This document shows, piece after piece, positions 1 through 37,834 of a stretch of DNA of 37,834 bases. Made by a program: the position numbers and the translations under genes. This DNA comes from a virus: positions 1 to 37,834 of IMG/VR virus record IMGVR_UViG_3300036876_000071. One strand, given 5' to 3'. Below the pieces are notes generated by a model. That model saw only the letters and a list, made by a program, of their open reading frames with translations. It did not search any database and was not told the origin of the DNA. Position 1 is the first letter of the stretch. Every line of letters begins with the position of its first letter.

Positions 1-1929
1 TAGCGGTGTAAACACTCCTTCATATAGCCCCTCATAGTTTCCTGGTGCCACAATCAAAGAAGAAAAACTGCCATTAGCTGGCAATGTTGCTGTGACTGTA
101 GGAGGATGATATTGCCCGCACGATTCCCAAATGTCACGCAAGTGAAGCTGCGCGAACATGATTGACCATTTCCAATTCCAACCTTGACTGTTCAAATGCG
201 GGTCACCTGCGATATCAAGAGTGTCTCCAAGACCCGCGAGATTTGTCCAACACGACATGGCCGTATAGTAATCCAGCATGACAACGTCATAACAAAGGTT
301 GCTTGCCACATAGGTTCGCATGATTTGAGACCCATAAGATGTTAAGGGAGGGTCTGAGTATGGAGAGCAAGGAGGATTTGCTGTCAAAACCGGGGAAATC
401 TGAGAGTCCCCTATGATAATATCCGCTTGACACAAATTGGTGTTGAGAACGTAGGACAAGTATGCGGGGTAGTTGGTGTAACTATACAAGCACTTTATCT
501 GGTCATACTGAATCACCGTAGGCCCGATATTAGTCAAGATGCACGCGATGTTGTTTGATCCCATTCCAAGCCAAACACCCAGGTCTTGCCCCGGCCCATG
601 CAGATCATAGATCAAAGCGCCTGCACCGGCATTGGTATTGTAAAGCCCGCCGCCGATGAAGCGAAATGAGTTTGAGCCAGAAGCATTACTCAAGACACAT
701 TGCCAGTTCGTCAGGACTAGAGGAATATTTGTGCAAGCCAAAGTCCCCTCAGCTTGATTCGCTCCACCAGGAGTTTCCCAAATGTTGTAGGTTGTCCAAG
801 TCGAAGAATTTTTTTGATTGAAGTTCAGCGTAGCAAAGCCGTTTGATGCGCTCACCATATACCAAAATTGAAATCGGTTGGCTGTAAAGAAGTTCGATCC
901 GGGGTTATTTTGGTAATCGTATGGCACACTTAGCCCATTATTCAAAATAAAAGTGGCACTGCCCCACCAATAACTAGCATTAGGCTGACTCCCCAAAATA
1001 GTTGTAGGAAATCCACTCAACACATTCCCTGTTCCACACCCAGGTTGAATGCCATTGGTTGTATTCGCCTCAAGCCATGCCATGAAGCCGGGGCGGGTAT
1101 CACTTCCTGTTGAATCTCCAAAATACAGCCAAACCAAATTGCTTCCATTCGGATTGGCGGCAACATTGCTGCCATTCACTCCACTGTAAAGCGTGCGGTT
1201 TAGATGCCCAAGGCCATACGAGTTCAACGCAAGACTGTCCAAAATAACCGGAGAATTGGTAATGTTAATCACTGTTCCATTGGTCCTGGTCGTGCTGATC
1301 ATCATGTTCGCGTCGGAGATTAACGGATCATAGGTGAACACGTCCACGCCGTAACCGCCGCCGCCGGTTGGCGGAGCAAATGTAGCCTGTCCACTTTGGT
1401 AAGTCAGTACGTTGGCATTCGTGCCTGCGCCTGGGACGGCGGAGAAGTTCGTCACGGCGTTGGTGAGCGTGCCGGCGACCGCGCTTGCAACCGTGGCCGT
1501 GCTGGCGTTGCCGATGATGTTGCCGGTCAAGCCATCGTGGAAATTGGCTGTTGTGGCCGTGTTGATCGTCAGGTTGGTAGGAATAACGGAATTGGGCGCG
1601 AGGCCGGTCAGGCTGGCGGCGTTGAGGTTGCTCAGTCCGCTACCGTTGCCCGTAATGGTTCCCACTGTGAGCGCGCCGTAATTGGTCGTGCCTGTCGGGG
1701 TGACGGCTAAAATGTTTGATCCCGCGTTGGTCACGAACAGCGAGTTGGTGACGATGGGGTTGGTAAGCAGCACATTTGCCGCGACATTGATGGTGTTGGT
1801 TCCGTTGGCAATGGTAAAGGTGATGCCCGGTCCCGCCGTGACTTTGTTGGTGGTGACGGCGTTGTATTTCAACGGCTGTCCAATCAACGTCAGAGGCAAA
1901 ACAAGAAAAATAGCGAGTAACTGTTTCAT
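1..1929 (-). CDS. Tail fibre / receptor-binding protein with SGNH-esterase-like C-terminal region (partial, runs off the left edge)
   Basis: The reading frame is open for 643 codons from ATG at 1929 to the window edge, with GGAG nine bases before the start and only four bases after the upstream stop. Residues 1-18 look like a hydrophobic signal peptide, odd for a virion protein. Residues 19-230 are Thr/Asn/Gly-rich and include a phage-fibre-type stretch (TGNGSGLSNLNAASLTG). After a GGGG linker (about residue 188), a GDS at 271-273 resembles SGNH block I, G457-S-N-N resembles block III and D576-P-H578 resembles block V, although the canonical form is DxxH. A second GDS lies at 507-509. I infer a glycan O-deacylase or binding domain. 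Counted by eye, GC is about 47% in 661-720 but 68% in 1441-1500, so the distal part looks exchanged. Fibre role fairly sure; SGNH assignment moderate. Confidence 0.65.
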   Translation of the reverse strand, partial: MKQLLAIFLVLPLTLIGQPLKYNAVTTNKVTAGPGITFTIANGTNTINVAANVLLTNPIVTNSLFVTNAGSNILAVTPTGTTNYGALTVGTITGNGSGLSNLNAASLTGLAPNSVIPTNLTINTATTANFHDGLTGNIIGNASTATVASAVAGTLTNAVTNFSAVPGAGTNANVLTYQSGQATFAPPTGGGGYGVDVFTYDPLISDANMMISTTRTNGTVINITNSPVILDSLALNSYGLGHLNRTLYSGVNGSNVAANPNGSNLVWLYFGDSTGSDTRPGFMAWLEANTTNGIQPGCGTGNVLSGFPTTILGSQPNASYWWGSATFILNNGLSVPYDYQNNPGSNFFTANRFQFWYMVSASNGFATLNFNQKNSSTWTTYNIWETPGGANQAEGTLACTNIPLVLTNWQCVLSNASGSNSFRFIGGGLYNTNAGAGALIYDLHGPGQDLGVWLGMGSNNIACILTNIGPTVIQYDQIKCLYSYTNYPAYLSYVLNTNLCQADIIIGDSQISPVLTANPPCSPYSDPPLTSYGSQIMRTYVASNLCYDVVMLDYYTAMSCWTNLAGLGDTLDIAGDPHLNSQGWNWKWSIMFAQLHLRDIWESCGQYHPPTVTATLPANGSFSSLIVAPGNYEGLYEGVFTPL

Positions 1930-1933
1930 AAAA

Positions 1934-2488
1934 TCATTCTCCGCTGGCCACGATACATTCCAGGAGGCCTTGCAGCGATAAGGCGGGGTCTCCCTCGGTG
2001 GCGGCGGCATTGGTCAAAGATTGCGCGTCCGCCGCCCCGCCGGACTGGGTAAAGGCCAGGGCGCACTCCAATACGCCCCGTGGCGAGAGCTTGTCATAAC
2101 CTTTGGAGGCGATGGAATTCATCAGCGTTTTAGCCATGTGCGAATTGAAGGAATAGGAAAAGACAGCAATCAGGGCCTTTTCCAAATCTCCGTCACTCAT
2201 GGCCGGATAACCATTGGTTGCCGCCATGGCGAGGGCCGTTGCGGCCGTGTCGCCGCTGGAATAGGTGTAGGCTGCAATCCAGCACAGGATAATATCCCGA
2301 TGCGAAAGCGCGGGATAAGACAGTGAGGCGGCAGAGACGATGAGCGTTTGGGCGTTGTTGCGGGTGGGGTTGGCGCCGGCCTCTGAGAAGGCCTCGACCA
2401 GCAACGCTTCCCTCAAATCCCGATCCGAAAGCGCGTCATAGCCAAGGCTCACCGCCTGACCAATCAAGGTTTGGGCGTCGAAGGCCAT
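1934..2488 (-). CDS. Helical-repeat protein of unknown function in the tail-fibre operon
   Basis: This 184-residue protein is built from five degenerate repeats of about 35-38 residues. Each has an AQTL-like start, then A..LGY.ALS.RDL or a variant, then a second helix; the S-x-R/G-D/G-L turn recurs at each repeat. Such helix pairs suggest a small solenoid, perhaps a fibre-attachment or chaperone piece, but I do not recognise a family. It lies six bases after the upstream gene's stop and four bases before the fibre gene, so it is almost certainly co-transcribed with them. No strong Shine-Dalgarno is visible before its ATG, which fits coupling to the upstream gene. Confidence 0.75.
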   Translation of the reverse strand: MAFDAQTLIGQAVSLGYDALSDRDLREALLVEAFSEAGANPTRNNAQTLIVSAASLSYPALSHRDIILCWIAAYTYSSGDTAATALAMAATNGYPAMSDGDLEKALIAVFSYSFNSHMAKTLMNSIASKGYDKLSPRGVLECALAFTQSGGAADAQSLTNAAATEGDPALSLQGLLECIVASGE

Positions 2489-2493
2489 GCATA

Positions 2494-2937
2494 TTACCCA
2501 ATGGCGTAACGCAGGAAGTAGTAAATGAATTCCAGCGTGGTTTCGTCGGTGTCAGACAACTCCGCAGCTTCGACCAACAGACCATTGATCGTGGTGGGTG
2601 TCGTGCCGTCGTTGCCATGCGCGCTGCTCCAATCAAGGGCGGCTTGCATGGTCAACCTGGACAATTGATCCTTGGCAGACACAATGATGGGTGAAAATCC
2701 GCCCATGAACGCCGCCGCATCGGAGTGCAAAAGGTTGTGGTTTGAAACGTAATTCACGCCCCCTTTGTAGTGCAGCGTCCGAATCTTGGCGACTATCGCC
2801 ACCGCCCACAACTGTCGCCGGTTCAGGTTTTCCAACTGGGCCATGTCCGACATCAGGGTTGTCGCCTGCTTGGTCGTGACGGGAACCGTCAACGCCGGGA
2901 GCGCGACAAGCGCGCTGTTCAAATTTTGGCTGCTCAT
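2494..2937 (-). CDS. Hypothetical virion-associated protein
   Basis: A 147-residue protein whose ATG overlaps the stop of the upstream gene as ATGA (2934-2937), a junction typical of coupled phage genes and the reason for this start. The N-terminal half is predicted helical and moderately hydrophobic (the region around NRRQLWAVAIVAKI). The rest has no recognisable motif, signal peptide or membrane helix. Its position between the probable capsid gene and the fibre gene suggests a head-completion, tail or fibre-attachment role; this is inference from context only. Confidence 0.7.
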   Translation of the reverse strand: MSSQNLNSALVALPALTVPVTTKQATTLMSDMAQLENLNRRQLWAVAIVAKIRTLHYKGGVNYVSNHNLLHSDAAAFMGGFSPIIVSAKDQLSRLTMQAALDWSSAHGNDGTTPTTINGLLVEAAELSDTDETTLEFIYYFLRYAIG

Positions 2938-3230
2938 GTTGATTCCTCACTCATGGACGGCGCCATGTGCTTGCGGAAGTCATCTGCCCACTGTTCCCGC
3001 TCCGCGCCTTCCTTATCCTCCTTGGGGCCGTCTCCGGCTTCCAGGGTGACAGGGAAATTGCCTTCCTCGTCAGGTTGTCCCAAAACGAGTTTGTCCCCGG
3101 CCTTGGCCCCTTTGGGCAACATTTCAGCCGGAATGGGTTGCGTCGGCGCGTTTTCGGCCGGCGGGGGCATCGTGTCCGAGCCAGCCGCTGAATCCATACC
3201 CGTCTCCGCCATTGCACTTGAAGCATCCAT
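2934..3230 (-). CDS. Small acidic, disordered-looking protein downstream of the capsid gene
   Basis: Ninety-eight residues, rich in Glu, Asp, Ala, Pro and Gly, with a Pro-rich middle and a charged C-terminus, suggesting a largely unstructured protein. A short ordered part around 40-65 (GDKLVLGQPDEEGNFPV) could be a small beta unit. It is the first gene after the hairpin terminator that follows the capsid gene and is coupled by ATGA to the next gene. There is no clear ribosome-binding site because the terminator's U-run lies directly before the ATG. Function unknown; a decoration or assembly cofactor is possible but unsupported. Confidence 0.65.
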   Translation of the reverse strand: MDASSAMAETGMDSAAGSDTMPPPAENAPTQPIPAEMLPKGAKAGDKLVLGQPDEEGNFPVTLEAGDGPKEDKEGAEREQWADDFRKHMAPSMSEEST

Positions 3231-3271
3231 AAATAAAAAGGTTCAGGCTGCGGGGTTGCGTCCCCGCAGCC
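3231..3271 (-). terminator. Intrinsic terminator after the probable major capsid gene
   Basis: On the minus strand a perfect 10-bp stem (3262-3271 pairing with 3246-3255) closes a six-base loop and is followed by TGAAC, then C and five T (3240-3235). It lies in the 57-base gap between the capsid stop and the next start. Placed inside an operon, it should partly end transcription and keep capsid mRNA more abundant than downstream mRNA. Confidence 0.8.
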
Positions 3272-3287
3272 AAGTGAATCATAATCC

Positions 3288-4859
3288 TCAATCCTCCGGC
3301 GGATAATTCCAGCCAGGGCCTTGGGCTCCAGGGTCGTAGCACTGCGCAGAGTAGGCCAGGAGGCTCTGATAATCCGTGTTGCTGGTCGGGCCAACGGGCA
3401 TGATGCCGGTATTGGGCTTGCGGATGTAAGGCTGCGCCTGACCAACCGCCAGGATAACCCGTTCGATTTCCGGATAAACCGTTTTGATCCCATAGCGAAA
3501 TTCACCCATCCAAAACCCGCGATTTTTCTTGTAATTGTTCACCGCGCACTGAACGCCGGTGTTCGGATCGATGTAAGTGAAGTACTCGGGCGACATCCAT
3601 TTCCACTGACCCATGAAACTGCGGGACAGACCGAACTTCATGGAGGAATTCACCGAGGCAATATCGCCGACAAAGACTTCGCGCGCATCCCGGTTGTAGC
3701 AGTGATACATGCGGATGGGGGCGTTCTTCCAATCAGGGGAGAACACCGGCTTGAGTCCGAAAGTCGCTTGGACATTGACGAACGGCCAGACCTGCTCGAT
3801 CCAAACCGCGTTCGCGCCGCCCACAACAGGCCCCCCATTGATGCCAGGGAGGCTTTGCCCGTCCAAGTCAGCCCGGAACCGGAACCGCATTTGCTGGTCA
3901 TCCCGTTTGAACAACCAATCGCCGCAACCCGCTGTCACTCCAAGGCTGTAGAACACGCCCGCTTTCGTGAAATCAGACGCTTTGTAGAGGCCAGTCAACG
4001 CGGGGTTGGCGGCTGTAAGCGCCCGGCCCGTGTCCGAGTCCATCGTGATGGTGAACTTGCCTTCCGGCAACCATTCCTCATCGTGATAACCATTGGCTGC
4101 CAGGTCGGCTTGCGAGTTCACCAGATATTCCATCGTCAACTGGCCCATGGAAGCGATCAGCCCAGCAGTCGTGGCGGCAGTCAAAGAGCCTGCCGTAACC
4201 AAGGCCGTCAATCCGCCGCTCTGATTCAGGTTAATCATCAGCGAATTGTTGGTGTAGGCCGGGGCGGTCCCGTTGGACACGGTAAACATGTTGTCGCTGA
4301 TGTCCAAGGATTGCGGGTTGCCATAGGCATCGGACAAGCCAGCCAGCCAGAGGCCGCTCTGCGTTGCCGCCGTGCCGCATCGGCGCAGGATGAGCAACCG
4401 GAGGAAGTCGGATGAAATGATTTCGGGCAGCTTTTTGTAGCCCGCGAACACCGCCTCCATTTTGGCGATCCCCTCGTCCACCGTGTTCAACTGGTCGAGG
4501 CAGAACGGGATGGAGTTGTACTCGCGCTGGAACAGGTCGTAGCGCAACTGGTCAACGCCGTGGGAGATGACTTGCGGCGTCATGTCGCAAGGCGTGCCGA
4601 CGCAGGGATCGGCCACGAATTGTTGCCACATGCCCGGATCATTGGGCCGTCCGACATAGACCTTTTCGTGCAGTTGCGTTGTCTCCTTGAACAACGGCCA
4701 TTTGCTGGTCTTGTACATGCCGGTGTAGATGTACTGGGCAGGTTTGCGATCCCTGGCTATTACTTTATCCCAAGGATACGGGCGCGAGCCGAGGAAGTTG
4801 TTGAAAGCGCCACACTGGGCGGTTGTCAAAGGCATAAAATCAAATTCGTTTTGCCCCAT
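3288..4859 (-). CDS. Probable major capsid protein
   Basis: A 523-residue protein without signal peptide or membrane segments, with mixed alpha/beta composition and many aromatic residues. I assign it as the capsid protein by size, by its place at the head of a structural operon, by the strong terminator right behind it, and because no other gene here suits that role. Features typical of large HK97-fold capsid proteins are a helical stretch at about 125-165 and long beta-rich regions afterwards, but I cannot point to a diagnostic motif. No Shine-Dalgarno precedes ATG 4859; a second in-frame ATG at 4835 also lacks one. It is transcribed away from the regulator gene at 5062. Alternatives are another large virion protein or a decoration protein. 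Confidence 0.55.
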   Translation of the reverse strand: MGQNEFDFMPLTTAQCGAFNNFLGSRPYPWDKVIARDRKPAQYIYTGMYKTSKWPLFKETTQLHEKVYVGRPNDPGMWQQFVADPCVGTPCDMTPQVISHGVDQLRYDLFQREYNSIPFCLDQLNTVDEGIAKMEAVFAGYKKLPEIISSDFLRLLILRRCGTAATQSGLWLAGLSDAYGNPQSLDISDNMFTVSNGTAPAYTNNSLMINLNQSGGLTALVTAGSLTAATTAGLIASMGQLTMEYLVNSQADLAANGYHDEEWLPEGKFTITMDSDTGRALTAANPALTGLYKASDFTKAGVFYSLGVTAGCGDWLFKRDDQQMRFRFRADLDGQSLPGINGGPVVGGANAVWIEQVWPFVNVQATFGLKPVFSPDWKNAPIRMYHCYNRDAREVFVGDIASVNSSMKFGLSRSFMGQWKWMSPEYFTYIDPNTGVQCAVNNYKKNRGFWMGEFRYGIKTVYPEIERVILAVGQAQPYIRKPNTGIMPVGPTSNTDYQSLLAYSAQCYDPGAQGPGWNYPPED

Positions 4860-5061
4860 CGGGGCGGTTTACGGTTTACGGGATTTGCGCGGGCGGGGCG
4901 CGTTACGCTGAACTTCACTGGCCGGGAACGGACGGCTTACGTTCTCTGCGGTTGTGGGCCGCTTGATGTCCTACGATGCAACCCATAAGCCCGCTTTCGA
5001 TTTCCCGCCAACGCAAAAAGTAGTGGACAAAACAAGTGCGTGATGCTAGTGGTTGTTCAAG
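4860..5061. promoter_or_regulatory. Divergent intergenic region between capsid operon and regulator/sugar operon
   Basis: About 200 bases without a convincing gene separate two operons that point away from each other, so promoters for both should lie here. A tandem heptamer GGTTTAC is repeated at 4866-4872 and 4873-4879, close to the capsid start. I see no convincing sigma-70 pair on either strand. The XRE-type protein encoded at the right edge is a plausible regulator of this region. Confidence 0.4.
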
Positions 5062-5253
5062 ATGCCTGAGAAAGAGAACTTCGGAAATAAGCTGCGCGCG
5101 TGGAGAAAACGCCGAGGCTGGCTTCAAAAACAAGCGGCGGACGCTCTTTCGGTGTCACTGGACACATACCGGGCTTGGGAATACAACAACGGCGCGCCGC
5201 ACAAAGCCCCGTCAAGGGCCGAGATTGAGCAGCGCATGGAGGCCGCCAAGTAA
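5062..5253 (+). CDS. Small XRE-family helix-turn-helix transcriptional regulator
   Basis: Sixty-three residues from ATG 5062 (a TTG at 5053 is an alternative). The whole protein is one helix-turn-helix domain: helix 1 LRAWRKRRGW, then LQKQAADALSV and SLDTYRAWEYN, matching the Cro/C1-type pattern in which residues of the third helix contact DNA. It has no dimerisation or sensor domain, so it resembles Cro-sized phage repressors or restriction-controller proteins. It is the first gene of the plus-strand operon, ending one base before the next start region, and may regulate its own divergent promoter region. DNA-binding function is fairly sure; the target is inferred. Confidence 0.8.
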   Translation: MPEKENFGNKLRAWRKRRGWLQKQAADALSVSLDTYRAWEYNNGAPHKAPSRAEIEQRMEAAK

Positions 5254-5254
5254 C

Positions 5255-6553
5255 ATGCAACTATATGTCCAACTTGGTCGCAACGGGGACATAATGAACA
5301 TCCTGCCGTTGCTCTATCAGGACTTCCTCAAAACAGGGGAGAAGTCGAGCTTAATGGTCGCCGGGGAGTTTTCACCGTTGCTGGAAGGCGTGTCCTATGT
5401 GACCCCCATCGTGCATCCCGGCCCGCACTACGAGATTGACATAGCCGCCGCCAAGGCCCGCGAGATCGCCCCCGCCGCCATCGTCACCCAAGTCAACGGG
5501 CCGCCCATTGCCGTCAAGCAACAGACCTACGAGAAGGCCGGGCAAGATCGCGCGCGAACCACGTCCTTTCAAAAGGAGTCATGGAAAGTGGCGGGGCGAT
5601 TGGGGCAATGGGATGAATGCCTGCCCTTAGTGTTCGACCAACGCGACAAGGCGCGAGAACAAAAGCTGATGGACAGTTGCGGCGTTATCCCGAAACGACG
5701 CGGAGAAAAGAAGCCCCTGATCCTCCTGGCCCTCAACAGCAATTCCAGCCCGTTTCCCTACATAGAATTGCTGCGGTTCGTGCTGGATAAGGCGTTTGGA
5801 GTCGAATACCGGCTTTTGGACTTGCCCAAGGCGGAGCGGCTTTACGATTTGCTGGCCCTATACGAGCGCGCCGCGTTGCTCGTGGCCGTGGACTCCGCGC
5901 CGTTGCACCTGGCCTGGGCGTGCCGTCCGCTGCCTGTTTTCGCCCTGGCGCAAGACCGGCCTACGCTGTGGCACGGGGCGTCGTGGAGGCCGAATCATCT
6001 GTGGTATTGCCGGTATCACGACTGGCCGAAAAGGGCGGTGGAGATGATGGATGCGATTGCATCCCTACCCGCGCCCTCAAACCCAAACGATTTCGTCACC
6101 GTCTGGAATGCCTACCAGGACAAGGGCCATTATCCCGCGTGGCCTTCTGTTCTGCCCGCTGCCGTTGGTTCATGCGGACGGGATACCTGGACAATGTTTC
6201 AGGAACCTAGGCGCGCGCCGTTTCTCCGCGATGTCATCAGAATGGCCATGCAACGGGCCGGGAGCGACGCATCGCAAATCCACCTGACACGCTCCCACGT
6301 TTCCGTCCAACCACCGGACTTGGCCCCGCCCTACTTCGCTTACCGGATGCTCAAGACCGCCGATGGCCTACAGTTCTCCCCCGTGGCCGACTTGTTCTGC
6401 GCCACGAAAGCATGGTGGCGCGAAGTCCTGCCGGAGATACCCGATTTCGTGCTGGGCAACGATCATTTGTGGAGCGAGGGATTGCGTGTGCTGTTCCAGA
6501 AGCGCGGGGCCAAGAACGCGACGGGGTGTTGCTCGTTTGCAAAGGAAAAATGA
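5255..6553 (+). CDS. GT9-like (heptosyltransferase-type) glycosyltransferase with a C-terminal extension
   Basis: Start ATG 5255 was chosen because it begins directly after the regulator's stop and has GGAGG about 12 bases upstream; a longer frame exists but overlaps the regulator. The 432-residue protein begins with an LGRNGDIMNILPLL motif, as in GT-B transferases of family 9. At 211-222 it has AVDSAPLHLAWA, the counterpart of the GT9 nucleotide-sugar motif (D-x-G/A-x-x-H-L-A; D213, H218). Residues about 270-432 form an added domain ending in DLFCATKAWW...LPEIPDFVLGND, not part of GT9. It should transfer a sugar from a nucleotide donor in the cytoplasm. It overlaps the next gene by ATGA and heads the carbohydrate cassette. 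Confidence 0.75.
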   Translation: MQLYVQLGRNGDIMNILPLLYQDFLKTGEKSSLMVAGEFSPLLEGVSYVTPIVHPGPHYEIDIAAAKAREIAPAAIVTQVNGPPIAVKQQTYEKAGQDRARTTSFQKESWKVAGRLGQWDECLPLVFDQRDKAREQKLMDSCGVIPKRRGEKKPLILLALNSNSSPFPYIELLRFVLDKAFGVEYRLLDLPKAERLYDLLALYERAALLVAVDSAPLHLAWACRPLPVFALAQDRPTLWHGASWRPNHLWYCRYHDWPKRAVEMMDAIASLPAPSNPNDFVTVWNAYQDKGHYPAWPSVLPAAVGSCGRDTWTMFQEPRRAPFLRDVIRMAMQRAGSDASQIHLTRSHVSVQPPDLAPPYFAYRMLKTADGLQFSPVADLFCATKAWWREVLPEIPDFVLGNDHLWSEGLRVLFQKRGAKNATGCCSFAKEK

Positions 6554-7527
6554 CCCCTGCCCCCTCACTCTTGCACAATAAAAAACTGGCCGATGAGTAT
6601 ATCGCCAAGGCCGGGAACCCGTCGCGTTACCCGCCTATCAGCGAGCAGGTGGAGCTTCTGCCGCTGGATACTTCACGCCTGCCCGCGCACGCCTATAACC
6701 CATCGTTGTATCAGTCCAACGGTCACACCTACATGACTTATCGGCATCACGTCAGGGGCGGATTCCAGACCCTTATCGGCATCGCCGAGCTTGACAAAGA
6801 TGGCCGCGTCATGAAAACGCGCGACCTGCCCATTGAAGGATTCAGCGTCGAGGACGCGCACCTTTTCTCCCTGCATGGGGAGCCTTGGGTATCCTGGGTG
6901 GAGGCACGATGGGAAGGCCGATCCGCCAATCCCAAATCCGTCATCAAATACGCGCAACTCGAATTGCCGCCAGCGCACGAAAACCCGGATTGGAAATGGA
7001 ACGCGATTCGGACGTATCAGCCCGCCGCCGGCGGGAACGACTGGGGTTCAGTGCAAAAGAACTGGGTCTTTTTCGAGCAGGACGAAAATCTGTTCTGCGT
7101 TTTTCTTTCGCACCCGCAACACTGCGTTTGGCAAATCCAAGGCGGGACAGTCATCGCCGATAACAAGACCGCGCCCGCGCAATGGCCCTACGGAGCCATC
7201 CGGGGCGGAAACGTAGTGCCTTACGGGAATAAACTCCTGCGCTTCTTTCATTCGAGCACCATTCACGGCATCGGGCAATACGAGAAGCGGTATTACATCG
7301 GCGCGCTCATAATGGAGGGGAAGCCCCCTTTCGCCGTGCAAGCCATCAGTAAAAGGCCCATCATCTACGGCAGCGAAGCGCCCGTGGTGGACTGCTACCA
7401 TTTCAAGCCCGGCGTGGCATTCCCTTGTGGAGCCGTGGTGGACAGGGGAAGTTTCATCGTGGCTTTGGGCGTGAACGATTGCCAATGCGCCTTGGCGAGA
7501 ATAAAACCGGAGCAACTTAATTTGTGA
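6550..7527 (+). CDS. GH130-like five-bladed beta-propeller protein (glycoside phosphorylase/hydrolase-like)
   Basis: ATG 6550 overlaps the preceding stop (ATGA), giving 325 residues, the usual size for GH130-type propellers. Motifs in order: YNPSLYQSNGHTYMTYRHH (about 50-68), IGIAELDKDG, EDAHLFSLHGEPWVSW (first acidic motif), QKNWVFFEQDENLFCVF, RGGNVVPYGNKLLRFFHSS, and YIGALIMEGKPPF...ISKRPI near the end. This order is what I know from GH130 mannoside phosphorylases and from related propellers encoded beside glycosyltransferases. It may bind, trim or phosphorolyse a mannose-like glycan, or assist the transferases. It ends in a GTGA overlap with the methyltransferase gene. Fold assignment reasonably sure; catalytic activity unproven. 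Confidence 0.65.
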   Translation: MTPAPSLLHNKKLADEYIAKAGNPSRYPPISEQVELLPLDTSRLPAHAYNPSLYQSNGHTYMTYRHHVRGGFQTLIGIAELDKDGRVMKTRDLPIEGFSVEDAHLFSLHGEPWVSWVEARWEGRSANPKSVIKYAQLELPPAHENPDWKWNAIRTYQPAAGGNDWGSVQKNWVFFEQDENLFCVFLSHPQHCVWQIQGGTVIADNKTAPAQWPYGAIRGGNVVPYGNKLLRFFHSSTIHGIGQYEKRYYIGALIMEGKPPFAVQAISKRPIIYGSEAPVVDCYHFKPGVAFPCGAVVDRGSFIVALGVNDCQCALARIKPEQLNL

Positions 7528-8162
7528 TCCAAACCATCGATCTCATAAACGCTTGGCTGGATAATGACCATGTGCCAAAGATTGAAGGGTGGTGTACCCC
7601 GTTAAAAGGTTGCCATCTTGCCAACCTTACTTTCAAACTGAAACCGAAAGTGGCCGTGGAAATTGGCGTGTTCGCCGGAAAGTCTCTTTTGCCGATTGCG
7701 TTGGCTTTGAAAGAAATCGGGTTTGGAAAAGTAATAGCCATTGATCCCTGGTCTTCAAAGGAGTCCCAGAAGGGATATTCACAAGAGGACTACGAATGGT
7801 GGGGAAAAATTGACCATGAGGATATTTTCCGAAAGTTTAACCAGTTAATTGAAAGATTTGAGTTGCGCGGCCATGTGGAAGTGTGGCGCACAACCAGCGA
7901 TCTTGCCACACCGCCCGAATTCGTTGATTTGTTGCACATTGACGGCCAGCATACCGAACAGGCCATTCGTGACGTGGCCCGTTACGCCTCAAAAGTAAGA
8001 CGCGGAGGAATGGTTGTTATGGACGATATACACAACGGGGAATTTGGGGTCAAGGTAAGCGAGGCCGTGGATAATCTTTTGGGAATGGGCTTTAAAACTT
8101 TTTTTGAACTCCACGTTGGTTCAGACGACTTTGCAATTTATGAAAAATCTTTGCTTTTATGA
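7524..8162 (+). CDS. SAM-dependent methyltransferase (Methyltransf_24 type)
   Basis: The GTG start at 7524 overlaps the preceding TGA. The 212-residue protein shows SAM motif I (VEIGVFAGKS, 45-54), an acidic strand end (VIAIDPW) and VDLLHIDGQHT followed by RRGGMVVMDDI, the signature of the Rossmann methyltransferases common in sugar and O-antigen clusters. Such enzymes often O-methylate sugars, which caps chains. The DNA is markedly less GC-rich than upstream genes (about 45% in 7561-7620 versus 68% in 5461-5520, counted by eye), pointing to a separate origin. It overlaps the aminotransferase gene by ATGA. Family sure; the sugar substrate is inferred from neighbours. Confidence 0.8.
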   Translation: MIQTIDLINAWLDNDHVPKIEGWCTPLKGCHLANLTFKLKPKVAVEIGVFAGKSLLPIALALKEIGFGKVIAIDPWSSKESQKGYSQEDYEWWGKIDHEDIFRKFNQLIERFELRGHVEVWRTTSDLATPPEFVDLLHIDGQHTEQAIRDVARYASKVRRGGMVVMDDIHNGEFGVKVSEAVDNLLGMGFKTFFELHVGSDDFAIYEKSLLL

Positions 8163-8791
8163 GCGCACAAGGAGTCCACAAAATCACTGAGGAATTTGAA
8201 AGAGAGTTGTGTCGTTACACTGGCTCTCCGTTTGCTGTTGCGGTGGACAACGAATCAAACGCCCTGTCTCTTTGCCTTTGGAGAGACAAAGGCTCATACG
8301 ACACGATTATTATTCCTGAAAGGACGTACATGAGCGTGCCGTGTGAAATTTTATTGATGGGAGGCCGTGTTCAGTTTTCTCCAGTTCGAGGCGAGACGCT
8401 AACGGGAGCTTACCGCCTTGAGCCGACTCGAATTTGGGATTCAGCGTTGCGATTCACAGCCGACATGTACATGCCTGGATCGCTTATGTGCCTGTCATTT
8501 ACTGGCCCGTACAAACACCTCAAGCTCGGCAAGGGCGGCGCTATCCTATGTGATAAGGATGAAGATTATAAATGGTTCAAGAAAGCCCGATTCTCAGGCC
8601 GAAACGAGTGTAGTTACCTTGTGGACGAGTTCACGATGTTGGGTAAAAACTATTACATGATGCCGGAAATCGCGGCCAGAGGATTGCTCTTGATGTCCCA
8701 ATTTTACAATCTCGATGGCAGCAAAAAGAAGATGCCTGACCTTACGCTGCCATACCCAAATCTCAACCTTCACCCCGCATACAAACAATAA
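8159..8791 (+). CDS. Short DegT/DnrJ/EryC1-like PLP sugar aminotransferase
   Basis: At 210 residues this is little more than half the usual DegT length of about 370. The core is recognisable: FERELCRYTGSPFAVAVDNESNAL matches the N-terminal cofactor-binding part, D94 in RIWDSAL matches the Asp that contacts the pyridine nitrogen, and K119 in SFTGPYKHLKLGKGG matches the Schiff-base lysine followed by the Gly-rich turn. The linker between these is shortened and the C-terminal small domain is nearly absent, yet the frame is intact and coupled at both ends (ATGA before, TAATG after). It may make a 3- or 4-amino sugar for the acyltransferase encoded next. A degenerate, non-catalytic relic is the alternative. 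Confidence 0.65.
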   Translation: MSAQGVHKITEEFERELCRYTGSPFAVAVDNESNALSLCLWRDKGSYDTIIIPERTYMSVPCEILLMGGRVQFSPVRGETLTGAYRLEPTRIWDSALRFTADMYMPGSLMCLSFTGPYKHLKLGKGGAILCDKDEDYKWFKKARFSGRNECSYLVDEFTMLGKNYYMMPEIAARGLLLMSQFYNLDGSKKKMPDLTLPYPNLNLHPAYKQ

Positions 8792-9432
8792 TGAATATTC
8801 TTGTAATAGGCAGCGGAGGATACGCCGGAGTGGTCATAAGCGCCATCCATGCGATGCGTAATAACTGGAAAATTATCGGATTGATTGATGAGACGCTGGC
8901 GGAGGGTCAGAAGCGTTACGGATACGAAATTCGACACGAGTCACGGTGGTTTAGCCTTGACAACTTCAACTGTTTTATAGCCATCGGAGATGCTTCCGTG
9001 CGTGAACGCATCGCGGCAAAACAATACCCATTCGTAAACGTCATCCATCCCACGGTCAGAACACGCACCCCTTTTTGTAAAGGCACGTATTTTGGGGAGA
9101 ATTGCGTTGTAGGGAACAATTCTGTAGTGGGCAATTTCTCGATCATCAACACCGGAGTCATACTCGAACACGATAGCAGTGTGGGGGATTTCAGTCATCT
9201 TTGTCCCGGCGTCGTTACTGGCGGCCGAGTACATATAGGAGACCGGACTACCATTGGTTTGAATGCGAGCATCCGAGACGGCGTTCAGATTGGGAACAAC
9301 TGCGTAATAGGCATGGGAAGCGTAGTCTTAAAAGATGTGCCGAATAATACCACTGGATGGGGAAACCCATTCACCGCCCCTGTGTGCGCGCGCGGCTGCG
9401 CAAACTGGTGTGACGACTCCACAGCCCTGTGA
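8791..9432 (+). CDS. PglD/NeuD-like sugar O/N-acyltransferase (left-handed beta-helix)
   Basis: Start overlaps the previous stop as TAATG. The 213-residue protein has an N-terminal Rossmann-like part (ILVIGSGGYAG, 3-13) and a C-terminal hexapeptide-repeat helix from about 100 (GENCVVGNNSVVGNFSII, GDRTTIGLNASI, GNNCVIGMGSVV). H127 in LEHDSSVGDFSH fits the catalytic His of PglD-type enzymes, and H136 lies nine residues later, as the second His does in that family. It should transfer an acetyl group from acetyl-CoA to an amino or hydroxyl sugar. Next to a DegT-like aminotransferase this recalls the PglE-PglD pair of bacillosamine synthesis. The gene shares the lower GC of its two upstream neighbours. 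Confidence 0.85.
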   Translation: MNILVIGSGGYAGVVISAIHAMRNNWKIIGLIDETLAEGQKRYGYEIRHESRWFSLDNFNCFIAIGDASVRERIAAKQYPFVNVIHPTVRTRTPFCKGTYFGENCVVGNNSVVGNFSIINTGVILEHDSSVGDFSHLCPGVVTGGRVHIGDRTTIGLNASIRDGVQIGNNCVIGMGSVVLKDVPNNTTGWGNPFTAPVCARGCANWCDDSTAL

Positions 9433-9436
9433 AACA

Positions 9437-10057
9437 ATGAAACTTGGTCATCTCAACGTCCGCCCTTTCGTGATGGTAGTCCCCGAACTGCCGGAAAAGA
9501 CCGCCTTCATTCAAGCCCACCTGAAAAGCGTTGGCATCGAGGCGGAAGAATTCCATTGCATCAACGCCCTCACGGCGGGGCTTCGCACGGTTCATCCCTA
9601 CGAATACGACGCCCCTGGCAGCGGATGGAACATCGGGGTAAAGCCTGTGGCTTTGCTCGTTAGCTGCCAAATGTTTTGGTGCGCCGCTCAATACATGCCC
9701 GACTCGCATTTTCTATTTTTGGAATGGGACGCCAAGTTTCATCCCGACTGGCGCGAGCGCACCGAGCAGGCTTTGCGTGACGTGCCGCCCGATTTCGATT
9801 TCCTTTTCTTGGGGTCGTGTTGCTGTAACGACAAGCCGCGAACCAAGATCAAGGGCGAAGTTTGGGAAGTGAAATACCCCTTATGCGGCCACGCCGTAAT
9901 CATCGCCCGCAGGGCTATGCCGACGTTGCTGGCCACGCAAAGGAAGTTTTACGCCCCGGCGGACATCAGCCTTGCCTTCCATTCTTTCCCGCTTTTGAAG
10001 GTGTACACCGTGCTGCCGAGAGTGGCCGATCAGTTTGACAATAACCTGCCCGAATGA
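9437..10057 (+). CDS. GT25-like glycosyltransferase (LPS-type), variant DxD
   Basis: ATG 9437 lies four bases after the previous stop; a longer frame overlaps the acyltransferase gene and is unlikely. The 206-residue protein has LFLEWDAKFHPDW (94-106), which matches the GT25 motif where EDD normally stands; here it is E-W-D. It is followed by FDFLFLGSCC and GHAVIIARRAM, the equivalents of the family's DxxLLG and G-aYlisrraA motifs. GT25 enzymes add galactose or other hexoses to lipooligosaccharide or protein. GC returns to about 60% here, unlike the three genes before it. It closes the carbohydrate cassette. The EWD substitution might weaken metal binding. Confidence 0.65.
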   Translation: MKLGHLNVRPFVMVVPELPEKTAFIQAHLKSVGIEAEEFHCINALTAGLRTVHPYEYDAPGSGWNIGVKPVALLVSCQMFWCAAQYMPDSHFLFLEWDAKFHPDWRERTEQALRDVPPDFDFLFLGSCCCNDKPRTKIKGEVWEVKYPLCGHAVIIARRAMPTLLATQRKFYAPADISLAFHSFPLLKVYTVLPRVADQFDNNLPE

Positions 10058-10070
10058 GAAAGTGAACATA

Positions 10071-10355
10071 ATGAACGTATCAGAACGCATCGAAATCCTG
10101 TTGGATGAAGTCAATGGCCTGCAAATTGGACACCCCCCGGCAGAGGCCGGGCCGAACGCTCCCAATTTTTTCATCCGCGCCAAACAGACCATTGAGACCT
10201 CGGAAAAAGGCAACTTCGTTGAACTTGAGTACCAAACCATCGGGGAATCTATCGTGGAGTGCCTGGAACACTTGGCCAAAGCGGTCGAAACCGCCGGGGC
10301 ACTCAAGAAGAAAGGGCGCAGCCCGATCCTGACGCGGGGAGGGGAGAGACAATGA
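10071..10355 (+). CDS. Small hypothetical protein upstream of the scaffold gene
   Basis: Ninety-four residues from ATG 10071, with a weak GAGA-type ribosome site; a longer frame would overlap the glycosyltransferase. The protein is mostly helical (ERIEILLDEVNG, then ESIVECLEHLAKAVETAGAL) and ends with a basic tail. No family is recognised. Its TGA overlaps the next ATG, which links it to the scaffold-like gene two steps down, so a small head-assembly role is more likely than a role in sugar metabolism. That placement is inference. Confidence 0.65.
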   Translation: MNVSERIEILLDEVNGLQIGHPPAEAGPNAPNFFIRAKQTIETSEKGNFVELEYQTIGESIVECLEHLAKAVETAGALKKKGRSPILTRGGERQ

Positions 10356-10648
10356 ACGCCAAGGAAGCCCTGTTGCGCGACAAGGAACTGGCCAAATGGC
10401 TGGTGTCCGTCACGCATGATCCGCGATGGGAGAACGTCGAAATCATAGTCCGGGCCTACCTGGCGGACACCGCGCCGTCTTGGGAAGAACTGAAAGGCGG
10501 AAACGCCGCCCTGTCACTTCTGACGAGCATCACCGACAATGATCCTACTTCCCCTTCCTTACCAACCCCAGGATTAGACAAACGAAACCTGACCGAAATC
10601 ATGGAGGATGTCCGAAAAACCACCTCCGAACCACCTAAACCGTTATGA
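10352..10648 (+). CDS. Small hypothetical protein, head-assembly operon
   Basis: Ninety-eight residues; ATG 10352 overlaps the preceding stop and is preceded by a strong purine-rich ribosome site (GGGGAGGGGAGA). The N-terminal 50 residues are helical with a Trp-containing WLVSVTHDPRWENV segment, and the C-terminal 40 residues are Pro/Ser/Thr-rich and probably disordered. I do not recognise the family. The ATGA overlap with the scaffold-like gene and the strong ribosome site suggest abundant co-translation with head proteins. Confidence 0.7.
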   Translation: MNAKEALLRDKELAKWLVSVTHDPRWENVEIIVRAYLADTAPSWEELKGGNAALSLLTSITDNDPTSPSLPTPGLDKRNLTEIMEDVRKTTSEPPKPL

Positions 10649-11919
10649 TTACCCACCCATTGATTCTTCTCGCGCCTGACTCGCCTGCGACTAGTGGCGG
10701 CGCGCCGCCAGCCCCGGCACCGGCACCAGCCCCGGCCCCAGCCTCCGCACCATCACCAGCAGCCCCGGCGCCATCGGAAACTCCCACCGCCGCCGATCAC
10801 GCCGAAGTAGAAAACGCTTTCCAGCGGTTCGACCCGACGTTTAAGCCGCCCGAAGCCAAACCATCGGAAGCGGCCGCTAAACCATCGGAAGCGGCCGCTA
10901 AACCATCGGAAGCGGCCGCCGCTCTGGAAGCGCCGCCCAAACCGGCTTCCGTCGCGCCGCCGCCCGCCGCCGGAGAACCCAAGACGCCTAAAGAGTTGCG
11001 CGATGCGTATCAGAAGCTCCAAACCGACCTTAACGCCCGTATTGCGTCGCACGCTGCACTTGAGGCGAAGATCAAGCAATACGAGGCCATCGGGAAGGAG
11101 GCAGGCTCCCTCAAGTCCCTGTTGACCTCCAAGGAGAAGCGCATCAACGAGCTTGAGGCCGAAAAGCGCGCGCTCAAGTGGGAGGCATCCCCGGAATTCA
11201 AAAAACAGTATGAGCAGCCCTTTGATGAAGCTGCGGAAAACGCGGCTACTTACGTGTCAAAACTTCGCAAGACGGACGGCACCCAGGCTCGTTGGGAGGA
11301 TTTCATCCCATTGTACCGTCTGGCCAAAGACACCACAATGGGCGCGGCTAAGGCCAAGGCACAAGAGTTGTTTGGCGATGCCGAGGCCGATGAGGTTATG
11401 TTCTCCGTCCGGGAGTTGGTTCGCCTTGACCGTGTTAAAACCAAGGCATACGAGGAGGAATTCGAGGCGGCAAAATCCAATTGGAAAGAGAAGGAAGAAC
11501 ACGAACACGCTCAACGGCTCACCCAGGAACAGGCTGGCAAGGAAATTTTCGGCAAGGTCAATGCCGACCTGCAAGCCTCGGTGGAGCTATACCGCGACCC
11601 GCCAGAGGACAAGGAAGCCTCGACCGAACGCGCGCGGGGACTGGCCCTTGCCGACGCCAAAGCCCGGACACCGCAAGAACTGTGCTGGAAACTGGCCCAT
11701 TGCCGCCAAATGGTTGGAGCCTTCTTCCCGTTGCAACTGCAAAACTCCCGGCTCAAATCCAAAGTGGCGGACTTGGAAAAGCAAGTTGCCGGGTTGAAAC
11801 CCAGAGGTCCCGGCGGCGGAGATTCCCGGCCAGGCGGTGAAGCTGCTCCGAAGCCGGCGGAAGTCACCCAGGAAAGTTGGGCGGCGGAAGCTCGCAAAGC
11901 GATGGAAGGCATTGAATAA
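10645..11919 (+). CDS. Probable capsid scaffolding protein
   Basis: The 424-residue protein has a Pro/Ala-rich N-terminus (about 15-50, alternating P-A), three exact seven-residue repeats KPSEAAA (72-92), a long charged coiled-coil region (about 115-340) and a disordered Gly/Pro C-terminus before a short final helix (ESWAAEARKAMEGIE). Abundant charge, coiled coil and low aromatic content are what phage scaffolds look like, and it sits in the head-gene neighbourhood. The repeats are 21-bp tandem units at 10858-10920, each carrying GCGGCCGC or a one-base variant. It overlaps both neighbours (ATGA before, TAATG after). A helical internal protein is the alternative. Confidence 0.6.
   Translation: MITHPLILLAPDSPATSGGAPPAPAPAPAPAPASAPSPAAPAPSETPTAADHAEVENAFQRFDPTFKPPEAKPSEAAAKPSEAAAKPSEAAAALEAPPKPASVAPPPAAGEPKTPKELRDAYQKLQTDLNARIASHAALEAKIKQYEAIGKEAGSLKSLLTSKEKRINELEAEKRALKWEASPEFKKQYEQPFDEAAENAATYVSKLRKTDGTQARWEDFIPLYRLAKDTTMGAAKAKAQELFGDAEADEVMFSVRELVRLDRVKTKAYEEEFEAAKSNWKEKEEHEHAQRLTQEQAGKEIFGKVNADLQASVELYRDPPEDKEASTERARGLALADAKARTPQELCWKLAHCRQMVGAFFPLQLQNSRLKSKVADLEKQVAGLKPRGPGGGDSRPGGEAAPKPAEVTQESWAAEARKAMEGIE
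10858..10920 (+). repeat. Three tandem 21-bp units inside the scaffold-like gene
   Basis: Units at 10858-10878, 10879-10899 and 10900-10920 differ only at the final base. They encode KPSEAAA three times. Near-perfect DNA identity indicates recent slippage; copy number probably varies between related phages. Confidence 0.9.
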
Positions 11920-12377
11920 TGCTTCGGACTCTGCCGAACCTGACGTTTCCGGTCACGCGGAAAACGATTGCGCCGCTATTGGATGGGGTAATGAACCTCA
12001 ACTTTTTGGACGCCGGGCTGACCGAAAACGATCAACGCGCCTTGTCCATCATGCTGCACACGCATGATATTTGGGTGAAAACCAACGGGCGCGTGGATTG
12101 GCGTGGGCGCGCGGGGCATGAACGGCTCAAGCAGGACACCGAGACATTCATCTGCGGGTACCCAATTACCACGCGCAACGGCGATTTGGCGGCAAGTCAT
12201 TTGATGATTGACTTTCACGACACGCAGATTCGGATTTTGGGAACGGGCGGGACACCACTGCCGAATACTGTCAATGGATTACTCGATCTCTGCCCCGATC
12301 TGTGCCAGTTGTCGCCCGATGACGAAAAGCGGATCGGATTGCTCATGGATTACTGCGGGAAAAAACCGGCCATATAA
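11919..12377 (+). CDS. Hypothetical protein closing the plus-strand head operon
   Basis: A 152-residue protein whose ATG overlaps the scaffold stop as TAATG. It has no signal peptide or membrane helix. The middle part is beta-rich (TFICGYPITTRNGDLAASH, HLMIDFHDTQIRILG) and the end is acidic with three Cys around LLDLCPDLCQL and DYCGK. I recognise no family. Being the last gene before a strong terminator and following the scaffold, it may be a head-completion protein, a suggestion from position only. Confidence 0.7.
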   Translation: MLRTLPNLTFPVTRKTIAPLLDGVMNLNFLDAGLTENDQRALSIMLHTHDIWVKTNGRVDWRGRAGHERLKQDTETFICGYPITTRNGDLAASHLMIDFHDTQIRILGTGGTPLPNTVNGLLDLCPDLCQLSPDDEKRIGLLMDYCGKKPAI

Positions 12378-12419
12378 TTTCCGGTCTGTCTGGCCGGGAA
12401 ATGCGAATCAAAAACAGCG

Positions 12420-12450
12420 AGCGCGCTCCGTGTGGGGCGCGCTTTCGTTT
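12420..12450 (+). terminator. Intrinsic terminator of the plus-strand regulator/sugar/scaffold operon
   Basis: A 10-bp stem (12420-12429 with 12434-12443, one G-T pair) encloses the loop GTGT and is followed by TTCGTTT. It starts 43 bases after the last stop, in the gap where plus- and minus-strand operons converge. Confidence 0.75.
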
Positions 12451-12726
12451 AAAGATTCAACGCTGGCAAGGGCTCGCTGAGGCAGGGCAAGCAAAAAAAG
12501 TGCCAGGTGGCCCGGTGAGTGGGGGTCAAAAGTGGGCATCGTGAAATGGTCGGGGGGTGACTTCCGGCAGTTTGCGGGGTTTGCGGGGTTTGTTTTGCTG
12601 TTTCGGTAAAAGTCTCCTGTAAACGTACGCGAGAGGGGTTTTAGGGAAAGTCCGTTTGAAACCCCGCAAACCCAGCGTCTGCCACCGGGTGTGACGGTAA
12701 TCCTGCCCCAGTTAAAGATTCAACGC
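12449..12726. repeat. 15-bp direct repeat bracketing the convergent intergenic region
   Basis: TTAAAGATTCAACGC occurs at 12449-12463, just after the terminator, and again at 12712-12726, where it forms the end of the ATP-grasp gene (its TAA stop is the first three bases read in reverse). The copies are 263 bases apart in the same direction. The outer copy looks like a remnant of the same gene end, as a recombination or duplication scar would leave. Confidence 0.7.
12571..12670. repeat. G-rich tandem nonamers with an inverted partner
   Basis: TTTGCGGGG is tandemly repeated at 12571-12588 and followed by TTT. Its complement AAACCCCGCAAA stands at 12659-12670. The 12-bp arms could fold into a long hairpin serving as a terminator for the minus-strand operon or as a protein site. 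The rest of 12464-12711 holds no gene that I can support. Confidence 0.5.
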
Positions 12727-14043
12727 CGTCTCAGGCGGGGGGATTGGCTCTTTCCCAAACTCGATGTCCGCCTTGACTGATTCTTCCAGTTCATGCAGCA
12801 AGTCCACCAAGGCGTCCGTGTCGGCGTCCAGCCCGTCCGGCAGCAAGTCCGTGTGCTCGTGCAGGTTATCAATCACGCCCTTGATGCTGTCTCCGGTAGC
12901 CCCAAGCCAGCCCACTTCATGGCCCTGCCCTTCATCGGCGGGAAACGCAATCTTGCCGTCAATCTGAAAACAGTTTCCAAACCCCGTCCACTCCTTCAAC
13001 TCTGGCGGGATGCGGATCACGGGCCACTCGTCACGCTCGCTTTTGGTGGTAATGATGGCTTCCGCCGCGTGCGTGGCGGACGGTTTAAGCTCGCACAATT
13101 CGCCGTTGGCTCCGGCCCAAACGTGTTCCGGCCAGTTCTCCCAAATCATCATCTGCGACAGCGTGGACGGCAGACCGATGCGGCAGCACGGGTCAATGAA
13201 ATAGCCTTTGTCACCCACAATCCTTACTTCCATGCTCCACTGGTTGCGGTAACGAAACTCCTTCAAGACCGGCCCGAAAGCGTCCAGCACCTCCTGAATT
13301 TTCTCCGGCATTTCATCGCGCGGGGTGACGACGCCCAAGTACGAATGATCCTTACACTCGTCACCGTGGAGCATCAGCTTGGGCCATTGGCCATCCACGC
13401 AGGACGTGTCCCCGCCGATTTCCAGCGGAGTGTCGATGGCGTCGAACACCAGGAACGCGATGAGTTCTTTGGACGGCCCCATCTTCACCGCCAGCACGTC
13501 CAGCTTCCCCTCGTCCAAGTCCCACGACCGCCAATGGAACGTCTCCATTGATCCCCGGTAGCGGCTGATCTTGATATATTTGTCCTCTGCGTCTTTCAGG
13601 TGGAGGCGGAGCGCGTTCAGCCCTTTGACGGGCACGAACGGGGCCACCTCAAGCCCCAGGCCTTTGAGCACCTTGCAGAAGTGTTGCCGGAAGATTTCCA
13701 GTGTGTCCCCGTCACGCGATCCCCACACCGGAAAACCTTGGGACTCAAGTTCAAGCTGCAAATCGCCCAGGCCGATGTCCGGGAACACGAAGCAATCAAT
13801 TTCCTTTTTGATCTTCCAGAAGGAATCAATTTTCTCGATGCCCTCCATGTCGTGGCCGATGATACAGCGATTGATGGTGGGGAAACCCTCGGAGTTGGGA
13901 CAGTAGTATAGGACTCGCGCGAAACCGTTTCGGGCAAGGCGTTGCGCCACCGGGATACCAAGGCCGTGGTCAATCACGCAGGCGGTTGATTGGGAAACAT
14001 CCTTCATATCTACGTGTAACACCTTATACCCGTCGCACCCCAT
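12712..14043 (-). CDS. ATP-grasp enzyme, distantly PurD (GAR synthetase)-like, in the packaging operon
   Basis: The 443-residue protein starts with a Rossmann-like pre-grasp part (HGLGIPVAQRLARNGFARVLYYC, 26-48), similar to the start of PurD/carboxylase-type ATP-grasp enzymes. GSRDGDTLEIFRQHFCKVL (108-126) matches the lid before the grasp. K158 in KYIKISRYRGSMET suits the nucleotide-binding Lys and Gly loop. E272/R274 in SMEVRIVG and D284 with R288 in YFIDPCCRIG suit the metal- and phosphate-binding end. ATP-grasp enzymes join a carboxylate to an amine or thiol through an acyl-phosphate. Residues 310-443 are a family-specific tail. Its position just after the portal suggests modification of a virion or host protein rather than purine synthesis; that is inference. 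Confidence 0.65.
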   Translation of the reverse strand: MGCDGYKVLHVDMKDVSQSTACVIDHGLGIPVAQRLARNGFARVLYYCPNSEGFPTINRCIIGHDMEGIEKIDSFWKIKKEIDCFVFPDIGLGDLQLELESQGFPVWGSRDGDTLEIFRQHFCKVLKGLGLEVAPFVPVKGLNALRLHLKDAEDKYIKISRYRGSMETFHWRSWDLDEGKLDVLAVKMGPSKELIAFLVFDAIDTPLEIGGDTSCVDGQWPKLMLHGDECKDHSYLGVVTPRDEMPEKIQEVLDAFGPVLKEFRYRNQWSMEVRIVGDKGYFIDPCCRIGLPSTLSQMMIWENWPEHVWAGANGELCELKPSATHAAEAIITTKSERDEWPVIRIPPELKEWTGFGNCFQIDGKIAFPADEGQGHEVGWLGATGDSIKGVIDNLHEHTDLLPDGLDADTDALVDLLHELEESVKADIEFGKEPIPPPETALNL

Positions 14044-14061
14044 TCGGCGTATCTTGCTGCC

Positions 14062-14298
14062 ATGATATTCGCAGAATTAGCAACCAGTGGTGGTCTTGTC
14101 CATGATTTATTCGCCGTTCTCATTATCAGCATTTGCTGCGCAATTATATGGTGGCTAGGGCGCTGGTTTATCGAGAAAATGGCTTTACCGGGGCTCGTGC
14201 TCACGGTCTGGACCGGCTTGTTCCTATTGGTAGGAGCCATAGTTCTGATAAATTTTTTGCTTGGTCTCACAGGACACGGCTTCCTGCATTACTGGTGA
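14062..14298 (+). CDS. Small two-helix membrane protein, holin candidate
   Basis: Seventy-eight residues with two clear transmembrane helices: about 15-35 (FAVLIISICCAIIWWLG) and about 45-70 (LVLTVWTGLFLLVGAIVLINFLLGL). They are separated by a short basic loop (GRWFIEKM), and a short tail ends in HYW. Size and two-helix layout fit class II-type holins and similar phage membrane proteins; no endolysin is found beside it. It is the only plus-strand gene between minus-strand neighbours: 18 bases from the ATP-grasp start and 72 bases from the portal stop. Transcripts from the portal therefore run antisense through it. No obvious Shine-Dalgarno precedes the ATG. Confidence 0.6.
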   Translation: MIFAELATSGGLVHDLFAVLIISICCAIIWWLGRWFIEKMALPGLVLTVWTGLFLLVGAIVLINFLLGLTGHGFLHYW

Positions 14299-14370
14299 CG
14301 CCTGCAATTTCGTCTTCTTCCTCTGGATCATTGCAATCCTCTCCGTCCTCAGTTGTTTCGCCTTCGGGCA

Positions 14371-16650
14371 TTATTCCTCCGTGCTTGCGGATTCCGGTTC
14401 CTCGAACATGCTCCGCCGTTTATTGGCCGCGTCGGTCAACGCCTTAAACCCGTCCTGAGCAATCCCGGCCATTGTCTCCGTCGCGCGGTGGCGTTGCTCC
14501 TGCTGAAATTCCTGCTCCCGATGCCGCAAAAGTTGCTGCGTCTCGGCCTCCTTGCTCCTGGACTTTTGCGCGGACTCCATCTGATGCTCGCGCAGTTTCA
14601 AGGCCATCTCCCCGCCAGCCCCGTTGCGCTGTGCCGCCGCCGCCTGCTTTTGCCGCATCTGCTCCCCGCGTTGGATGATGCCCCGCGCCAGATTGTCCTG
14701 TTGCATCTTGATTGTCTCGAACTGCTTGGCTTTGGGCTTTTGGGTCTGGTCTTGCGAGAACTGTTTCAGAGCCATACCGATGTAATTGCTCACGTTGGCC
14801 AGGCCGGTCGCCTCATCCTGCGTGGCCATGTTGTCGCGTTTCGTGATTTGCGCGATCTTCGCTGCGTAGAGCGGAAGCAGGGCTTCTAGTTGGTCAATCA
14901 CGTTGGCCTGCGACAGCGGCACGGGCACGCCTTCCATGAGGCAGGCAAAATAACCCACCATCTCGCGTTTGGCGTCCGTTTCCATGAGCGGGCCTTTGAG
15001 GGGCGCCCACCGCGCGGCCTTGCGCCAATCGTTGGTGACGATCAACAGGTATTCGTGCAAGACTTCCTGTTGCGCTTGCGGCGGCAGCATCGGGCGCACA
15101 GCCAAAAGCTCCTTGGCCATCGTCATGGCAATGGTGGGATTGCCCATGCCCAGGGGCGTCACTGGCTCCACAATCCACCGCTTGATTTTCAAGAAGTCAT
15201 CCGGGATACCCCCCTCTTTGCAGACCCTTTGAAATTCCTGCACGTCCTCATCGAATGAATTCGGGATGCAAAACCTGCGGCAAATCTCCCGGTCGGCCCC
15301 GGCTTCGTATTTGAACGCGGTCAGGAGGATGCTGCTCATCATGGCATTGACCTGCTCCATCTTTACCCGCGTCTCGAAAGCGGTCTGCTCCTTTTCCGTG
15401 CCCGTATCCGCCTGCTGAGTGTATTGGCTGGAAGCGTTGGCTTGCAGTTGCGTCAGTTGCGCGAACAGCGTCTCGACCAAGGCCGACTGAATCTGATGAC
15501 GCTCCGTTTGCGGCACGATGCTCACGCCCTTTTTCAAGACGCCCATGTTGCCAAATTGCTGGACGGATACCCTCGCCTTTTCCGGGTTGTCTTCCGTTTT
15601 CAACCAGATATTGAAGTTGTCATGGACATGCTGCAAGAGACGGTTGCGCGTCAGGTTCAAGTAAAACGTCGGCTCAAGCAGGATGTAACCCAGGCCCCGC
15701 ACCGCCGCGTATTTGAACGGCGGATCAACCGAAAGGTCGCCGAACTGGCAATGGATCAATTGCCGCCAAGAACCGCCTTCCGGCTCTCCGGGGTCATCTT
15801 TCGTGATGTCGTCAGGCCAGAGAAAGATGTCCTGATCCGCCCCCCGCACCGTATCCTGTTCCGGCACGACTCGCTGATACCATTGATCTCCCTGCTGAAA
15901 ATAGAAGTGCCACAGCGGAATGGTCGGAAGCGCGTCACTCCCGTAAGACCCTCCGTTTTGCTTGACCAACTCCATCAGTTTCTCCGGTTCCGTCTCGAAA
16001 TTGTAGTTGTTGGTCGCGTCGGTAAAATTGACTTCCTTGTAGTTTTTCAGGATGTTCGCCACGGCCTCCTTGTTCCACCGATTGTTTGGTTCCTCGGAAA
16101 AGGCCAGTTTCAGCAATTCCTCGACGGTGTAAGATTCGCGCGTGGCGAACCAAGTCAGGTTGGCAAAGTCCACGGTCGTATCGGTGGGTATCCGCACGTC
16201 GGCCATGGCCTTGAACTTGGGCAACCACTTCTCTCTATCGCGCCATACCATCGGCCCGACGCCATGCGTGACGACGCTTGACCAGCGGGATCGGTGAAGC
16301 TCAAAATATTCATTGCTCTCCCGCAGGGGGCGGTTGATTTCCTCCGTGATGAGGCTTTCCCATTCCGACTGATGTTCCGGCGGCGCATTTTTTAGTTTGA
16401 CGGTGAAAAAATACTGGTTGGATAAGAAGGCCTTTATAAGCTGGCCACGGGCCTTCACTAGAATTTCCAGCAGTTCCCCCCACTCGACATTGATTTTCAG
16501 GCCGAGCTTTTTGGCGGTTTCCTCGTCGAGGGGAGGGCAACCATTGGCGGAACGGAGCACCTTGCATCGGTTGCGGCCGCGCACGGCCTCGACCTCGTCG
16601 CCCGCCATGATGGTTTCAAGGACTTTTCCCGGCGTGGAAAAATTGCTCAT
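14371..16650 (-). CDS. Portal protein
   Basis: A 759-residue protein, the size of large podovirus-type portals, with the usual alpha-rich layout: an N-terminal region with WGELLEILVKARGQLIKAFLSNQYFF, a long middle crown/stem region with YILLEPTFYLNLTRNRLLQHVHD, and a Gln/Glu-rich coiled C-terminus (about 640-759) that suits a barrel. ATG 16650 was chosen over an upstream in-frame ATG at 16683 because it has GGAG six bases before it and overlaps the upstream stop as ATGA. The portal forms the dodecameric DNA channel at one head vertex and docks the terminase. Its gene follows TerL and two small genes, a common order. Confidence 0.8.
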   Translation of the reverse strand: MSNFSTPGKVLETIMAGDEVEAVRGRNRCKVLRSANGCPPLDEETAKKLGLKINVEWGELLEILVKARGQLIKAFLSNQYFFTVKLKNAPPEHQSEWESLITEEINRPLRESNEYFELHRSRWSSVVTHGVGPMVWRDREKWLPKFKAMADVRIPTDTTVDFANLTWFATRESYTVEELLKLAFSEEPNNRWNKEAVANILKNYKEVNFTDATNNYNFETEPEKLMELVKQNGGSYGSDALPTIPLWHFYFQQGDQWYQRVVPEQDTVRGADQDIFLWPDDITKDDPGEPEGGSWRQLIHCQFGDLSVDPPFKYAAVRGLGYILLEPTFYLNLTRNRLLQHVHDNFNIWLKTEDNPEKARVSVQQFGNMGVLKKGVSIVPQTERHQIQSALVETLFAQLTQLQANASSQYTQQADTGTEKEQTAFETRVKMEQVNAMMSSILLTAFKYEAGADREICRRFCIPNSFDEDVQEFQRVCKEGGIPDDFLKIKRWIVEPVTPLGMGNPTIAMTMAKELLAVRPMLPPQAQQEVLHEYLLIVTNDWRKAARWAPLKGPLMETDAKREMVGYFACLMEGVPVPLSQANVIDQLEALLPLYAAKIAQITKRDNMATQDEATGLANVSNYIGMALKQFSQDQTQKPKAKQFETIKMQQDNLARGIIQRGEQMRQKQAAAAQRNGAGGEMALKLREHQMESAQKSRSKEAETQQLLRHREQEFQQEQRHRATETMAGIAQDGFKALTDAANKRRSMFEEPESASTEE

Positions 16651-17054
16651 GTCAACTCCATTTCTATTTTTTGCCAGCACCACGTCGGGAATTGCTCCCT
16701 TTCCCTGGGTGACGTGTGGGCCTTGATGAACTCAATCGGCGTCCAGACTTTCAACGACAGGCAACATCCGCAGATGGAGCACATGTGGATTTGTTCATCA
16801 TGCGGCGTGGCCAGCTTCATGCGGTTTTTTACTTCAAGCTGTTCCCGGATGGCCGCCGCAATGGGGTCTTTGAAAAGCTTTTCCCACCACTTGGGGGATC
16901 TGTTATGGGGACAAGGATTACCGTTATCCCCAATGAGGCAAGCCACCGCACGGCCATTGGCGTACTCCTGCGGCACCGGCACGCCCTCGCCGAGCCAGTC
17001 CCGCAAGACTTGCGCTCCATTTGCATCCCGCCTTATTTCATCAAGCAGCCTCAT
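16647..17054 (-). CDS. Cys-rich zinc-ribbon phage protein between terminase and portal genes
   Basis: 135 residues. The N-terminal helix EIRRDANGAQVLRDWLGEG is followed by CLIGDNGNPCPHN and then HMCSICGCCLSLKVWTP, a Cys cluster (CxxCxCC) that probably binds zinc together with the His or the earlier Cys. This CxxCxC..-KVW-P pattern is one I associate with small conserved tailed-phage proteins found near packaging genes; function not known. Its stop overlaps the portal start by ATGA, and its own start is three bases after the preceding stop, so it is co-expressed with packaging genes. Confidence 0.75.
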   Translation of the reverse strand: MRLLDEIRRDANGAQVLRDWLGEGVPVPQEYANGRAVACLIGDNGNPCPHNRSPKWWEKLFKDPIAAAIREQLEVKNRMKLATPHDEQIHMCSICGCCLSLKVWTPIEFIKAHTSPREREQFPTWCWQKIEMELT

Positions 17055-17057
17055 ACG

Positions 17058-17381
17058 TCAAGAAACTTTTGCACCGCAGCCCTTGCAAGGACCGTTCAGT
17101 CCTGGGGTATCACCCATGATCGGCAGGTCATTCGACTGGCCGGGGTTGCACTCAATGCAGTAAAGCGGATCGTTCCCGCGGCTACTGCATTGGTATATGC
17201 TGATGTCTTCCATGGCTTCCCGGTAGGTCGCGCGTGGCAGGTTGTTCCCCTTGCGGAAGCCCCAAACCCGCTTGGCCATGTTTTCAATGACCGGCTCAGG
17301 GCCGAAACGATGGCCGTTTTGCTGGAAAAAATACCCGCCGCGCGGCGTCACGTCAAAAGATCGAAGTCGGTAGCAGGCCAT
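17058..17381 (-). CDS. Small Cys-rich protein next to the terminase gene
   Basis: A 107-residue protein starting in a TAATG overlap with the terminase stop. It has an aromatic-rich N-terminus (RGGYFFQQNGHRFGPEP) and six Cys: YQCSSRG, YCIEC, and CKGCG at the very end. CIEC and CKGC look like two zinc knuckle halves. It may be an accessory packaging or DNA-binding factor (small-terminase-like function cannot be excluded, as no small terminase is otherwise seen). I do not recognise the family. Confidence 0.65.
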   Translation of the reverse strand: MACYRLRSFDVTPRGGYFFQQNGHRFGPEPVIENMAKRVWGFRKGNNLPRATYREAMEDISIYQCSSRGNDPLYCIECNPGQSNDLPIMGDTPGLNGPCKGCGAKVS

Positions 17382-19267
17382 TATTTCACTCTTTCAAGAA
17401 GTCCGGCCTTGATGGCGTCCTCTTCAAGTTTTCGTTCGGTTTCAAACCAATCTTCTTCCTGTTTCTGTACATCTACCACGTCTTGGCCCAAACGTCCAAT
17501 GGTGAAACCGAGTTGCCGCGCCTTCTCGACGCCGATGGCGAGGCAGTCAAACAGGTCGGGTGACTTGCCCAAGCGTCGTTTCAAATCCTCCTTTTTCTTC
17601 GGGTCGGTCTTTGGTTCGACTTCGATCTTATCCCCGGACACCAGGTTGTAAATGCGCGCGCAGCCCTCGGCCATAACGTCCTCTAACAGCCCCCGCATCT
17701 GGCCAGCCTCGGCGGTGTATCGCGCCGAAAACCACATTTCAGAGACGAATTTCGAGTAATGCTCCCGGCAGGTCTTGAGCCGTTGCTGGCCCGTGGTTTT
17801 GTCCTCTGTGTAAAGGTCTGCCCGCACAGCCCGCTCGGTGGGTTGCGCGCCGGAATCAATCGCCGTTGGCACGCGCCGGCCAAACCGCCGGGCGAACGCC
17901 GCTCCGATCGTGCCCTTGCCGGTCGCGTCGTAACCTACATTCTCCGGCGGGATGACGTAGGTATGGCTCCCGTCTGGCATTTTCGTTTCGCCCAACTTCA
18001 CGGCGAGGGTGTTGGCGATTTGATCTTCCGGGGAAACCAGTTCGCCCGTCTTTGCATTGGTCAACGACAGGTCAATGCGAAACACGTCGTAAGGAGCAAT
18101 GTCCAATATCTCTTTTCCACTGGTGTCGTAACCAAACTTCATTTCCATGCCGATACAGCGATCTTCCCCTCCGTAGGTGGGGTCGAGGGCGTACAGGCGC
18201 GTCTGCTTGTCATCGGCCCACACAACGCCCTCCAGCGCGTGATTGTCGCGGCATATCTGGCGGGTGATGACGCGCGAAAGCGCGAAACCAACCTTCATTA
18301 CTCCCAGGATGAGACGGTAATAGTCGAAAGAGTTTGGCCCGGAATCGTGCGCGATGCGCGCGGCAAACTTCGGCCCGATGAGGCGCGGGTAAGGCTCCGG
18401 TTTGCCCGGTTTGACTTTGAAATTGTCCGAGTCCGGCCCGTACAGGTTGACGCATTTCCCGCCCATGAACTTGGTCGGCCAAACTTCGGTCGTGGTTGGT
18501 TCCGGGTGGTTCGCCCACCCCTCCAACGGCTCCGCCGTCCGCGAAAGCTGATCTTCCGGGTCGTGCTTCGGATTCCCTGACCCAATGATCTTTACGTTGC
18601 TGTTGGAGAACAGATGCGGCCAGGAACCGGAAAACCCTTCACTCATGAATTGAAGCTCGTCGCACACGTAAATAATGTTGTCCTGTTTCACGCCGGCCAA
18701 CGTGCCCAAGCCCACAAATCGGTTGCCCACGATGCAAGGACGGCAAATGACGCCCTTGCGGAATATCCGAATCTCGTCCTCATCCATGTTGTCGGTCGTG
18801 ATGGCGCGCTTGTACTGAACGATATGGCCCGGTATCCACGGATGAAGATTGCGCGCGTTTTGCCAGAGCATAGTCAATTCCGCCCACACCCCAATGTCCA
18901 GCTTGTCCATGGTGGTTGTGGAGAGGATGACCAGGGTGTTGTCCGGCTTGGCGAGATAGGACATGAGGGCGTATTCGACGGCGTGACTTGTTTTCTGAGT
19001 CGAGGCCGCACCCATGAGAATCGTCACGTCGTTCTCGATAAAGTTGTGGTACATCAAGTCCGTCCAGTGGTGACGGTAACGATCAGGCCACGCCAGACGG
19101 CGCGCGTTCATGTAATGCTCAAACAGGCCCAGCCCGCATGTTTCACCACGGCTGTCAATCCAACTTCCGCCCTTGGCGATACAGGCCAATTCGATTTGAA
19201 AGTCCGAGACTTCCACCGGCCAACCCGCGCCGTATTTGGCCTTGAGATTGAGTTTTTGCTTGCGCAT
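17381..19267 (-). CDS. terL: Terminase large subunit (ATPase/nuclease)
   Basis: 628 residues with both terminase domains. ATPase: a variant Walker A GAASTQKT (86-93, K92), Walker B IIYVCDEL (D203, E204) and a coupling motif GSGNP (229-233). Nuclease: RNase-H-type acidic residues D362 (LYALDPTYGGED), D447 (VGYDATGKG) and D571/D574 (SPDLFDCLAIG). The protein pumps DNA into the head through the portal and cuts the concatemer. The Walker A lacks the usual second Gly (normally GxxGxGKS/T), a recognised kind of variation in phage terminases. It starts 43 bases from the divergent gene at 19311. No clear Shine-Dalgarno precedes ATG 19267. Downstream are two Cys-rich genes and the portal in one overlapping series. 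Confidence 0.92.
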   Translation of the reverse strand: MRKQKLNLKAKYGAGWPVEVSDFQIELACIAKGGSWIDSRGETCGLGLFEHYMNARRLAWPDRYRHHWTDLMYHNFIENDVTILMGAASTQKTSHAVEYALMSYLAKPDNTLVILSTTTMDKLDIGVWAELTMLWQNARNLHPWIPGHIVQYKRAITTDNMDEDEIRIFRKGVICRPCIVGNRFVGLGTLAGVKQDNIIYVCDELQFMSEGFSGSWPHLFSNSNVKIIGSGNPKHDPEDQLSRTAEPLEGWANHPEPTTTEVWPTKFMGGKCVNLYGPDSDNFKVKPGKPEPYPRLIGPKFAARIAHDSGPNSFDYYRLILGVMKVGFALSRVITRQICRDNHALEGVVWADDKQTRLYALDPTYGGEDRCIGMEMKFGYDTSGKEILDIAPYDVFRIDLSLTNAKTGELVSPEDQIANTLAVKLGETKMPDGSHTYVIPPENVGYDATGKGTIGAAFARRFGRRVPTAIDSGAQPTERAVRADLYTEDKTTGQQRLKTCREHYSKFVSEMWFSARYTAEAGQMRGLLEDVMAEGCARIYNLVSGDKIEVEPKTDPKKKEDLKRRLGKSPDLFDCLAIGVEKARQLGFTIGRLGQDVVDVQKQEEDWFETERKLEEDAIKAGLLERVK

Positions 19268-19310
19268 TCGATTTATTATGCGTTATTTCCCCCATGATTG
19301 CGAGTTATTT

Positions 19311-19853
19311 ATGAACCCGACACCGTGCCTTCCCGCGTGCAATTCCGTTCCTGTTGTGACCAATGTTCCAGGGGTGCAAGGGCGACAAGGGAATCCGGGG
19401 CCCAATGGGTCAAGCTTCATGTCCAGCACCTACACCGCTTACGCCAGCGGCACTCCGGCTGTCTTGACATCGGTGATGACGGCCTTGGTGCTCGGTTCGA
19501 GCAGTCCCTCCGTCACACTCGGAGCGGCGGGGACATACCTGATTTTCGCGCGCGCGCGCTTTGACGGGGCGGGAGTCACAACGGCGTCCTCTTCAACCAA
19601 AATTTCCATTCAACTGTACAACACCAACAACGCCACGGGGCTTCTGGCCAATTCCAACAGGTCTTTCGTGCTTTACAATTACCTCAGCGCGCTCGGAACA
19701 GGCACGGTCGCCGAAATGGACATCCCTCCGCAAGTCTATATGACACCCACCGCCGGGGATACCATCGTCATGCAGGGCCAGTTGAGCGCGGGGCTGGGCG
19801 CGGGGACAGTCTCATGCGCCGAAGCGGACATCGTGGCGGTCAAAATAGCGTAA
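19311..19853 (+). CDS. Collagen-like, C1q/TNF-type virion surface protein
   Basis: 180 residues from ATG 19311, chosen because the longer frame would overlap the terminase start. A short N-terminal part with Pro and two Cys leads into GVQGRQGNPGPNG, four Gly-X-Y triplets as in collagen-like phage fibres. The rest, from about 30, is beta-rich with SVTLGAAGTYLIFARARF and ...MDIPPQVYMTPTAGDTIVM, resembling a C1q-like jelly roll used for trimer formation. It is probably a head or tail decoration fibre. It is the first gene of the 19-31 kb operon and is transcribed away from the terminase across a 43-base gap that must hold both promoters or leave one to read-through. Confidence 0.65.
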   Translation: MNPTPCLPACNSVPVVTNVPGVQGRQGNPGPNGSSFMSSTYTAYASGTPAVLTSVMTALVLGSSSPSVTLGAAGTYLIFARARFDGAGVTTASSSTKISIQLYNTNNATGLLANSNRSFVLYNYLSALGTGTVAEMDIPPQVYMTPTAGDTIVMQGQLSAGLGAGTVSCAEADIVAVKIA

Positions 19854-19857
19854 TCGT

Positions 19858-22320
19858 GTGCCGCCTCCATTCCAGCCTAAAACTCTTTACGACGCTCTGG
19901 GCGCGTTTGGCGGCGGTGTCAATGCGGGAGATTCACCCCTCGAAATCCCTGCCAACGTCATGGCGGGAGCCATCAATACGACCGTGCGCGGCAAATATGT
20001 CACCCACCGGCCTGCGTACTGGAAACGACCCATTCAGTATCTCCCGACTCCCCCCCCCAGCGGGCTTCCTCCGGTAAACCAGGTCCAGACTCCCGCCGTC
20101 CAGGCATTGACGTTCACTCAGGCCAGTTTTGTTGTCCCTGCAACCGGTGGGAGCATCACGCTCAATCTCCCCGCCCCTTATGTGGGAAACATCCGGGACT
20201 ATTTGTTGGTGCAAGCGGTAGGCGCGATAACTACTGGAAATCCCGGCGGGAATATCGGCGATTACTACGTTACGTCAATAACAGAGAGCACCGTCACTCT
20301 TTTATGCGACACTGGCAGCGCCGTCGCCGGCACCACGGTTACAGGGGCCACAAGTCCACTGGTGTTTGCCAACCTTGGGGTGATGGGGCCTCCCGTGTAC
20401 AATCCCGTCGTTCTTTCGCCCGTCCAATCCTCTGCTTTAGTGCAAGGCGCGGTTCAAAATGGCGTATTCCAGGGCGCGTGCTTCGCCTCTGACGACGCGG
20501 GAAACCCTTCGCTGGTCGCGCTTATTTCGCAAAGGCTTTTTCAGTTCCTTATTCTAGGAAACCAGATTTTGTGCTCGGAAATTTTCATTTACCCGGAAGG
20601 CCCGATCACACCCATACAACCCCAAGCATGGCTCTGGCAGGCGGAGAGGTGGGTGATTGTCCAAGACGGAGTCAACAACCCCATATTCCTCGACTTGAAC
20701 GGGGGCATGGGCGTTACACCGCAGTCTGGTGTGCCTAATTTCGGAACCGCTGTCCGTTCGCTTGGAATGACAGGCAGCGCGTCCTATGCCACGCTTATTA
20801 CGTCCGGGCCCGCAGTCTGGGTTATCCCGGCCATCGGCGCATCGTTCAGCGTAACTGTCTCGTCCGCCGCCAATCTGTCCGTTGGTTTGCAGGTGACGTT
20901 TTTGGGCTTTGGCACTTTCCAAGTTACCACTATTTCCGGGTTGACCGTGACGTTTGAAAACATCAATTCTCCCAATGTGGGGACGGAATTCTCGGTCGCG
21001 ACCATTTATTGGACGGCGACAACTCTTCTGCAAATGCCGCCCGGTTGCATGGGGGCCTACGGCCTTGGCCGAAACTGGCTGGCTCTGCCGGGCCGGATCA
21101 CGTTCATTGCTGGCGACATTGTGGACGGGGCTTCCGGCACGGCGGGATACAACTTCCGGGATGCGGTGTTGAACATGGCGGAGAATAGCTACATCACCGG
21201 CGGCGGCACGTTCTCCATCCCGGCCAGCGGCGGGGAAAGCATCCAGTCCATCATGTTCCTGTCCACGCTCGATGTCGCCTTGGGCCAGGGGCCAGTCCAG
21301 GTGTTTACCAATTTACGAGTTTTCTCTTGCAACGCGCCCGTTGACCGCCTGACGTGGCAGAGCTTGACTAACCCGATCCTTACCGTGGCCCTCATCGGCG
21401 CGGGGGCAGAGGGACAAAATTCCACCGTCATGGCCAATGGCGATCCTCTCTTTCGCAGCCAAGACGGAGTGCGTTCCCTCACGTTCTCCACCATCAACTT
21501 TTACAACCCGAACAACCTGTGGACGAATGTTCCCATCTCCTTTGAAGTCAGCCCGACGCTCTACAACGACAACTCCGCCCTCCTGCAGTACGGCTCCGCT
21601 ATCGTGTTCGATAATCGCTTCCTGATGACGTGCAATCCCGTCCAATGCGCGCAGGGGGTCTATTTCCCCGGCCTTGTCCCAATCAACTTCGACACGGCAA
21701 GCACGATCAAAACGCACGCGTCGCCGGTGTGGGATGGTGCCATTTGGACCGGAATGAACGTCCTGCAACTGAATTGCGGCGAAGTCGCCGGGTTGCCTCG
21801 TGCGTTCGCCTTCTGCCTCAACACGTCCAGTGCGGCCGCCGGGATTGAGATTTACGAAATCCTGCCGTCAAAAGGTCCGCTGGCGCAAACCAACGACTGG
21901 AATGGAACGGCTCTTGTTCCCATTCAATGGCAGTTCGATTCTCCCTCGCTCCGGTTCAAAGTGCCAAAAGACGAGCACGTTTACATGCAGTTGAGCAACG
22001 GTGAAATTTGGGTGGATGACATGGTCGGACCCGTGACGTTCAACGTCCAGTATAAGCCCGATCAATTCCCGTGCTGGACGCAGTGGCGGGAGTGGACTGC
22101 AACTTCCTCCATCGTGTGCGGAGTGCCGCCGCCGACCGTGTTCCCATCCTTCCCTCGCAGTTGCATCCCTCCGGCCAATCAGCGTCAGGTGTACTCGGGC
22201 GTCGGACCGCCAACGATTATCCCTGCCGTTCCGACCGCCATCTACTCGGATGTAACTAATCCAACGCAGCCAGCCATGTGGTTGTGGGCCAATTCCGCGT
22301 GGACAGAATTCATCGGATGA
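19858..22320 (+). CDS. Large beta-rich tail protein, nozzle (tail tubular B)-like
   Basis: 820 residues, starting with GTG at 19858 (a GTG at 19856 is out of frame). The N-terminus has GAFGGGVNAGDSPLEIPANVM...INTTVRGKYVTHRPAYWKRP; the GG-n-P-x-x-i-x-x-N-x-x-x-N-x-x-R-g-x-x-x-R-P arrangement is what I know from podovirus tail nozzles. Most of the rest is beta-rich, compatible with propeller and Ig-like inserts. The final 45 residues (776-820; GVGPPT...TAIYSDVTNP...WTEFIG) recur at the end of the next protein. It should form the tail tip or nozzle through which DNA leaves. The large surface-protein role is safe; the nozzle call is moderate. Confidence 0.6.
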   Translation: MPPPFQPKTLYDALGAFGGGVNAGDSPLEIPANVMAGAINTTVRGKYVTHRPAYWKRPIQYLPTPPPSGLPPVNQVQTPAVQALTFTQASFVVPATGGSITLNLPAPYVGNIRDYLLVQAVGAITTGNPGGNIGDYYVTSITESTVTLLCDTGSAVAGTTVTGATSPLVFANLGVMGPPVYNPVVLSPVQSSALVQGAVQNGVFQGACFASDDAGNPSLVALISQRLFQFLILGNQILCSEIFIYPEGPITPIQPQAWLWQAERWVIVQDGVNNPIFLDLNGGMGVTPQSGVPNFGTAVRSLGMTGSASYATLITSGPAVWVIPAIGASFSVTVSSAANLSVGLQVTFLGFGTFQVTTISGLTVTFENINSPNVGTEFSVATIYWTATTLLQMPPGCMGAYGLGRNWLALPGRITFIAGDIVDGASGTAGYNFRDAVLNMAENSYITGGGTFSIPASGGESIQSIMFLSTLDVALGQGPVQVFTNLRVFSCNAPVDRLTWQSLTNPILTVALIGAGAEGQNSTVMANGDPLFRSQDGVRSLTFSTINFYNPNNLWTNVPISFEVSPTLYNDNSALLQYGSAIVFDNRFLMTCNPVQCAQGVYFPGLVPINFDTASTIKTHASPVWDGAIWTGMNVLQLNCGEVAGLPRAFAFCLNTSSAAAGIEIYEILPSKGPLAQTNDWNGTALVPIQWQFDSPSLRFKVPKDEHVYMQLSNGEIWVDDMVGPVTFNVQYKPDQFPCWTQWREWTATSSIVCGVPPPTVFPSFPRSCIPPANQRQVYSGVGPPTIIPAVPTAIYSDVTNPTQPAMWLWANSAWTEFIG

Positions 22321-22323
22321 TTT

Positions 22324-22719
22324 ATGGACAACACACCACAACCCGGATTCACACCGCGACAAGGCCTGGGAGAACCAAGCGCGATCCCGGTGGACGTCGT
22401 CAACAACAGGCCGATGCGGAATGGGTTCACGTTCCAAACCCGGTTCGCCATCACCGGACACTGTGTCTTTTTGGGCGCGTTCTTCGAGTCCCAAACGCTT
22501 CCTATGCCGACTTTCGCCAAGATCGTTTGCTCTCCGCCTGTTCCTTCGACTCCTCCAACACCTCCTTCGGGCATCGTTTATCAGCAGCTGTTTTCCGGCA
22601 TTGGCCCCCCGACAATCACGCCGAAAGCCTCGACGGCGATTTACTCCGACGTGACCAACCCGGCGCAGCCCGCGTTCTATTTGTGGAACGGCGGCGTATG
22701 GACAGAGTTTATCGGTTGA
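22324..22719 (+). CDS. Small virion protein sharing a C-terminal domain with the nozzle-like protein
   Basis: 131 residues, beginning four bases after the preceding stop. Residues 1-72 are unique (RNGFTFQTRFAITGHCVFLGAFFES). A Pro-rich linker (PPVPSTPPTPPSG) leads to a 45-residue C-terminal domain that matches the end of the 820-residue protein at about 30 of 45 positions in my alignment, including the final WTEFIG. The shared domain ends both proteins exactly, which suggests a carried tag or binding module, for example for a common partner in the tail. No other family is recognised. Confidence 0.7.
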   Translation: MDNTPQPGFTPRQGLGEPSAIPVDVVNNRPMRNGFTFQTRFAITGHCVFLGAFFESQTLPMPTFAKIVCSPPVPSTPPTPPSGIVYQQLFSGIGPPTITPKASTAIYSDVTNPAQPAFYLWNGGVWTEFIG

Positions 22720-22740
22720 GCTACTATGAAAGCATAAACT

Positions 22741-23115
22741 ATGGGCTTTTTATCTGATTTAACCGGGGGATTGGTGGGCGGATCAAGCGGATCAAGCGGA
22801 TCAAGCGGATCGTCATCCAGCTCGTCGAAAAAGATCAAGACTGATCCCGCAACCCAATTCACATCATTAGCCGAAAATGCGTATCAATCTCCGACCGGCG
22901 AGGACTTGGAATCCCTTTTTCCTGGTCTTGCCGGCCTTTCGTCAACCGACTCGGCGGCCATCGCGTCCAACCTGTCTGGAATCCTGACGCCAGGGGGCGG
23001 CAGCACTTCGACCGCCAACCCAACCACTGCCCAAACCACGCCCACCGCATCGTCGCCCAATCCTGTTGACTCAGGGATAACGACTTCGGTGGATGCGGAC
23101 TTGGGTACTTACTGA
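22741..23115 (+). CDS. Low-complexity Gly/Ser-rich small protein
   Basis: 124 residues. After MGFLSDLTGGLVGG comes a run of GSS repeats encoded by near-perfect nonamers, then a Lys pair and a Ser/Thr/Pro-rich body with one short hydrophobic helix (SLFPGLAGLSSTDSAAIASNLSGIL). The composition suggests an internal or ejected virion protein that can unfold during passage, as small podovirus proteins near nozzle genes often are. No family motif. It is followed after five bases by the next gene. Confidence 0.6.
   Translation: MGFLSDLTGGLVGGSSGSSGSSGSSSSSSKKIKTDPATQFTSLAENAYQSPTGEDLESLFPGLAGLSSTDSAAIASNLSGILTPGGGSTSTANPTTAQTTPTASSPNPVDSGITTSVDADLGTY
22780..22810 (+). repeat. Tandem GGATCAAGC nonamers
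   Basis: Three exact copies at 22780-22788, 22789-22797 and 22798-22806 plus a partial fourth, encoding GSS repeats in the low-complexity virion protein. Slippage-prone. Confidence 0.9.
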
Positions 23116-23120
23116 CTATT

Positions 23121-23753
23121 ATGTCACTAATATCCCAGCTCCCCACCTATGCCGAAAACCAAGCCGCCGCCAAAGCCGCCAAAGCCGCCGCCGCCGCCAA
23201 ACCCACTTCCACAACCACTGCCACTGACACTGACACTGAAACAGCCGCACAAAAAGCCGCAACCATAGCCGCAACCACGCCGTTTCAACTTTACCCGGCG
23301 TCCCAAGCAGGCGCAGGCGCTTTCGGAGAGGTGCCCGGCGATGTTGGGGTGCCTCAGGTGGCAAGTGACCTCCAAGCGCAGATGCCGGGTGTGCCCGCGA
23401 TGAATTCGGCGGCGTCCAGTGATATTCTGTCCAACCTGAACGGCACACTTTCCCCCGGTACTCAAAACGCCCTGCAAAACGCCTCGGCGACGTACGGCGT
23501 GACCAGTGGAATGCCGGGCAGTGATCTTACATGGAATTCTCTTTACGGGAACATCGCCAATGCCAGCACGACGCAACAGCAAACAGGGTTGTCGGAATAC
23601 AATTCCACCATCCCAACCGTCAGCGGCACGCAAACCGTTTCACCCGACCTGCAAACTCAAATCGCCGAACAGAACGCCGTCGACAACGCTTCGCCAAACC
23701 CGACGGAGGCCGGGGCCATAAGCACGGCGGAATCGCTCATCGGCTCTTGCTGA
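23121..23753 (+). CDS. Ala/Thr-rich virion (ejection-type) protein
   Basis: 210 residues. The N-terminus (ENQAAAKAAKAAAAAKPTSTTTATDTDTE) is low complexity. The central part has GTLSPGTQNALQNASATYGVTSGMPGSDLTWNSLYGNI...QQQTGLSEYNS, which fits a pattern I know from conserved podovirus proteins encoded near the nozzle (A-x-x-x-V-x-S-G-x-x-G-S-x-L...L/N...GL). These proteins are thought to be internal or tail components. No signal peptide or membrane segment. It lies one base before the next start, within the overlapping series. Confidence 0.65.
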   Translation: MSLISQLPTYAENQAAAKAAKAAAAAKPTSTTTATDTDTETAAQKAATIAATTPFQLYPASQAGAGAFGEVPGDVGVPQVASDLQAQMPGVPAMNSAASSDILSNLNGTLSPGTQNALQNASATYGVTSGMPGSDLTWNSLYGNIANASTTQQQTGLSEYNSTIPTVSGTQTVSPDLQTQIAEQNAVDNASPNPTEAGAISTAESLIGSC

Positions 23754-23754
23754 T

Positions 23755-23982
23755 ATGAACAACCAAAATACACCTTGGGTAACAGCCAATAACCCCGCGC
23801 AAGACGCCGACGACATTGACCCGGAGGAAGTGAGCGCCAGTATTTTCCGCACACTGTCTGCCGTGGATAAACTGAAGAATGCGGGCGCGGCTGCGCAAAC
23901 AGGATCGTCTATCGCCGGGGACAACGTGGCAGCCAACGCGGCGGGCGCGGCGGGCGCGGCAGGTGGGGGAGGAACATACTGA
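23755..23982 (+). CDS. Short protein with the PWVTANNPAQ N-terminal motif
   Basis: 75 residues. Residues 7-16 are PWVTANNPAQ, identical in place and sequence to the start of the protein at 26384, and 30 bases are identical in the DNA (23773-23802 and 26402-26431). After this the protein has a short acidic/helical part and an Ala/Gly-rich tail ending in AAGGGGTY. It looks like an N-terminal tag on a small, perhaps disordered, carrier, or a shortened duplicate of the larger protein. Its stop overlaps the next start as TGATG. Confidence 0.65.
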   Translation: MNNQNTPWVTANNPAQDADDIDPEEVSASIFRTLSAVDKLKNAGAAAQTGSSIAGDNVAANAAGAAGAAGGGGTY

Positions 23983-24437
23983 TGAAAGAGGAATTCCAGG
24001 CGGAAATCGCCAAGCAGATGGCAGGCTTCAAACAGGCCGCAAATTGGATGCGCGCCTACGAAATCCTTTGTCACATGGTTGATGATCTGATTGACCGGGA
24101 CAAGAACGGCATGGATTACACGCTCTTGACGCTGGACGCCTTTAGCCTTGCCGCCGACGTGTATTCAGCCCCGTTTTACCAGCAGAATTGCACCTGGCTG
24201 TACCCGCTCTGCAAAAGTCTCCACCGGGTTTGGTCTGCCAGCATCGCATGGGAACATGACGCCACGCCTTGGAAGGCCCATTACGCCGACGTGCTGCGCT
24301 GTTGCGGGAGTGAGATGACGATGGCCGTCTTGGAACACGTCTGCCACTTGCCCCAGTCCGAACTTCGCCGGATTGACGCCATGATGCGCGAAGCGGGATG
24401 GGAGATTCATCACGATAAGGAGGGGAATCCGATATGA
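23982..24437 (+). CDS. Conserved-type helical phage protein of unknown function
   Basis: 151 residues, start overlapping the preceding stop as TGATG with GAGG about nine bases upstream. It is all-helical in appearance: WMRAYEILCHMVDDLIDRD, LTLDAFSLAADVYSAPFYQ and WSASIAWEHDATPWKAHYADVLRCCG. The spacing of W/Y/C residues resembles a family I associate with environmental podophages beside tail-connector genes, but I know no function for it. It overlaps the next gene (GT-A-like) by ATGA, so the two are likely coupled. Confidence 0.7.
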   Translation: MKEEFQAEIAKQMAGFKQAANWMRAYEILCHMVDDLIDRDKNGMDYTLLTLDAFSLAADVYSAPFYQQNCTWLYPLCKSLHRVWSASIAWEHDATPWKAHYADVLRCCGSEMTMAVLEHVCHLPQSELRRIDAMMREAGWEIHHDKEGNPI

Positions 24438-25174
24438 TTTCATCCGTTCACATCCCGATCTACTGCGAATCTGAGCAAGCCAAGGCCGGGTCGTTGCTCA
24501 CGCTCGAGACGGTGAGACTGGGGTTCCCGACTGTGCCCATCACGGCTCACTGGATGGCTGATGGTGCAAAAGTTATGCCGGAATTGCCTGCCCTTTGTAA
24601 TCTGTTCAACATCGGACTGAGGAAAGGCCACGGGCAACGAAACTACGTGCTGATAAAAAATCTGTGTGAAACGGAAGAAACAGGATTCGCCGTCATTGAC
24701 TCCGACGTGGTTTTCTTCGACGACTGCGAGGGCTTCGATTCCGCTTCCCGCATCGCCGGGGAGTTCATTCCCTCTTTCGATTGCCCCATCGCCAAGGCCC
24801 GCACCGCCTGCCGGTTGCACCCCGCGTTCTTTGTCGTGCCCGACCCGCCCCGGCTCCGGGCATCCTTGGCTGAGTTGTATCAGCCCGCTTTCCCGGAGTT
24901 CTGCCCGTTCAATCCGTTTGCTCCGGTGACGGTGTTCAACCATCGAAAGCCCCTGTTCTACGATGTCTGCTCGATTCTGTATCAGGCCATCGGCGGGGAA
25001 TCCTTCGATGACGCCATGCTGGATAAGTTCGAGCATTGTTACAGCGGGTCTTACGCGCATCGCCTGCCGTTCCCACACGCGAAGTTCCTCTCGGAGTGCT
25101 ACGAGAACCCGGCCAAGGCAAAGGGCTTCCGGGCCGTGATGCGGAAGTTTTACGAGGAAAGGAAACCGGCATGA
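24434..25174 (+). CDS. GT-A-type glycosyltransferase in the tail/ejection operon
   Basis: 246 residues. The N-terminal strand VHIPIYCESEQAKAGSLLTLETVRL begins a nucleotide-binding Rossmann-like domain. DSDVVFFDD (89-97) has the D-x-D (D89, D91) that binds metal and sugar nucleotide in GT-A enzymes, with the typical preceding strand FAVI. Residues 180-240 hold acceptor-side elements (DVCSILYQAIGGESFDDAMLDKFEHCYSGSY, ending in a His-rich HRLPFPHAKFL). It is cytoplasmic, with no membrane anchor. It lies well away from the carbohydrate cassette but may belong to the same modification. ATGA overlaps mark both ends. The donor and acceptor are unknown. Confidence 0.7.
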   Translation: MISSVHIPIYCESEQAKAGSLLTLETVRLGFPTVPITAHWMADGAKVMPELPALCNLFNIGLRKGHGQRNYVLIKNLCETEETGFAVIDSDVVFFDDCEGFDSASRIAGEFIPSFDCPIAKARTACRLHPAFFVVPDPPRLRASLAELYQPAFPEFCPFNPFAPVTVFNHRKPLFYDVCSILYQAIGGESFDDAMLDKFEHCYSGSYAHRLPFPHAKFLSECYENPAKAKGFRAVMRKFYEERKPA

Positions 25175-25365
25175 AGGTAAGCGAACGAAATTTTTTGGCG
25201 TGTCAGGCGTTCTACGGACTGGCCATTGCCAAGGGCGCAAACCTGCCGTCCATCAACCATGAGCAGGGGTGGGATGATGCCATTGCCCGGCTCGTTGAAT
25301 TGTCCTACCGCACCGCCGACGCGATGATTGCCCACTCCAAGAAGAAAAAGGCCGGAAAATGCTGA
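25171..25365 (+). CDS. Small helical basic-tailed protein
   Basis: 64 residues from ATG 25171, which overlaps the preceding stop (ATGA). The longer reading frame begins inside the glycosyltransferase gene and was rejected. The protein is helical (ERNFLACQAFYGLAIAKG and DDAIARLVELSYRTADAMIAHS) and ends in KKKKAGKC. The stop lies seven bases inside the next gene, another tight overlap. No function is recognised; being small, basic and helical, it may bind DNA or a partner in the tail. Confidence 0.65.
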   Translation: MKVSERNFLACQAFYGLAIAKGANLPSINHEQGWDDAIARLVELSYRTADAMIAHSKKKKAGKC

Positions 25366-26381
25366 TCCTCAAAAACATCCAGACGACGGCCTTTCAGACC
25401 GCCAGCGGGTTTTGCACCACCTCGCAGGAGTTTCTCGACATGGCAAACCAAGTCATCCCGCGCCTCCTGCAACGCGGCGACTGGCCGGGCAGCATGCTGC
25501 CGATCCGCGTCTGCATCAAGAATGGCTGTTGCACCTGGCCGCGTTACGTGGGTCAAGTCCGACGCCTGCATGGTTGTCGAGGTGACATCCCCATGAAATC
25601 GCTCTGGTATGAGTTCTTGGACTACCAAGGCGACCGACATTTGCATGAATGGGATGCCTGGCGTCGCGGTGAACGCCGTATGATAAACCAATTCCAGTCC
25701 CCGGTTTACAACGACATCTACGGGCCCAATTGTTATGTGCGCCTCTACTGCGATCTCACAGCGGATTTGGGCGCGACTTGCACGATCTTTGGCACGGACA
25801 ACAATAATCAGCCGTTGATGACGCTCAACCCGGATGGCACGGCCACGCCGGGGGCCGTCATCACCGTGGATTTGCAGGGAGACTCCCTTTACGGAGCCAC
25901 TTCCACACCCGTCAGCCACATTGACCGCGTTGTATGCTCTCAGACCCAAGGTATGAAGCGACTTTACGCTTGGGACGCCAATCAGGCCGCGCTCTACGAT
26001 CTGGCGATTTACGAGCCATCCGAGACTGTGCCGAGTTACGTCCGCCAGCAGTTGGAGGGGGAACGCCGGGGAATGTGGGGCGGCGCGGGATGCGGCGGCG
26101 GATGCAACAACACCGTCATTGCGTTGGTGAAGCTCAAATTTTTGCCTCTCATCACTCCGACTGACGGGTTGATTTTCCTTGAGGGAGCGCAAGGGCCGTT
26201 GCTGAACGCTTTCCGGGCCGTCAAACGTGAGGAAGCCAACGACGCGGCGGGGGCCGGGTCGTGGTGGAAAGCGGCCGTGGAAGAATTGAACCGGCAATTT
26301 GAGGACTTTATGCCCGATGACCAACTGGCCGCGATCAACAACGTGTTCGCCGACCGAACTTTCTGCAACACCCAATTTTGA
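25359..26381 (+). CDS. Tail connector/adaptor-like virion protein
   Basis: 340 residues. The first 110 carry a pattern I know from conserved podophage proteins: helices with MANQVIPRLLQRGDWPGSMLPIRVCIKNGCCTWPRYVGQVRRLHGC...WYEFLDY, in which Trp, Cys and Pro positions are typical. The middle is beta-rich (CTIFGTDNNNQPLMTLNPDG...VITVDLQGD), and the end has a helical tail. Position between nozzle-like and ejection-type genes suggests a connector between portal and nozzle, analogous to a tail tubular A protein; the function is inferred. Two CC and CGGGC stretches are unusual. Confidence 0.55.
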   Translation: MLILKNIQTTAFQTASGFCTTSQEFLDMANQVIPRLLQRGDWPGSMLPIRVCIKNGCCTWPRYVGQVRRLHGCRGDIPMKSLWYEFLDYQGDRHLHEWDAWRRGERRMINQFQSPVYNDIYGPNCYVRLYCDLTADLGATCTIFGTDNNNQPLMTLNPDGTATPGAVITVDLQGDSLYGATSTPVSHIDRVVCSQTQGMKRLYAWDANQAALYDLAIYEPSETVPSYVRQQLEGERRGMWGGAGCGGGCNNTVIALVKLKFLPLITPTDGLIFLEGAQGPLLNAFRAVKREEANDAAGAGSWWKAAVEELNRQFEDFMPDDQLAAINNVFADRTFCNTQF

Positions 26382-26383
26382 CT

Positions 26384-27322
26384 ATGAACGCTTACGTGCC
26401 TCCTTGGGTAACAGCCAATAACCCCGCGCAACACGCCGGGGACATCGGGCGCGGGCTGATGCGCGCCTTGGATTTCGTCACGGATGCCAAGGCGCAGAAG
26501 AAAGCTGAGGGGTTGGCCGCGCGCAAGCTCAAGGACTCCGAAGATGCCATGTCCTTGCACTCTCGATATCTGACCAGCAAATTGGCTCAGGACGAAGAAA
26601 CGAAAAAGGCCGCTCAGGATTTGAGGAAATCGCAGGATGAGTTCAACCGCATCTACAAATCGGGGTTGGAAGAGAATCGAAAGACTCAGCGCGATAACGA
26701 CGCCAGGCGCATCAAAGATGCCGAAGATGCGGCCAAGGAAAAAGCCAAGGCGGCCGGTGATAAAATGGCCTCCACGGGAAAGTTTATCCGCCGCTCCGCC
26801 GAGTTGAACGACCCTCTGGCCGCTTTTGCTGAGAATCCCGAGGCAGACCAGCGAGTTTTGACAGCATCGCTCACGGCCAAGGAAAAAACGGACGCGGCCA
26901 AAGCCCGCAACGAAGCGGCGTCAAACTGGAAGAACGACCCCGGGTACAAGAGCCTTCTGAAAACCCTGCAATCGCAAAAGGAAGCTCTCACCAAGACGGG
27001 CGTTGACAAGGATGCTGTGACCCGGCAGGCCTTGTCCACTCAGCAGGCCATCCAAGAGTTTGAAAAGTCTCACACCGCCCCGCCACCCTCCGCAAGTAAA
27101 TCGCTTCGCGCCCCGGCAGTGGACGGGATTGACCAAGTTCAAACCGATGCTCCGCCCGATTCCTCCGTGAATCTTTCTCCGGGGGCATCACTCAACGCGC
27201 CTAATGTTCCACAAGGAACAACCAATGGGTCCTACAAAATCGGTGGAACTTACGCCGGTGGATTGATTTACTTAGGCGGCGATCCAAACGACGAAACTTC
27301 ATGGAAGAAAGCGGGGGAGTAA
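26384..27322 (+). CDS. Coiled-coil internal virion protein with the PPWVTANNPAQ N-terminal motif
   Basis: 312 residues from ATG 26384 (a TTG at 26378 is less likely). The start, with PPWVTANNPAQHAGDIGRGLMRAL, is of the kind seen in podophage ejection proteins, which often open with a P-P/x-W motif before long helices. Residues 30-235 are a highly charged coiled coil rich in Lys, Ala and Glu. The last 80 residues are low complexity, ending with GGTYAGGLIYLGGDPNDETSWKKAG. It lies directly before the 1,207-residue protein, as small internal proteins commonly do. An internal core or ejected protein is the best guess. Confidence 0.65.
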   Translation: MNAYVPPWVTANNPAQHAGDIGRGLMRALDFVTDAKAQKKAEGLAARKLKDSEDAMSLHSRYLTSKLAQDEETKKAAQDLRKSQDEFNRIYKSGLEENRKTQRDNDARRIKDAEDAAKEKAKAAGDKMASTGKFIRRSAELNDPLAAFAENPEADQRVLTASLTAKEKTDAAKARNEAASNWKNDPGYKSLLKTLQSQKEALTKTGVDKDAVTRQALSTQQAIQEFEKSHTAPPPSASKSLRAPAVDGIDQVQTDAPPDSSVNLSPGASLNAPNVPQGTTNGSYKIGGTYAGGLIYLGGDPNDETSWKKAGE

Positions 27323-30300
27323 ATGCCGTTCACCCCGCCGCCAGTTGATTCGCTGGTTGAAGAGCCAAAAAGGAAGTTCACCCCGCCACCGGCAAACAGC
27401 TTGCAGGCTGCTCCTTCAAAACCCGCCGTCACCCCCTCAAATGCAGTTAGCCCCGACGAATTGGAGGCCCTGCAAGAAAAAGAGGACGCCCGGCAGTTTG
27501 GCCGGGAAAACATCGGCAGTGAGGAAAGCGAGCAAGGACTGGCCAGAATGGTTACTGAAGCCAAGGAACATCCGGCAGAAATCGCCAAGACTCCTTTGGC
27601 ATTGGCTTCCTTGCCATTCGACATGATCGCCGAAGTTCTGCCGCACCTGACACCAGCCGAACGCGCGCAGCTTGCCAAAACCAGTCCGAATTGGGAAAAG
27701 GCAGAGGCGGCGGCAGAGGCAGTGGGTAAGGTTGCTCCGTTGCTCCTGCCAGTGGGCGCGATCATGGAGGCAGGGATAGTAGGAAAAGCTCTTGGCGCAT
27801 TATTTGGGGCTTCCGCCGCGTCAGAACTTCCGCAAGAATCCGCCGCAACGGGGGCCGTTTTTGGAAACCCGAAGTCAACACCCGGAGAGAAGATTTTGGC
27901 TGGAACGGATTTGGGAACAACGGCAGCCATCGCCGCGCTGGGCTTGAGCGGGCCAGCATTAGAGGCGGGGAAGCTGCTTCCCCAGAGCGTGCAGTCGACT
28001 CTTGATGCGAAGAAAGCCACGGAGCCTTTTGCGACTCCTGCGCCTGCCAAACCGCGCCCTCCTGTCCAACCCGCCCCCGAAGTGAAGCCGGAAGAAAAGC
28101 CGGACATCATGCCGCCGGAAGCCCCGTCCGTACAGCGCGGGATGACCCAGGAGAAATGGAACACGCTGCAAGATTGGCAGAAGAAGAACGTCCTGCAAAT
28201 GATCGAGGCGAGGAAGCAGGCCCAGGCGGAGAGGATCAAACCTCCACAGCCCGCCGCCCCGCCGACTGTTCAACCGACCAAAACCCCGTTTGTGCCGCCG
28301 CCGCCAACTTCGGTTGTCGCGCCACCTCCTAAAGATGAAACGACCCCACCCACTACTCCCGCCGCTTCGCCAGTGGAAGCTGGCACTCCGCCTGTCCCGG
28401 TTGAAGAAACTGGAAAGGCTCCGACAACTGCGCCTCCTGTCCCTGCAACACCAAAGGAAACGGAGGAACTGACGGAAGTTGATACGGTGAAAAAGGCGAG
28501 GGCCATTGCCATCGGGGAAGGTGGCCCGACTCCCATCAGCATGGGCGGCAGAAACCCGAAAGACCCCGGCGAAATTGCCGAATCCTCCTTGGGCCAGCTT
28601 TCCCTTTCCCTGCAAACCCTGGCCGACTCCCGCAAAGGCTCCGTCCGCAAGGCCTTCGACCTGGGCCAACAGTGGGCCAAAACCAAGGACTCGGTTACAT
28701 CGGCCCTCTCAGGCTTGAGCGCGGCTGGCAAGTTCATGCAAAAACGCCTGGTAGGCAAACCCGAAGTCACGCCCCTGGATGAATCCATAGGCAAACGGCA
28801 CCTGTCCCTCTCTGAGAGCGCGGACATCGCCCGCCGGTGGGTGAGAACCGCGACCAAGGCCATGCCGGACAAGGAATTGCAGGCCGCTATCTCCAACTGG
28901 ATTGACACCGGGGGCGACCCCGCCTTGCTGCAACAGGGCGCCGCCGCAACCAAACCCCAATACCGCGCCGGGTATGAGCGGGCCATGCGCCTGACGCCCG
29001 AAGAACGCACCATCGCGGAGAATATCAAGACCCATTTTGAGGACAGATTGGACGATGCACAACGCGAGGGCATCCTGTCTGACGGCATCGAAAATTACAT
29101 CCACCGCATGTATGAACGGGAATCTCCCTGGAAACAGGGGATCATTGCGGAACTACGCAGTGGCCTTTTCACCGGGAAACCCGCCCTCGCCAAGAAACGG
29201 GTGTTCCAATACGACTTTGAGGCGGAAAAGGAGGGTCTGGCCCCCGTCAAATCCTTCATCCAGCGCGTGGCAGCCTACGACCTGGCGCTGAACAAGGCCA
29301 TTGCCGACCGACAGATGGTCAAGGACATGATGGAGATTCGGATGGCCGATGGCCGGCCCATGATCTCCACGGCAGGATGGGGAACGCAAGTCCCCAAGGA
29401 CGCCGTGACGGAAGCCACGCTCATCAAGCCATCTCAGAAATTCCGCTCTGAGACGGACGCGAAGAAGAACCGGGGGGACTACAAGGTTTACGACCATCCG
29501 GCCCTGAGAAAATGGAAATGGCTTGGCGAGGACACCGGGGGCACGCCGATATACCTGCAAGGGGACGCTCTCATCCACCCCGACGCGGTGAACCGCATCC
29601 ATCAACTTTTCGACGCCAGCGCGGTTCGCAAAAGTCCCGTTGGACGAGCCGCCCTGGCCCTCAGCAGCACGGTCAAACAGACGATGCTCGACCTTTCCGG
29701 GTTCCATTGGGTGCAAGTGACCGTCCACGGCGCGGAGCATCGGACTTTCGGCCCGATCAAGGAGATTGACTGGACAAACCCCGACGTGCGCGGCCTGGTG
29801 TCCGGCGGCTTGGTTGTGGGCGACACGACCGGCGCGGAGCATTTCAGCGAGGGTTTGACAGGGAGCAGCCTGACCAAGTTCATCCCCGGACTCGGCCCGC
29901 GTCTGCAAGAGGCCACGCATTGGCTGTTCAACGACTACATCCCCCGGTTGAAAGTGGCCACCGGCCTGCACGCGCTTGAGCGCAACCGGAAACGCTTCCA
30001 GAATCTGTCTGACCAAGAGCTTCACCGCCTGACGGCCAATGAGATGAACGCGGCTTTCGGGGAGCAGAATTACGAGTTGCTGGGCCGGAGCAAGACCATG
30101 CAGGACGTGTTGCGCCTGATGTTCTTCTCGCCTGACTTCACGGAAGCGCGCGCGCGGTTTGCGGGGCAGGCGGCGACCTGGTATGGCCGGGAACAGTTCA
30201 CCGCCCTAGCTCTGGGCGCTATGGCCCTCTACGTCACCGCCCGCATCCTCAATAAATACTTGGACGGCCAATGGCATCTTGAGCCTAAAAACGCCTTCAA

Positions 30301-30946
30301 CTTCGTCCACAACGGCAAAGCCTACTCGCTCCGCACCGTGCAAGGCGATCTCGTCCACGCCGCAACAGACCCAAACAGCTTCATGTTCCACCGCATCAAC
30401 CCCGTCTTTGGCCGGCCAGTGATGGAGGAATTGACGCGGCGGGATGAGTTTGGACGGAAGCGCACGCAAGGGCAGATTATTGAGGATTTCGCCCGCAACG
30501 CCATCCCGATCAGCGCGAAAGGCTTTTTCAACGGCAACGAACAAACTCTGCTCGAATCGTTTATGAACAGCGCGGGCCTGACGGAGCGGCGCGACTCCGC
30601 AACGGAAGACGTTTACGACCTGGCTGAGACTTGGAAGAAGCAAAACCACGTCAACGCGGCCCCCGGCGAGTTCATCTACGACAAGGATAAAGACCCTTAC
30701 CACAACATCCGATTGGCGGCACTCAACGGGGGAGATGTGAAAAAGGCCATTGCTCAGTCCGGCCTATCCCCCTCCAAGGTGGAGGATCATTTCGCGCGCT
30801 CATGGCAACACGCCTTTGCGGGCAGCAAGGCCAATGAGGCGGCCTTTGTGCGGAGCCTGACCGAAGATCAAAAAGCCCTCTACCAAAAGGCCGCGCAGGA
30901 GCGCAAAGCCGTCACGGAAAGGGTGTTGGACGCGCTCAGAAAATAA
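27323..30946 (+). CDS. Giant internal/ejection protein (1,207 aa)
   Basis: The longest gene. It starts with two near-copies of FTPPPxxSL (3-11 and 19-27). A hydrophobic stretch at about 135-165 (LLLPVGAIMEAGIVGKALGALFG) is followed by a Pro-rich linker (about 230-400), then about 800 mostly helical residues. Within these are RAMRLTPEERTIAENIKTHFEDRL, YIHRMYERE and a possible membrane helix (FTALALGAMALYVTARILNKYL). Such large, mostly helical, partly membrane-active proteins at the end of podovirus structural operons are ejected into the host to form a channel for DNA. I see no lysozyme or peptidase motif. It follows the preceding stop directly (TAAATG). A weak hairpin (30970-30985) with TTTT follows. 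Confidence 0.65.
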   Translation: MPFTPPPVDSLVEEPKRKFTPPPANSLQAAPSKPAVTPSNAVSPDELEALQEKEDARQFGRENIGSEESEQGLARMVTEAKEHPAEIAKTPLALASLPFDMIAEVLPHLTPAERAQLAKTSPNWEKAEAAAEAVGKVAPLLLPVGAIMEAGIVGKALGALFGASAASELPQESAATGAVFGNPKSTPGEKILAGTDLGTTAAIAALGLSGPALEAGKLLPQSVQSTLDAKKATEPFATPAPAKPRPPVQPAPEVKPEEKPDIMPPEAPSVQRGMTQEKWNTLQDWQKKNVLQMIEARKQAQAERIKPPQPAAPPTVQPTKTPFVPPPPTSVVAPPPKDETTPPTTPAASPVEAGTPPVPVEETGKAPTTAPPVPATPKETEELTEVDTVKKARAIAIGEGGPTPISMGGRNPKDPGEIAESSLGQLSLSLQTLADSRKGSVRKAFDLGQQWAKTKDSVTSALSGLSAAGKFMQKRLVGKPEVTPLDESIGKRHLSLSESADIARRWVRTATKAMPDKELQAAISNWIDTGGDPALLQQGAAATKPQYRAGYERAMRLTPEERTIAENIKTHFEDRLDDAQREGILSDGIENYIHRMYERESPWKQGIIAELRSGLFTGKPALAKKRVFQYDFEAEKEGLAPVKSFIQRVAAYDLALNKAIADRQMVKDMMEIRMADGRPMISTAGWGTQVPKDAVTEATLIKPSQKFRSETDAKKNRGDYKVYDHPALRKWKWLGEDTGGTPIYLQGDALIHPDAVNRIHQLFDASAVRKSPVGRAALALSSTVKQTMLDLSGFHWVQVTVHGAEHRTFGPIKEIDWTNPDVRGLVSGGLVVGDTTGAEHFSEGLTGSSLTKFIPGLGPRLQEATHWLFNDYIPRLKVATGLHALERNRKRFQNLSDQELHRLTANEMNAAFGEQNYELLGRSKTMQDVLRLMFFSPDFTEARARFAGQAATWYGREQFTALALGAMALYVTARILNKYLDGQWHLEPKNAFNFVHNGKAYSLRTVQGDLVHAATDPNSFMFHRINPVFGRPVMEELTRRDEFGRKRTQGQIIEDFARNAIPISAKGFFNGNEQTLLESFMNSAGLTERRDSATEDVYDLAETWKKQNHVNAAPGEFIYDKDKDPYHNIRLAALNGGDVKKAIAQSGLSPSKVEDHFARSWQHAFAGSKANEAAFVRSLTEDQKALYQKAAQERKAVTERVLDALRK

Positions 30947-30994
30947 TTGCGAATTCTACTTGCCAATTCTTACCTGTTCTGGTAACTTTTGGGA

Positions 30995-31150
30995 ATGAAC
31001 GACAAAACCGTCCATATCAGCAACGGGCTTCACGTTTCTTTGAAGGCGATTGCCGATGACCGTGGGATGAAACTTCAATCCTTGGTGCATCGCGCGCTTT
31101 CGGAATTTGTGAGCCAGAACGCAGTCAAACCCAAAGGAAAATCCAAATGA
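30995..31150 (+). CDS. Small ribbon-helix-helix-like DNA-binding protein
   Basis: 51 codons from ATG 30995 to TGA 31150, overlapping the next ATG. It reads MNDKTVHISNGLHVSLKAIA, then DDRGMKLQSLVHRALSEFV and a basic tail. A short beta strand (TVHIS) followed by two helices (HVSLKAIADDRG and LQSLVHRALSEF) is the layout of CopG/Arc-type ribbon-helix-helix repressors. It probably dimerises and binds DNA, perhaps regulating its own transcript or the partner gene that follows. No strong Shine-Dalgarno; a GGGA lies right before the start. Confidence 0.65.
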   Translation: MNDKTVHISNGLHVSLKAIADDRGMKLQSLVHRALSEFVSQNAVKPKGKSK

Positions 31151-31701
31151 AAACGAAGAAGGAAAGTCAAAAAGAAAACGCAGAACAAGAAAACGATTAC
31201 GATACCGCCTGTGCCGCCGCTTACGCCGCCGCATGCGACGACGCCGAAGCCCCGCCGCCTCTGGATTTGCGTGAGTCCAAAGAGCGCGTGCGTTACACGT
31301 TCACGATGGCTCAAATGGTGGAGCTTGGTCTTTTCGCCGCCCGCCAGCAGTCCAGCCTGGCCGGCCTCGAAGCGGAACTTGCCTCAATCAAAGGCGAGTA
31401 CAAAACCAAGATCACGGCCGCGGAAAATGATCGCAATCTGGCCATGAACAAACAGCGTGACGGCTTCGAGATGATCGAGGTTCAAGCCGTGACCCGGTTC
31501 AACCATCCGAAGAAAGGCCGCAAGACCATCTACCTCGCCGACCTGGAGAAGCCCAATAAAATCGGCGAACCCATTCGGGAAGAGGACATGGGCGACTCCG
31601 ACCGGCAGATGGTGATGCGCCTGGAAGAAGAGCGCGCAGCCGTCAAGGGCAAGGACGCCGCGCTTCCAAACCCCGTTGTTCCTCCCAACTCGGTGAAATA
31701 A
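31147..31701 (+). CDS. Hypothetical coiled-coil protein coupled to the ribbon-helix-helix gene
   Basis: 184 residues; start in an ATGA overlap. A Lys/Glu-rich N-terminus is followed by DYDTACAAAYAAACDDAEA (about 17-35), the same Y/C-x-Ala-Ala pattern that fills the two repeat proteins at the right end. Residues 55-100 form a coiled coil, and 105-165 a beta-containing part (MIEVQAVTRFNHPKKGRKTIYLADL...PIREEDM). I recognise no family. Pairing with a repressor-like partner recalls toxin-antitoxin or control pairs, but the second half does not look like any toxin I know. Confidence 0.7.
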   Translation: MKTKKESQKENAEQENDYDTACAAAYAAACDDAEAPPPLDLRESKERVRYTFTMAQMVELGLFAARQQSSLAGLEAELASIKGEYKTKITAAENDRNLAMNKQRDGFEMIEVQAVTRFNHPKKGRKTIYLADLEKPNKIGEPIREEDMGDSDRQMVMRLEEERAAVKGKDAALPNPVVPPNSVK

Positions 31702-31706
31702 ATTTG

Positions 31707-31736
31707 CCATCGCTGTTTTATTTGTTACAGTGATGG
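31707..31736 (+). other. RNA hairpin after the 31147 gene
   Basis: A 9-bp stem (31707-31715 with 31728-31736, one G-U pair) around a 12-base T-rich loop begins six bases after the stop codon. No U-run follows, so it is more likely an RNA stabiliser or a regulatory element than a terminator. Confidence 0.5.
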
Positions 31737-31778
31737 CGTTTGAGTAGCAATACCCATTGCGTTTGAGTAGCAATACCC
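31736..31778 (+). repeat. Two direct 20-bp repeats before a terminator
   Basis: GCGTTTGAGTAGCAATACCC occurs at 31736-31755 and again at 31759-31778 with a three-base spacer (23-bp period). The second copy ends within the terminator's left stem. The arrangement looks like a paired protein-binding site or a duplicated 3' element. Confidence 0.75.
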
Positions 31779-31822
31779 CGCCCGGCCCGGTTTCCCCAAC
31801 TGAGGACGGGCGGGTTCTTTTA
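31777..31822 (+). terminator. Intrinsic terminator before the zinc-ribbon/HNH genes
   Basis: CCCGCCCG (31777-31784) pairs with CGGGCGGG (31807-31814), 22-base loop, followed by TTCTTTT (31815-31821). It ends the 19-31.7 kb plus-strand transcription unit, leaving the next two genes to read-through or a promoter not seen. Confidence 0.7.
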
Positions 31823-31827
31823 AAAAC

Positions 31828-32016
31828 ATGAAATACAATTGTCCTTTTTGCAGCCTGGAACCCTACCTTAAATTGAGCGGAAAGGGAAAGCATTACGGCG
31901 TTATTTGCCCCGTCCACGGCATTGTGTCAATCATTCGGAACCCTCTTTGGCCACTCCCATCGCCAAAAAGGCGGGGAATATTCACCAAGGTCTGGCTTTT
32001 TCTTTTCGGAACATGA
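31828..32016 (+). CDS. Small zinc-ribbon protein
   Basis: 62 residues. CPFCSLEPYLKLSGKG...YGVICPVHG gives a C-x-x-C...C-x-x-H zinc-binding knuckle in the first 31 residues. The rest is basic and hydrophobic and ends in KVWLFLFGT. It is like the half-length zinc fingers that phages encode near early genes. The stop overlaps the HNH gene's start as ATGA, which supports both genes being real. No regulatory signal is visible between it and the terminator directly upstream. Confidence 0.7.
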   Translation: MKYNCPFCSLEPYLKLSGKGKHYGVICPVHGIVSIIRNPLWPLPSPKRRGIFTKVWLFLFGT

Positions 32017-32315
32017 GCGCCAGGCAAAGAGACTGGGCTAGACGTAAGCGCGCCGCGCTGATGGGCGAGCTGGGCGGGCTGTTCCCTTCTTGCGCCGAGT
32101 GCGGCGTGACCGACGATTTGCAATTTGATGTCGTCATCCCCGCGGACAATGACACCCATCACAAAATGGAATGGTCGCAGAGAATGAGTTTTTACGTGAA
32201 GCAGTTTCGGATGAACAACCTTCAAATTTTATGCGGCCGCTGCAACGCCATCAAGGGCACCGTCCAGGACCGCCAGTTTCACGCGATGCGGGAGCAGTCG
32301 CAGGACTCGTTCTAA
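32013..32315 (+). CDS. HNH endonuclease
   Basis: 100 residues from ATG 32013. C27-AEC30 and C74-GRC77-N pair as the zinc knuckles. D39 with H49/H50 (LQFDVVIPADNDTHH) stands where the HNH catalytic core begins, and N69 in MNNLQILC plus N78 complete the beta-beta-alpha-metal fold. The spacing and the M-E-W-S-Q-R-M-S-F-Y link fit a small phage HNH family. Such enzymes nick or cut DNA in packaging, homing or host takeover. It is convergent with, and overlaps by 65 bases, the minus-strand gene at 32251. Confidence 0.85.
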   Translation: MSARQRDWARRKRAALMGELGGLFPSCAECGVTDDLQFDVVIPADNDTHHKMEWSQRMSFYVKQFRMNNLQILCGRCNAIKGTVQDRQFHAMREQSQDSF

Positions 32316-32553
32316 GCTTCTCCCGCGCTTCCCTAGACTTCTCCCGCGCTTCCTCGTAGCTCATCGGTTTGGACGGGAACATTTCGGATTGCACATTGGG
32401 CATGGGTTTGGGCTTGGGGGCCAGCTTTTGAACCTTCACCCTCCACCATTCTTCTAGTTCCTCATGCGAGCACCGCCGTAAAGGCGCGTGCTCCGGCCCC
32501 GGCGTAGCGTCGTTCGTCCACCCAACGTCGGCGTTGAGTTCGTCCACGGTCAT
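32251..32553 (-). CDS. Small charged hypothetical protein, end of the primase operon
   Basis: 100 residues; start overlaps the preceding stop as ATGA. The N-terminal 50 are acidic/aromatic (DELNADVGWTNDATPGPEH, HEELEEWWRVKVQKL). After a Pro/Lys linker, a tandem EAREKSREAREK is encoded by a 21-base DNA repeat near 32316-32358. The last residues run antisense into the HNH gene, so the two genes overlap tail to tail. No function is recognised; charge and repeats suggest a protein-protein or DNA-binding adaptor. Confidence 0.6.
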   Translation of the reverse strand: MTVDELNADVGWTNDATPGPEHAPLRRCSHEELEEWWRVKVQKLAPKPKPMPNVQSEMFPSKPMSYEEAREKSREAREKLRTSPATAPASRETGGPGRCP

Positions 32554-32813
32554 AAATCATCATCCTCTATTATTTGCTCTCGCGCGCAACGCGAACAAAC
32601 ACATTCATTTTCGCTGGCCATGAATAGTTCATGGCATAGGCGACACTCGGTTTCTTCCACGGTTTCTTCCTCGTCGTCAAATTCGCCGCGCTCCGGCCAA
32701 TTCTTGTAGTCGCACAACCCGCCAGCCAAGAGTCCCGCGCAAGGCCGGTCACTCACTGGAAGGCATTGACATTCTAGTGCCATTTCTTCCACAAAGCGTT
32801 CATAAGTCATCAT
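32550..32813 (-). CDS. Cys-rich zinc-ribbon-like small protein
   Basis: 87 residues if started at 32813 (MMTYERFVEEM); the frame is open to 32846, but that start overlaps the primase by 47 bases, unusual here, and no start has a Shine-Dalgarno. Cys pairs CQC...C...C lie in the first third, followed by an acidic run (EFDDEEETVEETE) and CRLCHELFMASENECVCSRC, a clear zinc knuckle pair. It ends in EDDDL, as does the primase. It is probably a small DNA- or protein-binding accessory of replication. Confidence 0.65.
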   Translation of the reverse strand: MMTYERFVEEMALECQCLPVSDRPCAGLLAGGLCDYKNWPERGEFDDEEETVEETECRLCHELFMASENECVCSRCAREQIIEDDDL

Positions 32814-34734
32814 CTTCATTTGAGAGGTTTTTGCCGCCGCATTCATACGCCAATACGCACGGTTGCCACTTTTCGTTGGTCACTGATTTTGAAATGCGCC
32901 CATCTTTGAGCAGTTGCCGCCTGGCACGGTGAAGCGTCGCCTCGGACACCCCGCATTCAATCCTGGCCTTCTTAATCCAGTCCTGCGTCCGCAATCCTTC
33001 CGGCGGCAGCACGGAAAAAATTTCCTCTTCCTGATACTTTTTGGGCGCGCCCCCATCGCTTTCTTCCGGCGCGCCCACCTCTCTCCAATAAACACCTTGC
33101 TCCGCGTGCGCCACGTACCGAACATAGCTGCGCTTTTTCCCATCTTCCTCCACCCATCCTATCCGGTTGCCGCGCTTCCCCGCGTGCAACTCAAATTGAT
33201 CGTGATCGCCGAGAGATCGAATCGCCAACACGGCCCGCGCCCAATTGGCCCACTCCGCCGACCCGGCCCCAAGGTATGCAAAGTCCCCTCCCTTCCAGTC
33301 CGGCTTTTCCTTTCCCGTGGACGGTTTGTTGGTGTGGTGAACGATGATAACTCCGCAGTTGAACTCCCTGATAATCGGGTTTATCTGGTTGCGCAGAAAC
33401 GCCGACACGTCCTTTTGCGCGTTGGCTTCCGCCCCCAGGTAGGCCAACGCCGGGTCAATCCATAGCATGTCCGGTTTGTGCTCCGCCAGCAGCGGTCGAA
33501 CCACCTTTTCAAAAAACGCCTTGCCCGTCTTCGAGTCCTCTCGGTAAACGTGGACTTTCTTGCACGCCGCCAGCGCCACCGCGTCCGTAAACTCCCCGTT
33601 GTCCAAAATTCCATCCCTCATTTCCGCCATTTCTGCCTCGTCGTTCTCCGCTTGGATGATCAGCGAACTTAACAAGCCGCAAGGCACAATCCCACAAAAA
33701 GGCTGGCCCGCCGCCCAAGAAATTGCCGCCTGCATCACCATCACGCTTTTGCCTATCCCCGTCGGCCCACAGAACAGCAACCCTCCGCCCCGGCTAAGGT
33801 ATCGAGACTTGAGCAGTTCTGAAGGGTCATCCGCCTGCGCCGGCATCAGTTCAGCCAAAGGTTTGGCAATGATCGTTGCAGGCTGTTTTTCTTCCGCCGT
33901 CGAATTCTGTCCAGGAATGTAAGGGGGAGCCGCTTCCGCCAAAGCGTCCAAGTCCGACGCCTCCCCTCCATGCGCGAAGTAATCCGCCGCGTCCTTGATG
34001 ACGCTCCCGTTCAAATTCGGGCACTCCACGACCTTCAGGCTTCTGACACGCCCCGCCAGCCGCGCGGCCACTACATCCCGGTGCGCACGGCCTTCCACGT
34101 CCTTGTCGGGTATCAGGATCACGTCCGCCCCCTCAAGCGCCGCCGTGTACCCATCATCCCATTTCTTCGCTCCCATCGGGTTGCACGTTGCCTCGAATCC
34201 GTGTTCCACCATCGCCAACACGTCCTTTTCCCCCTCGCATACGCATATCGGAACACCCTTCTTTTTTGCCGCCATCACTTGCGGCAGACGGAATAACACC
34301 CTCCGCACTCCCTTCAAATTGTAAACCCACCCACCCACCGCCGAGGCATCCGGCCGGCGCTGCTTGAAATTCTTGGGCACATAACGGACGCATTGAAACA
34401 ACAACCGCCCTTCCTCATCCACGTAATCGTAGGAGGCCACTTCCTCCGGTTTTCCTTTCGCCCCATCATCCAGATGCAACCCCTGCAAAATGTCCCCATC
34501 TGTTTTCCCTTCCTCCAATGCCATCCACCGGATCATGTCTCCTCCGCATCCGCAATCATTGCAATTCCAGATCCCCCTTTCTACGTCCACACTCACGCAC
34601 TGGTGCCCCTCCTTGTGCTCCTTTACCGCACACACATTCGTCGTCTTTTCAGTCCCAGTCCCAACCACCACTATCCCCTTCCCTCGCAACCACACATCCA
34701 TTGGGTTGTCCCGCTTGAATTGCTCAATCGTCAT
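32800..34734 (-). CDS. Primase-helicase (CHC2 zinc finger, TOPRIM, RecA-like ATPase)
   Basis: 644 residues. Zinc-binding: C35, H40, C58 and C61 in the CxxxxH...CxxC order of the primase CHC2 type. TOPRIM: E167-GEKD and D210-KD212 as in DnaG/gp4 primases. The RecA-like domain has Walker A GPTGIGKS (323-330), Walker B MLWIDPAL (D427) and a sensor-like VHHTNK (465-470). The C-terminus has a winged-helix-like RTQDWIKKARIECGVSEATLHRARRQLLKDGRI. It should unwind and prime phage DNA, resembling gp4-type proteins though with an AAA_25-like motor. AGGAG lies eight bases before ATG 34734, a very good ribosome site. It is the only replication enzyme recognised here. Confidence 0.9.
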   Translation of the reverse strand: MTIEQFKRDNPMDVWLRGKGIVVVGTGTEKTTNVCAVKEHKEGHQCVSVDVERGIWNCNDCGCGGDMIRWMALEEGKTDGDILQGLHLDDGAKGKPEEVASYDYVDEEGRLLFQCVRYVPKNFKQRRPDASAVGGWVYNLKGVRRVLFRLPQVMAAKKKGVPICVCEGEKDVLAMVEHGFEATCNPMGAKKWDDGYTAALEGADVILIPDKDVEGRAHRDVVAARLAGRVRSLKVVECPNLNGSVIKDAADYFAHGGEASDLDALAEAAPPYIPGQNSTAEEKQPATIIAKPLAELMPAQADDPSELLKSRYLSRGGGLLFCGPTGIGKSVMVMQAAISWAAGQPFCGIVPCGLLSSLIIQAENDEAEMAEMRDGILDNGEFTDAVALAACKKVHVYREDSKTGKAFFEKVVRPLLAEHKPDMLWIDPALAYLGAEANAQKDVSAFLRNQINPIIREFNCGVIIVHHTNKPSTGKEKPDWKGGDFAYLGAGSAEWANWARAVLAIRSLGDHDQFELHAGKRGNRIGWVEEDGKKRSYVRYVAHAEQGVYWREVGAPEESDGGAPKKYQEEEIFSVLPPEGLRTQDWIKKARIECGVSEATLHRARRQLLKDGRISKSVTNEKWQPCVLAYECGGKNLSNEDDDL

Positions 34735-34791
34735 CGGGTGTTCTCCTCTGTCTGCTTTCTCGACAGACCTCCTTGAAATTCCAAAGCGTTT

Positions 34792-35010
34792 TCACGCCAC
34801 GCCCACTCTTATGCTCTCACCTGCCGCCTCCGGTTCGCTTGTCCCCACCGGCGTCAAATCCGCCACCACCCTACCATATTTCGTGATCGTGAAGCGCTTC
34901 CCTTGCATTACTTGCCCTAGCACCTCTCCCGGAGCCAGCCGAAAATCAACTATCGTGATCCTCTCATGCTGCCCCGCCAGCAGTTGTAACTCTGACATCT
35001 TCTTCATCAT
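34792..35010 (-). CDS. Phd/YefM-like antitoxin or DNA-binding regulator
   Basis: 72 residues (starts at 35010, 35007 or 34998 are possible). ITIVDFRLAPGEVLGQVMQGKRFTITKYGRVVADLTPVG follows the Phd/YefM fold: a strand-helix and then ITKYGRVVADL, as in ITRYGRPVA-L of that family. Such proteins bind operators and, as antitoxins, a Fic/RelE-type toxin; no toxin gene is visible beside it, so it may be an orphan regulator. It sits between the primase start and the AACTGTCATAACC repeats and is expressed toward the primase. The repeats upstream could be its operator. Confidence 0.7.
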   Translation of the reverse strand: MMKKMSELQLLAGQHERITIVDFRLAPGEVLGQVMQGKRFTITKYGRVVADLTPVGTSEPEAAGESIRVGVA

Positions 35011-35052
35011 TCACGAATGTTGCACAAAATACCAAAACTTGGCAAGCGCAAA

Positions 35053-35095
35053 ATGCAATTATTTTTTCACGCCCTTGCAACACGCTGAATTGCAT
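35053..35095. promoter_or_regulatory. Inverted repeat upstream of the Phd-like gene
   Basis: ATGCAATT at 35053-35060 and AATTGCAT at 35088-35095 are perfect 8-bp inverted arms 27 bases apart in AT-rich DNA about 43-85 bases before the gene's start. Position and symmetry suggest an operator or a promoter-flanking site for the leftward transcript. Confidence 0.4.
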
Positions 35096-35126
35096 AAGTT
35101 GGTTTCATTCTGGTATCACATTCCCT

Positions 35127-35412
35127 AACTGTCATAACCCCCCGTCGAGGTTATGACAGTTCTGACACCTCCTTCTCTAACTCGTTCTCTATCAACTCTT
35201 CATCAACTGTCAGTACACTATATCTTTTTTCATTTGTTTTCAGACAGTTCTTTTCCTCCAAAAAAACCCGTGACAGTAGGTTATGACACCTCCCTTTTCA
35301 TAGGTAAAATCGCCCCAACTGTCATAACTGTCTGCAACTGTCATAACCCTATTGTGGCAGAACTGTCATAACCCCCACCCCCCTAAAGGGGGGTGGTGGG
35401 GTTGTGACAGTT
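35127..35412. repeat. Iteron/operator-like array, consensus AACTGTCATAACC
   Basis: Full plus copies: 35127-35139, 35317-35328, 35336-35349, 35361-35375. Minus copies: 35149-35161 (a perfect 13-bp inverted partner of the first) and 35398-35412 (one mismatch). Partial copies: 35205-35212, 35243-35249, 35271-35277 and 35279-35288. A second motif TGACACCTC accompanies them (35163-35171, 35284-35292, 35438-35446; and GGACACCTC 35429-35437). The array lies in a 1.2-kb gene-free gap upstream of the primase, as phage origins or operator clusters do. Confidence 0.75.
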
Positions 35413-35446
35413 TCCTCTGCACATTGCCGGACACCTCTGACACCTC

Positions 35447-36227
35447 AAGAGTGGGCGGCCGGCGACCGGGCCGCGATCCAGACTAGCCGCCGTCAGCGTC
35501 ACCCAATGACACGCCTGGACCTGCCCATTTCAGGCTACTAACACGCTTTTAAGGCCCGGCTGGTCTCTTGATACCCCCAGAACTCTTCCCGCTGCAAAAC
35601 CCCCCAAAATCCTCCAGCCACGCAACAAGGCGCCCCTTTCCTGCAAGCACTCACACTCCTTCCCTTTTCCTTCCCCAAATCCGTTCCTAACAAAACTGCG
35701 CTCTTATACGATGAGACGCCCTCCGATCCCCCCCCCTCCCCCCCACCCCGCCGTCACGGTCGGCCAAACAGGGGCCCCCCCCCCCTCCACCCCCCTAAAA
35801 GGGGGTGGGCAGCCGGGCACCTAGGCCAGCAGCCAGCGCGCCGCCTGGGCTTCGGGCTTCGGGCTTCGGACTTCGGCGGTGGACATGGGCTGGCGCCGGT
35901 GGGCTGGACGTGGACTGGTGGTCGACGACCTGGTGGCCGACCAGGCTACCGTCGCGGGGTGCTGGCGCGACGCGACGCTGGGGGGAGAGGAAAAGGGCCA
36001 GTTGGGGGTTTTCCCGCAAACAGAACGCCGGAAAAGGGCCATTCCCTTTTTTCCGTGGTATTTTCGACGGTTGGGAGTCGGCAATTTTTGCCCCTTTGAC
36101 CAAAAACCGCCTGGATTTCGGCGGGGAGAATTCTACACAAATCCGTGTGGGAAACGACTGGTTTCGCGAATGGCATGTTATATTCCGTTGGAAAACACCC
36201 CTTTCCCACTACTTTGTGGGACGGAGC
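35447..36227. other. Gene-poor GC-rich region right of the repeat array
   Basis: I see no supportable gene: open frames on both strands have unnatural, Arg/Pro-rich translations. It holds pyrimidine-rich stretches (about 35580-35700), C-runs (about 35728-35785), a hairpin with CCACCCCC/GGGGGTGG arms (35787-35808), four tandem heptamers of the GGGCTTC type (35847-35874), a small hairpin (35929-35945), and GTGGGAAA near 36147 with its complement near 36204. These are structure-rich, non-coding features, possibly part of an origin or a packaging site. Confidence 0.4.
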
Positions 36228-36596
36228 TTACACCGCTTTTTGCGCCGGGACAGGCGGCATCGCAACCGGTTCCAGGCGCTGCGGGCCAGCCTGGCCGACC
36301 ACCACCGACTTCCGGCGGCGCGCTTGGTCAATCTCATCCAGCGACGCGGGGCGCGGCTCCGGTTTGCCCCGGAGCTTTCCGAGGCGGCCTTCGAGCTTTT
36401 CCCACGCGCCAGCTAGCGCGGAAAGGTCCTTTGGGGCGGTTTCCTCCTGCATTGACCTGAAGTATATAACAGCTTGGAGGTCAAGTATTTGCACGGATTT
36501 TCGGCGAGAAGACAGGCTATTTCTTGCCTGTTTTAGCAATCCTTCGATTGGTTCGATGGGGTACTTATCTGTGCCCGATGTGACATTTTGGCTCAT
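36228..36596 (-). CDS. Helical hypothetical protein upstream of the repeat array
   Basis: 122 residues from ATG 36596, reading toward the origin-like region. The N-terminal 95 residues look like ordinary coding sequence: IEPIEGLLKQARNSLSSRRKSVQILDLQAVIYFRSMQEE and LAGAWEKLEGRLGKLRGKPEPR. The end is a Pro/Val-rich tail. It has no signal or membrane segment, and no Shine-Dalgarno is visible. It could be a small early protein, but the GC-rich DNA makes false frames common here, so the call is tentative. Confidence 0.5.
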   Translation of the reverse strand: MSQNVTSGTDKYPIEPIEGLLKQARNSLSSRRKSVQILDLQAVIYFRSMQEETAPKDLSALAGAWEKLEGRLGKLRGKPEPRPASLDEIDQARRRKSVVVGQAGPQRLEPVAMPPVPAQKAV

Positions 36597-36922
36597 CTAG
36601 GAAGGTAGTAGGGACGCGAAAGGGTGTCAAGGGCATTGGGGAACTGTTGAGGAATTCTGAACAGTTGCCGAAAGCGTAAAGTTTCCCGACAGTGTTTCCA
36701 GAAAATGGACAGTGAGTGTCTCAGGATGGGACAGTGTGTATAAAAGTTGGCAAAGCGTTGGTGCTGAAGTGGTTGCGGTGGTTTTTCGGAGAGACGGTGT
36801 CCCATTTTCGCACTCGGCAAAAATTTCCGCATGTTGATTTGCAACGAGTTATGATTTGGCACGGATAGTGCATACGTTATCTGGTGTCGGGGTCAAAGCG
36901 GCCCCGGCAAACGAAAGAAAAT
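36597..36922 (+). promoter_or_regulatory. Leader region with three GACAGTG boxes and a TATAAA element
   Basis: GACAGTG occurs at 36688-36694, 36708-36714 and 36730-36736, 20 and 22 bases apart (two helical turns), followed at 36739-36744 by TATAAA. This looks like a regulated promoter facing the plus-strand genes at the right end. The core GACAGT also appears inside the AACTGTCATAACC array (its reverse complement), so the same protein might bind both. A minus-strand frame covering much of this region has an unlikely translation, and I rejected it. Confidence 0.4.
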
Positions 36923-37177
36923 ATGAATATTAAAACTGAATGGAATGAAGTGGTTACCGCCTGCGGGAATGTTCTTCGGGGACTGGTTGAAGTTGCGGGC
37001 AAAGAGTTCCGCCTGGAAATGAACCTCGAAAAGACCCACCTCCAAATAATTGACCAAGACTCGCGCTGCGAGACATGCTCAGTGGGCGAGGACGGCGACG
37101 TTATTGCGGACGGTGGAGAATTTGTGACGGGGGACTGGACTGACTCAGACTGGTCGGACCTTAAAAAAATGGGGTAG
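36923..37177 (+). CDS. Small acidic protein of unknown function
   Basis: 84 residues from ATG 36923, preceded by a GAAAGAAA ribosome-site-like leader that also stands, with small changes, before the two repeat-protein genes. The N-terminal half is alpha/beta (NEVVTACGNVLRGLVEVAGKEFRLEMNLEKTHLQII). The second half is very acidic (DGDVIADGGEFVTGDWTDSDWSDLKK) with one CETC. A DNA-mimic or anti-host role would suit such charge, but nothing shows it directly. Confidence 0.65.
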   Translation: MNIKTEWNEVVTACGNVLRGLVEVAGKEFRLEMNLEKTHLQIIDQDSRCETCSVGEDGDVIADGGEFVTGDWTDSDWSDLKKMG

Positions 37178-37207
37178 TGGGCTACTTTGCCCACAGAAAG
37201 AAAAATT

Positions 37208-37453
37208 ATGACAAAAGAACAGACAGCCCGCGCCGCCTACACCGCCGCCCTCGCCGCCCGCGCCGATTACGACGCCGCCCGCGAAGCCGCCTACGCCGCC
37301 GCCCGCGTCGCCTGCGCCGCCTACGACGCCGCCCGCGCCGCCTGCGACGCCGCCGACGCCGCCTACGCCGCCGCCTGCGCCGCCGCCGACGCCGCCTACG
37401 CCGCAGCCTGCGCTGCCGCCGCTTCCGCCGATGCTACTAAGGTTGCTAAGTAG
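37208..37453 (+). CDS. Ala-rich repeat protein 1 (MTKEQTA family)
   Basis: 81 residues from ATG 37208, chosen because it aligns with the start of the next gene (MTKEQTA). Residues 8-75 are a near-continuous run of four- and seven-residue Ala repeats with Y, C, D or R at fixed positions (for example AYAAARVACAAYDAARAACDAADAAY). The composition predicts one long helix, with Tyr, Asp and Arg along one face and Cys on another. The GCC-rich DNA is slippage-prone. It looks like a coiled or stacked helix with unknown role. RBS-like AGAAAGAAAAATT precedes it. Confidence 0.7.
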   Translation: MTKEQTARAAYTAALAARADYDAAREAAYAAARVACAAYDAARAACDAADAAYAAACAAADAAYAAACAAAASADATKVAK

Positions 37454-37469
37454 ATTTGTAAAAGTCGAA

Positions 37470-37507
37470 ACGGCATCGCAAGATGCCGTAGCAGGATTAT
37501 GTCCTGC
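37470..37507 (+). other. Tandem hairpins between the two Ala-repeat genes
   Basis: Hairpin 1: ACGGCATC (37470-37477), GCAA loop (a GNRA tetraloop), GATGCCGT (37482-37489). Hairpin 2: GCAGGA (37491-37496), TTATG loop, TCCTGC (37502-37507). They are perfect stems one base apart, without a U-run, so they probably form a structured RNA element (processing, stability or control) rather than a plain terminator. Confidence 0.65.
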
Positions 37508-37560
37508 CTGATGATGACTAATTCATTGGAACAACGGCCCCAGAAAAAGAAAGAGAAAAT

Positions 37561-37833
37561 ATGACAAAAGAACAGACCGCCTACGCCGCCTACACCGCCG
37601 CCTGCGCCGCCGCCTGCGCCGCCCGCGCCGCCGCCTGCGCCGCCGCCCGCGACGATTACGACGCCGCCTGCGCCGCCGCCCGCGCCGATTACGACGCCGC
37701 CCGCGCCGCCGCCTACGACGCCGCCCGCGTCGCCTGCGCCGCCGCCCTCGCCGATTACGACGCCGCCCGCGCCGCCTGCGACGCCGCCCGCGACGCCGCC
37801 CTCGCCCTCTCCAAGCCTGCCGGGGCAAATTAA
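37561..37833 (+). CDS. Ala-rich repeat protein 2 (MTKEQTA family)
   Basis: 90 residues, stopping one base before the window end. It opens with MTKEQTAYAAYTAACAAA, nearly the same as the start of the 37208 protein, and consists of the same Ala repeats with Y/C/D/R every four or seven residues (for example ARDDYDAACAAARADYDAARAAAYDAARVAC), ending in LALSKPAGAN. It is a duplicated paralogue with different repeat content. A similar short Y/C-Ala stretch is in the protein at 31147. Upstream is a GAAAGAGAAAAT leader. Confidence 0.7.
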   Translation: MTKEQTAYAAYTAACAAACAARAAACAAARDDYDAACAAARADYDAARAAAYDAARVACAAALADYDAARAACDAARDAALALSKPAGAN

Positions 37834-37834
37834 C

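Follow-up and report, generated by a model that had tools for sequence, protein, structure and literature searches.

Exchangeable genes predicted to make and attach sugars lie beside the putative capsid gene in a family of uncultured tailed phages

Comparison of 16 IMG/VR records that have a putative capsid gene in common indicates that a family of uncultured tailed phages carries, beside that gene, an exchangeable set of genes predicted from their sequences to make and attach sugars. The window, which is the whole stretch of DNA analysed here (one IMG/VR record of 37,834 bases), holds six such genes, A to F (Table 1). Their open reading frames and junctions agreed with the original prediction of six consecutive genes: ATGA overlaps join A to B and C to D, GTGA joins B to C, TAATG joins D to E, and four bases separate E from F. 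They belong to a plus-strand run (5062-12377) that comprises the HTH_3-like gene, A to F, two small genes, the scaffold-like gene and a gene of 152 aa, nearly all of which overlap or sit a few bases apart, so that the cassette is indeed head to tail with the scaffold-like gene. Homologues of the HTH_3-like gene were placed at the same position in six other records by profile mapping, and the second of the two small genes is kept in nearly all relatives. The relatives are mostly 52-59 kb long, and the ends of one of them (G017) match over about 120 bases, which suggests a complete genome near 55.4 kb; the window is thus probably a fragment of a larger genome.

Table 1. Positions of the cassette and of the neighbouring genes in the window.
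Feature	Coordinates	Strand	Basis
HTH_3-like small protein, 63 aa, head of operon	5062..5253	+	Pfam HTH_3, 7.9e-6
Gene A, GT9-like transferase with C-terminal domain	5255..6553	+	PF01075, weak
Gene B, GH130-like (mannoside phosphorylase/synthase family)	6550..7527	+	PF04041
Gene C, SAM methyltransferase	7524..8162	+	Methyltransf_24, 7.1e-17
Gene D, compact member of the DegT family, 210 aa	8159..8791	+	PF01041
Gene E, NeuD/PglB/VioB-type sugar N-acetyltransferase	8791..9432	+	TIGR03570
Gene F, GT25-type glycosyltransferase	9437..10057	+	PF01755 via homologues; Foldseek
Pair of small conserved genes, 94 and 98 aa, separating F from the scaffold-like gene	10071..10648	+	Overlapping ORFs
Scaffold-like gene, 424 aa, Pro/Ala-rich N-terminus	10645..11919	+	Position and composition
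Putative major capsid protein, near edge of the cassette	3288..4859	-	Position and conservation
Terminase large subunit	17381..19267	-	Motifs by eye; PHROG phrog_2 via panel of relatives

Relatives were collected by searching with two baits, gene A and the putative capsid protein, and their genes were placed by profile mapping. In every record in which the interval between the capsid and scaffold-like genes is visible, sugar enzymes of varying identity lie inside it. A and B are present in 12 of the 16 family records, and in two records (G001 and G014; loci L002 and L070) they are fused into one protein. Behind A and B, six records carry D-E-F (the window, G001, G002, G003, G004 and G006), five carry C without D-E (G005, G007, G013, G014 and G017), and one (G008) carries F together with two methyltransferases other than C. 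In G009, G010 and G011 a large two-domain transferase-like protein takes the place of A and B (judged by eye, and for G011 through its near-identity to G009), and one of these three also has a methyltransferase-like gene, again by eye. The interval of G012 is truncated by the contig end and contains a gene that looks transposase-like by eye. Only the window, among the 16 records, has both C and D-E-F. The cassette varies between records rather than being a single fixed system, C and D-E-F serving as interchangeable add-ons behind A and B. The gene order is found in other phages as well, A-B-D-E-F recurring in five related phages (35-70% identity in the four of them that were compared closely), which makes the cassette more than a chance arrangement. 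Given this shared order, A and B, and likewise D and E, are not unrelated genes with separate distributions.

Exchange of modules is also seen in base composition and in trees. Window genes C, D and E have a GC3 of 0.49-0.55 against 0.683 ± 0.042 in the other genes (z of −4.5 for C, whose GC3 is 0.49, and of −3.3 for both D and E), while D and E of the relatives are close to their neighbouring genes in GC3. A recent import of C-D-E from jumbo phages was considered because of this odd GC3 and rejected, since D groups with the D proteins of its own family (support 100/99); a better fit is exchange between members of the family, the partner perhaps having a lower GC. On the terminase tree the presence of D-E-F requires six changes, of which well-supported branches force at least five, and shows no more clustering than shuffled labels do, whereas four changes suffice on the capsid tree. 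Scoring of all cassette types gave four changes for the capsid tree, fewer than in any of 200 shuffles, and six for the terminase tree, a count that 17 of 200 shuffles reached or undercut, each tree having only 15 rows. Relative to the packaging genes the cassette is mobile, and it tracks the capsid gene more closely, a fit that physical linkage alone could explain.

The naming of these neighbours bears on how the locus is read. The surroundings had been called a head-gene block, and of its members the terminase is the one with independent support, so the term is a positional inference for capsid, portal and scaffold. Walker-type and nuclease motifs were recognised by eye in the terminase, and one member of a 14-protein panel, which includes six terminase relatives, matched PHROG phrog_2 'terminase large subunit' at 1.8e-6. 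The putative capsid protein is 56-61% identical in four relatives; searches of Pfam, PHROGs and the PDB all failed to identify it, and none of 50,697 phage records contained a relative. The putative portal and scaffold gave no convincing Pfam or PHROG match, and in the relatives the scaffold-like gene bounds the cassette on its far side. Intein-like insertions, noticed by eye at motif sites in three relatives, add to the support for the terminase.

The proposed membership of sugar-active families mostly held up: profile matches back the GH130, Methyltransf_24, DegT and PglD/NeuD assignments, homologues and fold lend some support to GT25, and GT9 is the weakest. Gene B reached 31.2 bits with PF04041 (GH130; gathering cut-off 26), and its family profile matched PDB entry 5b0p at 1.2e-8; the invariant residues E101 and D102 can be aligned weakly to the EDPR region of that structure. 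The window protein of gene F did not itself match PF01755 (GT25), but three of five homologues did (best 2.5e-5). Foldseek, run on a low-confidence model (pLDDT 64), returned COLGALT1 and mimivirus R655 at about 6e-8, and the sequence profile matched 9crz at 1.7e-4; relatives and predicted fold together suggest a GT25-type transferase. Gene A scored 17.3 bits with PF01075 (GT9), below the gathering cut-off of 22, and matches were obtained for 6 of 16 homologues (best 5.5e-5); its best NCBIfam match was the heptosyltransferase RfaQ (2e-4). It contains the motif VAVDSAPLHLAWA and a C-terminal domain of about 150 aa without family assignment, and profile searches against the PDB gave chance matches only; A is weakly assigned as a GT9-like transferase. 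No clear membrane segment was found in A to F (Kyte-Doolittle 19-residue maximum of 1.71), and the cassette does not show the membrane flippase/transferase signature of gtrABC serotype conversion by temperate phages.

Gene E exceeded the curated cut-off of TIGR03570 (166.9 against 160.8 bits) and matched PglD_N at 1e-13, and the nearest solved structure to its family profile is the perosamine N-acetyltransferase 4ea7 (2.5e-36). H127 and D128 of its hexapeptide domain are invariant in five homologues and would, by analogy with PglD, be the conserved HD that includes the catalytic His. The original prediction of a whole pathway in one operon did not survive: an SDR 4,6-dehydratase (PF01370) is absent from the window, itself probably a fragment, and from 11 related records of 52-59 kb, which ruled out a complete sugar pathway, and D has no DegT C-terminal domain. 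The same PF01370 search was positive in three comparison phages carrying gene D. Inspection of the window ORFs by eye revealed no recognisable nucleotidyltransferase.

Gene D is a DegT-family protein, as had been proposed (PF01041: 49.6 bits against a gathering cut-off of 19.8; 4e-13), but the suggested aminotransferase is only about half as long as a DegT enzyme, its 210 aa falling short of the full large and small domains of about 370 aa. Its AlphaFold model (pLDDT 88.4) retrieved DegT sugar aminotransferases with Foldseek (Pcryo_0618, GDP-perosamine synthase and ArnB; TMq 0.68, TMt 0.39), matching them over its own length and covering under half of theirs. Relative to 8vr3, D lacks an internal stretch of about 45 residues as well as the C-terminal domain, and K119 aligns with the PLP-binding K of PRKT in that structure (SFxxxK region). 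Across 31 aligned sequences 59 columns are invariant, among them K119 and D94, the latter likely, as judged by eye, to be the aspartate that contacts the PLP ring. In a viral contig scan at least 47 contigs carried a member of this compact family, whose isolates include Flavobacterium phage immuto, whose record names the protein WecE transaminase. In bacteria, a first pattern scan was too narrow to prove absence (SAQGVHKI misses the common MAQGVHKI), and a profile search of 395 genomes from one phylum was used in its place. Its best match reached 1.2e-12, and the matching frames were mostly 350-450 aa long, that is, ordinary full-length DegT proteins; a few frames were shorter and scored weakly. 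The compact family is possibly confined to phages, and our literature searches found no paper on it.

The loss of the internal residues and of the C-terminal domain is what would be expected if D were a decayed DegT protein without catalytic activity that serves for binding or as a structural element, the working unit then being A, B, E and F supplied with host-made amino sugars, a scheme compatible with either acceptor discussed below. This phage family also has no dehydratase partner for D, and some relatives do without D-E. We regard such a remnant as rather unlikely in view of the invariant columns that include K119 and D94. It is further opposed by the E-like acetyltransferase gene lying within six genes of D in 25 of the 27 large-phage loci checked, and by the PF01370 gene in all three D-carrying large phages examined for it, which adjoins D in locus L003 and is next but one to it in immuto. 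A Methyltransf_24 gene lies within six genes of D in 13 of the 27 loci. A more ambitious proposition is that D founds a phage-specific group of minimal PLP sugar aminotransferases without C-terminal domain, coupled to a PglD-type acetyltransferase, and at the same time that the capsid-adjacent locus is a glycan-swapping cassette system resembling bacterial O-antigen exchange; taken as a whole we find this possible but doubtful. The compact family offers a test case for the minimum of a fold-type I PLP enzyme that activity requires, and it would help annotators to spot such clusters in metagenomic phages.

On balance, and with a slight leaning only, we read the segment as a modular locus for glycosylation of the virion. 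Late in infection, the operon of the scaffold-like gene would also produce A and B, as core transferase and GH130-type partner, together with the exchangeable tailoring set. D, a likely aminotransferase, would place an amine on a host-made keto-sugar nucleotide, E would acetylate the resulting amino sugar, C would methylate the sugar, and F and A would pass it to a protein of the phage particle, most likely the capsid. This reading is favoured because the operon appears to be of a late type, the capsid-adjacent position is kept, the enzymes are all soluble and there is a precedent: mycobacteriophages glycosylate their own capsid and tail-tube proteins with phage transferases (PMC12363180). We also counted in its favour that A and B are nearly constant, that the genes overlap the scaffold-like run and that module type fits the capsid tree better than the terminase tree. 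A second phage group (L080-L101, about 20 contigs) was counted likewise. Neither the capsid nor the terminase models of the family matched its loci, and it has A alone, behind a virion-like operon whose last product is up to 2,504 aa long (virion role judged by eye). Weighing against virion glycosylation, the GT9, GT25 and PglD families also act on LPS core or bacterial glycans, capsid and scaffold are named by position, D may be inactive and the dehydratase is missing. A fixed site next to the capsid gene at which sugar modules are swapped would imply that variation of the particle surface is selected for. To our knowledge, the glycans of phage particles have rarely been studied.

The same enzyme families lend some credit to a different acceptor, the host envelope, in which case the modified sugar would be added to LPS core or lipooligosaccharide at the cytoplasmic face and would keep competing phages from adsorbing or progeny from being reabsorbed. 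GT9 and GT25 are LPS/LOS core families that need no flippase, the best NCBIfam match of A is the heptosyltransferase RfaQ, related D-E pairs are located in large mixed glycosyltransferase clusters, and the sugar clusters of jumbo phages and cyanophages have been interpreted in this way (PMC7824862), which makes modification of the LPS core credible. We nevertheless consider an envelope role a minority possibility: the operon is held in common with the scaffold-like gene, and the position next to the capsid gene is kept across the family. Moreover, an integrase is absent from the window and present in 2 of 12 records, a rarity that makes long-term seroconversion unlikely. Action on DNA is one of the roles proposed for phage transferases (PMC12619734, PMC10202952), and the enzymes might then produce glycosylated or acylated hypermodified bases. 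This we judge very improbable, as thymidylate synthase (PF00303), the sole marker gene searched, occurs neither in the window nor in 11 relatives, E belongs to a family of nucleotide-sugar acetyltransferases, and the structures matched by the GT25 fold are transferases that act on proteins and glycans.

Returning to virion glycosylation, the mycobacteriophage systems (Che8 gp110 and Corndog gp38; PMC12363180) resemble the cassette in using phage glycosyltransferases, whose targets there are the phages' own structural proteins. The likeness would be one of function; the window has in addition a GH130 protein, a methyltransferase and tailoring genes of the DegT/NeuD type, with add-ons that are swapped between relatives. 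The clusters of cyanophages and jumbo phages (P-SSM2 and others; PMC7824862) likewise combine several glycosyltransferases with sugar-modifying enzymes and vary between relatives; however, the complete ones encode epimerase/dehydratases and nucleotidyltransferases, whereas the window cassette lacks PF01370 and lies between capsid-like and scaffold-like genes. The adjoining DegT-family and NeuD/PglD-family genes recall the pairs PerA-PerB, PglE-PglD and VioA-VioB of perosamine, bacillosamine and viosamine synthesis, from which the window differs in the length of D (210 against about 370 aa) and in having no 4,6-dehydratase. A further parallel for the D-E pair is immuto (MW353176), in which a compact DegT protein, 57% identical, is directly followed by a PglD-like gene; this phage differs in that no capsid gene is annotated in the 24.6-kb stretch read and in that its 160-kb genome carries an epimerase and many transferases.

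The gene for a 246-amino-acid protein lies among the tail genes of the window, and its product is possibly a further glycosyltransferase, as suggested by a DxD-like stretch in its sequence. Searches of Pfam and PHROG with this protein gave no matches, and a homologue was absent from those loci of the relatives that were searched. The portal-like gene is adjoined by the gene for a 443-amino-acid protein, ATP-grasp-like by eye, for which a family match was not found; this arrangement is kept in relatives.

Features recorded in the window and in compared viral contigs (L-numbers)
Feature	Location	Strand	Remark
246-aa protein	window 24434-25174	+	VIDSDVVFFDD
443-aa protein	window 12712-14043	-
Ala-rich low-complexity repeated reading frames	window 36900-37834		close to right end; MTKEQTARAAYTAALAARADYDAA...
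Transposase-like gene	L068 613-1497		adjoins capsid gene
Divergent compact DegT paralogue	L009 12270-12926
Terminase with intein-like insertion	L108 1498-4224
Terminase with intein-like insertion	L115 1501-4194
Terminase with intein-like insertion	L116 1501-4194

In one relative (L068), a transposase-like gene occupies the place of the sugar cassette of other relatives. The intein-like insertions in the terminases of three relatives fall at two distinct sites: the Walker A motif itself and a position downstream of the acidic DE pair. Two compact DegT genes, the second one divergent, were present on phage contig L009. In a second phage group (L080-L101, about 20 contigs), the virion-like operon ends with a lone homologue of the GT9-like gene A, of about 508 amino acids, which is often adjoined by an FkbM-like methyltransferase gene on the opposite strand.

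Follow-up and report, generated by a model that had tools for sequence, protein, structure and literature searches.

The stretch of DNA analysed here (the window, a linear IMG/VR viral contig of 37,834 bases) encodes a protein that profile and model comparisons strongly support as a full-length PurD-fold ATP-grasp enzyme of PurD ancestry, its gene directly following a presumed portal gene and a terminase large subunit (TerL) gene on the same strand. The conservation pattern of its family leads us to conclude that these are predicted to be active ATP-grasp ligases with substrates other than those of PurD, and the enzyme class, an acyl-phosphate-forming amide ligase, is very probable. The explanation that fits best is a phage-specific PurD-derived amide ligase that serves the head or packaging stage, which we hold with about as much confidence as doubt. 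The genes of the region are the following:

3288 to 4859, minus strand: major-capsid candidate of 523 aa, belonging to the cluster found after the scaffold gene in relatives.
10645 to 11919, plus strand: scaffold-like protein of 424 aa, whose gene and the ATP-grasp gene converge in the window.
12712 to 14007, minus strand: PurD-fold ATP-grasp ligase gene, 431 aa from Met 14007, assigned by profile, AlphaFold2 model, Foldseek and VIA.
14008 to 14370: gap between portal and ATP-grasp genes, with no copy of the HExxE partner found in relatives and with short unconserved ORFs at 14010-14270 (minus strand) and 14062-14298 (plus strand).
14371 to 16683, minus strand: presumed portal of 770 aa, named from size, order and synteny.
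17381 to 19267, minus strand: TerL of 628 aa, with a Walker A-like GAASTQKT, VCDE and weak similarity to the TerL of a Pseudomonas phage.

An open frame of 443 codons from ATG runs through 12712-14043 on the minus strand and the plus-strand frame there is riddled with stops. The initial annotation had taken this whole frame as the gene; the frame stands and the start shifts. The gene appears best placed at 12712-14007, the start at 14007 being preferred over 14043 because the N-terminus of the relatives corresponds to the Met at 14007, 12 residues downstream of the ORF-finder start, and because an AAGGTG lies around 12 nt upstream of this Met. The TerL-portal-ATP-grasp junction recurs with 100% identity in another contig, L002, whose sequence stops 14 residues into the ATP-grasp gene, so the arrangement is no assembly accident of a single contig.

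Searches with the single window protein gave no match in Pfam, PHROG, NCBIfam, PDB sequences, 50,697 phage records or 72,556 plasmids, and a first viral scan with peptides from the whole protein found no relatives. The family was opened by peptides from the conserved core, then by a TerL alignment and then by a 21-member family alignment (A3). This yielded more than 130 relatives in uncultivated viral contigs (137 viral stretches from the A3 search alone) and others on six bacterial or archaeal MAG contigs, while further family members again had no match among the deposited phage records. Its carriers are many uncultivated soil-type phages. The MAG relatives suggest Acidobacteriota as hosts, though this may reflect nothing more than how the bins were assigned. 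Exactly one copy is found in each of 30 large relative contigs, and dN/dS values of 0.05-0.15 in close pairs indicate strong purifying selection on the gene.

In order to assign the fold we compared profiles and a predicted structure, and the ATP-grasp call made from motifs was borne out by each. The A3 profile retrieved PurD (2yw2) among PDB sequences with an E of 2.8e-5 and hhalign agreed on the call. The AlphaFold2 model of the 431-aa protein has a pLDDT of 91.1 and a pTM of 0.90, and the Foldseek search that had been proposed as a check returned Aquifex PurD as its top PDB match (E 1.5e-18). VIA gave a Z of about 29 over about 376 residues for PurD and about 24 for PurK and PurT, and the domain order in the model and in VIA is that of PurD, with pre-ATP-grasp, ATP-grasp A/B and C domains. 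Against predicted viral structures the model scored no better than E 1.5e-11, and NCBIfam gave weak PurK and PurD matches in a few family members. PurD, PurK and PurT are the nearest folds; RimK and TTL are absent among the PDB structure matches listed, an absence that excludes neither.

A. aeolicus PurD binds ATP through K103, K143, E185, E192 and K214, glycine through D212, R287 and E292, and Mg partly through E100 (PMC8880213). Conservation was counted over 75 distinct full-length family members, in which the equivalents of E100, K103, K143 and R287 are kept as E104, R107, K146 and R276, each 99-100% conserved. K146, E104, E260, D272 and R276 are invariant in all 75 and are predicted to be the ATP lysine, the Mg acids and the carboxylate arginine. 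They include the lysine first numbered K158, which is K146 in the 431-aa protein, and the E-R...D-R motif that had been read as terminal to the enzyme, which is E260/R262/D272/R276 and likewise invariant (75/75). R151, E196, D200, E217, K219, P280 and N291 are also invariant and E155 and T156 nearly so. The sites lie as follows:

13687 to 13698, minus strand: E104..R107 (LE-x-x-R), counterpart of PurD Glu100 (Mg) and Lys103 (ATP), from profile alignment and conservation (PMC8880213).
13570 to 13572, minus strand: K146, predicted catalytic ATP-binding lysine and counterpart of PurD Lys143, from its conservation (75/75) and hhalign.
13540 to 13557, minus strand: RGSMET (151-156), the family loop that replaces the GLAAGKGV loop of PurD, from alignments; the motif carries an intein-like insert in L019.
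13180 to 13230, minus strand: E260-x-R262...D272...R276, predicted metal and carboxylate site with R276 equivalent to PurD Arg287, from alignments and conservation.

In L019 (7572-10043) the ATP-grasp ORF is split in frame by this insert, which starts with CFDEQTEILTDTGW, ends with WSGN before C, and enters at KISRWRGD^CETTHW in the active-site loop, a location characteristic of active sites under constraint.

The substrate loops of PurD are altered throughout the family. The PRA-binding GGREHA loop is missing, with D-x-GLF/GxxxA instead, and GLAAGKGV has become YRGDxET. The glycine-binding glutamate of GDPE (PurD Glu292) is lost, its place being taken by Ser281 in the window protein, whereas Arg287 is kept as R276 and the Pro of GDPE is matched by the invariant P280. 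The invariant E217-x-K219 may by eye match the DHK of PurD (Asp212/Lys214), but hhalign and MAFFT align it to the following DGDxGPN. Activity on non-PurD substrates is predicted since the catalytic residues are kept, the gene is under purifying selection and the PurD substrate loops are lost.

These data bear on two other readings. A virion structural or regulatory protein that keeps the ATP-grasp fold without catalysis would suit the head-module position, and enzymes are occasionally recruited as structural components; set against essentially invariant catalytic residues over 75 divergent members and the lack of the gene in several relatives with the same portal, we regard it as highly unlikely. 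An auxiliary metabolic gene, that is a diverged PurD enhancing purine synthesis, would agree with PurD being the nearest fold and profile and with the weak TIGR00877 matches (cut-off 288 bits) of 4 of 21 members, the best at E 3.6e-6, where true PurD proteins reach E <=1e-100 and the window protein has none. Against it stand the loss of the GGREHA loop and of the GDPE glutamate; orthology to PurD with its substrate residues retained, which the initial annotation had named as the finding that would make the protein an ordinary nucleotide-synthesis helper, is not what the alignments give. The gene is also locked to the head module, and true PurD is already present in the MAG genomes that carry family members (full-length in three of four, in two pieces in the fourth). 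Its lack of a partner in purine synthesis, first remarked on for the window, extends to the relatives: none of the 30 large contigs has an AIRS_C (PurM/PurL) or formyltransferase (PurN-type) gene, with positive controls, which argues against a purine-synthesis helper. Taken together this reading is very improbable. A glutamine amidotransferase (GATase_6, PF13522), sought as an ammonia source, was present in one of the 30 contigs, where about 80 kb separate it from the ATP-grasp gene.

The gene had been described as part of a packaging operon, between portal and scaffold. TerL, portal and ATP-grasp do share a strand, but the scaffold-like gene lies on the opposite strand in the window and on the same strand in most relatives. 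The pairing with the portal, for which a genomic-context search had been suggested, proved widespread: the presumed portal is upstream on the same strand in 78 of 112 hits (a redundant set), mostly within 0.7 kb. The arrangement that recurs across 87 distinct loci runs TerL, portal, ATP-grasp, small gene, scaffold and capsid candidate, and the window fits it except for the scaffold strand. In this group the portal, TerL and scaffold were named from size, order, the Walker motifs of TerL and very weak database matches; the group's portal and TerL have no PDB or PHROG match, and hhalign of its portal against verified portals gave an E of 0.012, which is only suggestive. More distant phages with unrelated head genes carry the ligase by a PHROG-verified TerL (L147, L152), TerS (L149) or portal (L150, L159) and next to or near a PHROG-verified major head protein (L148, L153, L159) or tail tubular protein (L153), and in L167 a TerL follows the ligase within 1 kb.

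The association is neither fixed nor obligatory. On the ATP-grasp gene tree the contexts are interspersed and the context class switches 22 times, which implies that through much exchange the association with head genes was either retained or established anew. Seven relative contigs with the same presumed portal have no ATP-grasp gene, which argues that it is accessory to head assembly and not required; in L004, L028, L031 and L059, where it is absent, portal and scaffold lie close together.

Other features of these genomes were recorded alongside. Near the scaffold gene the window carries a glycan-type cassette (5036-9432, plus strand) with a GT9-like glycosyltransferase, a GH130-like protein, a Methyltransf_24 protein, a short DegT aminotransferase-like protein (210 aa) and a PglD-like acetyltransferase, similar genes occurring in the same region of L004. 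A Toprim and AAA_25 protein at 32800-34734 (minus strand) is probably a primase-helicase. The TerL ORFs of L084, L098 and L082 are about 300 aa longer than those of the rest of the group and may hold inteins.

The space between portal and ligase is often occupied. A conserved protein of about 125 aa (alignment A4; motifs HExxE and EPGD..APY...H) is found there in 35 of 83 distinct loci, L125 among them, its end and the ligase start forming an NTGA stop/start overlap in most loci inspected, and it occurs without the ligase only where the contig ends (L033, L042). Its candidate metal-binding residues are H47, E51, H96 and E103. Its model has a pLDDT of 96 and no convincing known fold, with Foldseek E values of 0.39 or worse. 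The best VIA Z values (PprI 5.3, CapP 5.2, a SprT-type protease 4.5) are below the level of trust and the weak top rows are mostly zinc metallopeptidases, so that a zincin-like protein is a lead only. A protein of the AdoMet-decarboxylase family directly precedes the ligase in nine distant loci; 7 of 8 aligned members match PF02675 (best 7.5e-9). It keeps the pyruvoyl-forming Ser and the Cys and has Asp at the His68 position (compared with PMC10407285), which makes its own activity uncertain. L147, L150 and L152 show the run of HExxE protein, AdoMet-decarboxylase-family protein and ATP-grasp beside terminase or portal genes that are unrelated to those of the window's group.

Neither neighbour is present in the window, where the ligase stands alone. 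The gap ORFs at 14010-14270 and 14062-14298 and a 34-aa acidic ORF were considered as counterparts of the partner and rejected, having no homologues outside the same population. The second of these, opposite in strand to portal and ligase, encodes a 78-aa two-helix membrane protein-like product and occurs only in the window and in L002; HNH homing-endonuclease-like genes sit in the portal-ligase gap of L101, L104 and L120. Given the plus-strand ORF and the absent partner gene, co-transcription with the portal is putative in the window.

A ligase with a small-molecule product, for example an amine conjugate, is the main rival to a head-stage enzyme. An amide or dipeptide such as a polyamine or amino-acid conjugate could act as a DNA counter-ion, in host metabolism or as a signal, the head position then reflecting late timing. 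Most PurD-fold enzymes act on small molecules, and the decarboxylase-like protein that adjoins the ligase in the nine distant loci belongs to a Pfam family shared with phage AdoMetDC/SpeD homologues, which decarboxylate ornithine or arginine and make putrescine or agmatine (PMC10407285, PMC9992855). This neighbour differs from those enzymes in its Asp for His68 and its coupling to an ATP-grasp gene in a head module, and it is absent from the window's group and from most relatives. We consider this reading somewhat unlikely. The term ATP-grasp occurs in neither of the two texts.

For the head-stage ligase that we prefer, the chemistry of the family suggests that a carboxylate would be activated with ATP to an acyl-phosphate, R276 holding the carboxylate and K146, R107 and E104 holding MgATP, and that transfer to an amine would give an amide. 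The ligase probably joins some acid and amine other than those of PurD, late in infection. Going by gene position it would act during head assembly or packaging, a role we consider rather likely, and because it would act at that stage the amide would most likely be on a head or virion component, or be a small amide or peptide required for this step. In many relatives the ligase may work with the coupled partner of about 125 aa, possibly metallopeptidase-like, and in a few the AdoMet-decarboxylase-family protein could supply the amine. Several observations weigh against the head-stage reading: the gene order could reflect late expression timing alone, the head-gene names in the window's group are positional, seven same-portal relatives do without the gene, and the window has no partner gene and a small plus-strand ORF in the portal-ligase gap. 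Virion modification is plausible; a virion protein as the substrate is possible, our judgement leaning against it. PurD-type enzymes usually act on small molecules and not on proteins. A fuller scheme, which we think unlikely, would have the ligase couple an acid or amine onto a head protein late in capsid maturation or packaging, with the small translationally coupled HExxE partner acting as a minimal metallopeptidase-like protein that readies or trims the target position.

An amide-linked group could instead be added to phage bases before packaging. Amide-type base modifications occur in other phages and the gene adjoins the terminase, but we recognised no base-modification genes among the window genes scanned and to our knowledge no ATP-grasp enzyme serves DNA base hypermodification, which leaves hypermodification quite improbable.

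Among known systems PurD (TIGR00877) is the closest, sharing the fold over the whole length, the domain order, the equivalents of E100, K103 (as Arg), K143 and R287, and a C-terminal region that can be aligned across the PurD B/C domain. The family differs from it in the three substituted motifs (GGREHA to D-x-GLF, GLAAGKGV to YRGDxET, the GDPE glutamate replaced), in an identity of about 15%, and in its place in a head module without purine genes. PylC, PurK, PurT and biotin carboxylase share the superfamily and the Rossmann-like pre-domain, and the E260/D272 pair resembles their canonical two-acid metal site, but their structural scores are lower (Z 21-24 vs 29) and no link of context exists. 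LUZ24-like phages carry a 291-aa ATP-grasp protein in an early module beside an amidoligase and a class II/glutamine amidotransferase (PMC3890496). That protein is likewise a phage-encoded ATP-grasp without an assigned substrate (PMC3890496), whereas the one described here has 431 aa, is of PurD type and lies in a head module with no adjacent glutamine amidotransferase. Fold and chemistry belong to a known superfamily; the change of the substrate site, the coupling to a head module and the coupled partner are apparently new, no description of these or of a portal-adjacent ATP-grasp having been found in the open-licence literature searched.

Auxiliary-gene pipelines would be likely to label such a gene purD and count it as purine metabolism, an annotation trap. 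The enzyme is conserved in scores of uncultivated phage genomes, was not found in a search of 50,697 deposited phage records, and is placed where only head-building genes are expected. If the virion is indeed modified, or a small amide supplied for DNA packaging, this would be a chemical step in tailed-phage assembly that is absent from the laboratory model phages.
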